From Mesostigma viride (Eukaryota; Streptophyta; Mesostigmatophyceae; Mesostigmatales; Mesostigmataceae): DNA of 64,000 nt. The position numbers and the translations under genes are program-made. The notes under the pieces are model-generated. The model saw nothing but the letters and a program-made list of their open reading frames with translations, searched no databases and was not told where the DNA came from. Shown one piece after another: positions 1 to 64,000 of the stretch. The stretch's first letter is position 1, and each line of letters begins with the position of its first letter. The DNA is taken from positions 9,072,701 to 9,136,700 of the forward strand of contig RPFO01000154.1 in NCBI GenBank assembly GCA_009746045.1, written 5' to 3'.

Positions 1-326
1 TCAGCCTCACCCTCCTCCTCTAGAGGAGCCTCCTGCCCTAAGACAGGACTTCCACCCTCCAACATTGAAGGAGTACGCAAACTACCTCCAAGAGCCTTGT
101 GGGAATGTTGTTGCCTTGTGGTAACTGCTTTCACCATGGTGACGTGGGAAGACCCAGTCACTACCCCATTGTGTTCTTCCTCCATGGATGCACTCTCAAC
201 CTGTGCAGGGAGACTCTCAACCTTAAGTGGGAGACTCTCAACCCGTGCAGGGAGCAAATCAACTTCTTCAGTGCCATCCAGAGTAATGGGGGGGTCACTC
301 TTAGCCCCCTCCCTGGCGGACCCTAG
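1..326 (-). pseudogene. Start of Copia pol (copy A), truncated by window edge
   Basis: The minus-strand translation matches the N-terminal linker of the copy B pol ORF: an acidic, Val/Glu-rich stretch before the integrase. A 9-bp in-frame insertion near 270 distinguishes it from copy B. No catalytic domain lies inside the window, so intactness cannot be judged. Confidence 0.75.
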
Positions 327-350
327 CAAGCCCAGGGAAGGCTGAGCCTG

Positions 351-1398
351 TCAGGTTGGGTTGTTATGCCCCCCTTGGCCCCTTTGCCTACGCCAGCGAG
401 GGCAGTCCTTACGGATGTGGCCCTGCTGTTGGCAGAAATAACATGTGATACGAGGTGTCCCAACCCCAGGTGGTCCCCGCTGGGACCCCACCCTGTTGAA
501 ATCAAATCTGGGACGCTGAGCCGCTGGCTGCTCCTGGGAAGGACCTCCACGACGCTTGAAGCCACTGAAGCCATTGGCCTGGAAGCCCCCCGCTTGGAAG
601 GCCCTGACCTTGGTGGGCCATAACCGTTGGAGGGCTGCCCCCCCCATTGGTTGCCCTTGACCTTGGGCACACTGACCCCTGCTGCGGCTGCCCTCCACCT
701 TTTCCTTCTCCTTCTGCTTCTCCCTGGCCTTGTCTGCCTCCTTCTTGCCTCCCACATACTTGCCCCTGAAATAATCCTTGATCTTGGCCACCATAGCAGC
801 CCAGGTGGTGCATGTACGCATGTGCACCTGCAGGTTATCCAAGGTGACCTCATCCAATCCCAGGCTACCTAGGAAATCATCCATGGCAATCTCATCTGAC
901 ACTACATACCCCTTGCCAGCACAATTGTGCCTCAGCTCCTGAAAATCCTCAAATGCCTGCAGAATCAGGCCCTCAGCCTTGAAATCAATGTACTCCTTCT
1001 TCCAAAAGGAGCCATCACTAGCCCTCTTATCATCTAGGAACACCTCAAACTCAGCTATAAAAACATCCCAGCAGGAATCTCCATCCTCAAACTTGTCATT
1101 TACATACTTCTGCACCCTCTTGGGACTGGTACTGAGACATACACAGCACCTGCAGAGGATTGTTACCATTATACAAGCCCTTATATCCCTTAAGGTGCCT
1201 AATAGTAATATCCTTATCCTTAACAGTCCAGTGCTCCTTGAGACTGGGAAGCTGGTTAAGAATAGCAAAGCCCTCCTGGGCCTTGGCTCTGCGGGGCTGC
1301 TCTGCTGCTGCTGCTGCTGGACGATTAAAATTCTGATTAAAATTCTGACCCCGCAGTACCCGTTCGTCGCGTATCTCGCCGTCTTCCAAACCCTGCAT
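351..1398 (-). pseudogene. Copia gag, copy A (frameshifted)
   Basis: Gag forms the particle that packages the element RNA. The start is the ATG at 1398. The N-terminal part (1398-1099) and the remainder, which ends at 351, lie in different frames, with the break near 1110-1140 where copy B is continuous. The C-terminal part carries a CCHC zinc knuckle (CYFCQQQGHIRKDC) typical of nucleocapsid. Here the knuckle is in frame with the central Gag, whereas in copy B it is out of frame. The two copies therefore have complementary lesions, and neither shows a clean single-frame Gag. Confidence 0.85.
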
Positions 1399-1549
1399 GG
1401 TCGCTGCGAATGCCGGTGACAACTGTCGATGCTGATGCCGATGCTGAAGAAAGAATACTGCTGGGGAATTAATAAATTAATCCCTTAAGCTCTGGAACCA
1501 AGAAAAAAAAATTTCCTGAATTAATTCACTGTTAATTATAACAGAAAAT

Positions 1550-2113
1550 TTAATCCAGCCGCATATCGTCGCGCGGATGCTGCAATACGTTATCCAAAAT
1601 CTGCTGCACAATACCCGGATATAAATCAGGAAGCCCCTCGTTATTTTCACCTGGCTCCTCAGCGTTTGATTGCCGCTGGATCGAAGCAGCAACGTTTATG
1701 ATACCGTCGACTGACGACGCCCACCCGTTATTGCTAATCGGAACTGCGACAGCCGGAAGAGTCGCCGAAATTCCAGACCACGCTGTCGCCAACGCCAGAA
1801 CACCCAATCCGTAGGTGCGAAGCGCCGAAATTACTTGAGCTTGTTCGTCTGATCCCGACGCTGCAAGCCTTCGGAAAATATGGGAATTTTCCGACAGGAT
1901 TTCCAAATCTTGAGTAAGGTCGTCGACGAACTGATGCAGATCGTTAGAAACTGGCGGCCGGCTGACGAGCGCTTGAGACAGCGAAGGTTGAGCAACACGC
2001 GAATGCAGCGCAGCAGTCGATGCCGTCCGTTGAACGTTGAAATTAAAGCCTGAAGACGACGGAGCCGATGCACGCTCTGGAGATGGCTCACGATATTCAC
2101 GCGTGTTTCCCAT
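1550..2113 (-). CDS. Copia ORF0, unknown protein upstream of gag (copy A)
   Basis: An ORF of 187 codons starting MGNTREYREPSPER, between the 5' LTR and gag. It is present with almost the same sequence in copy B (31018-31581), which argues for selection. The N-terminal third is Ser/Pro-rich. A central region (HQFVDDLTQDLEIL) could be helical, followed by an Ala/Val-rich hydrophobic stretch (ALATAWSGISATLPAVAVPI) that might be a membrane or packing segment, and an acidic tail. I do not recognise the family. Standard Copia elements have no gene here. Confidence 0.7.
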   Translation of the reverse strand: MGNTREYREPSPERASAPSSSGFNFNVQRTASTAALHSRVAQPSLSQALVSRPPVSNDLHQFVDDLTQDLEILSENSHIFRRLAASGSDEQAQVISALRTYGLGVLALATAWSGISATLPAVAVPISNNGWASSVDGIINVAASIQRQSNAEEPGENNEGLPDLYPGIVQQILDNVLQHPRDDMRLD

Positions 2114-2194
2114 ATAATGGAAAGACACCGTAAAATTTGCCGACACCAGAAATCAATGCCGTAATCAGTAGATTACGAACTCGCTTGTAATTCG

Positions 2195-2822
2195 AGTTAA
2201 CGAAACTGTGGCTGAACTGTGGTTCAGCCTGCACTGATTAATATCTACAGAGGAAGTAGTTATATTAATCAATAGGTTTACGTTGCTGGTTATGGCTACC
2301 AGCACAGAATGCACGAGGCACGTGAGAACCGTCGCCAAAGGTGCGAGGACACAGGTGCAGGGAAAGTGGTGCTACCAAGTGGCAGCGTCCTGCTCGTTAT
2401 ATACTAATTGTGACGCAGTCACATCCAGATGACTGATAGGACAGATCATCTCACAATATTGCTGTCCTTCACTCTGGACCAGCAGATCTCGACTCGTTAT
2501 CCATAAATAGTCACATCAGTGTCCTGTCGCACAAGTCCTGTCACTATTTGTTACGTCTAATCAATAGCATTGAATAGACCGCAGTGTCGGAGACTAAATG
2601 TCCTATCCTACACTGTGACAAGACGTCGTATGCCACGCGTCACTTGAAGAACCACCGTAGAATCACTGAATCCAAGTAGAATGTAGTAGAACAGTATCTT
2701 GCTCATATCTCGAGCAATACTCATCAGAATGAACCCGTTTCTGGATTGTAGTAACCGGAAGTAGAATCTCTACAAGCCAAGTAGCTTAGTAGAATAATAT
2801 TGCTTGCCAGGCAATATTAACT
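2195..2822 (-). repeat. 5' LTR of Copia copy A
   Basis: 628 bp whose outer ends are AGTTAA and TTAACT. It matches both LTRs of copy B apart from scattered substitutions, for example GAGATATGAGC here against GAGATGTGAGC there. It should hold the promoter and poly(A) site. GTATATAACGAG, a TATA-like site, lies in it on the coding strand. Confidence 0.92.
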
Positions 2823-3984
2823 GTTGCGTCCGACAGAATCAGTACACCAGTAGTTGTTTGGGACACTGAGATGCGCCGGTTAGGCTATGCTTGGAATAGC
2901 GTGGGCGCTCAGGCAATATAAGCGACGCACAGTCAGGACTTGGTTGAGACAGGTCCTGGACAACGTTATGTGGTTTGTCCAGGAATCAGGAATTAAGGGC
3001 GTGGTGGAGCCTACTAAGGCTAGAGGGGAGGCGGGATTGTGTTTCTGGCAGGATTTCAACCTGGCTACCTCTTATGGCACAGATGCCGCAGCTTACGACA
3101 ACCCTTTACACGTGTCATTTGAAGCGTCGATTGCGTCGCCAGTCACGAGTGAAAGTGCAGATCGTGTGAAAGATATTATACGCTGCGACCTTCAGGTTTG
3201 GTCGACGTTCGACACTCATTACTAGATATGTCCTGGACAGAAAAATGCTTCGATTTGTGCCAGATAAAACGGGCAGTGAGTCGGCAATTTTAGTTTGCCA
3301 TGATGCCAGTTTTTAGATGCTCTTATGTGTGGTGAAAATGTCAGGACGGCATTTCTGGAATGCGGTTTTGTTGTGTCAGGAATCACGACAAACGCTTATC
3401 GTGTTTTGACAAGCGTGTGTCAAGCGTGTGTTGCTTTGATGACTCGTGCGGGCTTGACTACATGTGTGGGAAAGAGACACCGGCAGCGTGTAGTCTCTTT
3501 CATGTACCTTCATGTCGAGCCTTCGTTTGACGTCCTCACATCTTGAGGCAAGGCTTGTTGACATCTGTTTCCTTATGTGGGGTGTGTTCGTCCTCATGCA
3601 GTCGTGGGCAACACAACTGCGGATGTGATTGTACAAGGTCGACTACCAATATGATTAATTAAAAAGTGCAATTCAAGTTGCAGCTGTGAACCATCTCAGT
3701 GATTTATCCATGAGACAAGTCACGAGGCTATCAGTTTCTAGCTAGAGCAGAGGGATGCACCTCAACAGGCGTCTTTAGATGGTCAGTTAATTCGTGGCCA
3801 ATCAACGGGGGTCTAGAGCGACGCATGATAAGCGTCTGCTCATTCTTTAATTGATACATATGGCAGTGACGTCTCCCAAAGATGTGGCAGCTGCATGTGC
3901 ATGGGACCAGGCCAGGCATTTCAGCTTTATAGCTCACCTGGGGTTCCCAAAAGCTGAATGCATGGCCAGGACATATAGTGATGC
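2823..3984. other. Intergenic, no supported gene
   Basis: Short ORFs (for example 112 codons at 2887-3225) have no recognisable motif and are in the range expected by chance. The sequence changes to LINE debris near 3985. No RNA gene or clear repeat was seen. Confidence 0.5.
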
Positions 3985-4513
3985 CGGAGATTAGTTGCAA
4001 CTTGCACGCAAATGCGACATGCCCACAGGGGCTGGCGTGTGAGCCTGGACAATCTTCTGCCACCTCTTCTTGTTCTGCATGGCAGTCCAAAGAAGGGAGA
4101 GGGAGTGGATGCGGTGTTCAAACTGGGCTGGGACCACTTCTAGGTCGGCCAGCAACATCTGGGTGTAGTTCATGGCAGGTTTACCTAGCTTCCTGGGAAT
4201 GTCCTTGGGGCCAGGCCAGGTCAAGATATGCCGCCCTGGTTGGCCGAGCCGCTGGGGGCTGGCCAGACCAAGGGCTGAGTGTCCACGCCTCATGGCGCCA
4301 TCCATGCGTGAGCACCGTGTGGATGAGGACCTTGAAGAGCATGCGCTTGCGGTGCTCGCCCAGGCCCTTCGCGCGCCAGTAGGTGTTGAGCGAACGGAGC
4401 CTGGCCCAGGCCAGGCCGATGCGGATGTCCACATCGTCGGCGGTGTCAGGGAGCATGCTCCCCAACAGTTTGAAGCGGTCGCGGAAGGGAACCTCTGTCA
4501 CGTCCGTGATCAT
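3985..4513 (-). pseudogene. LINE family A fragment (C-terminal reverse transcriptase region)
   Basis: Minus-strand frames match the element at 5759-8734 just after the RT core: VPFRDRFKLLG, DTADDVDIRIGLAWA and KRMLFKVL, then the C-terminal VVPAQFEHRIHSLS and RWQKIV. It needs frame changes and lacks the RT catalytic core, so it is a dead internal fragment. Confidence 0.85.
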
Positions 4514-5626
4514 TTACGTCTGTGCACTCAAGAAGTTAGGCGATTGCCGTAATCGGAATCGTTACCGACGTTTGGTTGGTTCCGATTCAGTAGGCCGCAG
4601 GCTTTGTTCCTTGGGCCGGTGTGGAGCACCGCGCCGGAAAGGCCTGAATTTCTAGAGTGACAGTCTTAGGTGACCTGACTTAGGTTCAGGCGCAAGACTT
4701 TGGGGGCGCAAAGCCTTGGTGGCTTGCACAATATATTTCCGGTGTGTGGCGTTTGGCAGTTACGAATCTTTTGTATTGTCCAGACGGAATGATGTTCAGT
4801 CCATCTGACAAAGCTAGATACGCAGATCGTAGTGTGCGGTGTGCTGGCTCGCACGTGGCTGTCGACTAGACTTGCTCTGCATTTTGCTGGCAGTCTAACT
4901 AACTGCACGTCAGGCGGCTTGCTGGCAAATGCGACATGTCGTACAGCGCATGGATGCCGGGATTTTTGGAGGTATTTAGGAGCATGGCAGCGGCCATGGT
5001 GGTCCTTGTTCGCTCGTTACTCTCCCTCACAACTTGGTGTTGTCGTCAAGGGGTTTAATAGTGGAACAATCTGGAGCAGCCCCCGAGAGTGGTTGCAATG
5101 AGTAATTGTCATGGGATTGGTTGACGGAAGTGATAACTGTTTGGTTTCGTCAAGATGATGTGTGTATTGTGGGCGAGACTCGGGAAGGAACCCGGTCGTC
5201 GTTGGCCAGTGAGCCATAGCTGGGGTGAGCGGGATAGGTAGACAGGATAGGGGGCACTGCCAGCCGTAAGACAAGCGGAGCAGTGTGGCGTCACCCGAGG
5301 CCTGCTAGGTTATCAAGAACCGCTTACTCCTTATTTGGACAGTGACGCACAAGCACGACATTATACGACTAGATAACACTTGCATTCTTGTCGATGTCTT
5401 TTGAAATTAAATGTGAATGTTTTGGTTGCTTTCCAAATATAAAGCATCATGGTTTTATTCTACAGCTGGTTGGCTACGGAATTGCCTGTCATGAGGTCGG
5501 CGGCCAAGTATGTCCATGACCTGCATCACACTGGATTATAACGAGCGAACAACCCTTGGCGGGTTCAGTTTGGCCAGCCTGAGCCGGAGATATACCCAAG
5601 CTGCTTGCAGCAGGGTCGAGCACTTG
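4514..5626. other. Intergenic, no supported gene
   Basis: Only short unrelated ORFs in several frames. Nothing recognised. It ends at the 33-bp tandem repeat. Confidence 0.5.
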
Positions 5627-5758
5627 GAAGAGGATTAAGCTTATCCTGTAAAAAGCTCTGAAGAGGATTAGGCTTATCCTTGAAAAAGCCATGAAGAGGA
5701 TCATGCTTATCCTTGAAAAAGCATTGAAGAGGTTATTGCTTAGCCTATTTGAAAAGCA
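5627..5758 (+). repeat. 33-bp tandem repeat, four units
   Basis: Units start at 5627, 5660, 5693 and 5726, each beginning GAAGAGG and containing CTTATCCTTGAAAAAGC-like sequence. The period is exactly 33 bp, so it stays open in frame. It directly abuts the 5' end of the LINE A sequence. Confidence 0.9.
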
Positions 5759-5849
5759 TGTGTGGTCCTGCCGTGGGAATTTTTTTCCCCTATGTGATCC
5801 TCTGGCAGTTGCTAGCCTCAGCACGCTTCAGTTTCTAACCCCACGCCTC

Positions 5850-6656
5850 ATGGTAGCACATTTCACCTCTGTCGAGGGGCGGTCTAAACACCACCTCACG
5901 GTGGGGGTGGGCTACGCACCCCACAGTGGTCTACCTGAGTCGGCCCGTGAGGAGTTCTTCGAATCCTTGCATAACCTTGAGGGGGTCACTCCGGCCCGCC
6001 ACTTTTTGGTTATGCTGCTCGACGCCAATGCCACGCTCCCCGTGGGCACTGCTGGCAGTCGCTTTGCGCCTGCTGACACGGAAGCTAACGCCAACACTCC
6101 CCTTTTCTCTGCCTTTTTGCGGGATAGCGGGATGGTTTCTGTCAACTGCCAATTCCAACGTCCCTCACAGGACTTGGTCACTTTTCGTGGCCCTAACGGC
6201 CGTCAGGCTTGTCTGGACTACGTGGTGGTACGGCAGCCCAGGTGCACCTCGGTTCTGGACGCCCGAGTGTTTGACACGCCCACGGTGTGCTCTGACCACC
6301 GGTTGGTGCGCGCGACCCTTCGGCTTCGGTTCCACGTCCCCGCGCGCCGCGCCGCACTGGTCCGCCCTGATTGGTCTGCTCTACGTCCGGTCAAGGGAGA
6401 TCCTGAGGACTGGACGGACGCCGAGCACGAGCGGAACCGGTGCCGCCAGGAGTACCTGTCGGCCCTGGACGCCCGGGCGGACGTCGACGAGCTGGACAAG
6501 GGTGCCCCCAACGCAGCCATTTTTGCGGGCTTTGCGGCCCGTGCCCCGTTGCTGGCGGCCCGGCACCTCAGTGCCGGTCATGTCCCGCCGCCGCCCCGGC
6601 CCGCTCTACCGCCAGGACCCCAAGGTCTTGGCCGCCCGGCACCGCCTCAAGCGTAA
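5850..6656 (+). pseudogene. LINE A endonuclease domain (partial)
   Basis: C-terminal half of an exonuclease/endonuclease/phosphatase fold that nicks target DNA to prime reverse transcription. Visible motifs in order are GVGYAPHSG, LLDANATL (the position of the usual GDFN motif), CLDYVVV and the catalytic SDHRLV. The N-terminal metal-binding Asn and Glu motifs are absent. After about 6560 the frame degenerates in Pro-rich sequence. Confidence 0.85.
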
Positions 6657-7194
6657 CCGGGACCCGCTGCAGAAACCAGTGCTCAAGGCCGCCCTCGTGG
6701 CGGCCTACGATCGAGCACGCCCAGGACGCGGAGGCGGCCCAGTGCATCGCGGATGCCAAGGCCTGCCAGGCTCGCAACCAGGGCAAGGACATGTGGTACC
6801 ACCTCGACCGGCTCGGCGGCCGGCGGCAGCGCACCCCGGTGGAGCACACGGGGGACGGCACGGCGCCGGTCAGCCTTGACCGCTGGTTGGCCCACAATGT
6901 TTCCTTGACCGGTGGGGCTCGCGCCCCCCCCCGCCGCTTCACCCCGAGACGGCCGCCCGCCTCGGGGTCGCCGGACCCCCGCCGCCGCCAGTGCCCCCCT
7001 CCTCGGCCGCGGACTACCAAGTCCCCGCCTTGCAGGAGGGCTGCCTTGCCACTGACGACGTCGTCCCCCCCTTCACTTTGAAGGAACTGGACGCGCCCTT
7101 GCTCGCCTGCGGTACGATGCGGCGGTCGGTGCCGACCACCTTTCTGCTGAGCTGCTGAAGACCCCTGATCTGGCGGTTAGGGATCTTCTGCTGC

Positions 7195-8313
7195 ATGGCG
7201 TTCTGCAACCGTGTCCTGCTCTCTGACGAGCCTCCGCCTGCTGAGTGGCAGACGGCCATTCGCGTCATGCTGTACAAGAAGGGCTCTGCTGCTGACCCCG
7301 GTAACTACCGGGGTGTCTGCCTCCAGAGCGCCGCGCTGAAGGTCTTCATGCGCATGATGCTGCACAGGCTCCGCGCCGCGCTGGACCCACACCTGGGTGA
7401 GTCTCAGATGGGTTTCCGTCGTGGTCGTAACACTGTCATGGCTGTGTTTGTCGCGCGCCGGTTGATGGAGGAGGTGCGTCGACTCCCCCCTGACAGTTTG
7501 CCGCTGGTCTTCATTTTTGTTGACTATATCAAGGCCTTTGACACGGTTCTCTGGGAGGCTCTTTGGGCCATCCTAGCTCTGGATCGGGTGCCACCTGCGT
7601 TTATTGCTGCCATTCGCCGACTGTATGAGGGCTCACAGGCAGTAGTGCGGACTGCGGAGGGCACCACTCCACCATTCCCCCTTCACCACGGGGTGTGGCA
7701 AGGTTGTGTCCTGTCCCCATACCTGTTCATTATTGTCGTGGATCACGTCATGCGCCGGGCACGTGCGCGCTTTACTGCTCTTAAGGGGTTCGAGCCAGGC
7801 TTGGACATCCTTAACGTGAAAGAGCACGGCGGGGTTAGACCTGGTTACCGCCTTGCCGACCTGACTTATGCGGATGATACCACCCTCATCGAGAGCCCCG
7901 AGCACATTCAGACCTGGCTGGACTGCCTGGGCCTGGAGGCGCGGGCAGTGGGGCTGGAGATTAGTGTCAAAACTGAGGCGATGGTGATAGGGGCATCCAG
8001 TAAACCACCGCTGCCGCGCCTGCTCGACGGGGCGGAGGTCCCGTTCCGCGACCGCTTCAAGCTGTTGGGGAGCTGGCTTCCTGACACCGCCGACGATGTG
8101 GACACCCGCATCGGCCTTGCCTGGGCCAAGCTCCGTTCGCTCACACCCTACTGGCGCTCGAAGGGCCTGGACGGGCACCGCAAGCGCATGCTCTTCAAGG
8201 TCCTCGTCCTCACGGTGCTCACGTATGGCGCCGAGGCGTGGACCCTCCCACCCAAACTGCATGGCAGCTCGGCTCCACGGCACAGTTTACAGGATGCTCC
8301 GACAGGTCCTTAA
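7195..8313 (+). pseudogene. LINE A reverse transcriptase
   Basis: RT core in one frame: NYRGVCLQ, MGFRRGRNT, FVDYIKAFDTV (first catalytic Asp), WQGCVLSPYLF and the catalytic YADDTTLIE box. The ORF ends by frameshift at about 8290, and the C-terminal part continues in another frame to 8734 (GRHILTWPGP, EHRIHSLSRLW). The RT residues are complete, but the broken protein and missing 5' part imply inactivity. The start shown is only the first start-like codon of the open frame. Confidence 0.88.
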
Positions 8314-8734
8314 CGTAGGTTTTTCCGAGCGCCCGTCATCAGAGTCTTTGTATCATGGCATGCCTCGTGTTTCGGACGAGATTAGGCAGCGTAGGATAGC
8401 ATTTGTAGGACACCTTGCCCGCACCAGCCAGGTCGACACCACCCTTGGTCTGGCCGGCCCCCAGCGGCTTGGCCAGCCAGGGCGGCACATTCTGACCTGG
8501 CCTGGCCCCGCGGACATTCCCAAAAGGGTAGGGAAACCTGTCACCAACTACGTTCAGATGTTGCTGGACGACCTAGTGGTCCCAGCCCAGTTTGAGCACC
8601 GCATCCACTCTCTCTCCCGTCTTTGGACTGCCATGCAGGACAAGACGCGGTGGAAGAAGATTGTCAAGGCGCACACGCCCGACCCTGTGGGCAAGCCACC
8701 TCCCCCCAAGCGGAGGAGGCGTTTTGATGAGTAG

Positions 8735-9229
8735 TGTAGTTAGGATTTTCTAGATAGAGTTAGTATAGTTCGATTACGCGGCTTCCTCCACCCCATCCAT
8801 CATGAAATATGTGCTACATGACCTCCCCACGGAGGCATGTTATAATTTAATTTAATGTGATCCTCCTTTTTTTTCCTTTGTGGCTCTTCACATTTTCGAG
8901 AATATAGTGCATGGATCATACACATGAGTACTCTATTGCTATGGATATGCCTTCCAAGTGATAGCCCAGGATATAATGGCACGCAAACGCGACACGTCCG
9001 GTCGAGCAGGCGTGGCAGCGGTGGGAGACTGGAGGCCCCAATCACCATCGATCGCACGTCAATTAATTAACGGAGCCTGCCCATTAATTAATTAATTAAC
9101 TCATTAATTCATTAATTAATTCATATATATTTCATTAATAGACACGTGACGGTGTCACGTGAGCAGAAGTCCTCATCAGTGGGAGGGGAACATGGGATGG
9201 AATGGATTAATTAATTAATTAGGAACATA
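8735..9229. repeat. LINE scrap, TTAATTAA tracts and a CACGTG hairpin
   Basis: Minus-strand 9050-8990 encodes MVIGASS.PPLPRLLDR, a piece of LINE A. The sequence then has runs of (TTAA)n at 9060-9120 and 9205-9222, with the hairpin CACGTGACGGTGTCACGTG between them (about 9143). A comparable pairing of TTAA run and hairpin occurs at 38219-38260. Confidence 0.75.
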
Positions 9230-9329
9230 ACTCCGTTGGGAGTAAATGTAGCACATAACCCAGAGAAGGGGCATATGGTTTTTAATACATTCTAAGCTAT
9301 GGAATGGATGATGTAAGCTAGCTAGGTCA

Positions 9330-10333
9330 TGGAGGTGCGCCCACGCCATGCCGATCCGTGTCGTCAGGTTGTCCAGGCAGTTGGGAAGCCCAACTGCCGA
9401 GCAGCTTGAAGCGGCCTGAAGTAGGGTAGGGGACCTCGGTGTCGTCCAAGAGGCGGAGTACGTGTGGGTGGGGGCCCTGCCATGCTGAGGGCCAGGGCCT
9501 CCGTTTTGGGGCTGATTTCTAGACCAACCGCCCGAGCCTCGAGCGCCAGGCAGTCCAGCCAAAGTTGGGCAGACTCCGGCTTCTCGATGAGTGTGATGTC
9601 GTTGGCATACTGTACATGAGGTCAGCTAGTAAATTATGCTTGTTAGTCGGCCCCCCTTCTCCAAGCCCGTTCGTGATCGCTAGGCCGGGGGCACGGCCTG
9701 CAATGCTAGCAAAGCGAGCACGTGCCTGGGGCATAACATAATCCACTACAATATAATAAACAGGTACGGCGACAGGACGCAACCCTGCCAGACGCCGGTC
9801 TGCAGTGGACATGGCGGGGTAATGCCATGTTGAGTGCGCACCGAAGTGGTCGACCCCTCATACAGCGTGCGGATGACGGTAATCAGGGGAGTGGGGACGC
9901 GAGCGCGAGCAAGGACGGCCCATAGAGCGTCCCATGCAGACGACAGAATCAAAAGCCTTGATGAAGTCGACGAAGATCAGGATGGCGGGAAACTCAACAG
10001 GCTGCAGGAGAGCGATTTCCTCGAAGAGGCGACGCGCGACGAAGATGGCCATGACGGTGTTGCGCCCAGGACGAAAGCCCATTTGACTTTCCCCTAGGTG
10101 ACGGTCGAGAGCAGAACGAAGGCGGTTGAGGATCATTTGCGCATGAACAACTTGAGTGCGGCGCTCTGGATGCAGACTCCTTGGTAGTTGGCGGGGTCGT
10201 CAGGGAAACCTTTGTTTTTGTACATCATAATACGGTAGCTAGCTGTGCTGCCACTCAGGAATCGGCGGCGCGTCGGCTAGCAGGATCCGGTTGCAGACGT
10301 CAAGCAGGAACCCCGTGAGCGCCGTCAGCTTAA
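9330..10333 (-). pseudogene. LINE B reverse transcriptase, 3' portion
   Basis: Minus-strand pieces: LLADAPPIPEWQHS, ESQMGFRPGRNTVMA, FVDFIKAFDSV, TPPCPLQTGVWQG and RIGMAWAHLHD. The YADD box is disrupted (DLMYSMPTT in its place). Frames change near 9890 and 9780. The closest relatives here are the copies at 27510-28855 and 29492-29989. Confidence 0.85.
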
Positions 10334-12256
10334 GGGGACTCGCACGTCCAAAAGCCTGAAAAACTGACTTTAATGAATATCAGTTCCAATGCACTTGGGA
10401 ACCATCTAGTGATGATTGAGTACCATAAATATGATGTTTGGACATTCATGCCACCACTTGTTGGGGGTACTACCCCCAACCACGCACCGGTGGCGAGCTA
10501 AAAATAGAAAAAGACGCTATTTATGAGATATTTTGCCCAAGACAAACCACTTATCCAAATGACCAGCCCATAGCCCCATACATTCCTGCAAAGTTCCCCC
10601 ACTTCTAAAAAATCTGAGCTATTCACATGGTCAAAATAATCACATTTGTTTGAGTTATTAATTTCCCCGCAAAATGGGTACTTTTTTGAGCCAAAAAAAA
10701 AAATCAAATCATCAACACATCGAATGGGGTCATCCATACATTCGAAATTCCACTGAGTGGGGGGAAACACAACCCCAAAGTTTGAGCTCATTCTGACAAG
10801 CGTAGCTCAAGTTATTGATTTTCCTGTGATGCCACCTGGGTAGACGCTAAAAGAGAATTGAGCTAGTGCTGAGCCAAAATGACATCTGTTTTGCTACCCT
10901 AGACACACAAAAACATGCCCACTTTGATCACGAAGTGTGAGGAGGATGTCCGGAGCGTCATACGCCCCACCCCTCCATCGGCACAGCCAGCCTTGTGAGT
11001 CTACCCTTGACAACAAGGCCGGTAGGACGACACGCCTAAGCAGCATATGCAATGCCTATCTCAGGCTAATAATGTGTGATTTTGTGCCAACAACCAAGTT
11101 GTTCCACCCAACAACACATTAAAAACCCTCTTCCAAAATGCCCAACAAGCCGGACACGTGGAGGACCACACACGCAGTGTATAAAGAGAAAATAAGCTGA
11201 CTTTTTATCCAGCCAACCTGTGGCTAGCTGCTCTGGTTAGCATGACAAAGACTATCATTTACTCAGTGGGAAAGGTGAAGAGACCATTGGAAGAACCTAC
11301 CTGACACATGTGCCACCAAAGCATTGTGTCCCGCAAAATGCACACTGCCTCCTTTCTAACAAGCACGAGCCACTTTCTTTAGGAGACAGGTGCCAGCTCG
11401 TCAGTGTCTGGGGAAAATGATGCCGCTGCTTAGGAAGACCGCGTGAATTTCCTCGAACACAACTGTCTATAAAGCAAAAGAAATTTCAGAGAAGCATGGA
11501 AATAAAAGCATTACACCTTCCCGACAGGTTGTGGGCCACGCGCTGCAGCAAGCCAGCCACGTCACAGACGAACTTGCAAAAAAACATCCAGGAATCTAGC
11601 GATGCAGCGCCAGGACCCGCAACTTCATGGCTGCATCTGGCCGGAAAGAAGGCAAAAAGCTTACGCTCAACGAGCTAAGAAAGCAGGAAAACGCTAGCTT
11701 AAGACGTTTAATACAAGAACGTACCATAACGGGCATTTATTCGTGCCCAGGCGCACAAGAAAGGCCACCCTTTCAAGGAGAGGTCGGGCGCGCATCGCGC
11801 AGGCCTAATGTTATCTTACCGCAAAATGACGGGAAAGGTAAAGATACAAGCGGGAATCTTTACGGCTTTAGAAACATCATTAAACTAGCTTTCCTTATGA
11901 CCATCAAAACTGGCAACAATCGACAATCACACAGGCAGGCATCCATTATACTTTATTCATCCCGACAGAAATTCAGGCCGGACCCCCCCTGCCGATGGTA
12001 AAGAAAAAAAGCCCGCGACATTATAGATCGCAACCATCCCACCATAGAGTAGAATCAGTAACTGATTTTCTCCAACAATCGAGCATTTTTTCTGCTTTCC
12101 GCGTCCCAGATTTGTCACGTTTCGTCCAAAAGCACTTAAAGCAGTCGCCATGGCCACTTCCGCAAGGGGTGCGCGCACCGTGCACCCACTTTTCACGGTA
12201 CGGAGGGTACCGCGGAATTTTTTTGGCGCGGAAAATATTCGCCGCGCCGAGTCCCC
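10334..12256. mobile_element. TTAA-flanked element with inverted ends, 1.9 kb, no transposase seen
   Basis: Inserted in the LINE at TTAA: the flanks are TTAA at 10330-10333 and at 12257-12260. Its ends are GGGGACTCG and CGAGTCCCC, a perfect 9-bp terminal inverted repeat. TTAA targeting is characteristic of piggyBac-type transposons, although their ends usually begin with CCY. No DDE transposase was found. Inner ORFs (10498-10791, 11627-12001) have no recognisable motif, so this looks like a non-autonomous element. Confidence 0.8.
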
Positions 12257-13145
12257 TTAATCACCGGGGCGGGGAGCTGGTCAGGTCCAAAGGCGGCGTA
12301 GAAGCGGAGTTGCTTGGCGGCGGTGCTCAGCTCGAGCTCGGTGAACGGCGGTAGCTCGTTGGGGTCGGCCAGGGGTACCGTCAGGGCTGGGTACGTGTAG
12401 TCCTGCTCAGCGGCGGGCGGCGTGGGCGGCGCAGGGACGTCCGCAGGCGCTACAGTGCCAGGCGCGCGGCCGCCAAAGGGCCAAGCGGCGGAGGCGGCGG
12501 GGGGGGCGCCGAGCAGCCGGGACTGGGAGGAATACCACTGGACGAGCTGCTAGCTGCTGCGGTGAGCCAGAGAGCGTCCGCGGCGCCGGCTGCGCGCCGC
12601 CGGCGGGCCGCTGGGCGTGACCCAGGCGGGTCCAGGCGTACTTGCCGTGCTGGTCCTTGAGGTGGGCGAAGTACTCGCGGACATGGAGGTCCTCTTGCTC
12701 CTTGCATGGTCGCCTGCCGGATGGCCGAGTGGTAATCGGCTTTGAGGCGGGCGTAGCGGGCGGGGTCGCGGTTGTCGCGCAGGGCTAAGTTGCCGGGCCT
12801 GGATGACGGCGGGGAGCCGGTGCAGGCTGGTGAAGCGGGGCGGGCGGCGGGGGGGCAGCAGGGCCCCGGCCGCGGGCAGCTTGCCGGCGAGGTGCCGAAG
12901 GGCCGAGGCCGGGCCGGCAGCGAACAGCTGGGCGTGGCTGGCCGGGATGTCCAGCGCGTCTACGAACGCCTCTGCCGCGCGCTTGTGGGCGCGTTTTTCA
13001 GGGGGAAGTCCTCCAGAGCTTCGTCAGATTTCTCAAGCAACTGCAGTGTGCGCAAATCAGGTGGTGCCATGTGCTTACGAAAGGGCGAGGGGAATCGCAG
13101 GCGGATGCGGGCGGTGACGATGTCCATCAGGGTTAATGCTCCGTG
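12257..13145 (-). pseudogene. LINE B, end of endonuclease and N-terminal RT linker
   Basis: The minus strand encodes TARIRLRFPSPF after the endonuclease, then PPDLRTLQLLEKSDEALEDF and a GC-rich linker with frame breaks, then sequence just before the RT core (QLRF..GPDQL). The same segments appear in order at 26940-27790 on the plus strand. Confidence 0.82.
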
Positions 13146-13190
13146 ACTCCCAACGGGAGCATGCACGAGTCTAATTAATTAATTAATTAA
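13139..13190. repeat. GCTCCGTGACTC hairpin followed by a TTAA run
   Basis: GCTCCGTGACTCCCAACGGG continuing AGCATGCACGAG, then (TTAA)n. A near-identical block lies at 23277-23323. In both places it sits at a boundary of inserted material. Its function is unknown. Confidence 0.75.
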
Positions 13191-14038
13191 TGGTGCCGCA
13201 GCAGACCCGAGGCTTGCCGTAATAATATGTATGCCGGTTTCCAGGGTTTCCGCATGAAAGTTGGGTGAGAAACTGGAAAAATCTACGTTTCCTTTGCCCC
13301 AGTACCTCGATCAACAAACTCGTAGAAACCAAATTATCAACCTTTGAATGCATCATCATGGTCGTGCCACCCAACAGCCACTGAAATTCGCGCGAAAACT
13401 GGCGAGATCTACCTGCCGCCATCGCCGTGTGTCGTCTTCACCTTCGTCCCGCGAAAATGCCTAATTTCAGTGGTACATATTTCAAAGAGACAACCAGCGC
13501 AGGCCAGAAATCGGGAGAATCCGGACCATGGTAGCTCGAGCCTGCCGTTATCTTTTCCGCGTTTTCGAGTCGTTCAGGATGATGAAGATGAATGGTGATG
13601 GAAATGTGTATCCTTGTGCATTGAAATTATGGCTGGCTTACGTGTGGAGCGACTAGATGACCTAGACGGTGGGGCCGGAAACAGCATGCTTGATCAGGGC
13701 GTGTGTTTCTAGCCTAACTGGCCGGGAGTGTCTAGTGGTGAGCACCATTGCTGCGATCGCTCTCCCACCATTTACGAGGAAATACCCGCAAATGGAAAAC
13801 CACTGAAAAGGTCTAGCTAGTCAGTCATCACGTTAGCCATGCCATGATTCCAAACGTCCAAGAACTGCACACGGTGCAAAGGCAAAAAGCCGGAGGACAG
13901 CACTTTCAAATGTGCGGCGGGAACCAAAAGCCCGCGGATGCCAGAAAACATCGTGTTGCGGCAGCGACGCGACGATGTGGACAACGAATCCAGTGCCAAG
14001 CTCGGAACGGCCGCAAAGGAGATCTGGCATCACAGGGT
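13191..14038. other. Intergenic, no supported gene
   Basis: Short ORFs only. The last 200 bases may be 3' flank of the Penelope-like fragment. Nothing else was recognised. Confidence 0.45.
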
Positions 14039-14788
14039 TCAGATGTGCGGAGATACTATGCGATCCAGCCGGTCCACGACCTGTTTGTAGAGCTTGTGCC
14101 AAGGGGCAGCACCGAACAGATGTGGGTGACGTTGCAAAAAACATCGGACTTGACGGAGCATAATGGCTCGGTCATAGTCTTTGACCAATAAACGCTGCAA
14201 GAGTTCAACAAGAGTCGTGATGAAATCAACACGATAAGAACAAAGACGGGAAAAACGATGTAACTGAGAAAGAACAACACCATATTTTGCTGTGTGGGAA
14301 AGGAGACTGTGAATATCGGGGTAACGAATAAAAGGAATTTGCTGGTATTTAGGATCCTTGCGCTTATCATAGATAGCCGTACGCCAGCCCTTCTTGTTAT
14401 GGGTAATGTTAAGATCGAGGTAATTGCAATGAGTATCCTCCGACGTGAGCTTTAATGTGAGGGACGCTTGCGGGTAGATGCCAGGCAGACCAGCGGTGAT
14501 ATACAAATGGGTTGCGAAATCAGGGTTGTCGAAAGCGATGACATCATCAATGTATCGACATGTATGGATAAAATGCCTGATGAGAACATCATCGTTTGAG
14601 GCAATGAGATTCTCCATGAATGCAAGCTCATAAGTGTATAGATAGAGGTTTGCAAGGAGCCCGGCACAGTTAGTGCCCATAGGGATGCCGATAGCTTGTT
14701 GGTATACATTGCCCGCAAAACAGATGAAGGTGTTATCAACAAGATAAGAGATCCAATGGACAAGGTCATATTTGTTTGCAGCTGTCAC
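14039..14788 (-). pseudogene. Penelope-like reverse transcriptase fragment
   Basis: A 249-codon open frame without the usual N-terminus. Motifs: AIGIPMGTNCAGLLANLYLY, CRYIDDVIAF (catalytic box YIDD), NYLDLNIT and TAIYDKRKDPKYQQIPF. This arrangement (GIPMGTNCA, then RYIDD, then YLDL, then YDKR) is widespread among Penelope-like RT proteins and differs from the LINE RTs in this window (YADD). No GIY-YIG endonuclease is visible. The stretch starting at 14788 is probably a 5' truncation point. Confidence 0.65.
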
Positions 14789-15265
14789 AAAAAAATACCA
14801 AAAATACCAGGATTTTTTCTTGAATTCTATGAGATGTTTCTGACCTGTGCTGAAAGTTTCAGACTGAAAATCGCATGTTTAATAGGCTTGCCAGTTGTCA
14901 GATTACAACGCGATACATCGCGTTCTAACCCTACAACGCGATGTATCGCGTTGTAAAAAAACACGGGTTAATCATGAAAACGAGAAACGAGAAAGATACG
15001 CCTCGAGCCAATGGTAGAAAAAATGTAGCTCATCATCAACACTACGTCACTATGCCTAATTGCAGCAAAAGTAACTCGTACAAATGCCGCTGGCAGCAGC
15101 GTTCCTGTTGCGACACTATCGACTAGAGAGAAAACGTCATGAAATGACTAGGGCTTAGAAATAGGCAAGCTGCCACAATTGATAGCGACGTGGCAAGCTT
15201 CCTGAACACAACTGCCAATAGCACACAGGTGACTACTTCAGACACATGCCATTGGACGAAGCATA
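14789..15265. repeat. Intergenic with two inverted CGCGATACATCGCG hairpins
   Basis: At about 14906-14956 the sequence TACAACGCGATACATCGCG and its inverted counterpart TACAACGCGATGTATCGCG form two strong stems (10 bp, 4-nt loop) separated by TTCTAACCC. The rest holds no recognisable gene and leads into the 3' end of the LRR gene. Confidence 0.55.
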
Positions 15266-17674
15266 TCACTTGATGAAGCGAGTAAAGCGGCAATCAGTGG
15301 CAAGAACGCCCGTGGTCATGTAGTCCTTTGTGTCTCCCTCCACCGGGTACCTACTATTCGGGTTGGCATATGACTGGCCCAGGATGCCATGCACATCGGC
15401 ACTGTTGTCAAACTGCTTGACTTGCAGGTTTAGGAAATTGGTGCTTGGGCCTGCGCCTTGCTCCCAAAAGGCAGCTCGCACCACCTCTACCTCAGTGACC
15501 ATCACTCTAGGGATGGCGACAAGCACCCTGGTCCTGGAACGGGTGACGATGACCCCAGATGGAAGCTTCATGGTTGCTTGGCGCCCTAGCAGCAGCTCCC
15601 CGTTGATCCGCACAGTGCCAAAGGAGACGGCAAAGGCAGTTCCTGGCGCAGCCTTGGCATCGATCAGGATGCGGTCGGTGCCGTACAGGATTCCAATCTG
15701 GTCCATCCACGTGCGCGTGTCAGGCTGGGAGGCGGAAACTGCTTGCACGCTGTTGACAGCGCCAACGAACCGCGCGTTTATCTGCACCTGTTTGTCAGTC
15801 ACGATGCAGTAGCTGTGGCCAGCAACACCGTTCCAGTCAAACTTGAGCCCCGTGGCCGTGGTGAAGTGGGGATCTGATTGAACCGATGCCAGGGGGGGGG
15901 TGTCAAAGACCGCCTGGACCTGGACATCCACGGCGGTCCCGACGAGCGCGAAAACAACCTCTGCCATGCGGTCCCTCCCCTGCTGTGAGTTTAGCAAGTC
16001 CCGCACATGCTCGCCTTGGGGGCCAGATTCCACGTAGGCACGCAACGCCAGCAGGATGTCACCACCATCTGCCAGCAGCTTGCGACGCCGGCGGTCGTCA
16101 TCACTGTCATCACTATCACTGGTTGGGTCATCCTCGCCCGTAGAAGTATTCATTGGTGGCTCCCACAGTGCCAGCTCGATCGCGCATGCTGGAAGGCCTA
16201 GGAAGGCGTCACTGGCCAGCGCGGCGCTGATGTTAGCGAGGCTGATGCTAGTCGTGGTGCAGTTGATCAGGGACAGGGAGATGAGTGCGTTGACGTGGAG
16301 TGGTGAGGGGCACACAGAGTTGTTGTCGTGGATGAAGTCCCTATCCGAGAAGTAGCAGGACGGGTTGAGCCTGTAACAATTGGCATTGCCAACACAGTCT
16401 GGGGTGGCCGCTGGGCAGTTCCAATCCACATCTGGAGCGCTGGCTGTGTCGAAACAAGCTGGGCAAGAAGGCCCATAGTTGCCCCCTGCCCAGACTGTTA
16501 GGCCGGCACGACTGGGCATCGGCCCGCAGATTAGAGGATTATCTCTCACACCCAAAAGTTTGAGGGTTGGCAATTGCCCTAGCTCCGGTGGGATGGTGCC
16601 GACCAGTCGGTTCCCCTCTAGCGTCAGCCAAAAGAGGGATTGCAATTGCCCCAGTTCCGGTGGGATGGTGCCGCTCAGTTGGTTCACCTCCAGGTGAATC
16701 TGAAAGATGCTTTGAAATTGCCCCAGCTCCGGCGGGATGGTGCCCATCAGTTGGTTCTCATTTAGCAGAAGAGTTGTAAGGGATTGCAATTGCCCCACCT
16801 CCGGTGGGATGGTGCCGACCAGTTGGTTACCTCTTAGAATCAGAGATCGGAGGGATTGCAATTGCCCCAGCTCCGGTGGGATGGTGCCGTTCAGTCGGTT
16901 CCCATCTAGCGCCAGATATGTGAGGGATTGCAATTGCCCCAGCTCCGGGAAAATGGTGCCCGTCAGTTGGTTGTCACCCAGCGTGAGTTCTTGGAGGGAT
17001 TGCGACAATCCCAGCTCCGGTGGGATGGTGCCGCTCAGTTGCTGGTAAAATAGCGACAGAGATTGGAGGGATTGCAATCGCCCCAGCTCCGGTGGGATGG
17101 TGCCGCTCAGTTGGTTCTCTTCTAGCGACACTACTGTCAACTTTGTCAACGCGCCCAGCTGACTCGAGAGGGTACCCGAAAGGTCACTTGCGCCCATCCA
17201 GATTTCAGTTACGCGTCCACTTTCATCGCATGCGATAAAAGTTTGCCAGTCCCCCTGGCAGAAGTCCACGCTAGTGCTGGGCAGCTCAGTTGCCGCATTG
17301 GTGAAGGCTTGAACTTGAGCTAGCAGCGCCGCACCGTCATCCGCATCGACATTTACCAGAAGTCGCCGTTGTGTTTGTGCCACGCGGCCCATATTCTTCG
17401 AGTCACCTCCAGCTTCTGCTGCCTGCATTCCTGTAGTCAGATCAGTCACAATATCACCTTTGTTCACGTGGCCGGTGTGAGGTGCGCCCCGCAAATGACC
17501 CGCAGAGATAGCGTAGTAGTTGCCAGCGTCAGCGTCCTCTACGACCGCTAGAGTTCCGACGTCGTCAGCTGACTTTGACTGCGAGGCGACGGCCGCGGCG
17601 GCAACAACATGCCACGAAAACAGCAAGATGCCCGCCACGAAAGCGGCCATGATCCTGCAAACCGCGGGTGTCAT
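15266..17674 (-). CDS. Secreted leucine-rich-repeat protein with C-terminal SDPHF domain
   Basis: Intact single-exon gene of 802 codons from the ATG at 17674. Residues 1-30 form a signal peptide (hydrophobic AAFVAGILLFSW, then an Ala-rich stretch). From about 165 to 410 there are roughly ten 24-residue plant-type LRRs with the core LSGTIPPELGQLQSL. A Cys-rich segment follows (about 425-500), then an acidic, Asp/Ser-rich linker with RRRRKLL. The last 200 residues begin SDPHFTTATGLKFDWNG and resemble secreted plant and algal domains of the root-cap/LEA-like type (von Willebrand D-like). Potential N-glycosylation sites are present. It is probably an extracellular or wall-associated binding protein. 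The very uniform repeats suggest recent expansion. There is no kinase or membrane anchor, so it is not a receptor kinase. Confidence 0.88.
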   Translation of the reverse strand: MTPAVCRIMAAFVAGILLFSWHVVAAAAVASQSKSADDVGTLAVVEDADAGNYYAISAGHLRGAPHTGHVNKGDIVTDLTTGMQAAEAGGDSKNMGRVAQTQRRLLVNVDADDGAALLAQVQAFTNAATELPSTSVDFCQGDWQTFIACDESGRVTEIWMGASDLSGTLSSQLGALTKLTVVSLEENQLSGTIPPELGRLQSLQSLSLFYQQLSGTIPPELGLSQSLQELTLGDNQLTGTIFPELGQLQSLTYLALDGNRLNGTIPPELGQLQSLRSLILRGNQLVGTIPPEVGQLQSLTTLLLNENQLMGTIPPELGQFQSIFQIHLEVNQLSGTIPPELGQLQSLFWLTLEGNRLVGTIPPELGQLPTLKLLGVRDNPLICGPMPSRAGLTVWAGGNYGPSCPACFDTASAPDVDWNCPAATPDCVGNANCYRLNPSCYFSDRDFIHDNNSVCPSPLHVNALISLSLINCTTTSISLANISAALASDAFLGLPACAIELALWEPPMNTSTGEDDPTSDSDDSDDDRRRRKLLADGGDILLALRAYVESGPQGEHVRDLLNSQQGRDRMAEVVFALVGTAVDVQVQAVFDTPPLASVQSDPHFTTATGLKFDWNGVAGHSYCIVTDKQVQINARFVGAVNSVQAVSASQPDTRTWMDQIGILYGTDRILIDAKAAPGTAFAVSFGTVRINGELLLGRQATMKLPSGVIVTRSRTRVLVAIPRVMVTEVEVVRAAFWEQGAGPSTNFLNLQVKQFDNSADVHGILGQSYANPNSRYPVEGDTKDYMTTGVLATDCRFTRFIK

Positions 17675-18189
17675 GATACTCGTCTGGGAATCGGTCCCCC
17701 CAAGGACGCCATTACCAAGCCAAGCCTAGCTGGGAAGTAGGCTGCGCCCAAATGTTGGACAGTGTTGGACTGGAAGGTTGGCGGCCGGTTCCCGACCGGT
17801 TCCTCACCTGTCGGGCCCGCCGTCCAACAATTGTCCAACATTCGGGGCCTTCCTGCCCCGAATGTTACAGGACTACTTCGTTCCAGCAGTAAATAAACTA
17901 ATAACCAAGACAGAACCGGAAATTCAAGGGATAATTCTTGGGAAATTCGATGATTATTAGAAAGAGCTGCAAAATTATCAGCGGATTCTGGTTCTGCAAC
18001 TTCTGAGCGTTTCATAAGCGCATAGGCGTTAGGATGAACAGCTCAGCCGGACCTGAACAGAGGTGAACTAGCAAAGTCGCAGCTGCGCATCCTTGCTATC
18101 AGCCTATCACCAGATCATCCCGCAGCGCCCAGCCTCGCCGCATCCAGAAATGGTACGAAATCCCGTACTTTGAGTGCCCTTGACTGCAG
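17675..18189. promoter_or_regulatory. Upstream region of the LRR gene
   Basis: No coding sequence recognised. At 17755-17850 several short inverted motifs occur (GTTGGAC, GGCGGCCGG, TGTCCAAC repeated in both orientations), which could be regulator sites or a cruciform. No canonical TATA box could be assigned. Confidence 0.35.
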
Positions 18190-18740
18190 CTGAATCGGGC
18201 TTGACGCCTATCCTATTAGCCTTTCACCTGTCACCGCCACACCGCACGTGTGTGTGCCCACCTTCATTAGGATTCGCTGATACTCATTTCCCCTCTCACC
18301 TCTTTGGTCCGTAATTGGCTAATAAAATATACCCATTCCCCCGAAATCGGGCTTGACGAGAAATCAAGTAACGTGCGTGTTTGCAACTTGCCCGTTGAAA
18401 CTCTACGGCGGAGCCAATTTTCGGAAGAACCTCACCCTTATGCTTGCAAATTCGGGACAAATTCGGTGGATGGATGGATGGATGGATGGATGGATGGATG
18501 GATGGATGTATGGATGGATTGACGGATTTTCAATTTTTCATCCCCTATTCCTATGTTTTCTCACGTGTACGGCCTTATAAGCTTCGCCAATTCTGGCGAA
18601 CCTAACGGTTCTTCCGAAAATTGGCTCCGCCTGATAAATACCCATTTACCTGGCTATATTTGGAATAAACGTACACCTATTTACCTGGAAATACCCATTT
18701 ACCCGGAAATCGGGCTTGACGAGAGCTGTCGAATGCCGTA
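18190..18740. repeat. Composite repeat with TCGGGCTTGACG boundaries
   Basis: AATCGGGCTTGACG-type sequence occurs at about 18193, 18348 and 18708. The segment 18217-18345 recurs almost unchanged at 44687-44805 inside the hAT-like element. A fold-back element lies within it (18407-18631). It contains no gene. Confidence 0.75.
18407..18631. mobile_element. Fold-back (MITE-like) element, 225 bp
   Basis: Perfect 25-bp terminal inverted repeats at 18407-18431 and 18607-18631; the outermost bases are GGCGGAGCC and GGCTCCGCC. The centre holds a (GGAT)n run (18473-18520) and a small inner hairpin. There is no obvious target duplication. Confidence 0.75.
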
Positions 18741-19011
18741 CTGTACAGAACTAGAAGTCCGTCAGAGTAGGAGGGGCTGGGCTGCTAGCCTAATTCTACC
18801 GTTAAGTTACGTTCCCGCTTTAAGTTACGACGCCCATAATTTGGCGGCGATGGTAACTTGAAGCGGGAATGACTGTACTGTATTGCGATTGCGATGTTCC
18901 GCGAATGAATGATGGTCCTTTCGGGACCCTTGACCTTTCAGCAGAGTCATGGGTTCTTGGCCTGGGGCGGTGGGGCCTGACCTGATCAGTGACCTGGGGC
19001 CTGGCGCATGA

Positions 19012-19195
19012 GTCAGTCAGTCAGTCAGTCAGTCAGTCAGTCAGTCAGTCAGTCAGTCAGTCAGTCAGTCAGTCAGTCAGTCAGTCAGTCAGTCAGTTAG
19101 TCAGTCAGTTGCCACCAGTTATCCGACAGAGCTGGCGCATGAGTTCATCAGACCAACTACAGCTGTAACGGCTGGAATTCAGAAGCATTCAGCCT

Positions 19196-19228
<33 letters not shown>
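19012..19228. repeat. Microsatellites (AGTC)n and (AAC)n
   Basis: About 24 units of AGTC at 19012-19110, then (AAC)n at 19197-19228. The first is almost uninterrupted, suggesting recent expansion. They lie about 0.4-0.6 kb upstream of the ciliary-like gene. Confidence 0.95.
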
Positions 19229-19641
19229 TCAGCCTACTGGAAGAAGACGTGCGGCGTGGGATACAACTGACTAAGTAAATAACTAAAAATAAGAAGACCT
19301 ACTTGCCTTCTGACGGACGCACAGAGTATATTCTATTCTCAGCCGGCACGCACGTGGACCATTATTTTTGGGTTTTGGACTCCATCAGCCAGCACTGCGA
19401 CGCAAGCGCTCTATATAACCAGTGCCAGACCGAGCACTGCAATGTCTTTGTTTATAGCACGAAACGCGACGATCGATCATTTGACGACCCTCCATCAAAG
19501 AACTGCGCATCAGGATTCAAACTTGCGTATTCTTGTCTTTGGGCGACGTATAGCGCGGAGTTTTCGGAGTTGTGTAGGATTTCCACCATGCTCAGATTGC
19601 TAGAATGACTAGAGAATTGTAAGGAGTAAACACTTCACACC

Positions 19642-22600
19642 ATGAATAACAATCAGCTCACCGAGAAGGCTCTCAGGGATGTCTTTTCTGTCCCGTCCTA
19701 CATATCGGTTGGATCAAAAGACACCCCTGTTGAGTACTGTGTAAAATCTCGTAAGTTTGCCTCCTGTGCCTGTTAATCTTGGCTAATGTTGGAAGGATAA
19801 CCGTGCTTGGACGTACCTGGCGAGCCGGTTATGCGCCTCGCTAATACCGGTGGCTCGTTTTGCAGTTGTTGGTCACTTTTGAACAGATAAGCCTGTCACC
19901 ATTTGTATGAAAGTGATCTGCTGATTGCGGCGTGTGAGTAAAGCACGCACAATATACTGGCTGACTTTTTCGCTTGCTGTTGTTTAAAGGGAGTGCTGTA
20001 CTGGGATCCTAATAAGACCGTATTTGTCTTGCTTCTCCTGTGTCACGCCCGCAGCCACCCGGTCAGCTCACGCGGGAAAGCAGTTTCTAACGACAGGACC
20101 AAAAGCCGGAAATACACCTGACGCATTTCTGGAAAAGAAACACAATTGGATTGCTGATGTAAGTAATGTGGAGCTCTCTGGCTTCTTAATACTGTCACCC
20201 TGCGTAGATTTTGCTGGTTGTTGCTGGTACGGGGACCCGGTAGCAGCTTGCCCACATAAGGTTTTGAAAACGCCAGTGACCTTTCATATAGACAGTTGCC
20301 ACCCTGGCTATCCCTGCAGTGTGTTCAAACTGAAATTTCAGCTTGCCAGCATATTTGTGGGACCTGCATTCAATGCGTCTCATTCCTGTGGCTGGTGCAG
20401 CCTCCTGTGTCAATTAGGGATGTCTGCGTGCATGCCCAGACGGTTATTTGGCTCCCAGATGGCCCAATTAGCCAGCGGTGCTAAAGAACCTGAAGCCTTT
20501 CTTACAGGCTGGCTTGGATCTATTTTGCATGCAGCTGGTCCCCACCTGGCGGCACGCCTCGCTTCCTATCCCCTTGTCCTCGCAACATGTGTGGACACCC
20601 GCCCATGGGGTGTTGCATGATGCCCGTTATTACTACCAGCATGTCCTGATAGGCACAGGGGGGGCAATAGGTTTTAGTGGAGTAGGTATTGGGGGGTCGG
20701 TACGGTGCAGTATGGGCACATGAGGCAGCATCATGTGCGCCGGCAGCACTGGGAGGTAGAGTCATGCGGTCCCCCTCGGTCTGCACCCCCCAGGCGGTGC
20801 ACCGCTTCTGCTGGTGCCATGGAGAAGTGAATGAGACCACAGCTGGCATCCCCCCTCACCGCGTGCTTACCTGAGATGCTTGCGTCCCTCTGCCACCACC
20901 ACCACCACCACCAACACCAACACCAACACACCAACACACCACCACCACCACCCACCACCACCCACCACCAACAACAACACCAACACCAACACCAACACCA
21001 CCAACACCAACACCAACACCACCAACACCAACACCACCAACACCAACACCAACACCACCAACACCAACACCAACACCAACACCAACACCAACACCAACAC
21101 CAACACCAACACCAACACCAACACCAACACCAACACCAACACCAACACCAACACCAACACCAACACCAACACCAACACCAACACCAACACCACCACTACC
21201 ACCACCACCGCCGCCACCGCCGCCACCACTACCACCACCACCGCCGCCACCACCACCAACACCACCACCACCAACACCACCAACACCAACACCAACACCA
21301 ACACCAACACCAACACCAACACCAACACCAACACCAACACCAACACCAACACCAACACCAACACCAACACCAACACCAACACCAACACCAACACCAACAC
21401 CAACACCAACACCAACACCACCAACACCAACACCACCAACACCAACACCAACACCACCCTGCAGGGGGCCCCCTACGTGGACAAGCTGAGCTATCAGAAT
21501 GAGCAGAAGGAGAAGAAGAAGGGCTTCTACTCGGGGGACTTCAAGCGGCGGGACGAGTTCTCCAACACCTTCCGCACGGAGCAGTACCGGGAACAACTCA
21601 AGGTGGGGAGGGGGGATGGGAACAGCTCAAGGCGGGGAGGGGGGGTGGGAACAGCCCAAGGTGGGGAGGGGGGGCAGGAACAAGTTATGGTGGGGTGGGG
21701 GGCGGGAACAGCTCCAGGCGGGGAGGGGGGCGGGAACAGCTCAAGGTGGGGGAGGGGGGCGGGAACAGCTCAAGGTGGGGAGGGGGGAGGGGAACAGCTC
21801 AAGGTGGGGAGGTGGGGCGGGAACAAGTCATGGTGGGGAGGGGGGTGGGAACAGCTCAAGGTGGGGAGGTCGGGCGGGAACACTTGATGGTGGTGGGGGG
21901 TGCAGGAACAGCTTAAGGTGGGGAGGGGGGGCCGAGAACGGTGATGGTGGTGGGGGGGGGCGCATGCAGTGTGTGGCTTTGGTGGGGGCCAGTTCATGGT
22001 TGGCATGGGATGGGGTGGGTGGGGTGGGTGCCTGTGAGCGGGCCAGCTAGTGAGGGCAGTGGTGGTGGAGCATGGCTGTGGGCTGTGGGCATTTGGATGG
22101 AATGCTTTGGAACGCGCTCGACCGCGTGGGCGTACAGAGGGGCCTTGTGGACGCGCTAGCCGGGGACACGACCGATAAGTATAGAGAAATAGGTACGGTT
22201 TCATACCGCTTCACCATGGTGTAACTTGTAATCGAAAGAGTCGCCCCCCCCCTCCCGCTCTCGCTCTGGCTCTCTCCCCAACCCCCGCACCCGCCTCCAC
22301 CTCCACCCCCACATCCATCCCCACCCCACCCCCACAGCGACCCCCACCCCCATCCCTTACCCCTCCTCCTCCCACCCCTGCGTTCCATGTCTCACATTCT
22401 CCTGTCCATGCGGATGTTGCTCCACGATTGTGCACCCACCCACGCGTCACTGGGGAACGATGCTTTGATTTGCGTCGCCACTGCACCGCCTGCCCCTTGC
22501 GTGTGCCAGAAAGAGCACAAGCAGTCGAAGAAGGCGCTGAGCGAGCTGCAGGCGGACCTGGCCACACGGCGCACCTTTTCGGGGACGATGGAGCGCACCA

Positions 22601-24921
22601 AGGGCAAGGTGGGTCATGGGCTGCGGCATTCTAGGGAAGGGTGTTGGCGCAACGGGGAAGGGGGGTGGGCATGCTGCGACGCACCTCACCCTCTCCAGAC
22701 ACTGTTTCGGTGTACCTTTCTTTGGGAGGAAGGGGTTTTATATGGGAGCGACGACCTGACCCCCGCTCAGCAGCAACAGCGACGTGACCTGTGGCCTGAA
22801 TACCTCCGCCACAAGCAGGACCCCCAGCAGCCCAAGGTGTACTGGAGGGGGGCGGGGACCTGATGATCAACCACAAGATGTGGACGCCCCCAGCGTGCTA
22901 GACTAGAATAGCCCTAGCTTGACTTCATCGGTAGTCACTGTTGCCATGGCAGCCATGCTTAGAATGTTTGCATGCCTAGCTGTGCCACCATACCTAGTCA
23001 CGTGCACCGCTCACGCACGGTACACAACCAGCCACAGCCTTAGCTTAGTCTTTGTACAGCCATGCTACGTCATGGCTTCGATCAGATTACTTGCCCACGC
23101 TCCTTGCTATGATATGCTCACATGGGTCTTATTGCACCCACAGTTTGCCGGATCGTTAGCATGTCTTTTAGCTAGCGCGCCCGAATGCAGCTGTGGCATG
23201 CCTTTGGCATGAAGGAGACTGGGGGTCTCTGCCCTTTCTCCTGTTGTGCACACACAGGGATTAAAAGCACTTCGGTGCTCCGTGACTCCCCAACGGGAGC
23301 ACGAGTTTAATTAATTAATTAATATGGGAGCAAGGCAAAGGGGGTTGTGGGGGGGGCGATGGAGGGATGTGGCACCACGGGAAGGGGAACAAGGGAGGGG
23401 GGGAAGGGATTAGAATTGTGGAGATGGGCTCTGGGCAGTGTGTAGAAGCAAGTGTGCGTTCGGGGGACGATTTGTCATGCCCGAAGCAAAGACACGGAGT
23501 TTACAGGGGGGTGCAGGTAGAGTGCAACCGCCTGTGTCCTGGAGAGGGGATCCAAGGTATGCATGTGTTCAAGGCAGGCGCGGTATCGGACATGTACAAC
23601 ACGCACTGGATGGAGCACACTTCTCTTGTTGATGTTGGTTCCTTGCCGAGCATTTTACGTACGTCTGATGTGGTAGCATCCTGTGGCTGTGCATGCTTGC
23701 CACACCCACCAAAAACATGCCCACCCACCACTTCTGGTCACACCCCCAAACCGCCATGCTCACCCACCCTTGGGGCCAACGTGGACACCTTGGACCTCCC
23801 CCCCCCGCCCCGCCCCAGTTTGAGGGCCCCGAGCATCTGTACGACGTGGGCCGCGGCGCGTCCACGGAGCACTGCGCCAAGTGCCACCGGGAGACGTTCT
23901 ACTGCCCGCACAAGGCGTCGTACGGCAACCAGAACCCGGGGGAGACCAAGGTGAGGCAACGACAACAGCCCGGCGAGGCAAGTAGAACACGAGGCAAGGA
24001 GAGCGTTAGACCAGTAGAGTATACGGCAACCAGAACCCGGGGGGGACCGAGGTGAGGCAACGACAACAGCTCGCGCGAGGCAAGGAGAGCGTGAGACCAG
24101 TAGAGTATACGGCAACCAGAACTCGGGAGACCGAGGTGAGGCCAGCATAGGGTACGGCAACAAGAATGGAAGATACTTGCCACGTACGGCAACCAGAACC
24201 TTGCGGGGAGACCAAGGTGAGGGGGAAGAGGGGCGAGATCGCGGCAAGGAGGGAGGGAGGGAGGGAGGGAGGGAGGGAGGGAGGGAGGGAGGGAGGGAGG
24301 GAGGGAGGGAGGGAGGGAGGGAGGGAGGGAGGGAGGGAGGGAGGGAGGGAGGGAGGGAGGGAGGGAGGGAGGGAGGGAGGGAGGGAGGGAGGGAGGGAGA
24401 GGGAGGGAGGGAGGGAGGGAGGGAGGGAGGGAGGGAGCGAGGGAGGGAGGGAGGGAGGGAGGGAGGAAGGGAGGCTTGAAGCCATGGTGACAACTGGGCT
24501 GAATCTGTGGGAATTTGGAAGAGAAAGGAAGGCGAGAGGAAACAGAAAACAGATGGAGGACAGGCTTGGGGGTCAGAGAGCCTGCATGACTGCAGGCCAT
24601 GCGGTTTGATCCAACCACCGCCTGCGTGGAGGTGTTGTATTGCAGCTTGTGTTTCCTTTGGGCAGTGACCCGTCATCCGTTTGTCACAGCCTTGTACGGC
24701 AGGCGATGAGGCGCCCTTGTGGGGATGCCCTGCGTGCGGTGGCGCCCTATGCACGAGGCCTGCGTGGCTGACGTTTGGGCCTCCCATGTGTGGGGTGACG
24801 CCGCGTGCTTGTGTCCACCTTGGTTTTGCCATCCTCACCGGCTCTTCCCATTCTTATGCTTTGTCCCCTTGTTCCCGCCCCCCTCCCCTTCTCCCCTTCT
24901 TTCCCCCCCTCTCTCTCCCCT

Positions 24922-24952
<31 letters not shown>

Positions 24953-25133
24953 CCTCCCCCCCCCCCCGCAGCGATTTGGCACATTACGCGTGTCGTCCCA
25001 GGAGGTTGGCATGACGGCCAACGAGATCGAGTACAGCACGCCGCAGTACGCGCGCCGTTCGGTCACGCGCGACGAGTTCTTCCGGCGCACGTCACGCGGC
25101 ACGCTCACCGGCTCCGGCTACGGATCGCAGTAG
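19642..25133 (+). CDS. Ciliary/flagellar-associated-like protein, six exons, CFAP96/C4orf47-like (tentative)
   Basis: The gene model comes from splice sites and frame: 19642-19750, 20055-20158, 21465-21602, 22510-22608, 23819-23950, 24972-25133. All introns are GT-AG. Intron 1 is phase 1 and the rest are phase 0, giving 247 codons with no stop. The N-terminus ([18 protein letters not shown], then [13 protein letters not shown]) resembles the opening of CFAP96/C4orf47 proteins of motile cilia. The rest is basic and Tyr-rich ([37 protein letters not shown]) and holds a CAKC..TFYC cysteine cluster in exon 5. The family match is from memory of short motifs and is the weakest part; that this is a real spliced gene is much better supported. 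Introns 2, 3 and 5 are heavily expanded by tandem repeats. Confidence 0.75.
20895..21462 (+). repeat. (CACCAA)n hexanucleotide array ending at a 3' splice site
   Basis: About 560 bp of CACCAA/CACCAC repeats in two long uninterrupted blocks, split by a CCACCG-rich part near 21200. It ends directly in CCCTGCAG, the acceptor of exon 3. On the opposite strand it reads TTGGTG, a possible hairpin or G-rich structure. Long ORFs through it (Thr-Asn or Val-Leu repeats) are artefacts of periodicity. Confidence 0.95.
21588..21960 (+). repeat. Tandem copies of the exon 3/intron 3 junction (about 29 bp)
   Basis: Exon 3 ends GGGAACAACTCAAG and intron 3 starts GTGGGGAGG. Downstream, about eleven further units of GGGAACAGCTCAAG + GTGGGGAGGGGGG follow head to tail. 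About half keep a complete AAG|GTGGGG donor, while others have GC or TGG variants. The amplified unit therefore spans the 5' splice site. Confidence 0.9.
22740..22905 (+). pseudogene. LINE ORF1 C-terminal fragment inside intron 4
   Basis: Encodes [19 protein letters not shown] and YWRG, then after a frame change [12 protein letters not shown]. The same motif series lies at 38628-38860 (minus). Motifs such as LTPAQQ..RR and WRG are seen near the C-terminus of LINE ORF1 proteins. It is an insertion remnant, not an exon: it has a stop and breaks frame. Confidence 0.7.
23277..23325. repeat. GCTCCGTGACTC hairpin and TTAA run (second copy)
   Basis: GCTCCGTGACTCCCCAACGG then GAGCACGAG and (TTAA)n, nearly identical to 13139-13190. 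It lies in intron 4, about 370 bp downstream of the LINE ORF1 fragment. Confidence 0.75.
23920..24225 (+). repeat. Tandem copies of the exon 5/intron 5 junction
   Basis: Exon 5 ends TACGGCAACCAGAACCCGGG..GAGACCAAG and intron 5 starts GTGAGGCAACGACAACAG. Three more copies of this junction occur at about 24021, 24108 and 24183, each with a usable-looking AG|GTGAGG donor, spaced about 75-100 bp apart. This is the same kind of event as in intron 3. Confidence 0.9.
24237..24475 (+). repeat. (GGGA)n microsatellite
   Basis: About 55-60 units of GGGA/GAGG, almost pure, directly after the last duplicated donor of intron 5, whose tail GTGAGGGGGAAG may have seeded it. ORFs across it are periodicity artefacts. 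Confidence 0.95.
24906..24971 (+). repeat. Poly-C tract at the 3' splice site of exon 6
   Basis: C-rich run with pure C blocks, ending CCCCCGCAG at the acceptor. Like the CACCAA array before exon 3, it places a simple C-rich repeat in the polypyrimidine-tract position. Confidence 0.9.
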
Positions 25134-26360
25134 TGCCCGCCTCGCACGCGCGCCTGCTGCACCGCCGTGGATCTTGGTCGTACCCGGCTGCATGGGCCCT
25201 TGGAAGAAGAGCCGGGGTTTTGCGACATGATGGACGAGCTCACACAGGCAGGGTGGGTGGACCATGCGTTATTGGCGAATCAGGGGGGGCCAAAAAGGAT
25301 TTTTGTGCCAACGGTGACTGCTCTGCATCAGCCTCTGGCATGGGTTGGTTCATCCGGTGCGGCCATTGCCACCACGCACCGGTGACTTTGTGCATATCGT
25401 GGCAGGGAGGCTGTAAGCAGGGTGGTTGGGGAGGCATCTATGGCGATGCACGCCCAGATGATCCCAGATGATCACTGGCTGTGTACTAAGTCTGAGTGCA
25501 GGGGCCGTACCCTTTGAGCAGCTGTGTGGCGATCTGCCAACGGGTGCTAGCCTGGGTTAAGCCAGTGGTTGCTTGCATGGGGCTGCCTTCCGTTGCTTTC
25601 AACATTCCCGGTGTCGCAATCATGCCAGTGCTTATCAGGAATAAGTGAGTCTGGTTCCTGCTAATCGGATGCTTGGCATGCTGAAATGCCAGAATGTTGT
25701 GGAGAGCGATGAGAAGAACAGACTGTTTGTTCCAAGAATGTTGTGTATGCCTTGCTTGTTGGATATGAGAGTACGCCAGTATTGTGTGGTTCCTGGGATT
25801 CCGTGGGCCAGTAGGAAGGGCGATAGGTGTATACTTTCTATACATGTTATAGTTGCCCCACTTAGTATCCTTAGATGCAATTGAAGCACTACAGCCGGCT
25901 AAGCTCCACTGCATGGTTGCATAGTGGATAGTCTCAGTTCCCACCTTTTTTTCTGGCTTTATAGAGTCTTGTGTTTCTTCTTGCTAGAAATGTCGGCTTA
26001 CAGCGTGGACACTGTCTTGGTGGTCTTGTGATGTATGCCTTACTGCTAAAGCTGTGCCGAATATATTATTTCTTATTGGTAACCTAATAATGCTTCTCAT
26101 GGCAGGTTTGTTTGACAATTGCTTGCACCAATCATTTTCGATTCTGGAAATATCGATCTCACCACAGACTACCAGTCACGTCATGTTCACCCGAAACGTC
26201 GGCTTGGGTTGATAATCCTCGCCACACTACAATCGGCTTCCGCGATCTTGGCGCCTTTTTTCTCAAACAGCTACAAGCTCTAGTCCTCACTAGACGATCC
26301 GCCATGCGTCCAGGAATAGTTGTCTCACTTATTGTCGTTCTTATACCGAAAATAAGGCCG
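25134..26360. other. 3' flank of the ciliary-like gene and intergenic sequence
   Basis: A TGTAA element (about 25410), the usual green-algal poly(A) signal, lies about 280 bp after the stop. No AATAAA is nearby. The remainder has only short ORFs with no recognisable motif. Confidence 0.4.
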
Positions 26361-26600
26361 GCCGCGCGCGGCAGGGCCGCCACCCGTGGACTTTTCGTGA
26401 TAGACTCGGCATGGACATGTGCTACACTAGAGGTGACGGGCTCACCCCCGGGCAGCCTCCTGGTTTGTCTGTAATATGGAGGCAGATGGTGCGCAAGGAT
26501 AGATGGCAAGTAGTGATGAAGGAGACCACCCCCAAGCCTGTGGGGGCTCCGCGTGTGACCAAGTATGGCATTCATAGCGATTCGGGCCGCGGTGCCCACA
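26361..26600 (+). pseudogene. LINE B 3'-end fragment, direct copy of 29134-29376
   Basis: About 235 bp nearly identical to the 3' end of the LINE B copy that ends at 29376. In one frame it encodes the C-terminal IWRQMVRKDRWQVVM and PKPVGAPRV, which align to the LINE A C-terminus (LWTAMQDKTRWKKIV, PDPVGKP). Confidence 0.8.
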
Positions 26601-26639
26601 CCCCTGTAACTAGGACCTAGATAGCTTATACCATCCATT

Positions 26640-29376
26640 CCATTCGCAACTACCTCGCTCTGCTGCTGGACGCCAACGCCACGCTACCACCGGGTACTGG
26701 CGGATGTCAGCACGCCCCCAACGGTACGGTCTCCAATGCCAACACTGAACTTTTTGCTGATTTGCTTACGACATGCGATTTGGTCACTGTCAACACTCGC
26801 TTTCCACATAGTCCAGATGCTTTGGTCACACACACCTCGCCAACGCTGCATTGACTATGTTGTAATGCGCAAGCGTCATCAAGGATCTGTACTAGCTGCT
26901 CGCTCGCATGTGATCCCCCTGGTGCGCTCCGATCATCGCATCGTCACCGCCCGCATCCGCCTGCGATTCCCCTCGCCCTTTTGTAAGCACGTGGCACCCC
27001 CTGATTTGCGCACACTTCAGTTGCTCGAGAAATCTGACGACGCTCTGGAGGACTTCCCTGAAAAACGCGCCCACAAGCGCGCCGCAGAGGCGTTCGTCGA
27101 CGCGCTGGACATCCCGGCCAGCCACGCCCAGCTGTTCGCTGCCGGCCCGGCATCGGCCCTTCGGCACCTCGCTGACAAGCTGCCCGCGGCCGGGCCCTAC
27201 TGCCCCCCCGCCGCCCGCCCCGCTTCACCAGCCTGCACCGGCTCCCCGCCGTCATCCAGGCCCGGCAAGCCCTGCGCGACAACAGCGACCCCGCCCGCTA
27301 CGCCCGCCTCAAAGCCGATTACCACTCGGCCATCCGGCAGGCGACCAAGGAGCAGGAGGACCTTCATGTCCGCGAGTACTTCGCCCACCTCAAGGACCAG
27401 CACGGCAAGTACGCCTGGACCCGCCTGCGTCACGCCCAACGGCCCGCCGGCGGCGCGCAGCCGGCGCCGCGGACGCTCTCTGGCTCACCGCAGCAGCAGC
27501 TCGACCAGTGGTATTCCTCCCAGTCCCGGCTGCTCGGCGCCCCCCGCCGCCTCCGCCGCTTGGCCCTCTGGCGGCCGCACGCCTGGCAGTAGCACCGGCG
27601 GACGGCCCTGCGCCGCCCACGCCGCCCGCCGCTGAGCAGGACTACACGTACCCAGCCCTGACGGAACCCCTGGCCGACCCCAACGAGCTCCCGCCGTTCA
27701 CCGAGCTCGAGCTGAGCACCGCCGCCAAGCAACTCCGCTTTTATGCCGCCGTTGGACCTGACCAGCTCCCAGCCCCGGTGATTAAGTTGACGGCGCTCAC
27801 GGGGTTCCTGCTTGACGTCTGCAACCGGATCCTGCTTGCCGACGCGCCGCCGATTCCTGAGTGGCAGCACAGCTACCGTAGTATTATGCTGTACAAAAAC
27901 AAAGGTTCCCCTGACGACCCCGCCAACTACAGAGGAGTCTGCATCCAGAGCGCCGCACTTAAGTTGTTCATGCGCATGATCCTCAACCGCCTTCGTTCTG
28001 CTCTCGACTGTCACCTTGGGGAAAGTCAAATGGGCTTCCGTCCTGGGCGCAACACCGTCATGGCCATCTTCGTCGCGCGTCGCCTCTTCGAGGAAATCGC
28101 TCTCCTGCAACCTGGTGAGTTTCCCGCAATCCTGATCTTCGTCGACTTCATCAAGGCTTTTGATTCTGTCCTCTGGGACGCTCTATGGGCTGTACTTGCT
28201 CGCGCTCGCGTCCCCACTCCCCTGATTACCGTCATCCGCACGCTGTATGAGGGGTCCACCACTTCGGTGCGCACTCAACACGGCATTACCCCGCCACTGA
28301 TGCCCACTGCAGACCGGCGTCTGGCAGGGTTGCATCCTGTCGCCGTACCTGTTTATTATTGTAGTGGATTGTGTTATGCGCCAGGCACGTGCTCGCTTTG
28401 CTAGCATTGCAGGCCGTGCCCCTGGCCTAGCGATCACGAACGAGCTTGGGGAAGGGGGGCCGACTAACAAGCAGAATTTACTAGCTGACCTCATTTATGC
28501 CGACGACATCACGCTCATCGAGAAGCCGGAGTCTGCCCAACTTTGGCTGGACTGCCTGGCGCTTGAGGCTCGGGCGGTTGGTCTAGAAATCAGCCCCAAA
28601 ACGGAGGCCCTGGCCCTCGGCATGGCAGGGCCCCCACCCACACTCCGCCTCTTAGACGATGCCGAGGTCAACTACCCTACTTCAGGCCGCTTCAAGCTGC
28701 TCGGCAGTTGGCTTCCCGACTGCGAGGACGACATGACGACACGGATCGGCATGGCGTGGGCGCACCTCCATGACCACCGCCGCTGGTGGAGCAACCCCGC
28801 CCTACCCCGGATCGTCAAGCGTGACCTCTTCAAGGTCGTCATTCTGACATCCTGACCTACGGCGCCGAGACGTGGACACTGATGCAGGAGCTGGAGCAAC
28901 GACTCGACGGCGCCGTCACCAAGATGCTGCGCAAGGCCCTTAACATCCCCTTTGGTTTGCACATTAGTAATGAGGATTTGTACGCTGATTTGCCCTATGT
29001 TTCCCACATTATTAGGCACAGGCGCCTGGGCCTAGCCGGGCACCTGGCCCGCACAGATCAGGTAGATACATCAGATAGACTAGCTGGCACCAAGCCCGCC
29101 CAGCCTGGGCGATATGTCCTCACCTGGCGTGCCCCCGGCTGCGCGCGGCAGGGCCGCCACCCGACGGTGCATGGACTTTTCGTGATAGACTCGGCATGGA
29201 CATGTGCTACACTAGACGTGACGGGCTCACCCCCGGGCAGCCTCCTGGTTTGTCTGTAATATGGAGGCAGATGGTGCGCAAGGATAGATGGCAAGTAGTG
29301 ATGACGGAGACCACCCCCGAGCCTGTGGGGGCTCCGCGTGTGACCAAGTATGGCATTCATAGCGATTCGGGCCGCG
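26640..29376 (+). mobile_element. LINE family B, long but broken copy
   Basis: Order: endonuclease C-terminal half (LLLDANATLPPGTGG, CIDYVVMRKRHQG, RSDHRIVTARIRLRF), GC-rich linker, RT (ESQMGFRPGRNT, FVDFIKAFDSVLWDAL, YADDITLIEKPE), C-terminal region (RYVLTWRAPG, RKDRWQVVM). Frameshifts lie near 26850, 27200-27500, 28300 and 28850. The RT catalytic motifs are intact but on separate frames. It is 5'-truncated. The direct repeat of its 3' end at 26361 suggests an earlier copy at the same place. Confidence 0.88.
27508..28404 (+). pseudogene. LINE B reverse transcriptase, first frame
   Basis: Contains the RT palm up to the second segment: QLRFYAAVGPDQLPAPVIKL, NYRGVCIQSAALKLFMRM and FVDFIKAFDSVLWDALWAVL. 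It shifts frame at about 28300, where the copy has TPPLMPTADRRLAG instead of the WQGCVLSPYLF of LINE A. The YADD part continues at 28364-28855 in another frame. Confidence 0.85.
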
Positions 29377-29990
29377 ACAGGACGCAACCCTGCCAGACGC
29401 CGGTCTGCAGCCGGTGGGCATGGCGGGGTAATGCCGTGTTGAGTGCGCACCGAAGTGGTGGACCCCTCATACAGCGTGCGGATGACGGTAATCAGGGGAG
29501 TGGGGACGCGAGCGCGAGCAAGTACAGCCCATACAGTAGAGCGTCCCAGAGGACAGAATCAAAAGCCTTGATGAAGTCGACGAAGATCAGGATTGCGGGA
29601 AACTCACCAGGTTGCAGGAGAGCGATTTCCTCGAAGAGGCGACGCGCGACGAAGATGGCCATGACGGTGTTGCGCCCAGGACGGAAGCCCATTTGACTTT
29701 CCCCAAGGTGACAGTCGAGAGCAGAACGAAGGCGGTTGAGGATCATGCGCATGAACAACTTAAGTGCGGCGCTCTGGATGCAGACTCCTCTGTAGTTGGC
29801 GGGGTCGTCAGGGGAACCTTTGTTTTTGTACAGCATAATACGGTAGCTGTGCTGCCACTCAGGAATCGGCGGCGCGTCGGCAAGCAGGATCCGGTTGCAG
29901 ACGTCAAGCAGGAACCCCGTGAGCGCCGTCAGCTTAATCACTGGGGCTGGGAGCTGGTCAGGTCCAACGGCGGCATAGAAGCGGAGCAAG
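29377..29990 (-). pseudogene. LINE B reverse transcriptase fragment, inverted
   Basis: The minus strand encodes FYAAVGPDQLPAPVIKLTAL, YRGVCIQSAALKLFMRMILN and FVDFIKAFDSVLWDAL with little damage. It is inverted relative to the adjacent LINE at 26640-29376 and joins it without a spacer. This may be a twin-priming 5' inversion or a separate insertion. Confidence 0.85.
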
Positions 29991-30303
29991 GCTTATTAGT
30001 CTATGGCAAGTAGTGATGACTCATCCCAGCAATCACAAGCGTCCGCAGCCCTGCACCAACTCGCTGATGAAGCCATGGCGTCATTGGAAACACCCTTGCA
30101 CGCTATGCCGGACGACACTGTCAGCATGATCCAGCCGCTCCACTCCACCGCTCCGCCGAACAGCGACCCTGCCATGGATACCCGGCCGCGAGGACCTGGC
30201 CTTTTCTGCCGAGGAAGCTGCCGCATTTTTACCTGGCAAATGGCCAGGCCTTAACGCCATCATGCGCCTGTCCCGAGCTGCCGCCCTCACCATCCTGCAT
30301 GCA

Positions 30304-30308
30304 CCTGG
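30304..30308 (+). repeat. Target-site duplication CCTGG, left of Copia copy B
   Basis: CCTGG directly precedes the AGTTAA end of the 5' LTR and is repeated at 37760-37764 after the TTAACT end of the 3' LTR. Five base pairs is the size expected for Copia integrase. Confidence 0.93.
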
Positions 30309-30936
30309 AGTTAATATTGCCTGGCAAGCAATATTATTCTACTAAGCTACTTGGCTTGTAGAGATTCTACTTCCGGTTACTACAATCCAGAAACGGGTTC
30401 ATTCTGATGAGTATTGCTCGAGATGTGAGCAAGATACTGTTCTACTACATTCTACTTGGATTCAGTGATTCTACGGTGGTTCTTCAAGTGACGCGTGGCA
30501 TACGACGTCTTGTCACAGTGTACGATAGGACATTTAGTCTCCGACACTGCGGTCTATTCAATGCTATTGATTAGACGTAACAAATAGTGACAGGACTTGT
30601 GCGACAGGACACTGATGTGACTATTTATGGATAACGAGTCGAGATCTGCTGGTCCAGAGTGAAGGACAGCAATATTGTGAGATGATCTGTCCTATCAGTC
30701 ATCTGGATGTGACTGCGTCACAATTAGTATATAACGAGCAGGACGCTGCCACTTGGTAGCACCACTTTCCCTGCACCTGTGTCCTCGCACCTTCGGCGAC
30801 GGTTCTCACGTGCCTCGTGCGTTCTGTGCTGGTAGCCATAACCAGCAACGTAAACCTATTGATTAATATAACTACTTCCTCTGTAGATATTAATCAGTGC
30901 AGGCTGAACCACAGTTCAGCCACAGTTTCGTTAACT
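30309..30936 (+). repeat. 5' LTR, Copia copy B
   Basis: 628 bp from AGTTAATATTGCC to TTTCGTTAACT. It includes a TATA-like GTATATAACGAG (about 30727), probably part of the promoter. The sequence right after it, CGAATTACAAGCGAGTTCG, should contain the primer binding site, but it does not match the common initiator-Met tRNA type that I know. Confidence 0.95.
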
Positions 30937-31017
30937 CGAATTACAAGCGAGTTCGTAATCTACTGATTACGGCATTGATTTCTGGTGTCGGCAATTTTTA
31001 CGGTGTTTTTCCATTAT

Positions 31018-31581
31018 ATGGGAAACACGCGTGAATATCGTGAGCCATCTCCCGAGCGTGCGTCGGCTCCATCGTCTTCAGGTTTTAATTTCAACGTTCA
31101 ACGTACGGCGTCAACTGCTGCGCTGCATTCGCGTGCTGTTCAACCTTCGCTGTCTCAAGCGCTCGTCAGCCGGCCGCCAGTTTCTAACGATCTGCATCAG
31201 TTCGTCGACGACCTTACTCAAGATTTGGAAATCCTGTCGGAAAATTCCCATATTTTCCGAAGGCTTGCAGCTTCGGGATCAGACGAGCAAGCTCAAGTAA
31301 TTTCGGCGCTTCGCACCTACGGCTTGGGTGTTCTGGCGTTGGCGACAGCGTGGTCTGGAATTTCGGCGACTCTTCCGGCTGTCGCAGTTCCGGTTAGCAA
31401 CAACGGGTGGGCGTCGTCAGTCGACGGTATCATAAACGTCGCTGCTTCGATTCAGCGGCAATCAAACGCTGAGGAGCCAGGTGAAAACAGCGAGGGGCTT
31501 CCTGATTTATATCCGAGTATTGTGCAGCAGATTTTGGATAACGTATTGCAGTTTCCGCGCGACGATATGCGGCTGGATTAA
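31018..31581 (+). CDS. Copia ORF0, unknown protein (copy B)
   Basis: 187 codons from the ATG at 31018; an upstream in-frame GTG at 30985 is less likely. The amino-acid sequence is almost the same as the copy A version, and the few differences spare the frame. Features: Ser/Pro-rich N-terminus, acidic DDLTQDLEIL helix, Ala-rich hydrophobic stretch, C-terminal VQQILDNVLQFPRDDMRLD. Not recognised. It precedes gag by 150 bp. Confidence 0.75.
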   Translation: MGNTREYREPSPERASAPSSSGFNFNVQRTASTAALHSRAVQPSLSQALVSRPPVSNDLHQFVDDLTQDLEILSENSHIFRRLAASGSDEQAQVISALRTYGLGVLALATAWSGISATLPAVAVPVSNNGWASSVDGIINVAASIQRQSNAEEPGENSEGLPDLYPSIVQQILDNVLQFPRDDMRLD

Positions 31582-31731
31582 ATTTTCTGTTATAATTAAC
31601 AGAGAATTAATTCAGGAAAATTTTTTTCTTGGTTCCAGAGCTTAAGGGATTAATTTATTAATTCCCCAGCAGTATTCTTTCTTCAGCATCGGCATCGGCA
31701 TCGACAGTTGTCATCGGCATTCGCAGCGACC

Positions 31732-32807
31732 ATGCAGGGTTTGGAAGACGGCGAGATACGCGGCGAACAAATGCTGCGGGGTCAGAATTTTAATCAGAAT
31801 TTTAATCGTCCAGCAGCAGCAGAGCAGCCCCGCAGAGCCAAGGCCCAGGAGGGCTTTGCTATTCTTAACCAGCTTCCCAGTCTCAAGGAGCACTGGACTG
31901 TTAAGGATAAGGATATTACCATTAGGCACCTTAAGGGATATAAGGGCTTGTATAATGGTAACAATCCTCTGCAGGTGCTGTGTATGTCACAGTACCTTCT
32001 TAAGTGTCCCAAGAGGGTGCAGAAGTATGTAAATGACAAGTTTGAGGATGGAGATTCCTGGGATGTTTTTATAGCTGAGTTTGAGGTGTTCCTAGATGAT
32101 AAGAGGGCTAGTGATGGCTCCTTTTGGAAGAAGGAGTACATTGATTTCAAGGCTGAGGGTCTGATTCTGCAGGCATTTGAGGATTTTCAGGAGCTCAGGC
32201 ACAATTGTGCTGGCAAGGGGTATGTAGTGTCAGATGAGATTGCCATGGATGATTTCCTAGGTAGCCTGGGATTGGATGAGGTCACCTTGGATAACCTGCA
32301 GGTGCACATGCGTACATGCACCACCTGGGCTGCTATGGTGGCCAAGATCAAGGATTATTTCAGGGGCAAGTATGTGGGAGGCAAGAAGGAGGCAGACAAG
32401 GCCAGGGAGAAGCAGAAGGAGAAGGATAAGGTGGATGTGGCAGCTGCAGCAGGGGGCAGTGTTCCCAAGGTCAAGGGCAACCAATGGGGGGGGCAGCCCT
32501 CCAACGGTTATGGTCCACCAAGGTCAGGGCCTTCCAAGCGGGGGGCTTCCAGGCCAAGGGCTTCAGTGGCTTCAAGCGTCGTGGAGGTCCTTCCCAGGAG
32601 CAGCCAGCGGCTCAGCGTCCCAGATTTGATTTCAACAGGGTGGGGTCCCAGCGGGGACCACCTGGGGTGGGGACACCTCGTATCACATGTTATTTCTGTC
32701 ACCAGCAGGGCCACATCCGTAAGGACTGCCCTAGCTGGCGTAAGCAAAGGGGCCAAGGGGGTATAACAACCCAACCTGACAGGCTCAGCCTTCCCTGGGC
32801 TTGCTAG
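31732..32807 (+). pseudogene. Copia gag, copy B (one frame change before the zinc knuckle)
   Basis: Start at the ATG at 31732 (MQGLEDGEIRG). The Gag core is typical of Copia (LKGYKGLYNGNNPLQVLCMS, YVNDKFEDGDSWDVF, FLGSLGLDEVTLDNLQVHMR). The CCHC knuckle CYFCHQQGHIRKDC lies in the -1 frame (open to the TAG at 32805). The switch occurs within the Lys/Glu/Gly-rich linker around 32430-32490. It may be a small indel or, less likely, programmed frameshifting. The knuckle frame and pol then overlap by about 28 nt in the -1 direction, a normal gag-pol arrangement. Confidence 0.85.
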
Positions 32808-35800
32808 GGTCCGCCAGGGAGGGGGCTAAGAGTGACCCCCCCATTACTCTGGATGAAGTTGATTTGCTCCCTGCACAGGTTGAGAGTCTCCCGCTTAAGG
32901 TTGAGAGTCCCCCTGCACAGGTTGAGGGTGCATCCATGGAGGAAGAACACAATGGGGTAGTGACTGGGTCTTCCCACGTCACCATGGTGAAAGCAGTTAC
33001 CACAAGGCAACAACGTTCCCACATGGCTCTTGGAGGTAGTTTGCGTACTCCTTCAATGTTGGAGCGTGGAAGTCCTGCCTTAGGGCAGGAAGCTCCTTTA
33101 GAGGAGGAGGATGAGGCTGATGGCCTGAATGATGCAATGGGGAGCTTGGTTGTAAGAGAGAGTGCTGTTCCAAGCACCTCACCTGTATTTAATAAAATGT
33201 CTCTTGTGTCAAACATTGCATTGAGATTGCATCATATGTTTGGTCATGCTGCCCAGGCACTCCAGTTTGCAAGGAGGCTGGGAGGGACATCTTTGTTTAA
33301 TGCAGTAAAGCAGGTTGCTGAGGCTTGTTCCTGTAGGCTGGTTGCTCCCAAGCCTAAGAAGTCTCATGTCAGACAACCTGTGTTGCAGCCTGGATATGTA
33401 CAATGTGATATCCAAGAAATCAGGAAACTGATTTTGTTGGTGGGTGTTGACAGATACACCAAGTACAAGGTGCTGGAGCTGTTGCAAGACAAATCTAAGC
33501 CATGTTTGGTGGCTGGGCTCCAGGCTATCAGATCCAGAATGAAACCAGTGATCCAGCTGCAGTGTGATTTAGAATTTGAGTGCTGCATGGGGCATGAAGA
33601 CCTCCCTGAGTTATTTGTTGTACACAGGGAGTCCCATGGCAGTCAAGGCGTGGTGGAGAGGACAATCAGAGAGCTCAAGACTATTCTGCTGACGGAGAAG
33701 AAGATTCCAAGATTGGTTCCAGCTATTATCAAGACGGCCTGGTTAAGGTCAGTTGAGGACAGATTGAATGTCAGGGCACCCATGTATGTTGGAGAGGTCC
33801 CTGTGACTCCATTATCATTGCATCTTCGGGAGCTCCCTACTGAGGTTGAGCAAGCCTGGAAAGATAGCCTTATGTTCAAGTTTGCCAAGTTGAGGCAGAA
33901 AGACAAGGGCTGGAGTGTTCTGAAACCTGTTGTTGGCCAGAGGGTAATTGTGTGGAAAGAGCCCAAGCTTGCAGGCAAGCGTGGTAGCTGGCACCCTGGA
34001 GTAGTGACCAGGGTGGAACTAGCTGGGCACAAGTGCTGGGTGAAGATGGAGGATCCTCCCCAGAATGTGCACCGTCTGTCGTGGTCATATGTACGTCTAA
34101 GGGGTGCTGAAGCAGAGGCAGTAACTCCTGATGTGACAACCTTGCCAGTTGGTCATGACGTCATCCCTGATCATCACGTTCCGGCTGGAAGTAATCCCCG
34201 GGTAAGTCCTGGCCAGACCCCTGGACCGGTTAACTTTCCAGATTTAGAGCAGGCAGATGTGGTCCCCTCTAGCCTCACTAAGCATAGAGGTGTGGGCCTG
34301 AAAGATGTGGTGCTGGCTATGCAAAAAGCCAAGCAAAAGCCTCGGGTGTCCAAGCTCAGCCAGTTGGGGGAGTCCGAGTGCACTGCACTAGAAGTAGATA
34401 CCAATGCAGAGGTCTCAATCATGGGGTCTCAGCATACAGGGCAGCGGCAGATTGGCGAGTCTAGCTGTTCCTGGGTGTCTGACTTTAGTGGCAGGGTTCA
34501 TATGAAAGTGGTAGGAGAAATCATCTTACCATTTATGGGTGTAGATGTTTCCTTCCTAGTGCTAGAAGATTACGATGGCCCTATCATTTTGGGTCAGAAT
34601 TTTCTTTGCACCCCTGGAGTTGTGGTTGTATCTCATAGCCTTATTCGTAAGGGTTGGGGTAGCATTCCACTGACTAACTTCAGGGCCCTGAATCTTAATT
34701 TTTTCTCTGTGAAAGCGATCAGGAATGTGCAGTGGCCTGAGGATCAGATTCCTGTGGCTTCCAGTCTTGTGATGCCAGCTGCTCTTCATCCTAGCAGTAT
34801 TGGTATTACTAAGAGATCACTGGCTGCTCATTCTCCTCTTAGCTATGATCAGCTTGTCCAGGAAATGAGTTCTCCTCTGATGTTTGAGGCCTGGAGGCTA
34901 GCATTTGCCAAGGCCCTAGAGGAGTGGTTGCAGTTTGACTGCTGTCAGCCTGTGAATGAAGTTCCTCCATACAGTACACGGTTGAAGCTCAGATTCGTCA
35001 TCAAGCGGAAGGAGGTGGAGGGGGTGTCTGTTCCCCATGTGCGTCCAGTTCTTAATGAATACCGTGGTACTGGGGATCTTCTGGGCGAGGAGTTGTATAC
35101 ACCTGGGATGCTACATGATACATGGCGTATTTTATTGTGCCTGTATGTCGGTATGCTGAACCAGGGTGCTGATGTGTCTTCAGTTCTGCTAGATTTCAAG
35201 AGAGCATTTCTGAAGGGTGATCCCAGTGTGGCTCAGCAGGTGTGGCATTGTGAAACTCCATTTCATGTGCCAGTTCCTGTAGCCTGGCAGGCAGAGCTCC
35301 AGTCTAGCTACCTGCTGATTCTGAAGGGTCTAGAAGGTCTCAGGTCCAGTCCCATCATTTGGAGGCTCACCTTGGAAGACTTCTTGACTAAACACTGTGG
35401 GTTGAAGGTGTCATCTGTGGACCCATGTTTATTGCTGGGTAGGTGGCATGATTTACCTGTGTATGCTAGCCTGCATGGTGATGACTTGCACTTGATTGCT
35501 CCCACTAAGTGGTTGAGTCAGTTTGTGCCCATCATTAATGATGCATTTCCTTTGGGAAAAGAATTGTGGCAGAAGCCTGGAGAGGCTGTCACGTTCTGTG
35601 GAATGCAGGCTACATTGGTTCAGGAGGGGAGTCAGTGGCTGATTAAGCTGCAGGCGGGCAATGACTACAAGAGTACCATTCTTCAATCTGTTCCAGAGGT
35701 CATGACGTCATCCATTGCACCTGAGCTGAAAGGCAGCATTTGTGGGCCTGACATGATGGTCCATAGCAGATCCCCTGATGATGTGCTAATTCTGGAGGAG

Positions 35801-36355
35801 CCTTCCCAGATTATTGCACATGTTAACAAGTCTCCTGGTATTACTTTAGCTGGGATAGATTTGTCTTTGCCATTTTCCTTGGATATCTATGTTGATAGCT
35901 CCATGGATAGCAGGCAAGTTTCTAAGGTCAGAGGCAGGTCAGCTGGCTTGTTTGTGCTTCAGCAACATAGGCCTAGTCTTGTGGCCTGGTACAGTCGTCT
36001 TCAAAGAAGGGTTGCTGTGAGTTCAGATGTCTCTGAGTGCAGAGCCATTTGTGAAGGGATTCAGTCTAGTTTGTACATCAAGGAGCTGTTGCTAGCTATG
36101 GCTTCAGTGACTCCTCATACTCTTCAGCTGGAAACCTTGATCCTTTCAGATAACATGGGTATGGTCCAGTTTGTGCACAAGCAGTTGGCCAGAAGCAGAG
36201 ATCTGGATTATCTCCTGTTGAAGGAGTTGGCAGGTCTGGTGGATATTCAACATCTTCCAGGTTCTGAGAATCCTGCTGATGCCTTGACCAAGTTGCCTCA
36301 CAAGTCTGCTGAGCAATATAAGCTTCTTTACAAGCTGATGAGCTCCTCTGTGTGA
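32780..36355 (+). CDS. Copia Pol polyprotein: integrase, protease-like, RT, RNase H
   Basis: Open from 32780 to the stop at 36355, about 1190 codons, probably expressed by -1 frameshift from gag. The first ATG is at 32936. Order: a linker rich in Glu/Val; integrase zinc region (LHHMFGHAAQALQF, then CSC); integrase core with Asp in QCDIQEI, Asp in QCDLEFE and Glu in GVVERTIRELK; a retropepsin-like segment (ALEVDTNAEVSIMG, then GPIILGQNFL); Copia RT (LRFVIKRKEVEG, LLDFKRAFLKGD, DPCLLLGRW, catalytic LHGDDLHLI where YVDD is usual); RNase H (DIYVDSSMDS, SSDVSECRAI, GSENPADALTKLP). Copia normally has protease before integrase. Here the only protease-like region sits between integrase and RT, and it has DTN instead of the DTG catalytic triplet. 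Confidence 0.9.
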   Translation, partial: QAQPSLGLLGSAREGAKSDPPITLDEVDLLPAQVESLPLKVESPPAQVEGASMEEEHNGVVTGSSHVTMVKAVTTRQQRSHMALGGSLRTPSMLERGSPALGQEAPLEEEDEADGLNDAMGSLVVRESAVPSTSPVFNKMSLVSNIALRLHHMFGHAAQALQFARRLGGTSLFNAVKQVAEACSCRLVAPKPKKSHVRQPVLQPGYVQCDIQEIRKLILLVGVDRYTKYKVLELLQDKSKPCLVAGLQAIRSRMKPVIQLQCDLEFECCMGHEDLPELFVVHRESHGSQGVVERTIRELKTILLTEKKIPRLVPAIIKTAWLRSVEDRLNVRAPMYVGEVPVTPLSLHLRELPTEVEQAWKDSLMFKFAKLRQKDKGWSVLKPVVGQRVIVWKEPKLAGKRGSWHPGVVTRVELAGHKCWVKMEDPPQNVHRLSWSYVRLRGAEAEAVTPDVTTLPVGHDVIPDHHVPAGSNPRVSPGQTPGPVNFPDLEQADVVPSSLTKHRGVGLKDVVLAMQKAKQKPRVSKLSQLGESECTALEVDTNAEVSIMGSQHTGQRQIGESSCSWVSDFSGRVHMKVVGEIILPFMGVDVSFLVLEDYDGPIILGQNFLCTPGVVVVSHSLIRKGWGSIPLTNFRALNLNFFSVKAIRNVQWPEDQIPVASSLVMPAALHPSSIGITKRSLAAHSPLSYDQLVQEMSSPLMFEAWRLAFAKALEEWLQFDCCQPVNEVPPYSTRLKLRFVIKRKEVEGVSVPHVRPVLNEYRGTGDLLGEELYTPGMLHDTWRILLCLYVGMLNQGADVSSVLLDFKRAFLKGDPSVAQQVWHCETPFHVPVPVAWQAELQSSYLLILKGLEGLRSSPIIWRLTLEDFLTKHCGLKVSSVDPCLLLGRWHDLPVYASLHGDDLHLIAPTKWLSQFVPIINDAFPLGKELWQKPGEAVTFCGMQATLVQEGSQWLIKLQAGNDYKSTILQSVPEVMTSSIAPELKGSICGPDMMVHSRSPDDVLILEEPSQIIAHVNKSPGITLAGIDLSLPFSLDIYVDSSMDSRQVSKVRGRSAGLFVLQQHRPSLVAWYSRLQRRVAVSSDVSECRAICEGIQSSLYIKELLLAMASVTPHTLQLETLILSDNMGMVQFVHKQLARSRDLDYLLLKELAGLVDIQHLPGSENPADALTKLPHKSAEQYKLLYKLMSSSV

Positions 36356-37131
36356 GTTGAGCAATTCCAGTTGGAGCTTTGAGCTTGATGACTGATTGGG
36401 TGAGAAGAGCTAACATAGAGCTGGGCTCTGTTATGCTGAGAGCTGTGTTGCTCTGAGGGCAGTAATGCTCTGTGTACATATGTGTATAATACTGTATTCT
36501 ATGTAATGCTCAGTCATGGAGCATGATGTTGGTTGGGGGTTTGTCCTCAGTTTGAGGTTTGTCTCAACCAAAGGGATTTTATAGGGCAGGGTTCGATTCC
36601 CTGGGGCTGCTTAGGCGGATTTTCCCGGATTGGCTGACCCATCAACCTTGCTGGTGAGGTGGCGACAGGTCCCCCTAGTTTTGTCCCAGACAGAGGAAGG
36701 TAGTTTGTCATGTGCTTAATATATTTTGTGATGTGCTATTTCTCAGTCCATGGTGGGCGCCAGTTCTGATAACTATCAATGTCTACCTGATAAGGTCTTG
36801 TGGGTAACTTGTGGGGTTCCAATCAGGAGCCATTATGGTGGTGATTCCATTTTGGTCATTATTCTGGTTAGCCACAAGCTGCTACTCCAAACACTTGGCT
36901 TTCTACTTCCAGTGGATAGGGAATTCATTGTAATTCGTCATGGCTGAGATGTGTTGTGATCTGGTGCTTGATTAATCCCGAGCAGAGACTACAGAGAGCT
37001 GGGAGGGATGTCAAGTGCTATGCATGTTGTTTCTATATATGTGTTGCCAAGCCTAACAGCTCTAAAAGAAAGAAAGGGCTGGAGTTAATATGGCTGTTAT
37101 GTCCAAGCTCTAAAAGAGAAGAAAGGGCTGG
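36356..37131 (+). promoter_or_regulatory. Copia 3' non-coding region with duplicated polypurine tract
   Basis: No ORF of note. Just before the 3' LTR lies AAAAGAGAAGAAAGGGCTGG (about 37110-37130), the expected polypurine tract for plus-strand priming. A second copy, AAAAGAAAGAAAGGGCTGG, lies at about 37061-37080. It is followed by GAGTTAATATGGC, an LTR-start-like sequence, so the tract plus the LTR edge is duplicated about 50 bp apart. Confidence 0.75.
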
Positions 37132-37759
37132 AGTTAATATTGCCTGGCAAGCAATATTATTCTACTAAGCTACTTGGCTTGTAGAGATTCTACTTCCGGT
37201 TACTACAATCCAGAAACGGGTTCATTCTGATGAGTATTGCTCGAGATGTGAGCAAGATACTGTTCTACTACATTCTACTTGGATTCAGTGATTCTACGGT
37301 GGTTCTTCAAGTGACGCGTGGCATACGACGTCTTGTCACAGTGTACGATAGGACATTTAGTCTCCGACACTGCGGTCTATTCAATGCTATTGATTAGACG
37401 TAACAAATAGTGACAGGACTTGTGCGACAGGACACTGATGTGACTATTTATGGATAACGAGTCGAGATCTGCTGGTCCAGAGTGAAGGACAGCAATATTG
37501 TGAGATGATCTGTCCTATCAGTCATCTGGATGTGACTGCGTCACAATTAGTATATAACGAGCAGGACGCTGCCACTTGGTAGCACCACTTTCCCTGCACC
37601 TGTGTCCTCGCACCTTCGGCGACGGTTCTCACGTGCCTTGTGCGTTCTGTGCTGGTAGCCATAACCAGCAACGTAAACCTATTGATTAATATAACTACTT
37701 CCTCTGTAGATATTAATCAGTGCAGGCTGAACCACAGTTCAGCCACAGTTTCGTTAACT
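37132..37759 (+). repeat. 3' LTR, Copia copy B
   Basis: 628 bp, same boundaries as the 5' LTR (AGTTAATATT to GTTAACT), followed by the second CCTGG target duplication at 37760-37764. Confidence 0.95.
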
Positions 37760-37764
37760 CCTGG
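37760..37764 (+). repeat. Target-site duplication CCTGG, right of Copia copy B
   Basis: Directly abuts the LTR end TTAACT and matches 30304-30308. Confidence 0.93.
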
Positions 37765-38218
37765 CTGCCGAGAAAAAGTGCGAGATTCGGGACTGCAACC
37801 AACAGGTTACCCACCTTTCGGACTTTCTCCACGACAACCCCGACGACACCGACCTCTGCCTCGCAGTCTGGTGGACGTGCTCCCGTCTTTCCGACAGCGC
37901 CCTTGAGCGCTTTGTCAGGGCCTCTCTGGACCTGGGAGCCAACCCTGGACTGTTGCTGCCGCCATCGACATCACCGCCAAGCAAGTCGCCAATACCTGCT
38001 TCGATCACCTCCCCTCCCTCCTCAACGCTGCCCTCAACCCTGTCCACAACCATGCACCTCGCCACCCACCATGCCCATGCCTCACACGCCGACACCTCCA
38101 TCCACTCCGCCGGCCATCACCCACATTGCAGCAGGACTGCAGCAGCAGCAGCAGCAGCTCCTCCACCAGCTCCAGCAACAACTTGCCGCCTCCATAACTC
38201 CTGCCAAGACCACCTATT

Positions 38219-38262
38219 AATTAATTAATTAAATAAGCACGTGACTGCGTCACGTGGGTGCC
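38219..38262. repeat. TTAA run and CACGTGACTGCGTCACGTG hairpin
   Basis: (TTAA)n followed by a 7-bp perfect stem, CACGTGA/TCACGTG-like, with a 5-nt loop. It resembles 9060-9170 and marks the end of the ORF1-like fragment. Confidence 0.8.
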
Positions 38263-38627
38263 AATACTGAGTAAAGGAACCTTCAACCCTATATACACAG
38301 CGAGAAGGAGGGAGGGCGCCCTAGCTTCTCTCACTGCCGCAGGTGGGCAGGCCACAGAGCGCTCTCTCCACGGCATGGTGCCGGGGCGCAACACTGTGGG
38401 TGCAATACAACCAATGCAATACCATAGGTGGGCTGACGCATAGCTTATGCTACAAATGTGAGGTGGGCTCAAGACGTCGGCTAATTAAGGCGCACTGCTG
38501 ATGGCCACAAGGTGCCAGAGCTAATTGAAGGTACTATAACGCTGTGCGCTAATATCGTTTCAAGTGCTGTAATGCCTAAGCTATCCCATAATCGATTGCC
38601 CCCATCTAGACAACTAGCTTGAGTGCT
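38263..38627. other. Intergenic, no supported gene
   Basis: Only short ORFs. No repeat or RNA gene recognised. Confidence 0.45.
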
Positions 38628-39244
38628 CTATCCCGGGGGAGCCCGGGGGGGCTTCCACAGTTTCTTGTTGACATAGAGGTCCCTGCCCCGCCAGTACACT
38701 TGGGGCTTCTCGGGGTTGGTCTTGTGGCGGATGTAGTCGGGCCACTGATCGCGGCGTTGCTGCTGCTGGGCTGGCGTCAGCTCGTCGTCAAGCGACCAGG
38801 AGGTGTCCACCAGCTTCTTGCGGCGAGTCTGAGAGGAACCGAGCTCGGGCTGTGATGTCGCTGAAGGTGAGGACCACTGGAGGGGGCCCAGCCTTGGCCT
38901 GTGGATGGGGCAGGCGGTAGGCGCCCTGCAGTATCGCACCTGGCAGCTGCATGCACGCCAAGAGCTGTTTCTTCAGCTCGTCGAGAAGAGAGTCTGGGGT
39001 CTCCTCCGGCGGCATGTCGAAGCGCGAGGATGACCCGGCAGCGGCGACGGTCGCGGTCAGCGGCCTCGCGGCGCGTGTGACTCTTCCAGCTCCTGGAGCT
39101 TGGTGGTGATGGCGGTCGTGGTAGAGGATGCCTGGCTCTTGAGCAGGTCCGCCCAGGAGGCGCGAGTCGAGGGGTCATCGCTACTAGCCCTACCAGCAGG
39201 TTGGGCGGCGATGGTGGCCGTTCGCTCGGCGATCTCGGGCACAT
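38628..39244 (-). pseudogene. LINE ORF1 C-terminal region
   Basis: The minus-strand frame at 38939-38628 encodes [32 protein letters not shown] and KKLWKPP, matching the fragment at 22740-22905. The preceding region reads in other frames (ERTATIAAQPAGRASSDDPS). It is a broken fragment with no start. Confidence 0.65.
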
Positions 39245-39837
39245 CAGTCCGGCGCCGCGCCTTGCACGCCCCGGTAATTCCCGCGCGAAAGTTGACGAAA
39301 TTCGGTGTGCGCGTGCAATGTTGACTGAAATTCGGTGTGCACGGCTATGGTAGCTGAAAATTTATTGCTCACGGAATACGAAGCCATTGTGTACCGGATT
39401 TCGCTTGTTCGAACGGCATTGTCATAGGGAAAAATAATATTCACAAAAAAACTCGCGAAACGCTGCTGTATTGGGTGTGAACGAGGACAAGCACGCAGTT
39501 GGCGCAGTTTTTGCTCGCCGTCCGACCATCCCCGTGCATCTTTAACCCCTAAATGGGCAGAAATGCTGCCGATAAATCGGCAGTAACTCACCTATTTTGT
39601 AAACCAGCCCCTGTACAACCTAGCAATATCCAATGGCTGTCCTTGGGGGGCAAGCATGTCCATGAGTTGCCCTAAGCCGTGATATATCACAACCTCACAT
39701 ATATTAAAAATATAATTACTTACAGCAGAGTGAAATCACTCAAACCAAAGCAAACGCCCAGCTATAAACCTATATACAGAGCCATGTCAAAGCTCTATAC
39801 TACGATAAGACCAATGGAAACGCCTAACGGGAGGAAC
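39245..39837. repeat. Non-coding; includes repeat shared with 43080-43243
   Basis: 39545-39712 matches 43080-43243 (shared landmarks TTTAACCCCT, GGCTGTCCTTGGGGG, CAAGCATGTCCATGAGTTGC). A third piece, inverted, is at about 46225-46300. It is probably the 3' untranslated end of the LINE that ends at 39838. An ACGAAATTCGG/TGAAATTCGGTGTGC motif repeats near 39300-39340. Confidence 0.6.
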
Positions 39838-41875
39838 CTAATAGCCCTGCTGCACCGCAAAATCAGCCCGCGTACGGCGGAGCATGATGTCAGCCATGGC
39901 CCGAGTCAGCGCCACCGACAAGCGCTGACGCCAATATGACGTCCAGGTCCGCGCCGACCATGGGGCCCGCTGGCCCTCCAGGTCCAGCCGGTCCTCCCGG
40001 AGCCGGCAACACTCCTTGAAGAAGGCGGAGGTCAGGGGCCCCATGGCCCCAAACTCCTCCAGGACAAAGGGCACCACACGATGGTGCCCGACGTCGCCGT
40101 AGGCCAGGAGCTTGGCCCGCTCCGCCCGGTCCGCCGTGTAACCTGCCGTGAGGGAGGCCCCAGCCACGTGGCTAAGAGCCAAGGGCCGCGCCACCGAAAC
40201 GTCAATAAGCAGATGCCGGCCACCCCCCTCAAAGTCCAGCACCACGATGTCAGGCCGGTGGTTGGGGGAATAGAAGGCAGCGCCATCCGCATCCTCGGAC
40301 CGGATGTTCGCGTGGGGGAAAACCGACCGAATCATGGCGAGCACCACCGTCAGGAGGACAGTGTGCAAATACAAATACCAATTCTGATTCTGTTGGCCCC
40401 CCATGCAGGCAAGGTAGTGAGTCCCCGTGGGATCCAGCGGCTGCCCACAGCTACCACAAGGCCGCCCGGCCGGAACAAGAGGCTGCGGGGCAAATAGCTG
40501 GTGCCGGAGCGCCACCGAGTAGTGGCTGGGAGCCAAGGCGAATGCATTACAATTCGTTCAAGTGGCCCGCCGGAGCGGCTGTACAATTTTTCCCAGTGAG
40601 CGCGCTGCCAAGTGTACTTGTGGGCAAATTTTTAGGTGCCCCGTCACATCGAGGTACTAAAAATTAGGCTACGGTACGAATTCAGCGAATTTCAGCGAAT
40701 TTTCAGTCGAACCAAAGGAAGTGACGCCAACTACCAAAAAGTTTCCGTTACGAATTTTCAGCCCAACACTCGCGCAAAATGAAGTGACGGCAACTACCAA
40801 AAAGTTTCCGTTACGAATTTTCACTCCCACACGTTTGCACAAAAGGAAGTGACGGCAACTACCAAAAAGTTTCCGTTACGAATTTTCAGTCCCACACTTC
40901 GCGCAAATTTTAGTAGGGCTGCACGCAAGCTACCTTTCAAAATTTTGCGCTAGTATGGAACGCATTTCATTCGTCTGGAGGAACGCTGCCCGCCAACTAC
41001 CCCCGTTCAGAAAGTTCCGCCGAAATTTACCCGAGATTTGGAAATCTGAACGTCCGCGCAAATTTTAGTAGGGCTGCACGCAAGCTACCTTTCAAAATTT
41101 TGCGCAAGTATGGAACGCAATTCATTCGTCCGGAGGAATGCTGCTCGTCAACTGCCCCCGTTCAGAAAGTTGCGCCGAACTTTACTTGAGATTTGGAAAT
41201 CGGAACGTGCGGTTGGAGTTTCGCGGGGAAACCCAAGTTCCCAAGTAATTCACCAATGACGCGCTTCGAACACTTGTCCGCTAAAACCTAAGCAGCCGCT
41301 CCGGCTGGCCACTTAAACGAAACTTGATGGGGGGGGCCATGGGAAGAGCACGAAGGTACGCCGAGCCCACACTCCGCAAGGAAAGCGAGAACAGCCACGC
41401 ACGTCCCTGGGCGTTGAGGTCCGCGAAAAGAGCAATCCAATCAGCCGTGTGCAGAATACCCGCGTAGGTTTTCTGGTGTTTATCGATGACGCGAGCAGGG
41501 AATGCGGCGGGAGATTGAACGGAGGCGACCGAGGGAGTGCCGCGAGGGAGGTGGCGCTGTACCGCCTGAGCGGCACGGACGGGAGAACAGGCCTGCTGGA
41601 TCTCAGCATAGGCCTCCTGGATGGCGGTGACGAAGGGCAAAGGGCTGCTGGGGTCCAGGAGGTCAGGCGCTGCTGTTGCCAAAAGGGGCAGGAGCCGGCA
41701 GCTTTCCGCCCACGACTGAGCGACGGAGCCCAAAAATGCTGCTGGGGCCAGCCGGGCGGCACGAGTCAGACCGCAGCCACCCATCCGTGCAGGCAGGGAG
41801 GCAATGCGAATAGCATGTGGCGGGAGGTCGGGGCCCGGGACCAGCTGCGCCAAGGCCTCACATATATTCATCGTA
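39838..41875 (-). pseudogene. LINE C-terminal region with CCHC-like and restriction-like endonuclease motifs
   Basis: In two pieces, 41875-41322 and 40552-39838. The first reads LPARMGGCGLTRAARLAPAA (a typical post-RT motif), ending RALPMAPPIKF. The second has CGSCGQPLD..GTHYLACMGG, then RPDIVVLD and HLLIDVSVARP, resembling the PD-(D/E)XK-like region at the C-terminus of many plant and algal non-LTR elements. The coding sequence is interrupted by the 0.77-kb TIR element. RT itself is absent (5'-truncated at about 41875). Confidence 0.75.
40553..41321. mobile_element. Non-autonomous TIR element, 769 bp, inside LINE remnant
   Basis: Imperfect 29-bp inverted ends (27 of 29 match) at 40553-40581 and 41293-41321; outermost bases TTCGTTCAAGTGG and CCACTTAAACGAA. 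The inside is built of tandem repeats: about 64 bp x 3 (starts 40721, 40784, 40849; GTGACGGCAACTACC) and 155 bp x 2 (starts 40901, 41056; GCGCAAATTTTAGTAGG). It has no ORF. No clear target duplication was found. It splits the LINE coding region. Confidence 0.75.
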
Positions 41876-42117
41876 GGCCATGTATAACTGCCGTCAAAGT
41901 CAGGGGGGTCAAGAGGAGCGTTTTCATTTTTGGTAGAATGTGCATTTTGAATTATGTTGTAAGAGCTAGGCATCTACCACTTCAGGGATGATAAACAATT
42001 AGTTGCTGAACAGTTTGAGCCATTGGGGTCATCATTTGGGTGGGTATACCAGCAGTTACACCCAGTACAGCCCATAGGGGTACCGTTGGTAAAAAGCAAC
42101 CAAGGGGGTAGGAGTGG
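41876..42117 (+). repeat. 245-bp direct repeat, left copy
   Basis: Matches 43247-43488 with about 90 percent identity by eye (shared TACCACTTCAGGGATGATAA and GGTACCGTTGGTAAAAAGC). The pair flanks about 1.1 kb that contains a zinc-finger ORF. It could be an LTR-like terminal repeat or a duplicated insertion target. Confidence 0.85.
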
Positions 42118-42204
42118 GAGTTGGTGGCCGCAAGTTTGCTCAGTTGGACAAGCATTCAAGTGAGCAAACTTTCGGCGCGCAACGCGCGGCTTGTTCAGGA
42201 ACTA

Positions 42205-42378
42205 CGGCAAATCGAAAAATGCCTAGGCACTTTTGGATTCGCCTAGGCAGGACTACATCTCAAATCTAAAAATGCCTAGGCATTTTTTCCGTGAACTAGA
42301 TCTGAACAGCAACGAATTGGTCGCAATAAAAATGCCTAGGCATTTTTAGATTTGCCTAGGCACTTTTGGATTCGCCGT
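42205..42378. repeat. Clustered TGCCTAGGCA palindromes
   Basis: AAATGCCTAGGCATTTTT and related GCCTAGGCA blocks occur about five times (near 42220, 42240, 42277, 42334, 42352). Each core is a perfect palindrome. They lie between the left 245-bp repeat and the zinc-finger ORF, so they could be promoter or transposase sites of that unit. Confidence 0.75.
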
Positions 42379-42537
42379 CCTTTCTGAAGAGCCGCGCATC
42401 AGTCGCAACTACCGTTGTAGCGAGGCATTTTATGCGTGCTCGGCATTTGGGTTTAACGGACTGCACTGCACTTTGAATTCAAACAGGTGAAAGCAACTGT
42501 TGAACACGGTGAGCTCGGTGGGTGAGAACAAGCGGAA

Positions 42538-42915
42538 ATGGCTGCCACAATGGGCACCGAAACCATGCAATTATGCGGGGGTGGTTGCGGAAACATTACT
42601 GGCTCAGTCCACAAGTGCACATGCGGCAAGTGGATGCATGTTTTTTGTGGCGTCGGCGTGGGAGAAGAAGGTTTTGGACAGAAAATTCTGTGCAAGGAAT
42701 GCTGCGGCGATACGAAGGAGCCGAAAGTCGCTCCGGATGACCTGGGCAATCAGCTTGATAGCGCGAAAGGAATTGACAAGAGGGCTGCTAATGACAAAGA
42801 AGCCCACTCTGATGGGGAAGAAGATGAACAGCGGGATGCTGAGGACAGGGCCCTTCTAGCACGCGACATGGCCAGATTGGAAGTTGACCTTGACGCAGTG
42901 GACCATGCCGTTTGA
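42538..42915 (+). CDS. Small PHD/RING-like zinc-finger protein, within a repeat-flanked unit
   Basis: 125 codons from the ATG at 42538. Residues 12-48 hold CGGGCGN, HKCTCGKWMHVFC and ILCKECC, a Cys4-His-Cys3-like pattern close to PHD/RING fingers. Similar KWMH.FCG..GEEGFG fingers occur in transposon-derived proteins of protists; that link is from memory. The C-terminal two thirds are acidic and probably helical (DGEEDEQRDAEDRALLARDM). It may be a truncated first exon of a longer protein; a donor-like GCAGGTACAGG lies downstream at 42990. Expression is unknown. Confidence 0.55.
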   Translation: MAATMGTETMQLCGGGCGNITGSVHKCTCGKWMHVFCGVGVGEEGFGQKILCKECCGDTKEPKVAPDDLGNQLDSAKGIDKRAANDKEAHSDGEEDEQRDAEDRALLARDMARLEVDLDAVDHAV

Positions 42916-43079
42916 AGTGGGCAAATGAAGGCCATGACAACTAAGCAGCAAGCCGGGACGGCGACCAATGTATTCAAGGGCACCAGAAAGCAGGTACAGG
43001 CGAAGTATTTTTGAAATCATGACAGGCTGCCTGCTGCGGACTTTCGTTTTACCGTCTTTAGCGGTCATGCATTCTTTAA

Positions 43080-43243
43080 CCCCTCATTGGTCCCATTTAA
43101 AGCCGAAAAATCGGCTGCAAAATGCTAAATTTGCAAACCACCCCACACCCAACCTACCAACATCCAAGGGCTGTCCTTGGGGGTCAAGCATGTCCATGAG
43201 TTGCCCTTCGGGGTGAGCTATCACAACCTAACATATCTGCAGG
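43080..43243. repeat. Repeat shared with 39545-39712
   Basis: Same landmarks as the 39.5-kb copy and the same orientation relative to the window. It ends where the right 245-bp repeat begins, just as the LINE remnant ends at the left one. It could be a strongly 5'-truncated LINE copy. Confidence 0.65.
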
Positions 43244-43246
43244 GTA

Positions 43247-43488
43247 GGCCATAGAAAACTACCGCCAAAGTTAGGGGGGTCGAGACGCGCGTTTTCATTT
43301 TTGGTAGATTGTGCATTTTGAATTATGTTATAAGACCTAGGCACCTACCACTTCAGGGATGATAAACAATTAGTTGCTGAACAGTTTGAGCCATTGGGGT
43401 TATCATTTGGGTGGGTATACCAGCAGTTACACCCAGTACAGCCCATAGGGGTACCGTTGGTAAAAAGCAACCAAGGGGGTAGGGGTGG
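43247..43488 (+). repeat. 245-bp direct repeat, right copy
   Basis: Second copy of 41876-42117, with scattered substitutions. Together they delimit a 1.6-kb unit (41876-43488). Confidence 0.85.
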
Positions 43489-44367
43489 GCATACTACCTA
43501 CTAATACCTACTAATATGGCCCCCAACCATGCCATACAATACATTTCCCTTCCACAATGATGGGGAAACATAACTGCATCATCACACTGCCCTTACATGG
43601 CACCTATGTGCAGGTGCCACCTTGTCCATGCACGTAGGTAACGTGGTACGGATACCCTACGCAAGGCATACATTATAGGAGGCAGCCACCAACAAACTAG
43701 TGACGTTGAGCCTATTTCAGCCTGCCCTAGCAAGGATAAACTAGGCCTAAGCTGCTATAGCTTGCCAGGTGATGGCCAGCACACCTGGTGGCACATGCTG
43801 TCAGTGGGAAGCTTTTACTCACCAGTTACGTGCTTGATGATGCCACAGAGACCAGCCAACTGCCTCACAATCATGCAATATGTGTATGGGAAATGTATAA
43901 CAAACATATATGGAGGTATTCAAACCCATACAGCATCTAAAACTTATCGCCATCACACTGTGGCAGGTCAACTGACTGAGGGAAGCATCTAAGAAGGGTG
44001 TTTTAGAAAGGGGCCAGGCCAGGGTCAAGAAAGAGCATGAATAATGCAAAAAGAATGTGCTACACAAGCTAGAACGTATATATAAATGTCAAACATCGAT
44101 AGGAAAACGATGCTGAAGCTTTACCAGGCATGGATGGCGTTACCTTGGCCCAGGCGGTGGCCGCAAAATGGCGCATTTTGGCACACCAAAGTTGTGCAGC
44201 ATGGTCGCTAGATTCGGCGATTTCTTGCCACCCTTGCACGTTTATGACTACTATGTATCATAATAAGTACAAAGAAACCAATATATCCTTTAACATACGC
44301 CGTAAAGGTATTGCTGTCAACGTTTCTATCGTCCGGCCTGATCGCAGTTTTTTCCAGCAAGAACGCT
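43489..44367. other. Intergenic, no supported gene
   Basis: Short ORFs only and no recognisable motif. Its right edge is the hAT-like element target duplication. Confidence 0.45.
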
Positions 44368-44375
44368 GCCGACAC

Positions 44376-45883
44376 CAGTGATGATTCATACGCCGTATTA
44401 TACGCCGTATGAAGCGTATTATACGCGATACGCACGCGGCGCGTATGAAAATGGGGTACTTTCATACGCAAACGCGTATTTTTGCGTATTTTTGCGTATT
44501 TTCGCGTATTTTTTGGCATATTGTTGGCTTACGAGGTGGGTGCATTTGCTTGCCTAGACTGCGGCGCGCCGACCTGTAGTAGGAACAAATAATTGCGTGA
44601 TGAGCTAGCTAGTGTATAGTGCACTAAAGCTAAAAGCGCGTTCATAAAAACAATGGCTTCCCTGGTCTAATAACGCGCCCCATTAGCCTTTCACCTGTCA
44701 CCGCCACACGTGTGTGTGCCCACCTTCATTAGGATTCGCTGATACTCATTTCCCCTCTCACCTCTTTGGTCCATAATTGGCTAATAAAATATACCCATTT
44801 CCCCGAAAAAGCGCGTTCATTGTGACTTGTGAAGGCGGGAAGGCTGAAGATTCATCATCAAGAGGGTGATAAGCAACAGTATATTTGGAAATAAACGTAC
44901 ACCTATTTATCTGGATCAAGAAGGTGATAAGGTGTGCCAGCAACGTCGTGGTCGTCTGGCACCTAGATCGTAGCATATCGACATCCAGGCATGGCTGACA
45001 CGTGAGTCAATGGAACACGATGATGATGTGCGGCCCGATGAAGAAGAGGCCACATCCGAAACTGTCTGGACATACATTAGCAAAGAGCGCATCCTCAAGA
45101 ATCGGCAGCAGACAAATAACTACTACATGGATGATGGAGTACTCCGTTACAGGCTGCTGGTCGAGCAGGCGGAGAAGGAAAGCAATACCAGGAAGAGGAA
45201 GGCGACTAGTGACGCCAAGAAGCAGGCTGATGTGCGGGCGGCACTTAAAGACAGGCTTGCAGACGTTGTAGAAACCGACGCCTCTAACTGGGTGTCCCCT
45301 CATGCCAGCAACACCTCGGGGCGCGCTGCTGGGGCGGCTGGGCCAAGCGGATCATCAAAGGGCCAATCCACCGACGGTAATTTGCCTGCACCTTATGGGC
45401 TCAGCAAAGAGCAGCTGGACGAGGAGCTGTGCGAGGCATTCATTTGCGCCTTTCAATGCCATCGACGCCCTTCAATGTCATCGACACCTCGGGGCAATGT
45501 ATAGTGCATGCATATCTTGAGTTCTACAAATTTATTATCCTTTCCAGTGAGTTGTGCATTGATACTGGTATTGATACTTAGTTGCATGTTGTCTCGATTT
45601 TGAAGAGAAACTATCAAGTTAGACCGTTAGAAACTAAGCTTGTATTTAGGTAGTGGTGGCAATGCCAAAGGTCATGCTATATATGTCATGTATAGGCATG
45701 TATGGAAAAACACCAGCAGACTATGCTTGGTTGCTCAGAATGTTGAAAACCCCTCAAAATCATGCCAAAAAAGGGGTTTTCAACGGTTAGCGTACGATCA
45801 GCGTATAATACATTATACACCGCGTATTATACATTATACACCTGGGGCCGCGTACGACGCGTATCGCGTATGAATCATCACTG
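44376..45883. mobile_element. hAT-like TIR transposon, 1508 bp, probably non-autonomous
   Basis: Flanked by the 8-bp target duplication GCCGACAC (44368-44375 and 45884-45891). The ends are an 18-bp perfect inverted repeat, CAGTGATGATTCATACGC. An 8-bp duplication and CAG-starting ends are hallmarks of the hAT superfamily. Subterminal regions are packed with GCGTATTATACGC-type repeats, as expected for hAT transposase sites. No hAT transposase was recognised. A 164-codon ORF and a 120-bp piece of the 18.2-kb repeat lie inside. Confidence 0.88.
45010..45504 (+). CDS. Unknown ORF inside the hAT-like element
   Basis: 164 codons from the ATG at 45010 (MEHDDDVRPDEEEATSETVW). The N-terminus is acidic. 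The middle is charged and probably helical (VLRYRLLVEQAEKESNTRKR, KKQADVRAALKDRLADV), then Ser/Gly-rich, ending CQCHRRPS-like sequence. No zinc finger or DDE motif. It could be a captured host fragment or an exon of a degraded transposase. Confidence 0.4.
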   Translation: MEHDDDVRPDEEEATSETVWTYISKERILKNRQQTNNYYMDDGVLRYRLLVEQAEKESNTRKRKATSDAKKQADVRAALKDRLADVVETDASNWVSPHASNTSGRAAGAAGPSGSSKGQSTDGNLPAPYGLSKEQLDEELCEAFICAFQCHRRPSMSSTPRGNV

Positions 45884-45891
45884 GCCGACAC

Positions 45892-46965
45892 CTATCAAAT
45901 GGCATTCCCGCGAACCAAAAATTGGCCTGTAGCATCTTTAGGACGTATAAAATCAATTTCCTAAGTTTGGCCAGAAAATTCGAACGCAAACGTAAATGCC
46001 ATGCGTGGGCGCAAGCCGCCATGGCCAGGTCGTCGTTTTCCGGAACTGCACGTTTTACGTGAAAAAGTACCCTGACCCCTTGTACTTTGACCGGCCAGAA
46101 CACCTCTATAACTTTGTCAGAAGTATGCGAACCCTAGTACCATGCTGTGAGGAAAATTATAAACTTTCGATCTTCTCAGCTAAACTTTTCCTAATTCTCA
46201 ATAGTTTTCGCGCAATTTGGTCCCCCGCGGAGCAGCCGATGCATCGGCTGCAAGTCGATTTTTGGCGGAAAATCGGCTGCAAGACCAATGAGGGGTTAAG
46301 CCGCTTGGAGGAGGCGGTAATGGCTGCCGCGTTGGCCGGTGGCTGTGTCGCAATGGTGTCCACAGCGTCGACTAGTTGCGTAATGGTGTGAGGCGCTGAG
46401 TCCTCCCCATCGGCGGGGGCCGGGAATGGGAGGCGGCTGACGGTGATTCCGCCATGGCTAGTTTCACATCAAATTTTTTTGGCACTTTCTGGCCAAAAAA
46501 TTATTTGACTGGCTTGGTAAAACATGTTGAACCCAGGTTTTGGGCCCAAGCGAGCACATATATGGTAGTGTTTACCCCCCAAAATTGGGGGTCATCGGAC
46601 AAACCTGGCAAGGTTAACTGTGACGTATAACAGCATAAGGTACATGGTTTTTGACATTTTTGCACATATGGAGGCAAGCAATCAACATCAAATTTTATTC
46701 CATTGACCCAGAAACTTGCATGCAAACTGAATTATGGTCCTCCATCATGATGACATTGCGAAGTCTCAGTTTGCACCCCACCTTCAACATGTTGGTGACG
46801 TTTGACAGCATAAAAAGTCAACAAAATTTTTGCAGAGTGACCCGTTTTCCTGGGGAATGGCCAGGCCAGGCCAGGCAGTAATTAATAATAATATAGATTA
46901 CCCTAATTCCTAATGGACCTATGGAGAACTCATTGCAAAACACAAGTCATGGGAAGCATCATGCC
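45892..46965. other. Intergenic with an inverted repeat scrap
   Basis: 46225-46300 carries GCCGATGCATCGGCTGC and AAAATCGGCTGC..AATGAGGGGTTAA, an inverted relative of 43078-43125. No gene recognised. Confidence 0.45.
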
Positions 46966-46971
46966 TTTATT
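46966..46971 (-). terminator. AATAAA poly(A) signal of P5
   Basis: Minus-strand GATTAATAAAGG, about 60 nt after the P5 stop. A hairpin-capable CATATGAGTTACCATATG precedes it. Confidence 0.7.
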
Positions 46972-47028
46972 AATCATATGGTAACTCATATGGCTATCAA
47001 TTAGCCACTTATGTCACCAGGCAGGTAT

Positions 47029-47577
47029 CTAGTCCATCCAGCCAGCAAACATTGCATTGAAATCCAGGGGGGTGCTGGGGTTAAACAACATCCCCTGCAT
47101 CGTCCCGTGGCCAATTATGGGAGGAGGGAAAACGGCCTCCATCACCCCGTGCAGGCGCAGGTGCATTGACCACAGCTCCATCATTTCCTCTCGCGTCACG
47201 GGAACGTGCCCCCCTGCTGGCAGGTTGCGGGTAGACGAAAACGTGGCAGCCATCGCCTTGACCGCATCGTCGCAGCCCGTGTTCAGACTGGTCACCTCGA
47301 CGAGCTCCTGTTCGCCGCTGTCCCACGTTATGTGAAACAGCAAGACGCGTCCACCATCCTCCGTCACGGGGCCGAGGCACGCGTCGTGGATCGCGCGAAC
47401 GGGGGATTCGTTGTCGACATCGCTCAGACGCTGTTCGAATTCGCCATGCTCGCGACAGACGCGCCTCAGCGACGTCCTGGCATCGCGCAGTCGATTGGCG
47501 AGCTGGCTGCACGCGACGTGCAAGCTTTCAACCATCGCCATCGCCTCGGCCCCTGCGTTGGTGGGCCTGGGATTCAT
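47029..47577 (-). CDS. P5: unknown protein outside the seen palindrome, same gene style as P1-P4
   Basis: 182 codons from the ATG at 47577 (MNPRPTNAGAEAM). The frame is also open upstream to 47640, but without ATG. The N-terminal half is probably helical (ARTSLRRVCREHGEFEQRL). The middle has LLFHITWDSGEQELVEVTSL, a possible small beta domain. The end is hydrophobic (FNPSTPLDFNAMFAGWMD). Not recognised. A TATA-like TTTATATTG lies at about 47665, and an AATAAA end follows. It resembles the palindrome genes in length, GC-rich codon use and short UTRs, and may belong to the same element. Confidence 0.6.
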   Translation of the reverse strand: MNPRPTNAGAEAMAMVESLHVACSQLANRLRDARTSLRRVCREHGEFEQRLSDVDNESPVRAIHDACLGPVTEDGGRVLLFHITWDSGEQELVEVTSLNTGCDDAVKAMAATFSSTRNLPAGGHVPVTREEMMELWSMHLRLHGVMEAVFPPPIIGHGTMQGMLFNPSTPLDFNAMFAGWMD

Positions 47578-48229
47578 GGCGTCGTTGTCGGATATTGCGT
47601 GAGTTTCGTCGACGAAAATGGAAAGGGGAGACGATGGCAATGCGTGGGAAGACGTCGACGCAATATAAACGCGTTCCAGACGCTGGCGTTACGTCCTAAC
47701 CGTCTCCTGTCCGCCGGCATGGACGCGATGACCTGGAAATGCATCGGTTGACAGACAGCAATGCCGAACTGTGCTCGCTTTTTAGACCTCAAAATTTAGT
47801 ATCTACGCGTTTAGGGCGATGCCCCGGATCGCATGCGTCTATAAATCGTTAAATATCCTTAAATATCCGATTCGTGTGCCCCTTCTTCGTGCCAGGCGAC
47901 CATCGCTTTCGTTAGACATCCATTTGCTGCACTGGCGAGCTTCGCGCATCTCGTCTATTGTGCCGTCGCCACATGGCACGAAATGTACTATACGTGCGTC
48001 CTGGTACAGTGATATCGCCTGTCGTCGCGCACCTTTTTGTCTCTAGGCCTTTTCGAGTCGAAATCGCCCAAGTCCTTGGCCTCGGCGGGCAGTCTGAGGG
48101 CCTAGGGCGCGTGCGACGCGTCGTGGGGCGTCGATACTACATGCGTGGTACGGCGGGCACGGGAACTACGCGTACCACGTCGTACCGTCCACCAACGTGA
48201 CCAGCCTGCGCGGGGCGCGGGGAATTAAC
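47578..48229. promoter_or_regulatory. P5 upstream region
   Basis: TATA-like element near 47665 (minus) and a TCTTCCCA motif at 47655 (minus) similar to those of the palindrome genes. On the plus strand, ATAAATCGTTAAATATCC at 47840 is AT-rich. No additional gene. Confidence 0.4.
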
Positions 48230-48400
48230 GGGGCGTACATGGAATTTTACTTCAGACGATACGGATCTACTTCAAAGTACGGTGTACTACGCCGTACCGC
48301 CCAGCAACGCGTCAGATCTGCGCGGGGCGCGGGGAATCAACTTGACGTACAGGGAACTTTACTTCAGACGATACGGATTTACTTCAAAGTACTCCAAACT
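48230..48400. repeat. Two-unit tandem repeat of about 118 bp
   Basis: GCGCGGGGCGCGGGGAAT starts at about 48210 and 48318, followed in both by TTTACTTCAGACGATACGGA and CTACTTCAAAGTAC-like sequence. The left palindrome arm enters this repeat. Confidence 0.75.
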
Positions 48401-48401
48401 A

Positions 48402-48590
48402 GCCGACGTACGTTTGAAGTACGGAAACCCACGTTGTACTAGTTTGTACTATTCAACTAACCAGTGACGTAAGTTTTAAGTACGGAAACCCACGTTGTAC
48501 TAGTTTGTACTACCCAATTGGCCAGTGACGTAAGTTTGAAGTACGGAAACCCATGTTGTACTAGTTTGTACTACGCCATACGTGTCCCAG
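48402..48590. repeat. 61-bp tandem repeat, three units
   Basis: Units near 48402, 48463 and 48524, each with AAGTACGGAAACCCACGTTG and TACTAGTTTGTACTA. The right-arm counterpart is at about 63705-63895. Confidence 0.85.
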
Positions 48591-48610
48591 CCATCGCGCG
48601 AGACGTCTGC

Positions 48611-48925
48611 CACGTGTCAGTCATCGACGGTGCCACGTGTCAGTCATCGACGGTGCCACGTGTCGGTCATCGACGGTGCCACGTGTCAGTCATCGACGGT
48701 GCCACGCGTCGGTCATCGACGGTGCCACGTGTCGGTCATCGACGGTGCCACGTGTCGGTCATCGACGGTGCCACGTGTCGGTCATCGACGGTGCCACGCG
48801 TCGGTCATCGACGGTGCCACGCGTCGGTCATCGACGGTGCCACGTGTCGGTCATCGACGGTGCCACGTGTCGGTCATCGACGGTGCCACGTGTCGGTCAT
48901 CGACGGTGCCACGTGTCGGTCGTCG
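48611..48925. repeat. 23-bp tandem array, 13 units plus a partial, G-box containing
   Basis: Exact 23-bp period from 48611: CACGTGTCGGTCATCGACGG + TGC, with variants (CAGTC; CGCGT in place of CGTGT). Most units carry CCACGTGTC, a G-box/ABRE-type bZIP site. There are no unique spacers, so it is not a CRISPR. It lies downstream of P1 and about 900 bp upstream of P5. The right-arm copy (63404-63690) is eroded. Confidence 0.93.
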
Positions 48926-49086
48926 CGTGACGGCGCGGGTCATCGCCGGGTCCGAGGACGTATGTAGGACTTAGCCGATTTCGGTCGCGAGGCCGCGAAT
49001 CCTACATACCCAGTGCATGATGGGCGCGCGTGGGATGACTCGTTGAGCAAGACAAGAGAGGGCTTTTATTAATAAATAGATAGTGC

Positions 49087-49117
49087 ATTACATGACGAGG
49101 CTCTCGTTTCGAGCCTC
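49087..49117 (-). terminator. P1 3' hairpin and AATAAA
   Basis: Minus strand: GAGGCTC/GAGCCTC stem (49097-49117) about 35 nt after the P1 stop, then CATGTAATGC and AATAAA at about 49065-49070. The same structure is at 63206-63258 in the right arm. Confidence 0.7.
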
Positions 49118-49150
49118 CAATAGGAGGAGTTATCCACCCCTAAGTTTCCA

Positions 49151-49863
49151 CTAAAAATCCGACAGGTCATCGCCCTCGGACTCATCCAGGTCCCCGTCGG
49201 ACTCGCGGTTCCAGCGTGGGTTCCACTCGTCGTCCTCGTCGAACGGGTCAAAATTCTCGTTGAACATGTCATCAATAACGTCCCCCTCGGAGCGTTCGCG
49301 GACGAGTCTGCACTTCTTGTCACAGGCCGCGGAGGGGTGGCCGAAGTCCCTGAGGACCTGCTCGCCGGCCTCTTCGGCGATCTGGTAATCGCAGACGCGC
49401 GCGTAGTCTTGGCGCCATTCGAAAAACCCATCATGTTCGCGGCAGCGACGGCAGAGGATGTCGCATTCCTCGCCCCCGTGGAAATGCCGCTTCACCATCA
49501 TGAGCGCCACGCGCGTCGTCCTGCGCCCGCACCGTCGGCAATGGGCGTGGGGCTTCTTGAACAGCTTGCGAGGCCGGATCGGGTCGCGACGGGCCGCGGC
49601 GGCCTGCTTGTGGGTCAGGTAAGAATCGTCTCCCTCGCGCGGCTTTCGGGGCGCCCCGGGCGCCTGGGGAACCGTGTCGGCCTGCGGGGGGCGCGGACAG
49701 CACGCGAGGGAAGAATGCACGATCGAGGTCAGCGAGAGAAACAGGACAAGCGGACACGCGAACAGACTCGGGGAAGAATGGCGGACAGAGAGAGAGTCCT
49801 CGCGCACTCGATTCTTACCTGGACAACCGCGCCGGACACCGGGGAGGAATTGGGAGTGGCCAT
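49151..49863 (-). CDS. P1: zinc-ribbon-like acidic protein, two exons (left arm)
   Basis: Exon 1 is 49863-49819 (MATPNSSPVSGAVVQ), the intron 137 bp (GTAAGA...CCGCAG), exon 2 49681-49151; 191 codons, intron phase 0. The middle has HCRRCGRRTTR and CDILCRRCREHDGFF, two CxxC knuckles 20 residues apart that suggest a zinc ribbon. A third Cys pair, CDKKC, follows. The N-terminus is basic (KPREGDDSY, KLFKKPHAHC). The C-terminal 45 residues are strongly acidic (DVIDDMFNENFDPFDEDDEW). A nucleic-acid or chromatin role is plausible but inferred. I do not recognise the family. The right-arm copy is identical in frame and length. Confidence 0.82.
49682..49818 (-). other. P1 intron with TTCTTCCC motifs
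   Basis: 137-bp GT-AG intron containing CATTCTTCCCCGAG and GCATTCTTCCCTCG. The P2 and P3 introns also have two or more such motifs. Confidence 0.8.
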
Positions 49864-50075
49864 TCGGGGAAGATTTCGGGAGATGGGGAGAGGGCTTTCG
49901 AGGCAGTGTCTCGAGTGAGAGCTCGTTGCGTGGGATGCCCGGACAGAGCGGGTGTCCCGCTTATGTAGTGGCGACGGGTTCCCACGGACGGCCAGGATGA
50001 TCCTCCGATCCACGGTGTGCCAATCACTCTGCCTGCGCCGCGCCAACCGATCCGATCGGACGCTCGCTCGTATCC
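49864..50075 (-). promoter_or_regulatory. P1 promoter
   Basis: On the minus strand: CCAAT box (GATTGGCACACCG), TATA-like CTACATAAGCGG, then CTGTCCGGGCATCC, which also occurs at the same place in the P2 promoter, and a leader ending AATCTTCCCCGA before the ATG. Confidence 0.65.
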
Positions 50076-50941
50076 TATTGGTGGATACTCCAAGCGCCGC
50101 GCCAGAGACGGGTGTACCCTCTGTTCCACCTCCCCTTTCCGCCCTCTTAACCCCTATTATTGACCCCCGAAAACCCCCTTCCCGACCCCTAAAAAAGCCC
50201 TGTTCCAGTGTTCCGGCCCACCCCCCCTGGGCCGGTATCATTTGAAAAAAAAAAAATTCTGGCCAGGAAAATGGCGTTTTCGGACTTAGCCGATTTCGGC
50301 CTCTCCCTCTCTCCCTCTCTCCTTCTCTCTCTCTCCTTTCTCTCTCCTCTCCCTATCTCTTCTCCTCTCCCTTCCCGTCCCTATATATCCAGGGTATAGG
50401 GGGTCTATATATTTTCCTATTATCTACTTTTTAGAAGAATACCGGCACGCCCCCTCCGGGAATAGGAACGGTATATATAGGCGGCTATTCGTCCTATTTA
50501 ACCGTGGGCGTGAATAGGACACCGTCTCATATATCCTATTTCCGGGAGGGTGGTTCCGGTATCATTCTAAAAAGTAGATAATAGGAAAATAAATAGATAG
50601 ACCCTATTCCATGGATATATAGGGAGGAAGGAGAGGAGAAAGGGAGAGAGGGAAGGAAGGGATGGAGAGAGAGGAAGGAAGGAAGGGAGAGAAAGGGGAA
50701 GAGGAGGCTGAAAACGGCTAAGTCCAAAACGAAGGATTTCGGTCCCAGGAAAATTTTTTTTCAGAATGATACCGGCCCAGGGGGGGTGGGCCGGAACACC
50801 GGAACAGGCCTTTTTCGGGGGTCGGGAAGGGGGTTTTCGGGGGTCAAAAAAAGGGGTGAATAGGGCAAAAAGAGGGGTGGAACGGGCTGCGCCTCCCTTT
50901 CGGGCCGAATCGGCGCAGCGCTCCGAGTATCCTCCAATCGG
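50076..50941. repeat. Nested imperfect palindrome, about 865 bp
   Basis: The left half (CTATTGGTGGATACTCC ... GGGCCGGTATCATT) pairs with the right half (AATGATACCGGCCC ... GAGTATCCTCCAATCG), with the centre near 50508. By eye the halves are about 75-80 percent alike, so it is older than the large palindrome. It includes CT-rich and GA-rich tracts, AAAAAGTAGATAATAGG blocks and ACTTAGCCGATTTCGG-type motifs. There is no ORF. The right-arm copy is 61384-62248. Confidence 0.88.
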
Positions 50942-51230
50942 ATCGCTCCGTTCGGCGGGAGATCCACGTGACCAGGGTGAGTCGCATCTCTCTTCTGGCG
51001 CCGTACTCCTAGTATCCACCAATGATAAGCGCCCGTACTACCGAGTGACCGAGACGGACTTGATTGGTGACAGATGTAAGCATAAGATACGCGGCGTCAA
51101 CGCACGCGGACGCGCCCGGATAGCGGGCTTGGGACTTGGCCGAATTCGCGGGTCCGCGGTCCTAGCTATGCGCATCTAGCTACCGTGGGAACATGATGGG
51201 ACTCATTGAATAGGGTTCATACACTCTTTT
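50942..51230. promoter_or_regulatory. Promoter-like block without an obvious gene
   Basis: Contains TAGTATCCACCAATG, GATTGG and GGACTTGGCCGAATTCG modules like those upstream of the palindrome genes, but no coding sequence begins nearby. It may serve as spacer or be a relic of a lost gene. The P2 poly(A) signal lies at its right edge. Confidence 0.4.
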
Positions 51231-51286
51231 ATTCATAAATAGGCGGGGTTAAAGCACGTATCTCCTATCTACCCTGGCTATCTACC

Positions 51287-52454
51287 TCACGCGGCGCGCG
51301 CGTCGGCGAGGACGCGGGCCGGGGACACGCCGTCCTCGTGGTATACGGCGGGCACGCCGCGGCTGGGCGGGATGGAGCTGATGCACACGGCGCGCACCCA
51401 GGTGGACCCGTCCGTCCTCCGCTCGTACTCCAGGAACACGTTGGCATTTGGCCGCTTGGAAAGGCCGGCCCGACGCGCCTCGTGCGAGGACAGGATCGCA
51501 GCGAGCGGGCTGCGAGCGAAGTCCCTCAGTGGGACAAGTCCGATCGTGCGCCCCGGCCGGCCGGCGTGGCGGAAGACGCTGTACACAGTGCCGTCCGACG
51601 CGGTCGCCGGCTCGCTCAGCCAGTAGTCGGCCCCGACGCCGACTTCGTACGCCGGAATTACTTCCACGAACTTCCCCGCGGAGTCGACCCAGCGCGTGCG
51701 GCCCTTGGCGTCGTCTTGCCTTCGCACGGTCGGGTCGCGCGCCACGTGCGCAAACACGGATGAGGCCAGGTGTCGCTTGGTCAGGGGGCCGAATGCGGGC
51801 CAGTCCTTGACGCGGTCGGAGAAGTCCGGAAACTCGCTGTCGTCCGCCGTCATCTCGGCGGCGGGCCGCTTCTTGGTCGCGGGACGAGGGGCGGGCGCGG
51901 GACGAGGCGCGGGCGCGGGCGCCGGCGTGGGCGGGAGGACGGTGTCGGAGCCCTGCGCCCACGTGCCCGTTTCGTAGGACGGTGAGGCGGGGAAGCCGTA
52001 GGCGTCCGCGAACGAGCTGACCGGCGCGCTGTGCTTGAGCGGGCCGACCACTTGGCTGGAGGAGTCGGTGATGTCCGCCAGCAGGAGGTACGTCCACGGC
52101 CCCACTCGCGCGCCTTCGGGGGGCGGGGGAGGCGCGGCGACGAGCGCGGTGTCCGCGGGGCTGTCCGGGGTCGATTCGCCGCCGGACGCCGCCCCGGCGC
52201 AGTCCGGGTCGATCTCGTCGAGCGTCGGGAAGCTTCCCCATCCCAGGCCCTCCATGATGTCCACGTCCTGCATGGTGCGGATGCGAGCATAAGATGCGCG
52301 AGTGTGTTAGAGGGAAGAATTCGAGGGGCCAGACATGCGCGAGGATGGCTAGATGGGGGAAGAATGTGGGTCTCACCTTTTCGGGGAACATACGCAGGAT
52401 GTCGAAGGACAGTTCGGAGAGGCAGCGCAGGTCGGGCGTCTGTGCGGAATCCAT
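51287..52454 (-). CDS. P2: unknown protein with C-terminal domain shared with P3, two exons (left arm)
   Basis: Exon 1 is 52454-52377 (26 codons, MDSAQTPDLRCLSELSFDIL), the intron 109 bp, exon 2 52267-51287; 352 codons, phase 0. N-terminal part: acidic stretch (DVDIMEGLGWGSFPTLDEID), a possible activation-domain-like segment, then Ser/Pro. The middle is Pro/Ala-rich (APAPAPRPAPAPRPATKKR) with a basic nuclear-signal-like KKR. Residues 175-352 form a domain shared with P3: FSDRVKDWPAFGP, GRTIGLVPLRDF, DGSTWVRAV, YHEDGVSPARVL. Function unknown. The right-arm copy is frameshifted. Confidence 0.82.
52268..52376 (-). other. P2 intron with TTCTTCCC motifs
   Basis: 109-bp GT-AG intron (GTGAGA ... 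ATGCAG) with ACATTCTTCCCCC and GAATTCTTCCCTC. An ATG at the acceptor (ATGCAG) is in frame with exon 2 and could give a shorter product if intron 1 were retained. Confidence 0.8.
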
Positions 52455-52800
52455 GGAGGAAGAATTGGTGGGGAGAGAGTTGGAGAGTCGGAGAGAGCTG
52501 GAGAGCTGTACTCGAGAGAGCTGGAGAGCAGGATGCCCGGACAGTCCGGTTGTCCTCCTCTTTATGCGTTTTTCGTGGGCGAACGGACGCTCCGGATTCG
52601 CCGCGATCGGAGGGTTGCCAATCACCCTCCGTGGATAACGCCGATCGTGTGCCAATCACGGCCGACCGTCGGATGGGCCGGGCATCTCCCGCGCCGCGCC
52701 ATCGTTACCGTGGAGATGCGCTAGTATCCACCGATGTATGTTAGTATCCACCAATGGGACGCCGGCGAGCCATACCGCGGCCTGGACTTAGCGATTTCGG
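52455..52800 (-). promoter_or_regulatory. P2 promoter with shared modules
   Basis: On the minus strand: GTATCCACCAAT-type modules (about 52722-52755, two copies), CCAAT boxes (GATTGGCACACGATCGG, GATTGGCAACC), TATA-like CGCATAAAGAGG, CTGTCCGGGCATCC, then a CT-rich leader with AGCTCTC repeats ending ATTCTTCCTCC before the ATG. Confidence 0.65.
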
Positions 52801-53014
52801 GACTTAGCCATTTTCGGGACTTTGCGACATTGGGACTGTCCCGGCGTCCTGCTACTCTAACGTCATCGCGCGCGGCCGCGGTCGGGACTGCCTACTTGGG
52901 ACTTAGCGTCCTACGTGTGCATGATGTTGAGACTTGAGACGGGAACATGCAGGCAAGGCTTTATTAATCAATAAAATGGTGTTAATCACAAGTCGCTATC
53001 TACATGTACACATG

Positions 53015-53031
53015 ATAGCCCCCGGGGCTAT
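53015..53031 (-). terminator. P3 3' hairpin
   Basis: ATAGCCCC-C-GGGGCTAT, a perfect 8-bp stem about 20 nt after the P3 stop, followed by AATAAA at about 52970-52975 on the minus strand (TTGATTAATAAAGCC). Confidence 0.75.
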
Positions 53032-53050
53032 TCGATAGGATCGTCGCCGC

Positions 53051-54566
53051 TCAGCAGGAGCGGGCGGCGAGCAAGAGCTGGGCGGGCGTCAGCCCGCGCG
53101 CGTGGTACGACGCGACAGTGGGCCGGGCAATGGTTGTCTTCACGAGGGCCACGGCGCGAACCCACTGCGAACCGTCCGCGGCCGTTTCGGTCTCCAGGAT
53201 GACGGAGCCGTGCCTCGCCCGGCCGAGTCCGCACTCGTTGAGGTCGTCGACGGACGGCATATAGGCCAGCGGGGTGGACGGAAAGTCCCGCAGGGGCACC
53301 AATCCGATCGTACGGCCGATGGCGACGCAGCGGGTGAAGACGGGCGCCGAAGTCGGCCCGTCGGGCTGGGCCAGCCACACCTCTGGCCGGCCCAGGCGGG
53401 GCTTGAGCTCCGGGATCTTCTCGATGCAACGGCCTTCCGAGTCCTCGTAACGCTTACCGACGAGGACGCACGCGGTGTCCTTCACGAGCGCCGCCACGAC
53501 GCGCTGGGTCTGCGGCCCAAACGCGCGCCAGTCGCCTATGCGGGCCGAGAAGTCCGGCAGGGCGGACGGTGCGGGCAGGGCGGACGGAACGGACAGGACG
53601 GGCAGGGCGTACGGGACGGAGGAGGACGGGACGGACACTCGGGCGGTCTGGACGGACGTCGGCGCGCTCGACGCGCTGGACTCCTGGCGCCGCGCCGTGC
53701 GAGGCCTCTTGGGCACGGGGGGCTGCGCGGGCGCGTCGACCGTATCCGGCGCCTGGTTGAAGTAGCTGTCGCCGTAGTTGATGAGGAGTTCCTCCCCCTC
53801 GCGGATGTCCCTCAAGGCGTACACGCGGGAGGACAGCAACGCGTCGTTGGGAGTCTTGAACTCGCAGTTCTGAATGCCCCGGCCCTCGTGGTGGTTGATG
53901 AAGGCCGTTTCGTTGCAGTACGTGTCCGCCTCCAGGCACACCGCGTACGTCCGTCCGTCGAAGAGCGTCATACGGTAGCATCCGTCCGTCTTCACCTGGG
54001 CGGACGACGTGTCCAGATCTCCGTCTGGCAGCCTGTAGTACCGCACCAGGGCGCCGCCGTACACCCCGATCTCGTCTCCCGCCGCGAAGTCCCGGCCGGC
54101 GAACGCGCCGAACGGGCCGTGCGGGTCGTTAGCCGGGAGCGCCCTGACGCGGATCCGGTCGTTGAGGGAAGATTCGAGCATCCCGAGCTGGGCGCCCACT
54201 TCGAGCGTCGGGCACCCCGGGGTCACGGGTGCCGACACGTACATTTTTAGCTGGCCGTTGCACCCGGTCATGGGGGCCAGGTGCCGCTCACTGGACAGGA
54301 ACATCCGCCGGAACAGCTTGTGCGCGGCGCGCTCGTTCTTCTCGAATTCTTCTTCGTGTCGGGGGCGCTTGGCCTGCGTCGGGGAAGAAACGGGTCGCAT
54401 ACGCACGGGCAAACAGGTGAGGGAAGAAACGGTGGGTCAGATCGTGTGTGATAACCAGGGAGGCGGGGAGAAGGAAGCCGCGGTTCGAAGGGGAAGAATC
54501 GCTTACCGCGCGGACCTTGGCGGCGGTGCAGGGGTTGGGGGAAGAAACGGTAGCAGCCGATGCCAT
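53051..54566 (-). CDS. P3: SET-domain protein with P2-like C-terminal domain, two exons (left arm)
   Basis: Exon 1 is 54566-54507 (MASAATVSSPNPC...), the intron 133 bp, exon 2 54373-53051; 460 codons, phase 0. SET domain at about residues 92-225: GPFGAFAGRDFAAGDEIGVY (SET start), NETAFINHHEGRG (place of the NHS..PN motif), EELLINYGDSYF (catalytic Tyr region). SET enzymes transfer methyl from S-adenosylmethionine to lysine; here histone or other targets are unknown. A Pro/Ser-rich linker (PSALPAPSALP) follows, then residues 295-460: the domain shared with P2 (FSARIGDWRAFGP, GRTIGLVPLRDF, DGSQWVRAV, YHARGLTPAQLL). No pre-SET or post-SET Cys cluster was seen, so it is a compact SET protein. The right-arm copy is frameshifted. 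Confidence 0.88.
54374..54506 (-). other. P3 intron with TTCTTCCC motifs
   Basis: 133-bp GT-AG intron with GATTCTTCCCCTTC, GTTTCTTCCCTCAC and GTTTCTTCCCCGACGCAG, the last overlapping the polypyrimidine tract. Confidence 0.8.
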
Positions 54567-55170
54567 GGCAAAATAGAGAAGTGTGGGAGGCTAGCTGGGA
54601 GCTGGTTTGCTGGAGTGATGGTCGAAGGAATGACAAGACCCGGGTCCTGTGCCCATTATGTAGTCCTCGGGTGTCCGGCGGTTACGGGATCGACGCACGG
54701 GAGCGATTGGCGAGATCGACGGTGGGTGATTGGCCGGCGCGGACGGGCCTGGACGGACGTATCCACGGCACGCCAATCACGGGCACGCCAATCGGGCGAG
54801 CCAGTCCCGATCGGACGGCTGCCAATCCCCCGGCCGCCAATCGGACGAGCCAATCCCGTCCGGTGATTGGCCCTCTTCTGGACGGACCTGGACGGGCGTA
54901 TCCACGGCACGCCAATCGCGGATCCGCCAATCGGACGGGCCAATCTCGCCCTAGTGATTGGCCGGCCGCGATCGGGTCCCACAAGAGATGGGATGGTCGG
55001 ATGCATGCCACGTGGCGCATATTGATTGGCTGGCGTCTGATCGCCCATCGCGCCATCCCGTCCGATGGGTATAAGTTCTTGGGGGTGTTCGGATCTCGTC
55101 ACCAAGCTCTCCGCTCTCCGCAGCTCAAAAAACCCGCAGCCCTCCCCATTCTTCTCCAAAGCCCCCAAAA
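54567..55170. promoter_or_regulatory. Bidirectional CCAAT-dense promoter between P3 and P4
   Basis: P3 (minus) and P4 (plus) diverge from here. Between 54700 and 55040 there are about a dozen CCAAT boxes in both orientations (GCCAATC/GATTGGC), interleaved with CGTATCCACGGCACGCCAAT repeats and GGACGGACCTGGACGG. TATA-like sequences are GACTACATAATGG for P3 (54650, minus) and GGGTATAAGTTC for P4 (55067). Such density suggests an NF-Y-type factor; this is inference. Confidence 0.75.
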
Positions 55171-55620
55171 ATGGCCCCACGCACCAAGGAGTCCGCCCGC
55201 AGGCAGGCGAATTATTCCATCACGGGACGCTTCCTGGCCGAGCCATGGCGCAACCATCCTCTCGTCACGAAATCATTCGAGGATGAATTCGCAGCGTTCG
55301 CCGAAACGCTGGAAGACCTCCCTATTCCTCCCTCAGGCCAGAGGGTGGATATCGTCGAGGTGGACGCTGGCTCTTCCGCCGCGTCGCCCGTAAAGTCGTT
55401 CTACGACCTCCAGAGGGTCGTTTCGGCCATTCGTTTTGCCCGCGCCGCGAAGAGGGCACGGGTGAACGCGCCGATTGTCGCTGGCGATGCGCCGGTTGAC
55501 GGCAATGTGGCGGGCGCAAGTGACGCTCGGCCCAAGTCTCCACGCGCTGACGTGGATTGTGAGTTGGTGGGCGAGATCGTGACGGCCTCCAGTGGCGAGA
55601 AATTCGTTGTCGCCGAGTGA
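55171..55620 (+). CDS. P4: small unknown basic/acidic protein (left arm)
   Basis: 149 codons from the ATG at 55171, single exon, preceded by a leader with CATTCTTCTCC. Residues 1-50 are basic then mixed (APRTKESARRQANYSITGRF, AEPWRNHPLVTKSFEDEFAA). The middle has VVSAIRFARAAKRARVNAPI, a possible nuclear signal or helix. The end is CELVGEIVTASSGEKFVVAE. Not recognised. The stop is followed by a small ATCCCG/CGGGAT stem and AATAAA at 55685-55690. It points at the palindrome centre, tail to tail with its mirror copy, whose protein is identical. Confidence 0.75.
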   Translation: MAPRTKESARRQANYSITGRFLAEPWRNHPLVTKSFEDEFAAFAETLEDLPIPPSGQRVDIVEVDAGSSAASPVKSFYDLQRVVSAIRFARAAKRARVNAPIVAGDAPVDGNVAGASDARPKSPRADVDCELVGEIVTASSGEKFVVAE

Positions 55621-55684
55621 ACAATGACCCTGGAAATCCCGACTGACGGGATCCACGGAGGCCATTAAATGAAATGGATTGAAT

Positions 55685-55690
55685 AATAAA
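55685..55690 (+). terminator. P4 poly(A) signal AATAAA
   Basis: GAATAATAAAGCG 65 nt after the P4 stop; mirrored at 56656-56661 (minus) for the right copy. Confidence 0.75.
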
Positions 55691-56655
55691 GCGATTGTTA
55701 CCCCATTCTTGTGTGAATGCATGTCCACGTAGATAGGATCGCGCGGAATCTAGGATGGCATGACAAGTGGCATGTTCATAGAGATCCTAGATTCTGTTCA
55801 GGCTGTTCAGGCAATCCGATCCCGCTGACGTCATCGTTGACCATGATGCAATATAGGATTTCGCGACGGAAAACGGCCACGTGGCACGCGCGGAAGTAGC
55901 GTGTAGTGTATCCAGGGTACGGATCACGGAATCAAAAGAGTACGGCCCAAAAAAAATATCTAAAGCGCATAGTATAAAATGAAGAATCTCAGATACGGTG
56001 GATCCTGGGATGTCCAGGGAGGTGTCAGAGATCCGAATATTCGATCGTAACCGTCGCCTGAACAGGATCTGGGACGTCCAGGGACCCTTGGGTGTACGGA
56101 CATGACGTCATCTGCTGACGTCAGCACGCCGAGTCGTCGAGTGGTGACGTCACCAGGTGCCAGCGGAGAAAGCCCGCCCAGGGAGGCACCTGGTGACGTC
56201 ACCACTCGACGACTCGGCGTGCTGACGTCAGCAGATGACGTCATGTCCGTACACCCAAGGGTCCCTGGACGTCCCAGATCCTGTTCAGGCGACGGTTACG
56301 ATCGAATATTCGGATCTCTGACACCTCCCTGGACATCCCAGGATCCACCGTATCTGAGATTCTTCATTTTATACTATGCGCTTTAGATATTTTTTTTGGG
56401 CCGTACTCTTTTGATTCCGTGATCCGTACCCTGGATACACTACACGCTACTTCCGCGCGTGCCACGTGGCCGTTTTCCGTCGCGAAATCCTATATTGCAT
56501 CATGGTCAACGATGACGTCAGCGGGATCGGATTGCCTGAACAGCCTGAACAGAATCTAGGATCTCTATGAACATGCCACTTGTCATGCCATCCTAGATTC
56601 CGCGCGATCCTATCTACGTGGACATGCATTCACACAAGAATGGGGTAACAATCGC
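55691..56655. promoter_or_regulatory. Palindrome centre: non-coding, CRE-rich, 23-nt spacer
   Basis: The arms meet at a spacer 56162-56184 (AGCGGAGAAAGCCCGCCCAG + GGA). TGACGTCA (a perfect CRE/bZIP palindrome) occurs at 56103, 56116 and 56145 and is mirrored at 56194, 56223 and 56236; another is at 55826 with its mirror. ORFs across this region exist identically in both directions and are products of symmetry. The arms are identical for roughly 1 kb either side. Confidence 0.85.
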
Positions 56656-56725
56656 TTTATTATTCAATCCATTTCATTTAATGGCCTCCGTGGATCCCGT
56701 CAGTCGGGATTTCCAGGGTCATTGT

Positions 56726-57175
56726 TCACTCGGCGACAACGAATTTCTCGCCACTGGAGGCCGTCACGATCTCGCCCACCAACTCACAATCCACGTCAGC
56801 GCGTGGAGACTTGGGCCGAGCGTCACTTGCGCCCGCCACATTGCCGTCAACCGGCGCATCGCCAGCGACAATCGGCGCGTTCACCCGTGCCCTCTTCGCG
56901 GCGCGGGCAAAACGAATGGCCGAAACGACCCTCTGGAGGTCGTAGAACGACTTTACGGGCGACGCGGCGGAAGAGCCAGCGTCCACCTCGACGATATCCA
57001 CCCTCTGGCCTGAGGGAGGAATAGGGAGGTCTTCCAGCGTTTCGGCGAACGCTGCGAATTCATCCTCGAATGATTTCGTGACGAGAGGATGGTTGCGCCA
57101 TGGCTCGGCCAGGAAGCGTCCCGTGATGGAATAATTCGCCTGCCTGCGGGCGGACTCCTTGGTGCGTGGGGCCAT
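56726..57175 (-). CDS. P4 mirror copy (right arm)
   Basis: 149 codons, protein identical to the left copy. It converges on the palindrome centre. The leader differs from the left arm at a few bases (GGGGGG against GGGGG before TGTTCGG, and TCTCCC against TCCCC). Confidence 0.75.
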   Translation of the reverse strand: MAPRTKESARRQANYSITGRFLAEPWRNHPLVTKSFEDEFAAFAETLEDLPIPPSGQRVDIVEVDAGSSAASPVKSFYDLQRVVSAIRFARAAKRARVNAPIVAGDAPVDGNVAGASDARPKSPRADVDCELVGEIVTASSGEKFVVAE

Positions 57176-57780
57176 TTTTGGGGGCTTTGGAGAAGAATGG
57201 GAGAGGGTTGCGGGTTTTTCGAGCTGCGGAGAGCGGAGAGCTTGGTGACGAGATCCGAACACCCCCCAAGAACTTATACCCATCGGACGGGATGGCGCGA
57301 TGGGCGATCAGACGCCAGCCAATCAATATGCGCCACGTGGCATGCATCCGACCATCCATCTCTTGTGGGACCCGATCGCGGCCGGCCAATCACTAGGGCG
57401 AGATTGGCCCGTCCGATTGGCGGATCCGCGATTGGCGTGCCGTGGATACGCCCGTCCAGGTCCGTCCAGAAGAGGGCCAATCACCGGACGGGATTGGCTC
57501 GTCCGATTGGCGGCCGGGGGATTGGCAGCCGTCCGATCGGGACTGGCTCGCCCGATTGGCGTGCCCGTGATTGGCGTGCCGTGGATACGTCCGTCCAGGC
57601 CCGTCCGCGCCGGCCAATCACCCACCGTCGATCTCGCCAATCGCTCCCGTGCGTCGATCCCGTAACCGCCGGACACCCGAGGACTACATAATGGGCACAG
57701 GACCCGGGTCTTGTCATTCCTTCGACCATCACTCCAGCAAACCAGCTCCCAGCTAGCCTCCCACACTTCTCTATTTTGCC
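57176..57780. promoter_or_regulatory. Mirror of the bidirectional CCAAT promoter
   Basis: Same dense CCAAT/GATTGG array as 54567-55170 in inverted order, serving P4 (minus) and P3 (plus) copies. TATA-like GACTACATAATGG precedes P3. Confidence 0.7.
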
Positions 57781-59285
57781 ATGGCATCGGCTGCTACCGT
57801 TTCTTCCCCCAACCCCTGCACCGCCGCCAAGGTCCGCGCGGTAAGCGATTCTTCCCCTTCGAACCGCGGCTTCCTTCTCCCCGCCTCCCTGGTTATCACA
57901 CACGATCTGACCCACCGTTTCTTCCCTCACCTGTTTGCCCGTGCGTATCGCCCGTTTCTTCCCCGACGCAGGCCAAGCGCCCCCGACACGAAGAAGAATT
58001 CGAGAAGAACGAGCGCGCCGCGCACAAGCTGTTCCGGCGGATGTTCCTGTCCAGTGAGCGGCACCTGGCCCCCATGACCGGGTGCAACGGCCAGCTAAAA
58101 ATGTACGTGTCGGCCCCGTGACCCCGGGGTGCCCGACGCTCGAAGTGGGCGCCCAGCTCGGGATGCTCGAATCTTCCCTCAACGACCGGATCCGCGTCAG
58201 GGCGCTCCCGGCTAACGACCCGCACGGCCCGTTCGGCGCGTTCGCCGGCCGGGACTTCGCGGCGGGAGACGAGATCGGGGTGTACGGCGGCGCCCTGGTG
58301 CGGTACTACAGGCTGCCAGACGGAGATCTGGACACGTCGTCCGCCCAGGTGAAGACGGACGGATGCTACCGTCTGACGCTCTTCGACGGACGGACGTACG
58401 CGGTGTGCCTGGAGGCGGACACGTACTGCAACGAAACGGCCTTCATCAACCAACGAGGGCCGGGGCATTCAGAACTGCGAGTTCAAGACTCCCAACGACG
58501 CGTTGCTGTCCTCCCGCGTGTACGCCTTGAGGGACATCCGCGAGGGGGAGGAACTCCTCATCAACTACGGCGACAGCTACTTCAACCAGCGCCGGATACG
58601 GTCGACGCGCCCGCGCAGCCCCCCGTGCCCAAGAGGCCTCGCACGGCGCGGCGCCAGGAGTCCAGCGCGTCGAGCGCGCCGACGTCCGTCCAGACCGCCC
58701 GAGTCCGTCCCGTCCTCCTCAATCCCGTACGCCCTGCCCGTCCAGTCCGTTCCGTCCGCCCTGCCCGCACCGTCCGCCCTGCCGGACTTCTCGGCCCGCA
58801 TAGGCGACTGGCGCGCGTTCGGGCCGCAGACCCAGCGCGTCGTGGCGGCGCTCGTGAAGGACACCGCGTGCGTCCTCGTCGGTAAGCGTTACGAGGACTC
58901 GAAGGCCTGCGTCGAGAAGATCCCGGAGCTCAAGCCCCGCCTGGGCCGGCCAGAGGAGTGGCTGGCCCAGCCCGACGGGCCGACTTCGGCGCCCGTCTTC
59001 ACCCGCTGCGTCGCCATCGGCCGTACGATCGGATTGGTGCCCCTGCGGGACTTTCCGTCCACCCCGCTGGCCTATATGCCGTCCGTCGACGACCTCAACG
59101 AGTGCGGACTCGGCCGGGCGAGGCACGGCTCCGTCATCCTGGAGACCGAAACGGCCGCGGACGGTTCGCAGTGGGTTCGCGCCGTGGCCCTCGTGAAGAC
59201 AACCATTGCCCGGCCCACTGTCGCGTCGTACCACGCGCGCGGGCTGACGCCCGCCCAGCTCTTGCTCGCCGCCCGCTCCTGCTGA
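57781..59285 (+). pseudogene. P3 mirror copy, frameshifted SET gene (right arm)
   Basis: Exon 1 57781-57840 and exon 2 from 57972 follow the left-arm structure. Relative to the left arm there is a 1-nt loss near 58112 (GTGTCGGCCCCGTGACC), a 2-nt loss near 58452, further losses near 58590 and 58710, and changes near 58900. The SET and C-terminal domains are each readable but in different frames. As written it cannot make the full protein. Confidence 0.85.
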
Positions 59286-59370
59286 GCGGCGACGATCCTA
59301 TCGAATAGCCCCGGGGGCTATCATGTGTACATGTAGATAGCGACTTGTGATTAACACCATTTTATTGATT

Positions 59371-59376
59371 AATAAA
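59371..59376 (+). terminator. AATAAA of P3 mirror copy
   Basis: TTGATTAATAAAGCC, preceded by the ATAGCCCC/GGGGCTAT hairpin at about 59305-59321. Confidence 0.75.
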
Positions 59377-59881
59377 GCCTTGCCTGCATGTTCCCGTCTC
59401 AAGTCTCAACATCATGCACACGTAGGACGCTAAGTCCCAAGTAGGCAGTCCCGACCGCGGCCGCGCGCGATGACGTTAGAGTAGCAGGACGCCGGGACAG
59501 TCCCAATGTCGCAAAGTCCCGAAAATGGCTAAGTCCCGAAATCGCTAAGTCCAGGCCGCGGTATGGCTCGCCGGCGTCCCATTGGTGGATACTAACATAC
59601 ATCGGTGGATACTAGCGCATCTCCACGGTAACGATGGCGCGGCGCGGGAGATGCCCGGCCCATCCGACGGTCGGCCGTGATTGGCACACGATCGGCGTTA
59701 TCCACGGAGGGTGATTGGCAACCCTCCGATCGCGGCGAATCCGGAGCGTCCGTTCGCCCACGAAAAACGCATAAAGAGGAGGACAACCGGACTGTCCGGG
59801 CATCCTGCTCTCCAGCTCTCTCGAGTCCAGCTCTCCAGCTCTCTCCGACTCTCCAACTCTCTCCCCACCAATTCTTCCTCC

Positions 59882-61044
59882 ATGGATTCCGCACAGACGC
59901 CCGACCTGCGCTGCCTCTCCGAACTGTCCTTCGACATCCTGCGCCTGTTCCCCGAAAAGGTGAGACCCACATTCTTCCCCCATCTAGCCATCCTCGCGCA
60001 TGTCTGGCCCCTCGAATTCTTCCCTCTAACACACTCGCGCATCTTATGCTCGCATCCGCACCATGCAGGACGTGGACATCATGGAGGGCCTGGGATGGGG
60101 AAGCTTCCCGACGCTCGACGAGATCGACCCGGACTGCGCCGGGGCGGCGTCCGGCGGCGAATCGACCCCGGACAGCCCCGCGGACACCGCGCTCGTCGCC
60201 GCGCCTCCCCCGCCCCCCGAAGGCGCGCGAGTGGGGCCGTGGACGTACCTCCTGCTGGCGGACATCACCGACTCCTCCAGCCAAGTGGTCGGCCCGCTCA
60301 AGCACAGCGCGCCGGTCAGCTCGTTCGCGGACGCCTACGGCTTCCCCGCCTCCGTCCACGAAACGGGCACGTGGGCGCAGGGCTCCGACACCGTCCTCCC
60401 GCCCACGCCGGCGCCCGCGCCCGCGCCTCGTCCCGCGCCCGCCCCTCGTCCCGCGACCAAGAAGCGGCCCGCCGCCGAGATGACGGCGGACGACAGCGAG
60501 TTTCCGGACTTCTCCGACCGCGTCAAGGACTGGCCCGCATTCGGCCCCCTGACCAAGCGACACCTGGCCTCATCCGTGTTGCGCACGTGGCGCGCGACCC
60601 GACCGTGCGAAGGCAAGACGACGCCAAGGGCCGCACGCGCTGGGTCGACTCCGCGGGGAAGTTCGTGGAAGTAATTCCGCGTACGAAGTCGGCGTCGGGG
60701 CCGACTACTGGCTGAGCGAGCCGGCGACCGCGTCGGACGGCACTGTGTACAGCGTCTTCCGCCACGCCGGCCGGCCGGGGCGCACGATCGGACTTGTCCC
60801 ACTGAGGGACTTCGCTCGCAGCCCGCTCGCTGCGATCCTGTCCTCGCACGAGGCGCGTCGGGCCGGCCTTTCCAAGCGGCCAAATGCCAACGTGTTCCTG
60901 GAGTACGAGCGGAGGACGGACGGGTCCACCTGGGTGCGCGCCGTGTGCATCAGCTCCATCCCGCCCAGCCGCGGCGTGCCCGCCGTATACCACGAGGACG
61001 GCGTGTCCCCGGCCCGCGTCCTCGCCGACGCGCGCGCCGCGTGA
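59882..61044 (+). pseudogene. P2 mirror copy, frameshifted (right arm)
   Basis: Exon 1 59882-59959, intron, exon 2 from 60069. Exon 1 differs by two adjacent substitutions (RLF against RMF in the left arm). A 3-nt in-frame deletion lies near 60355. Single-base losses near 60580 (TTT to TT) and 60680 (GG to G) break the frame before the shared C-terminal domain, which resumes in another frame to 61044. Confidence 0.85.
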
Positions 61045-61097
61045 GGTAGATAGCCAGGGTAGATAGGAGATACGTGCTTTAACCCCGCCTATTTATG

Positions 61098-61103
61098 AAT
61101 AAA
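61098..61103 (+). terminator. AATAAA of P2 mirror copy
   Basis: ATTTATGAATAAAAGAGTG, about 55 nt after the P2 stop. The left-arm equivalent is at about 51229-51234 (minus). Confidence 0.7.
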
Positions 61104-61383
61104 AGAGTGTATGAACCCTATTCAATGAGTCCCATCATGTTCCCACGGTAGCTAGATGCGCATAGCTAGGACCGCGGACCCGCGAATTCGGCCAAGTCCC
61201 AAGCCCGCTATCCGGGCGCGTCCGTGCGTTGACGCCACGTATCTTATGCTTACATCGTCACCGTCTAGGTCCGTCCGGTCACTCGGTAGTACGCGCGCCT
61301 TTCATTGGTGGATACTAGGAGTACGGCGCCAGAAGAGAGGTGCGGTTCACCCGCCCCGTGGATCTCCCGCCGAACGGAGCGAT

Positions 61384-62248
61384 CCGATTGGAGGATACTC
61401 GGAGCACTGCGCCGATTCGGCCCGAAAGGGAGGCGCAGCCCGTTCCACCCCTCTTTTTGCCCTATTCACCCCTTTTTTTGACCCCCGAAAACCCCCTTCC
61501 CGACCCCCGAAAAAGGCCTGTTCCGGTGTTCCGGCCCACCCCCCCTGGGCCGGTATCATTCTGAAAAAAAAATTTTCCTGGGACCGAAATCCTTCGTTTT
61601 GGACTTAGCCGTTTTCAGCCTCCTCTTCCCCTTTCTCTCCCTTCCTTCCTTCCTCTCTCTCCATCCCTTCCTTCCCTCTCTCCCTTTCTCCTCTCCTTCC
61701 TCCCTATATATCCATGGAATAGGGTCTATCTATTTATTTTCCTATTATCTACTTTTTAGAATGATACCGGAACCACCCTCCCGGAAATAGGATATATGAG
61801 ACGGTGTCCTATTCACGCCCACGGTTAAATAGGACGAATAGCCGCCTATATATACCGTTCCTATTCCCGGAGGGGGCGTGCCGGTATTCTTCTAAAAAGT
61901 AGATAATAGGAAAATATATAGACCCCCTATACCCTGGATATATAGGGACGGGAAGGGAGAGGAGAAGAGATAGGGAGAGGAGAGAGAAAGGAGAGAGAGA
62001 AGGAGAGAGGGAGAGAGGGAGAGGCCGAAATCGGCTAAGTCCGAAAACGCCATTTTCCTGGCCAGAATTTTTTTTTTTCAAATGATACCGGCCCAGGGGG
62101 GGTGGGCCGGAACACTGGAACAGGGCTTTTTTAGGGGTCGGGAAGGGGGTTTTCGGGGGTCAATAATAGGGGTTAAGAGGGCGGAAAGGGGAGGTGGAAC
62201 AGAGGGTACACCCGTCTCTGGCGCGGCGCTTGGAGTATCCACCAATAG
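61384..62248. repeat. Nested imperfect palindrome, right-arm copy
   Basis: Inverted copy of 50076-50941 with the same internal symmetry; nearly unchanged between arms. Confidence 0.85.
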
Positions 62249-62459
62249 GATACGAGCGAGCGTCCGATCGGATCGGTTGGCGCGGCGCAGGCAGAGTGAT
62301 TGGCACACCGTGGATCGGAGGATCATCCTGGCCGTCCGTGGGAACCCGTCGCCACTACATAAGCGGGACACCCGCTCTGTCCGGGCATCCCACGCAACGA
62401 GCTCTCACTCGAGACACTGCCTCGAAAGCCCTCTCCCCATCTCCCGAAATCTTCCCCGA
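62249..62459 (+). promoter_or_regulatory. P1 promoter, right-arm copy
   Basis: GATTGGCACACCG CCAAT box, CTACATAAGCGG TATA-like element, CTCTGTCCGGGCATCC, leader with AATCTTCCCCGA before the ATG. Confidence 0.65.
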
Positions 62460-63172
62460 ATGGCCACTCCCAATTCCTCCCCGGTGTCCGGCGCGGTTGT
62501 CCAGGTAAGAATCGAGTGCGCGAGGACTCTCTCTCTGTCCGCCATTCTTCCCCGAGTCTGTTCGCGTGTCCGCTTGTCCTGTTTCTCTCGCTGACCTCGA
62601 TCGTGCATTCTTCCCTCGCGTGCTGTCCGCGCCCCCCGCAGGCCGACACGGTTCCCCAGGCGCCCGGGGCGCCCCGAAAGCCGCGCGAGGGAGACGATTC
62701 TTACCTGACCCACAAGCAGGCCGCCGCGGCCCGTCGCGACCCGATCCGGCCTCGCAAGCTGTTCAAGAAGCCCCACGCCCATTGCCGACGGTGCGGGCGC
62801 AGGACGACGCGCGTGGCGCTCATGATGGTGAAGCGGCATTTCCACGGGGGCGAGGAATGCGACATCCTCTGCCGTCGCTGCCGCGAACATGATGGGTTTT
62901 TCGAATGGCGCCAAGACTACGCGCGCGTCTGCGATTACCAGATCGCCGAAGAGGCCGGCGAGCAGGTCCTCAGGGACTTCGGCCACCCCTCCGCGGCCTG
63001 TGACAAGAAGTGCAGACTCGTCCGCGAACGCTCCGAGGGGGACGTTATTGATGACATGTTCAACGAGAATTTTGACCCGTTCGACGAGGACGACGAGTGG
63101 AACCCACGCTGGAACCGCGAGTCCGACGGGGACCTGGATGAGTCCGAGGGCGATGACCTGTCGGATTTTTAG
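62460..63172 (+). CDS. P1 mirror copy, intact (right arm)
   Basis: Exons 62460-62504 and 62642-63172, 191 codons, same protein as the left copy. Intact despite frameshifts in its neighbours. Confidence 0.82.
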
Positions 63173-63252
63173 TGGAAACTTAGGGGTGGATAACTCCTCC
63201 TATTGGAGGCTCGAAACGAGAGCCTCGTCATGTAATGCACTATCTATTTATT

Positions 63253-63258
63253 AATAAA
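63253..63258 (+). terminator. AATAAA of P1 mirror copy
   Basis: TTTATTAATAAAAGCCC, about 80 nt after the stop, preceded by the GAGGCTC/GAGCCTC hairpin. Confidence 0.75.
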
Positions 63259-63403
63259 AGCCCTCTCTTGTCTTGCTCAACGAGTCATCCCACGCGCGCC
63301 CATCATGCACTGGGTATGTAGGATTCGCGGCCTCGCGACCGAAATCGGCTAAGTCCTACATACGTCCTCGGACCCGGCGATGACGTCACGCGACGCGACG
63401 TGC

Positions 63404-63895
63404 ACCGACCGACACGTGGCACCGTCGATGACCGACACGTGCACCGTCGATGACCGACACGTGGCACGCGATGACCGACGTGGCACCGTCGATGACCGAC
63501 CGTGGCACCGTCGATGACCGACACGTGGCACCGTCGATGACCGACACGTGGCACCGTCGATGACCGACACGTGGCACCGTCGATGACCGACGCGTGGCAC
63601 CGTCGATGACTGACACGTGGCACCGTCGATGACCGACACGTGGCACCGTCGATGACTGACACGTGGCACCGTCGATGACTGACACGTGGCAGACGTCTCG
63701 CGCGATGGCTGGGACACGTATGGCGTAGTACAAACTAGTACAACATGGGTTTCCGTACTTCAAACTTACGTCACTGCCAATTGGGTAGTACAAACTAGTA
63801 CAACGTGGGTTTCCGTACTTAAAACTTACGTCACTGGTTAGTTGAATATACAAACTAGTACAACGTGGGTTTCCGTACTTCAAACGTACGTCGGC
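63404..63895. repeat. Eroded mirror of the 23-bp and 61-bp tandem arrays
   Basis: The same 23-bp units (GACACGTGGCACCGTCGATG) but with several units missing 1-6 bases between 63404 and 63520, followed by the 61-bp repeats. In the left arm all 13 units are exactly 23 bp. Confidence 0.85.
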
Positions 63896-64000
63896 TAGTT
63901 TGGAGTACTTTGAAGTAAATCCGTATCGTCTGAAGTAAAGTTCCCTGTACGTCAAGTTGATTCCCCGCGCCCGCGCAGATCTGACGCGTTGCTGGGCGGT

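Follow-up and report, generated by a model that had tools for sequence, protein, structure and literature searches.

What kind of element is the giant palindrome found in the genome of Mesostigma viride, an alga whose genus is placed close to the base of the streptophytes? We analysed a window of 64,000 nucleotides (the whole stretch of DNA under study) by BLAST comparison with its own reverse strand. Positions 48296-64000 match themselves with 98.86% identity, gaps included, over 15,764 columns, and the match extends exactly up to the window edge at 64000. Self-comparison and global alignment delimit a left arm of 7,866 bp (48296-56161, forward strand), an asymmetric spacer of 23 nt at the axis (56162-56184) and a right arm of 7,816 bp which mirrors the left one on the reverse strand up to the window edge (56185-64000). 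The first-pass annotation of the window, which had reported a palindrome of at least 15.7 kb, arms of about 7.8 kb, the same spacer and a symmetry persisting at the edge, is borne out on all these points. The true outer end of the left arm may lie further left, the comparison being bounded by the window. The assembled sequence does contain the palindrome, and the self-match excludes chance as its source.

Global alignment of the arms gave 7,775 identical bases out of 7,813 aligned, with 38 substitutions and 30 indels. The innermost 1,017 bp of the two arms (55145-56161 and 56185-57201) are complementary without a single mismatch, and the single strand 56095-56251 had a predicted folding energy of -99.8 kcal/mol, compared to a mean of -30.7 kcal/mol for shuffled sequences (0 of 200 shuffles were as low). 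A known RNA palindrome was rejected, with no Rfam match at gathering score and no tRNA in the window. The GC content reaches 0.607 over 46900-56173 and 0.616 to the right of the axis, compared to 0.538 in 1-46899, in agreement with the GC-rich cassette described earlier. Between genes A and B lies an older, inner palindrome (50123-50883), some 760 bp long and 79% alike. No telomere-like run (at least two units of TTTAGGG, TTAGGG or TTTTAGGG) was detected within the window, and nothing shows the subtelomeric position that had been listed among the candidate explanations.

Four genes, A to D, are each located in both arms, so that the proposed mirrored pairs are all present. Gene A (49151-49863, reverse strand) is predicted from the sequence to join exons 49819-49863 and 49151-49681 across a GT-AG intron of 137 nt; its product has a Cys/His-rich middle and an acidic C-terminus. 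Profile scans assigned A to no family above cut-off, and NCBIfam models for ribosomal L37e and an IS21 transposase, both far below cut-off, were set aside. Gene B (51287-52454, reverse strand, 352 aa; exons 52377-52454 and 51287-52267, GT-AG intron of 109 nt) has the same exon join as the database model P0005; an NCBIfam surface-protein model scoring far below cut-off was set aside here too. Gene C (53051-54566, reverse strand, 460 aa; exons 54507-54566 and 53051-54373, GT-AG intron of 133 nt) matches the model P0001 across both exons. Gene D (55171-55620, forward strand, 149 aa) is intronless, reads towards the axis and encodes an N-terminus resembling the histone H3 tail. Neither D nor A had a PDB match better than E 1. 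In the right arm, D' (56726-57175, reverse strand) and A' (62463-63172, forward strand, mirroring 49151-49860) have coding sequences identical to those of D and A. The first-pass annotation had not recorded the frameshifts that B and C carry in the right arm: C' (57781-59285, forward strand) has five coding indels relative to C, and B' (59882-61044, forward strand) four relative to B. A further gene, P5 (47032-47577, reverse strand), lies outside the mirrored part that the window covers and encodes an orphan protein of 182 aa with Pfam matches only below cut-off; its identification as an RWP-RK transcription factor was rejected (13.7 bits against a curated cut-off of 29.3).

Gene C matched the Pfam SET domain (PF00856, E = 7.3e-10, 39.6 bits against a curated cut-off of 22.4). 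Among PDB chains it matched KMT5A (E = 9.5e-6), EZH2-type (1.1e-5), G9a-type (0.0011) and, far more weakly, vSET (1n3j, 0.16). Asn-His and C-terminal Tyr motifs form part of the active site of SET lysine methyltransferases. C holds FINHH and NYGD; the latter aligned with DYGD of the KMT5A chain, and in the HMMER alignment INHH is placed one residue off INHS of the same chain. An NCBIfam bacterial effector model, which scored 28.8 bits over the SET region against a cut-off of 550, was set aside. B and C have a common C-terminal domain with 43% identity. A PDB profile search with an alignment of this domain (A1) matched only SET-type chains; SET residues in three of the five aligned rows account for this, and the search is uninformative on the shared domain. 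Predicted structures of this domain and of P5 (mean pLDDT 42.5 and 37.4) were too poor for fold comparison.

The cassette also holds numerous regulatory-like motifs. A 23-bp tandem array of 13.8 copies (48608-48925, forward strand), mirrored at 63407-63691, contains 11 occurrences of the G-box-like CCACGTGTC. Genes C and D diverge, and the stretch 54705-55029 between them carries 13 CCAATC boxes, both strands counted, and is probably a two-way promoter as judged from its sequence; 20 CCAATC boxes were observed in all, compared to a mean of 5.3 and a maximum of 13 in 200 shuffles. Three TGACGTCA palindromes (at 56103, 56116 and 56145, spanning 56103-56152) lie within 60 bp of the spacer, the total count of this motif being 4 against 0.14 in shuffles. 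Seven of the eight occurrences of TTCTTCCC are inside the three introns, and TATA-like motifs are found 94-112 nt upstream of the start codons of A-D.

Protein database searches indicated that the cassette genes belong to multicopy families. The C, D and P5 families comprise 20, 13 and 15 member sequences, respectively. All 15 named relatives are Mesvir1 protein models; two of the 13 D members fall in a cluster without named source (P0013), and the 15 P5 members are in two Mesvir1 clusters. We sorted the 15 named representatives by model number, a grouping made in this analysis, into 11 groups. Searches with C, D and P5 found no relative from another named source at E 0.001; for C, scoring covered the 7,996 candidates with the most words in common. 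The two C genes of the window correspond to one Mesvir1 model per arm (5703 and 5706), with a full match for the left arm and a partial one for the right. A second locus repeats the spacing of 5703 and 5706, with C models numbered 12047 and 12050 and P5 at 12052; the mirrored form and orientation of this locus rest on gene-model numbers.

Is the cassette viral? The proteins of the cassette and seven ORFs of the left flank were scanned, and none was identified as a capsid, polymerase, terminase, integrase or transposase. For the cassette proteins covered, this agrees with the earlier remark that no viral hallmark gene can be seen; any further part of the element would lie outside the window. 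Scans of the viral_contigs set with C, P5, D, A and the B/C domain as queries, which reach close relatives via few peptide patterns, gave no credible relative. A P5 match in a viral contig (L001) covered 22 residues of a longer protein with phage-like ORFs around it, and was set aside. PHROGs gave a single match to the cassette proteins (P5, E = 0.087) and nothing was found in phage records with C as query; a phage origin has no support. Among the matches listed for literature on Mesostigma with viruses or endogenous elements, no title or abstract opening mentions such an element. The interpretation offered in the first-pass annotation holds in part. Gene style and copy number fit a viral or mobile origin, but a hallmark gene was not found among the proteins scanned.

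Known systems offer partial parallels. In herpesviruses, regulatory (immediate-early) genes are duplicated in the inverted-repeat segments. The Mesostigma cassette likewise has two mirrored copies of regulator-like genes, is GC-rich and carries tandem reiterations and host-factor-like motifs, but no herpesvirus gene was found in it and its spacer is just 23 nt. As judged by its sequence, C would also be comparable to the SET-domain methyltransferase vSET (A612L) of the algal chlorovirus PBCV-1, during whose infection, according to the published study, H3K27 methylation rises and transcription is repressed (PMC3089700). However, C is closer to KMT5A, EZH2-type and G9a-type chains, and has the extra C-terminal domain common to B. 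Tetrahymena rDNA is a large palindrome formed at short inverted repeats. Large palindromes also form at short inverted repeats in yeast by origin-dependent inverted amplification (PMC4689423). Both resemble our palindrome in their long arms and short asymmetric centre, here of 23 nt, but differ in that the Mesostigma family occurs at many places and its arms differ in alleles. For an rDNA-type palindromic minichromosome the short asymmetric centre fits, but the arms showed no rRNA genes, there being no Rfam match at gathering score in the window. Mirusviruses are intron-bearing nuclear DNA viruses (PMC12768974); the cassette would share with them genes with spliceosomal introns and an expected nuclear expression, but no mirusvirus gene was identified in it.

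Of the 30 indels between the arms, 27 are bases absent from the right arm and three are extra bases in it. B' and C' account for all nine coding indels, and three of the five in C' lie at codons that differ among family members (binomial P = 0.003, post hoc). At the 31 codons distinguishing two variants of C (P0001 and P0002), the left arm carries entirely the first variant; in the right arm, 22 codons follow the first variant, 5 follow the second and 4 match neither. Seven of the nine changed codons of C' are non-synonymous, in part owing to alleles imported from another copy. The right-arm frameshifts look like consensus errors between copies for the largest part, and the indels suggest that this arm is a mixed consensus which may not be one real molecule. 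A simple fold-back of one molecule, in which the arms would be equal bar random error, is unlikely: some right-arm alleles do not occur in the left arm, the genes recur, and the C model numbers repeat their spacing at one further locus. The fold-back assembly candidate raised earlier is thus improbable in this simple form, while a mixed right-arm consensus is likely in detail. As an account of the whole palindrome, a right arm collapsed from several copies and mirror-joined by error seems unlikely to us. It would be in line with the direction and location of the indels and, if the window comes from the published assembly, with a read N50 of 11.2 kb, shorter than the palindrome (PMC6947507); against it stand the identity of the axis region over 1,017 bp per side and the recurrence at the second locus of two C models separated by two others. 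An overlooked sequencing adapter would be expected to add some 45 nt of its own sequence, compared to a spacer of 23 nt.

We give similarly low credence to a natural hairpin end, a single arm closed covalently (or by snap-back) at the spacer, from which long reads rounding the loop would have been assembled as a palindrome. The 23-nt spacer closes the perfect inverted repeat, D reads towards the axis, which could thus be the end of the molecule, and the equal axis predicted at every copy is suggested by the model spacing at the second locus. Yet the arms differ in alleles, which is unexpected from one molecule unless reads of several copies were mixed, and the window has no telomere-like run. 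More doubtful still is a host palindrome, subtelomeric or ampliconic, in which ordinary algal genes specific to the lineage were duplicated in inverted orientation and homogenised by gene conversion. The high arm identity with mosaic alleles and the abundance of segmental duplications in M. viride (PMC6947507) would agree with it, but genes A-D measure 0.45-1.5 kb and the introns of A, B and C 109-137 nt, far from the reported host averages of 5,941 bp per gene and 1,142 bp per intron (PMC6947507), the named copies are spread over 11 number groups and no TTTAGGG-type run is present.

The reading we tentatively favour, with a probability of about 0.45, is that the palindrome is the regulatory, mirrored part of a mobile nuclear element restricted to this lineage and probably derived from a DNA virus, which recurs in M. 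viride and whose products would act on host chromatin and transcription. A mobile or virus-derived element is likelier than a one-off assembly error because the genes recur among M. viride proteins. Also on its side are the lineage-specific relatives of multicopy families, the SET domain, the regulatory motif load, the right-arm alleles of another member and a style unlike the host (short introns and genes, GC of 0.61 versus 0.54); on the other side are the lack of a hallmark gene and of a viral-contig relative, the poor structure predictions, the right-arm indels and the non-synonymous changes of C'. In such an element, A-D would be expressed by the host polymerase and splicing machinery, C would act as a methyltransferase on histones or a histone-like protein, and A and B, with their acidic segments, may act as transcription factors. 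The mirror form could arise by fold-back priming or from a hairpin end at the axis, where the perfect inverted repeat would close over the 23-nt loop; the mirrored unit would then spread and its copies exchange sequence afterwards.

A more specific version, which we regard as a long shot, is a self-spreading mirrored element with its own chromatin kit, rewiring host chromatin and propagating by hairpin-primed replication at the axis. C would be its SET methyltransferase, B a partner with the same targeting domain, A a zinc-finger-like acidic factor and D a mimic of the H3 tail, serving as substrate or decoy, and the element would also carry arrays of host-factor-like sites. If the palindrome is instead a mixed assembly, the M. 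viride gene set contains frameshifted duplicates, which is a warning to its users. If the element is genuine, a mirror-paired multicopy block combining a chromatin enzyme with a histone-like tail would represent a new mode of host chromatin management, and the origin of long algal palindromes from hairpin-ended nuclear elements would become testable.

The giant palindrome proposed by the first-pass annotation at 48296-64000 was borne out by alignment of the window with its own reverse complement, in which these positions formed a single unbroken self-match of 98.86% identity over 15,764 columns including gaps, and by alignment of one arm with the other. The arms (48296-56161 and 56185-64000) flank a spacer of 23 nt (56162-56184), with a perfect match over 1,017 bp on either side, and share 7,775 identical columns, with 38 differing columns and 30 indels. 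The mirror symmetry runs up to the window edge and the outer ends are therefore beyond comparison.

Each arm contains all four genes, A, B, C and D on the left and A' to D' on the right. C and D are divergent and have in common the stretch between them (54705-55029), which holds 13 CCAATC boxes; D is transcribed towards the axis, and B and A lie downstream of C on the same strand. The fifth gene, P5, occupies 47032-47577. The short first exons of A, B and C precede GT-AG introns, which measure 137 nt in A (49682-49818), 109 nt in B (52268-52376) and 133 nt in C (54374-54506); the exon join of C is that of P0001, a database protein cluster related to C. In each of A-D a TATA-like motif lies 94-112 nt upstream of the start codon. 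An inner palindrome (50123-50883, mirrored at 61442-62200), older and only 79% identical, lies between A and B, and encloses GGACTTAG at 50282 and 50718.

Motifs were counted in the left-arm gene block up to the axis (46900-56173) and compared with shuffled sequence. CCAATC was found 20 times, compared to a mean of 5.3 and a maximum of 13 in 200 shuffles. TGACGTCA occurred 4 times (shuffle mean 0.14), GGACTTAG 6 times, always between genes (shuffle mean 0.12), and ATTCTTCC 6 times (shuffle mean 0.29). Of the eight copies of TTCTTCCC in the block, one is in the first exon of C and the other seven are intronic. The first introns hold two (A), two (B) and three (C), and the 46.9 kb to the left (1-46899) a single copy; the three introns may have a single origin or share a regulatory element. 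The 23-bp tandem array (48608-48925) has 11 copies of CCACGTGTC, compared to a single one in the 46.9 kb left of the block. Motifs of these kinds are known as G-box, CRE/C-box and CCAAT box and would be candidate binding sites.

A SET domain was identified in C (39.6 bits against a cut-off of 22.4), with KMT5A as the closest match in a search of solved chains (E 9.5e-6). C has the motifs FINHH and NYGD, the latter aligned with DYGD of the KMT5A chain. Because INHH is one residue out of register with INHS of that chain in the HMMER alignment, the active site of C is only likely to be intact. The C-terminal parts of B and C are 43% identical, and this common part had no match in the family search. 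A is rich in Cys and His, with an acidic tail; all family matches of P5 were below threshold, and D had none in domain and protein-family searches. The start of D, APRTKESARRQ, resembles the H3 tail, ARTKQTARKST, and none of 20,000 shuffles of D scored as high; since this was tested post hoc, on one of five proteins, the apparent likeness is a lead and no more. Both predicted structure models (B/C domain and P5) were of poor quality.

The search with C returned 10 protein clusters, all of them jgi/Mesvir1 in EukProt, a code which we take to denote Mesostigma viride. Over its two exons, of 20 and 440 residues, the left C agrees at every position with P0001 (Mesvir1 5703); the related P0006 (Mesvir1 5706), of 332 residues, is identical to the right C over 271 of them. 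C has 20 member sequences in these 10 clusters, scored among the 7,996 candidates sharing most words, D 13 in 4 clusters (one, of two members, without a named source) and P5 15 in 2. By adjacent model numbers, which we infer to reflect order on the scaffold, the 15 named representatives form 11 groups; the grouping used representatives only, the other members bearing no names. They include the locus in the window (C 5703/5706), a second locus (C 12047 and 12050, P5 12052) and a third (D 3399, C 3401). Several Mesvir1 models of C among P0003-P0010 look as if they had been joined across frameshifts or fused from parts of C, B and A, so that the annotation of the C family seems unreliable.

At all 31 codons that separate P0001 from a second C-related cluster, P0002, the left C is P0001, while C' is P0001-like at 22, P0002-like at five (155, 273, 280, 337 and 352) and neither at four. 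Because of these five P0002-like codons the right arm, judged from its sequence, holds alleles of another family member. The right arm is without the base in 27 of the 30 indels; nine are coding, four in B' and five in C', A' and D' being free of them. Of those in C', three are at codons that distinguish P0001 from P0002 (binomial P 0.003, post hoc) and two elsewhere. We take this pattern as the consensus losing bases where reads of several copies conflicted; B' and C' therefore probably have no real frameshifts, and the right-arm mosaic could result from gene conversion or mixed assembly. A simple fold-back of a single molecule fails to explain that mosaic. The axis itself may owe its origin to fold-back priming at an inverted repeat or to a hairpin end; PMC4689423 discusses inverted amplification at short inverted repeats.

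Elsewhere in the window, self-comparison revealed a separate inverted repeat of 2.8 kb (1-2822/30309-33120, 96.7% identical) whose ORFs are gag-like by eye. The long ORF 32936-36355 looks, again by eye, like a retroelement polyprotein, but had no Pfam match at 0.001. A 630-bp sequence occurs at 2194-2822, 30305-30937 and 37128-37760, the third copy being 99.2% and 99.8% like the other two. The last two, in direct order, flank 30305-37760 and are probably the long terminal repeats of one retroelement, the reversed 2194-2822 being a further copy. ORF 7195-8310 encodes a reverse transcriptase (RVT_1, 86 bits), and ORF 15266-17674, open over 802 aa, a leucine-rich-repeat protein whose repeats form a 72-bp tandem array and whose end matches Root_cap just below threshold (26.6 versus 27 bits).

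The block differs from host genes in its compact genes with short introns, its high GC and its copy number; PMC6947507 reports average lengths of 5,941 bp for host genes and 1,142 bp for their introns. An algal virus SET protein is reported in PMC3089700 to increase host H3K27 methylation; it offers a functional parallel to C and not a relationship, C matching that chain (PBCV-1 vSET, 1n3j) at E 0.16. No hallmark gene was found among the proteins scanned, and five scans of viral contigs gave no credible relative. For these reasons, and given the poor structure models, what the element is, where it ends and whether it is truly mirrored are matters of inference, at a confidence a little below one half (about 0.45). 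The simplest reading is a nuclear element that carries its regulatory genes twice per unit.
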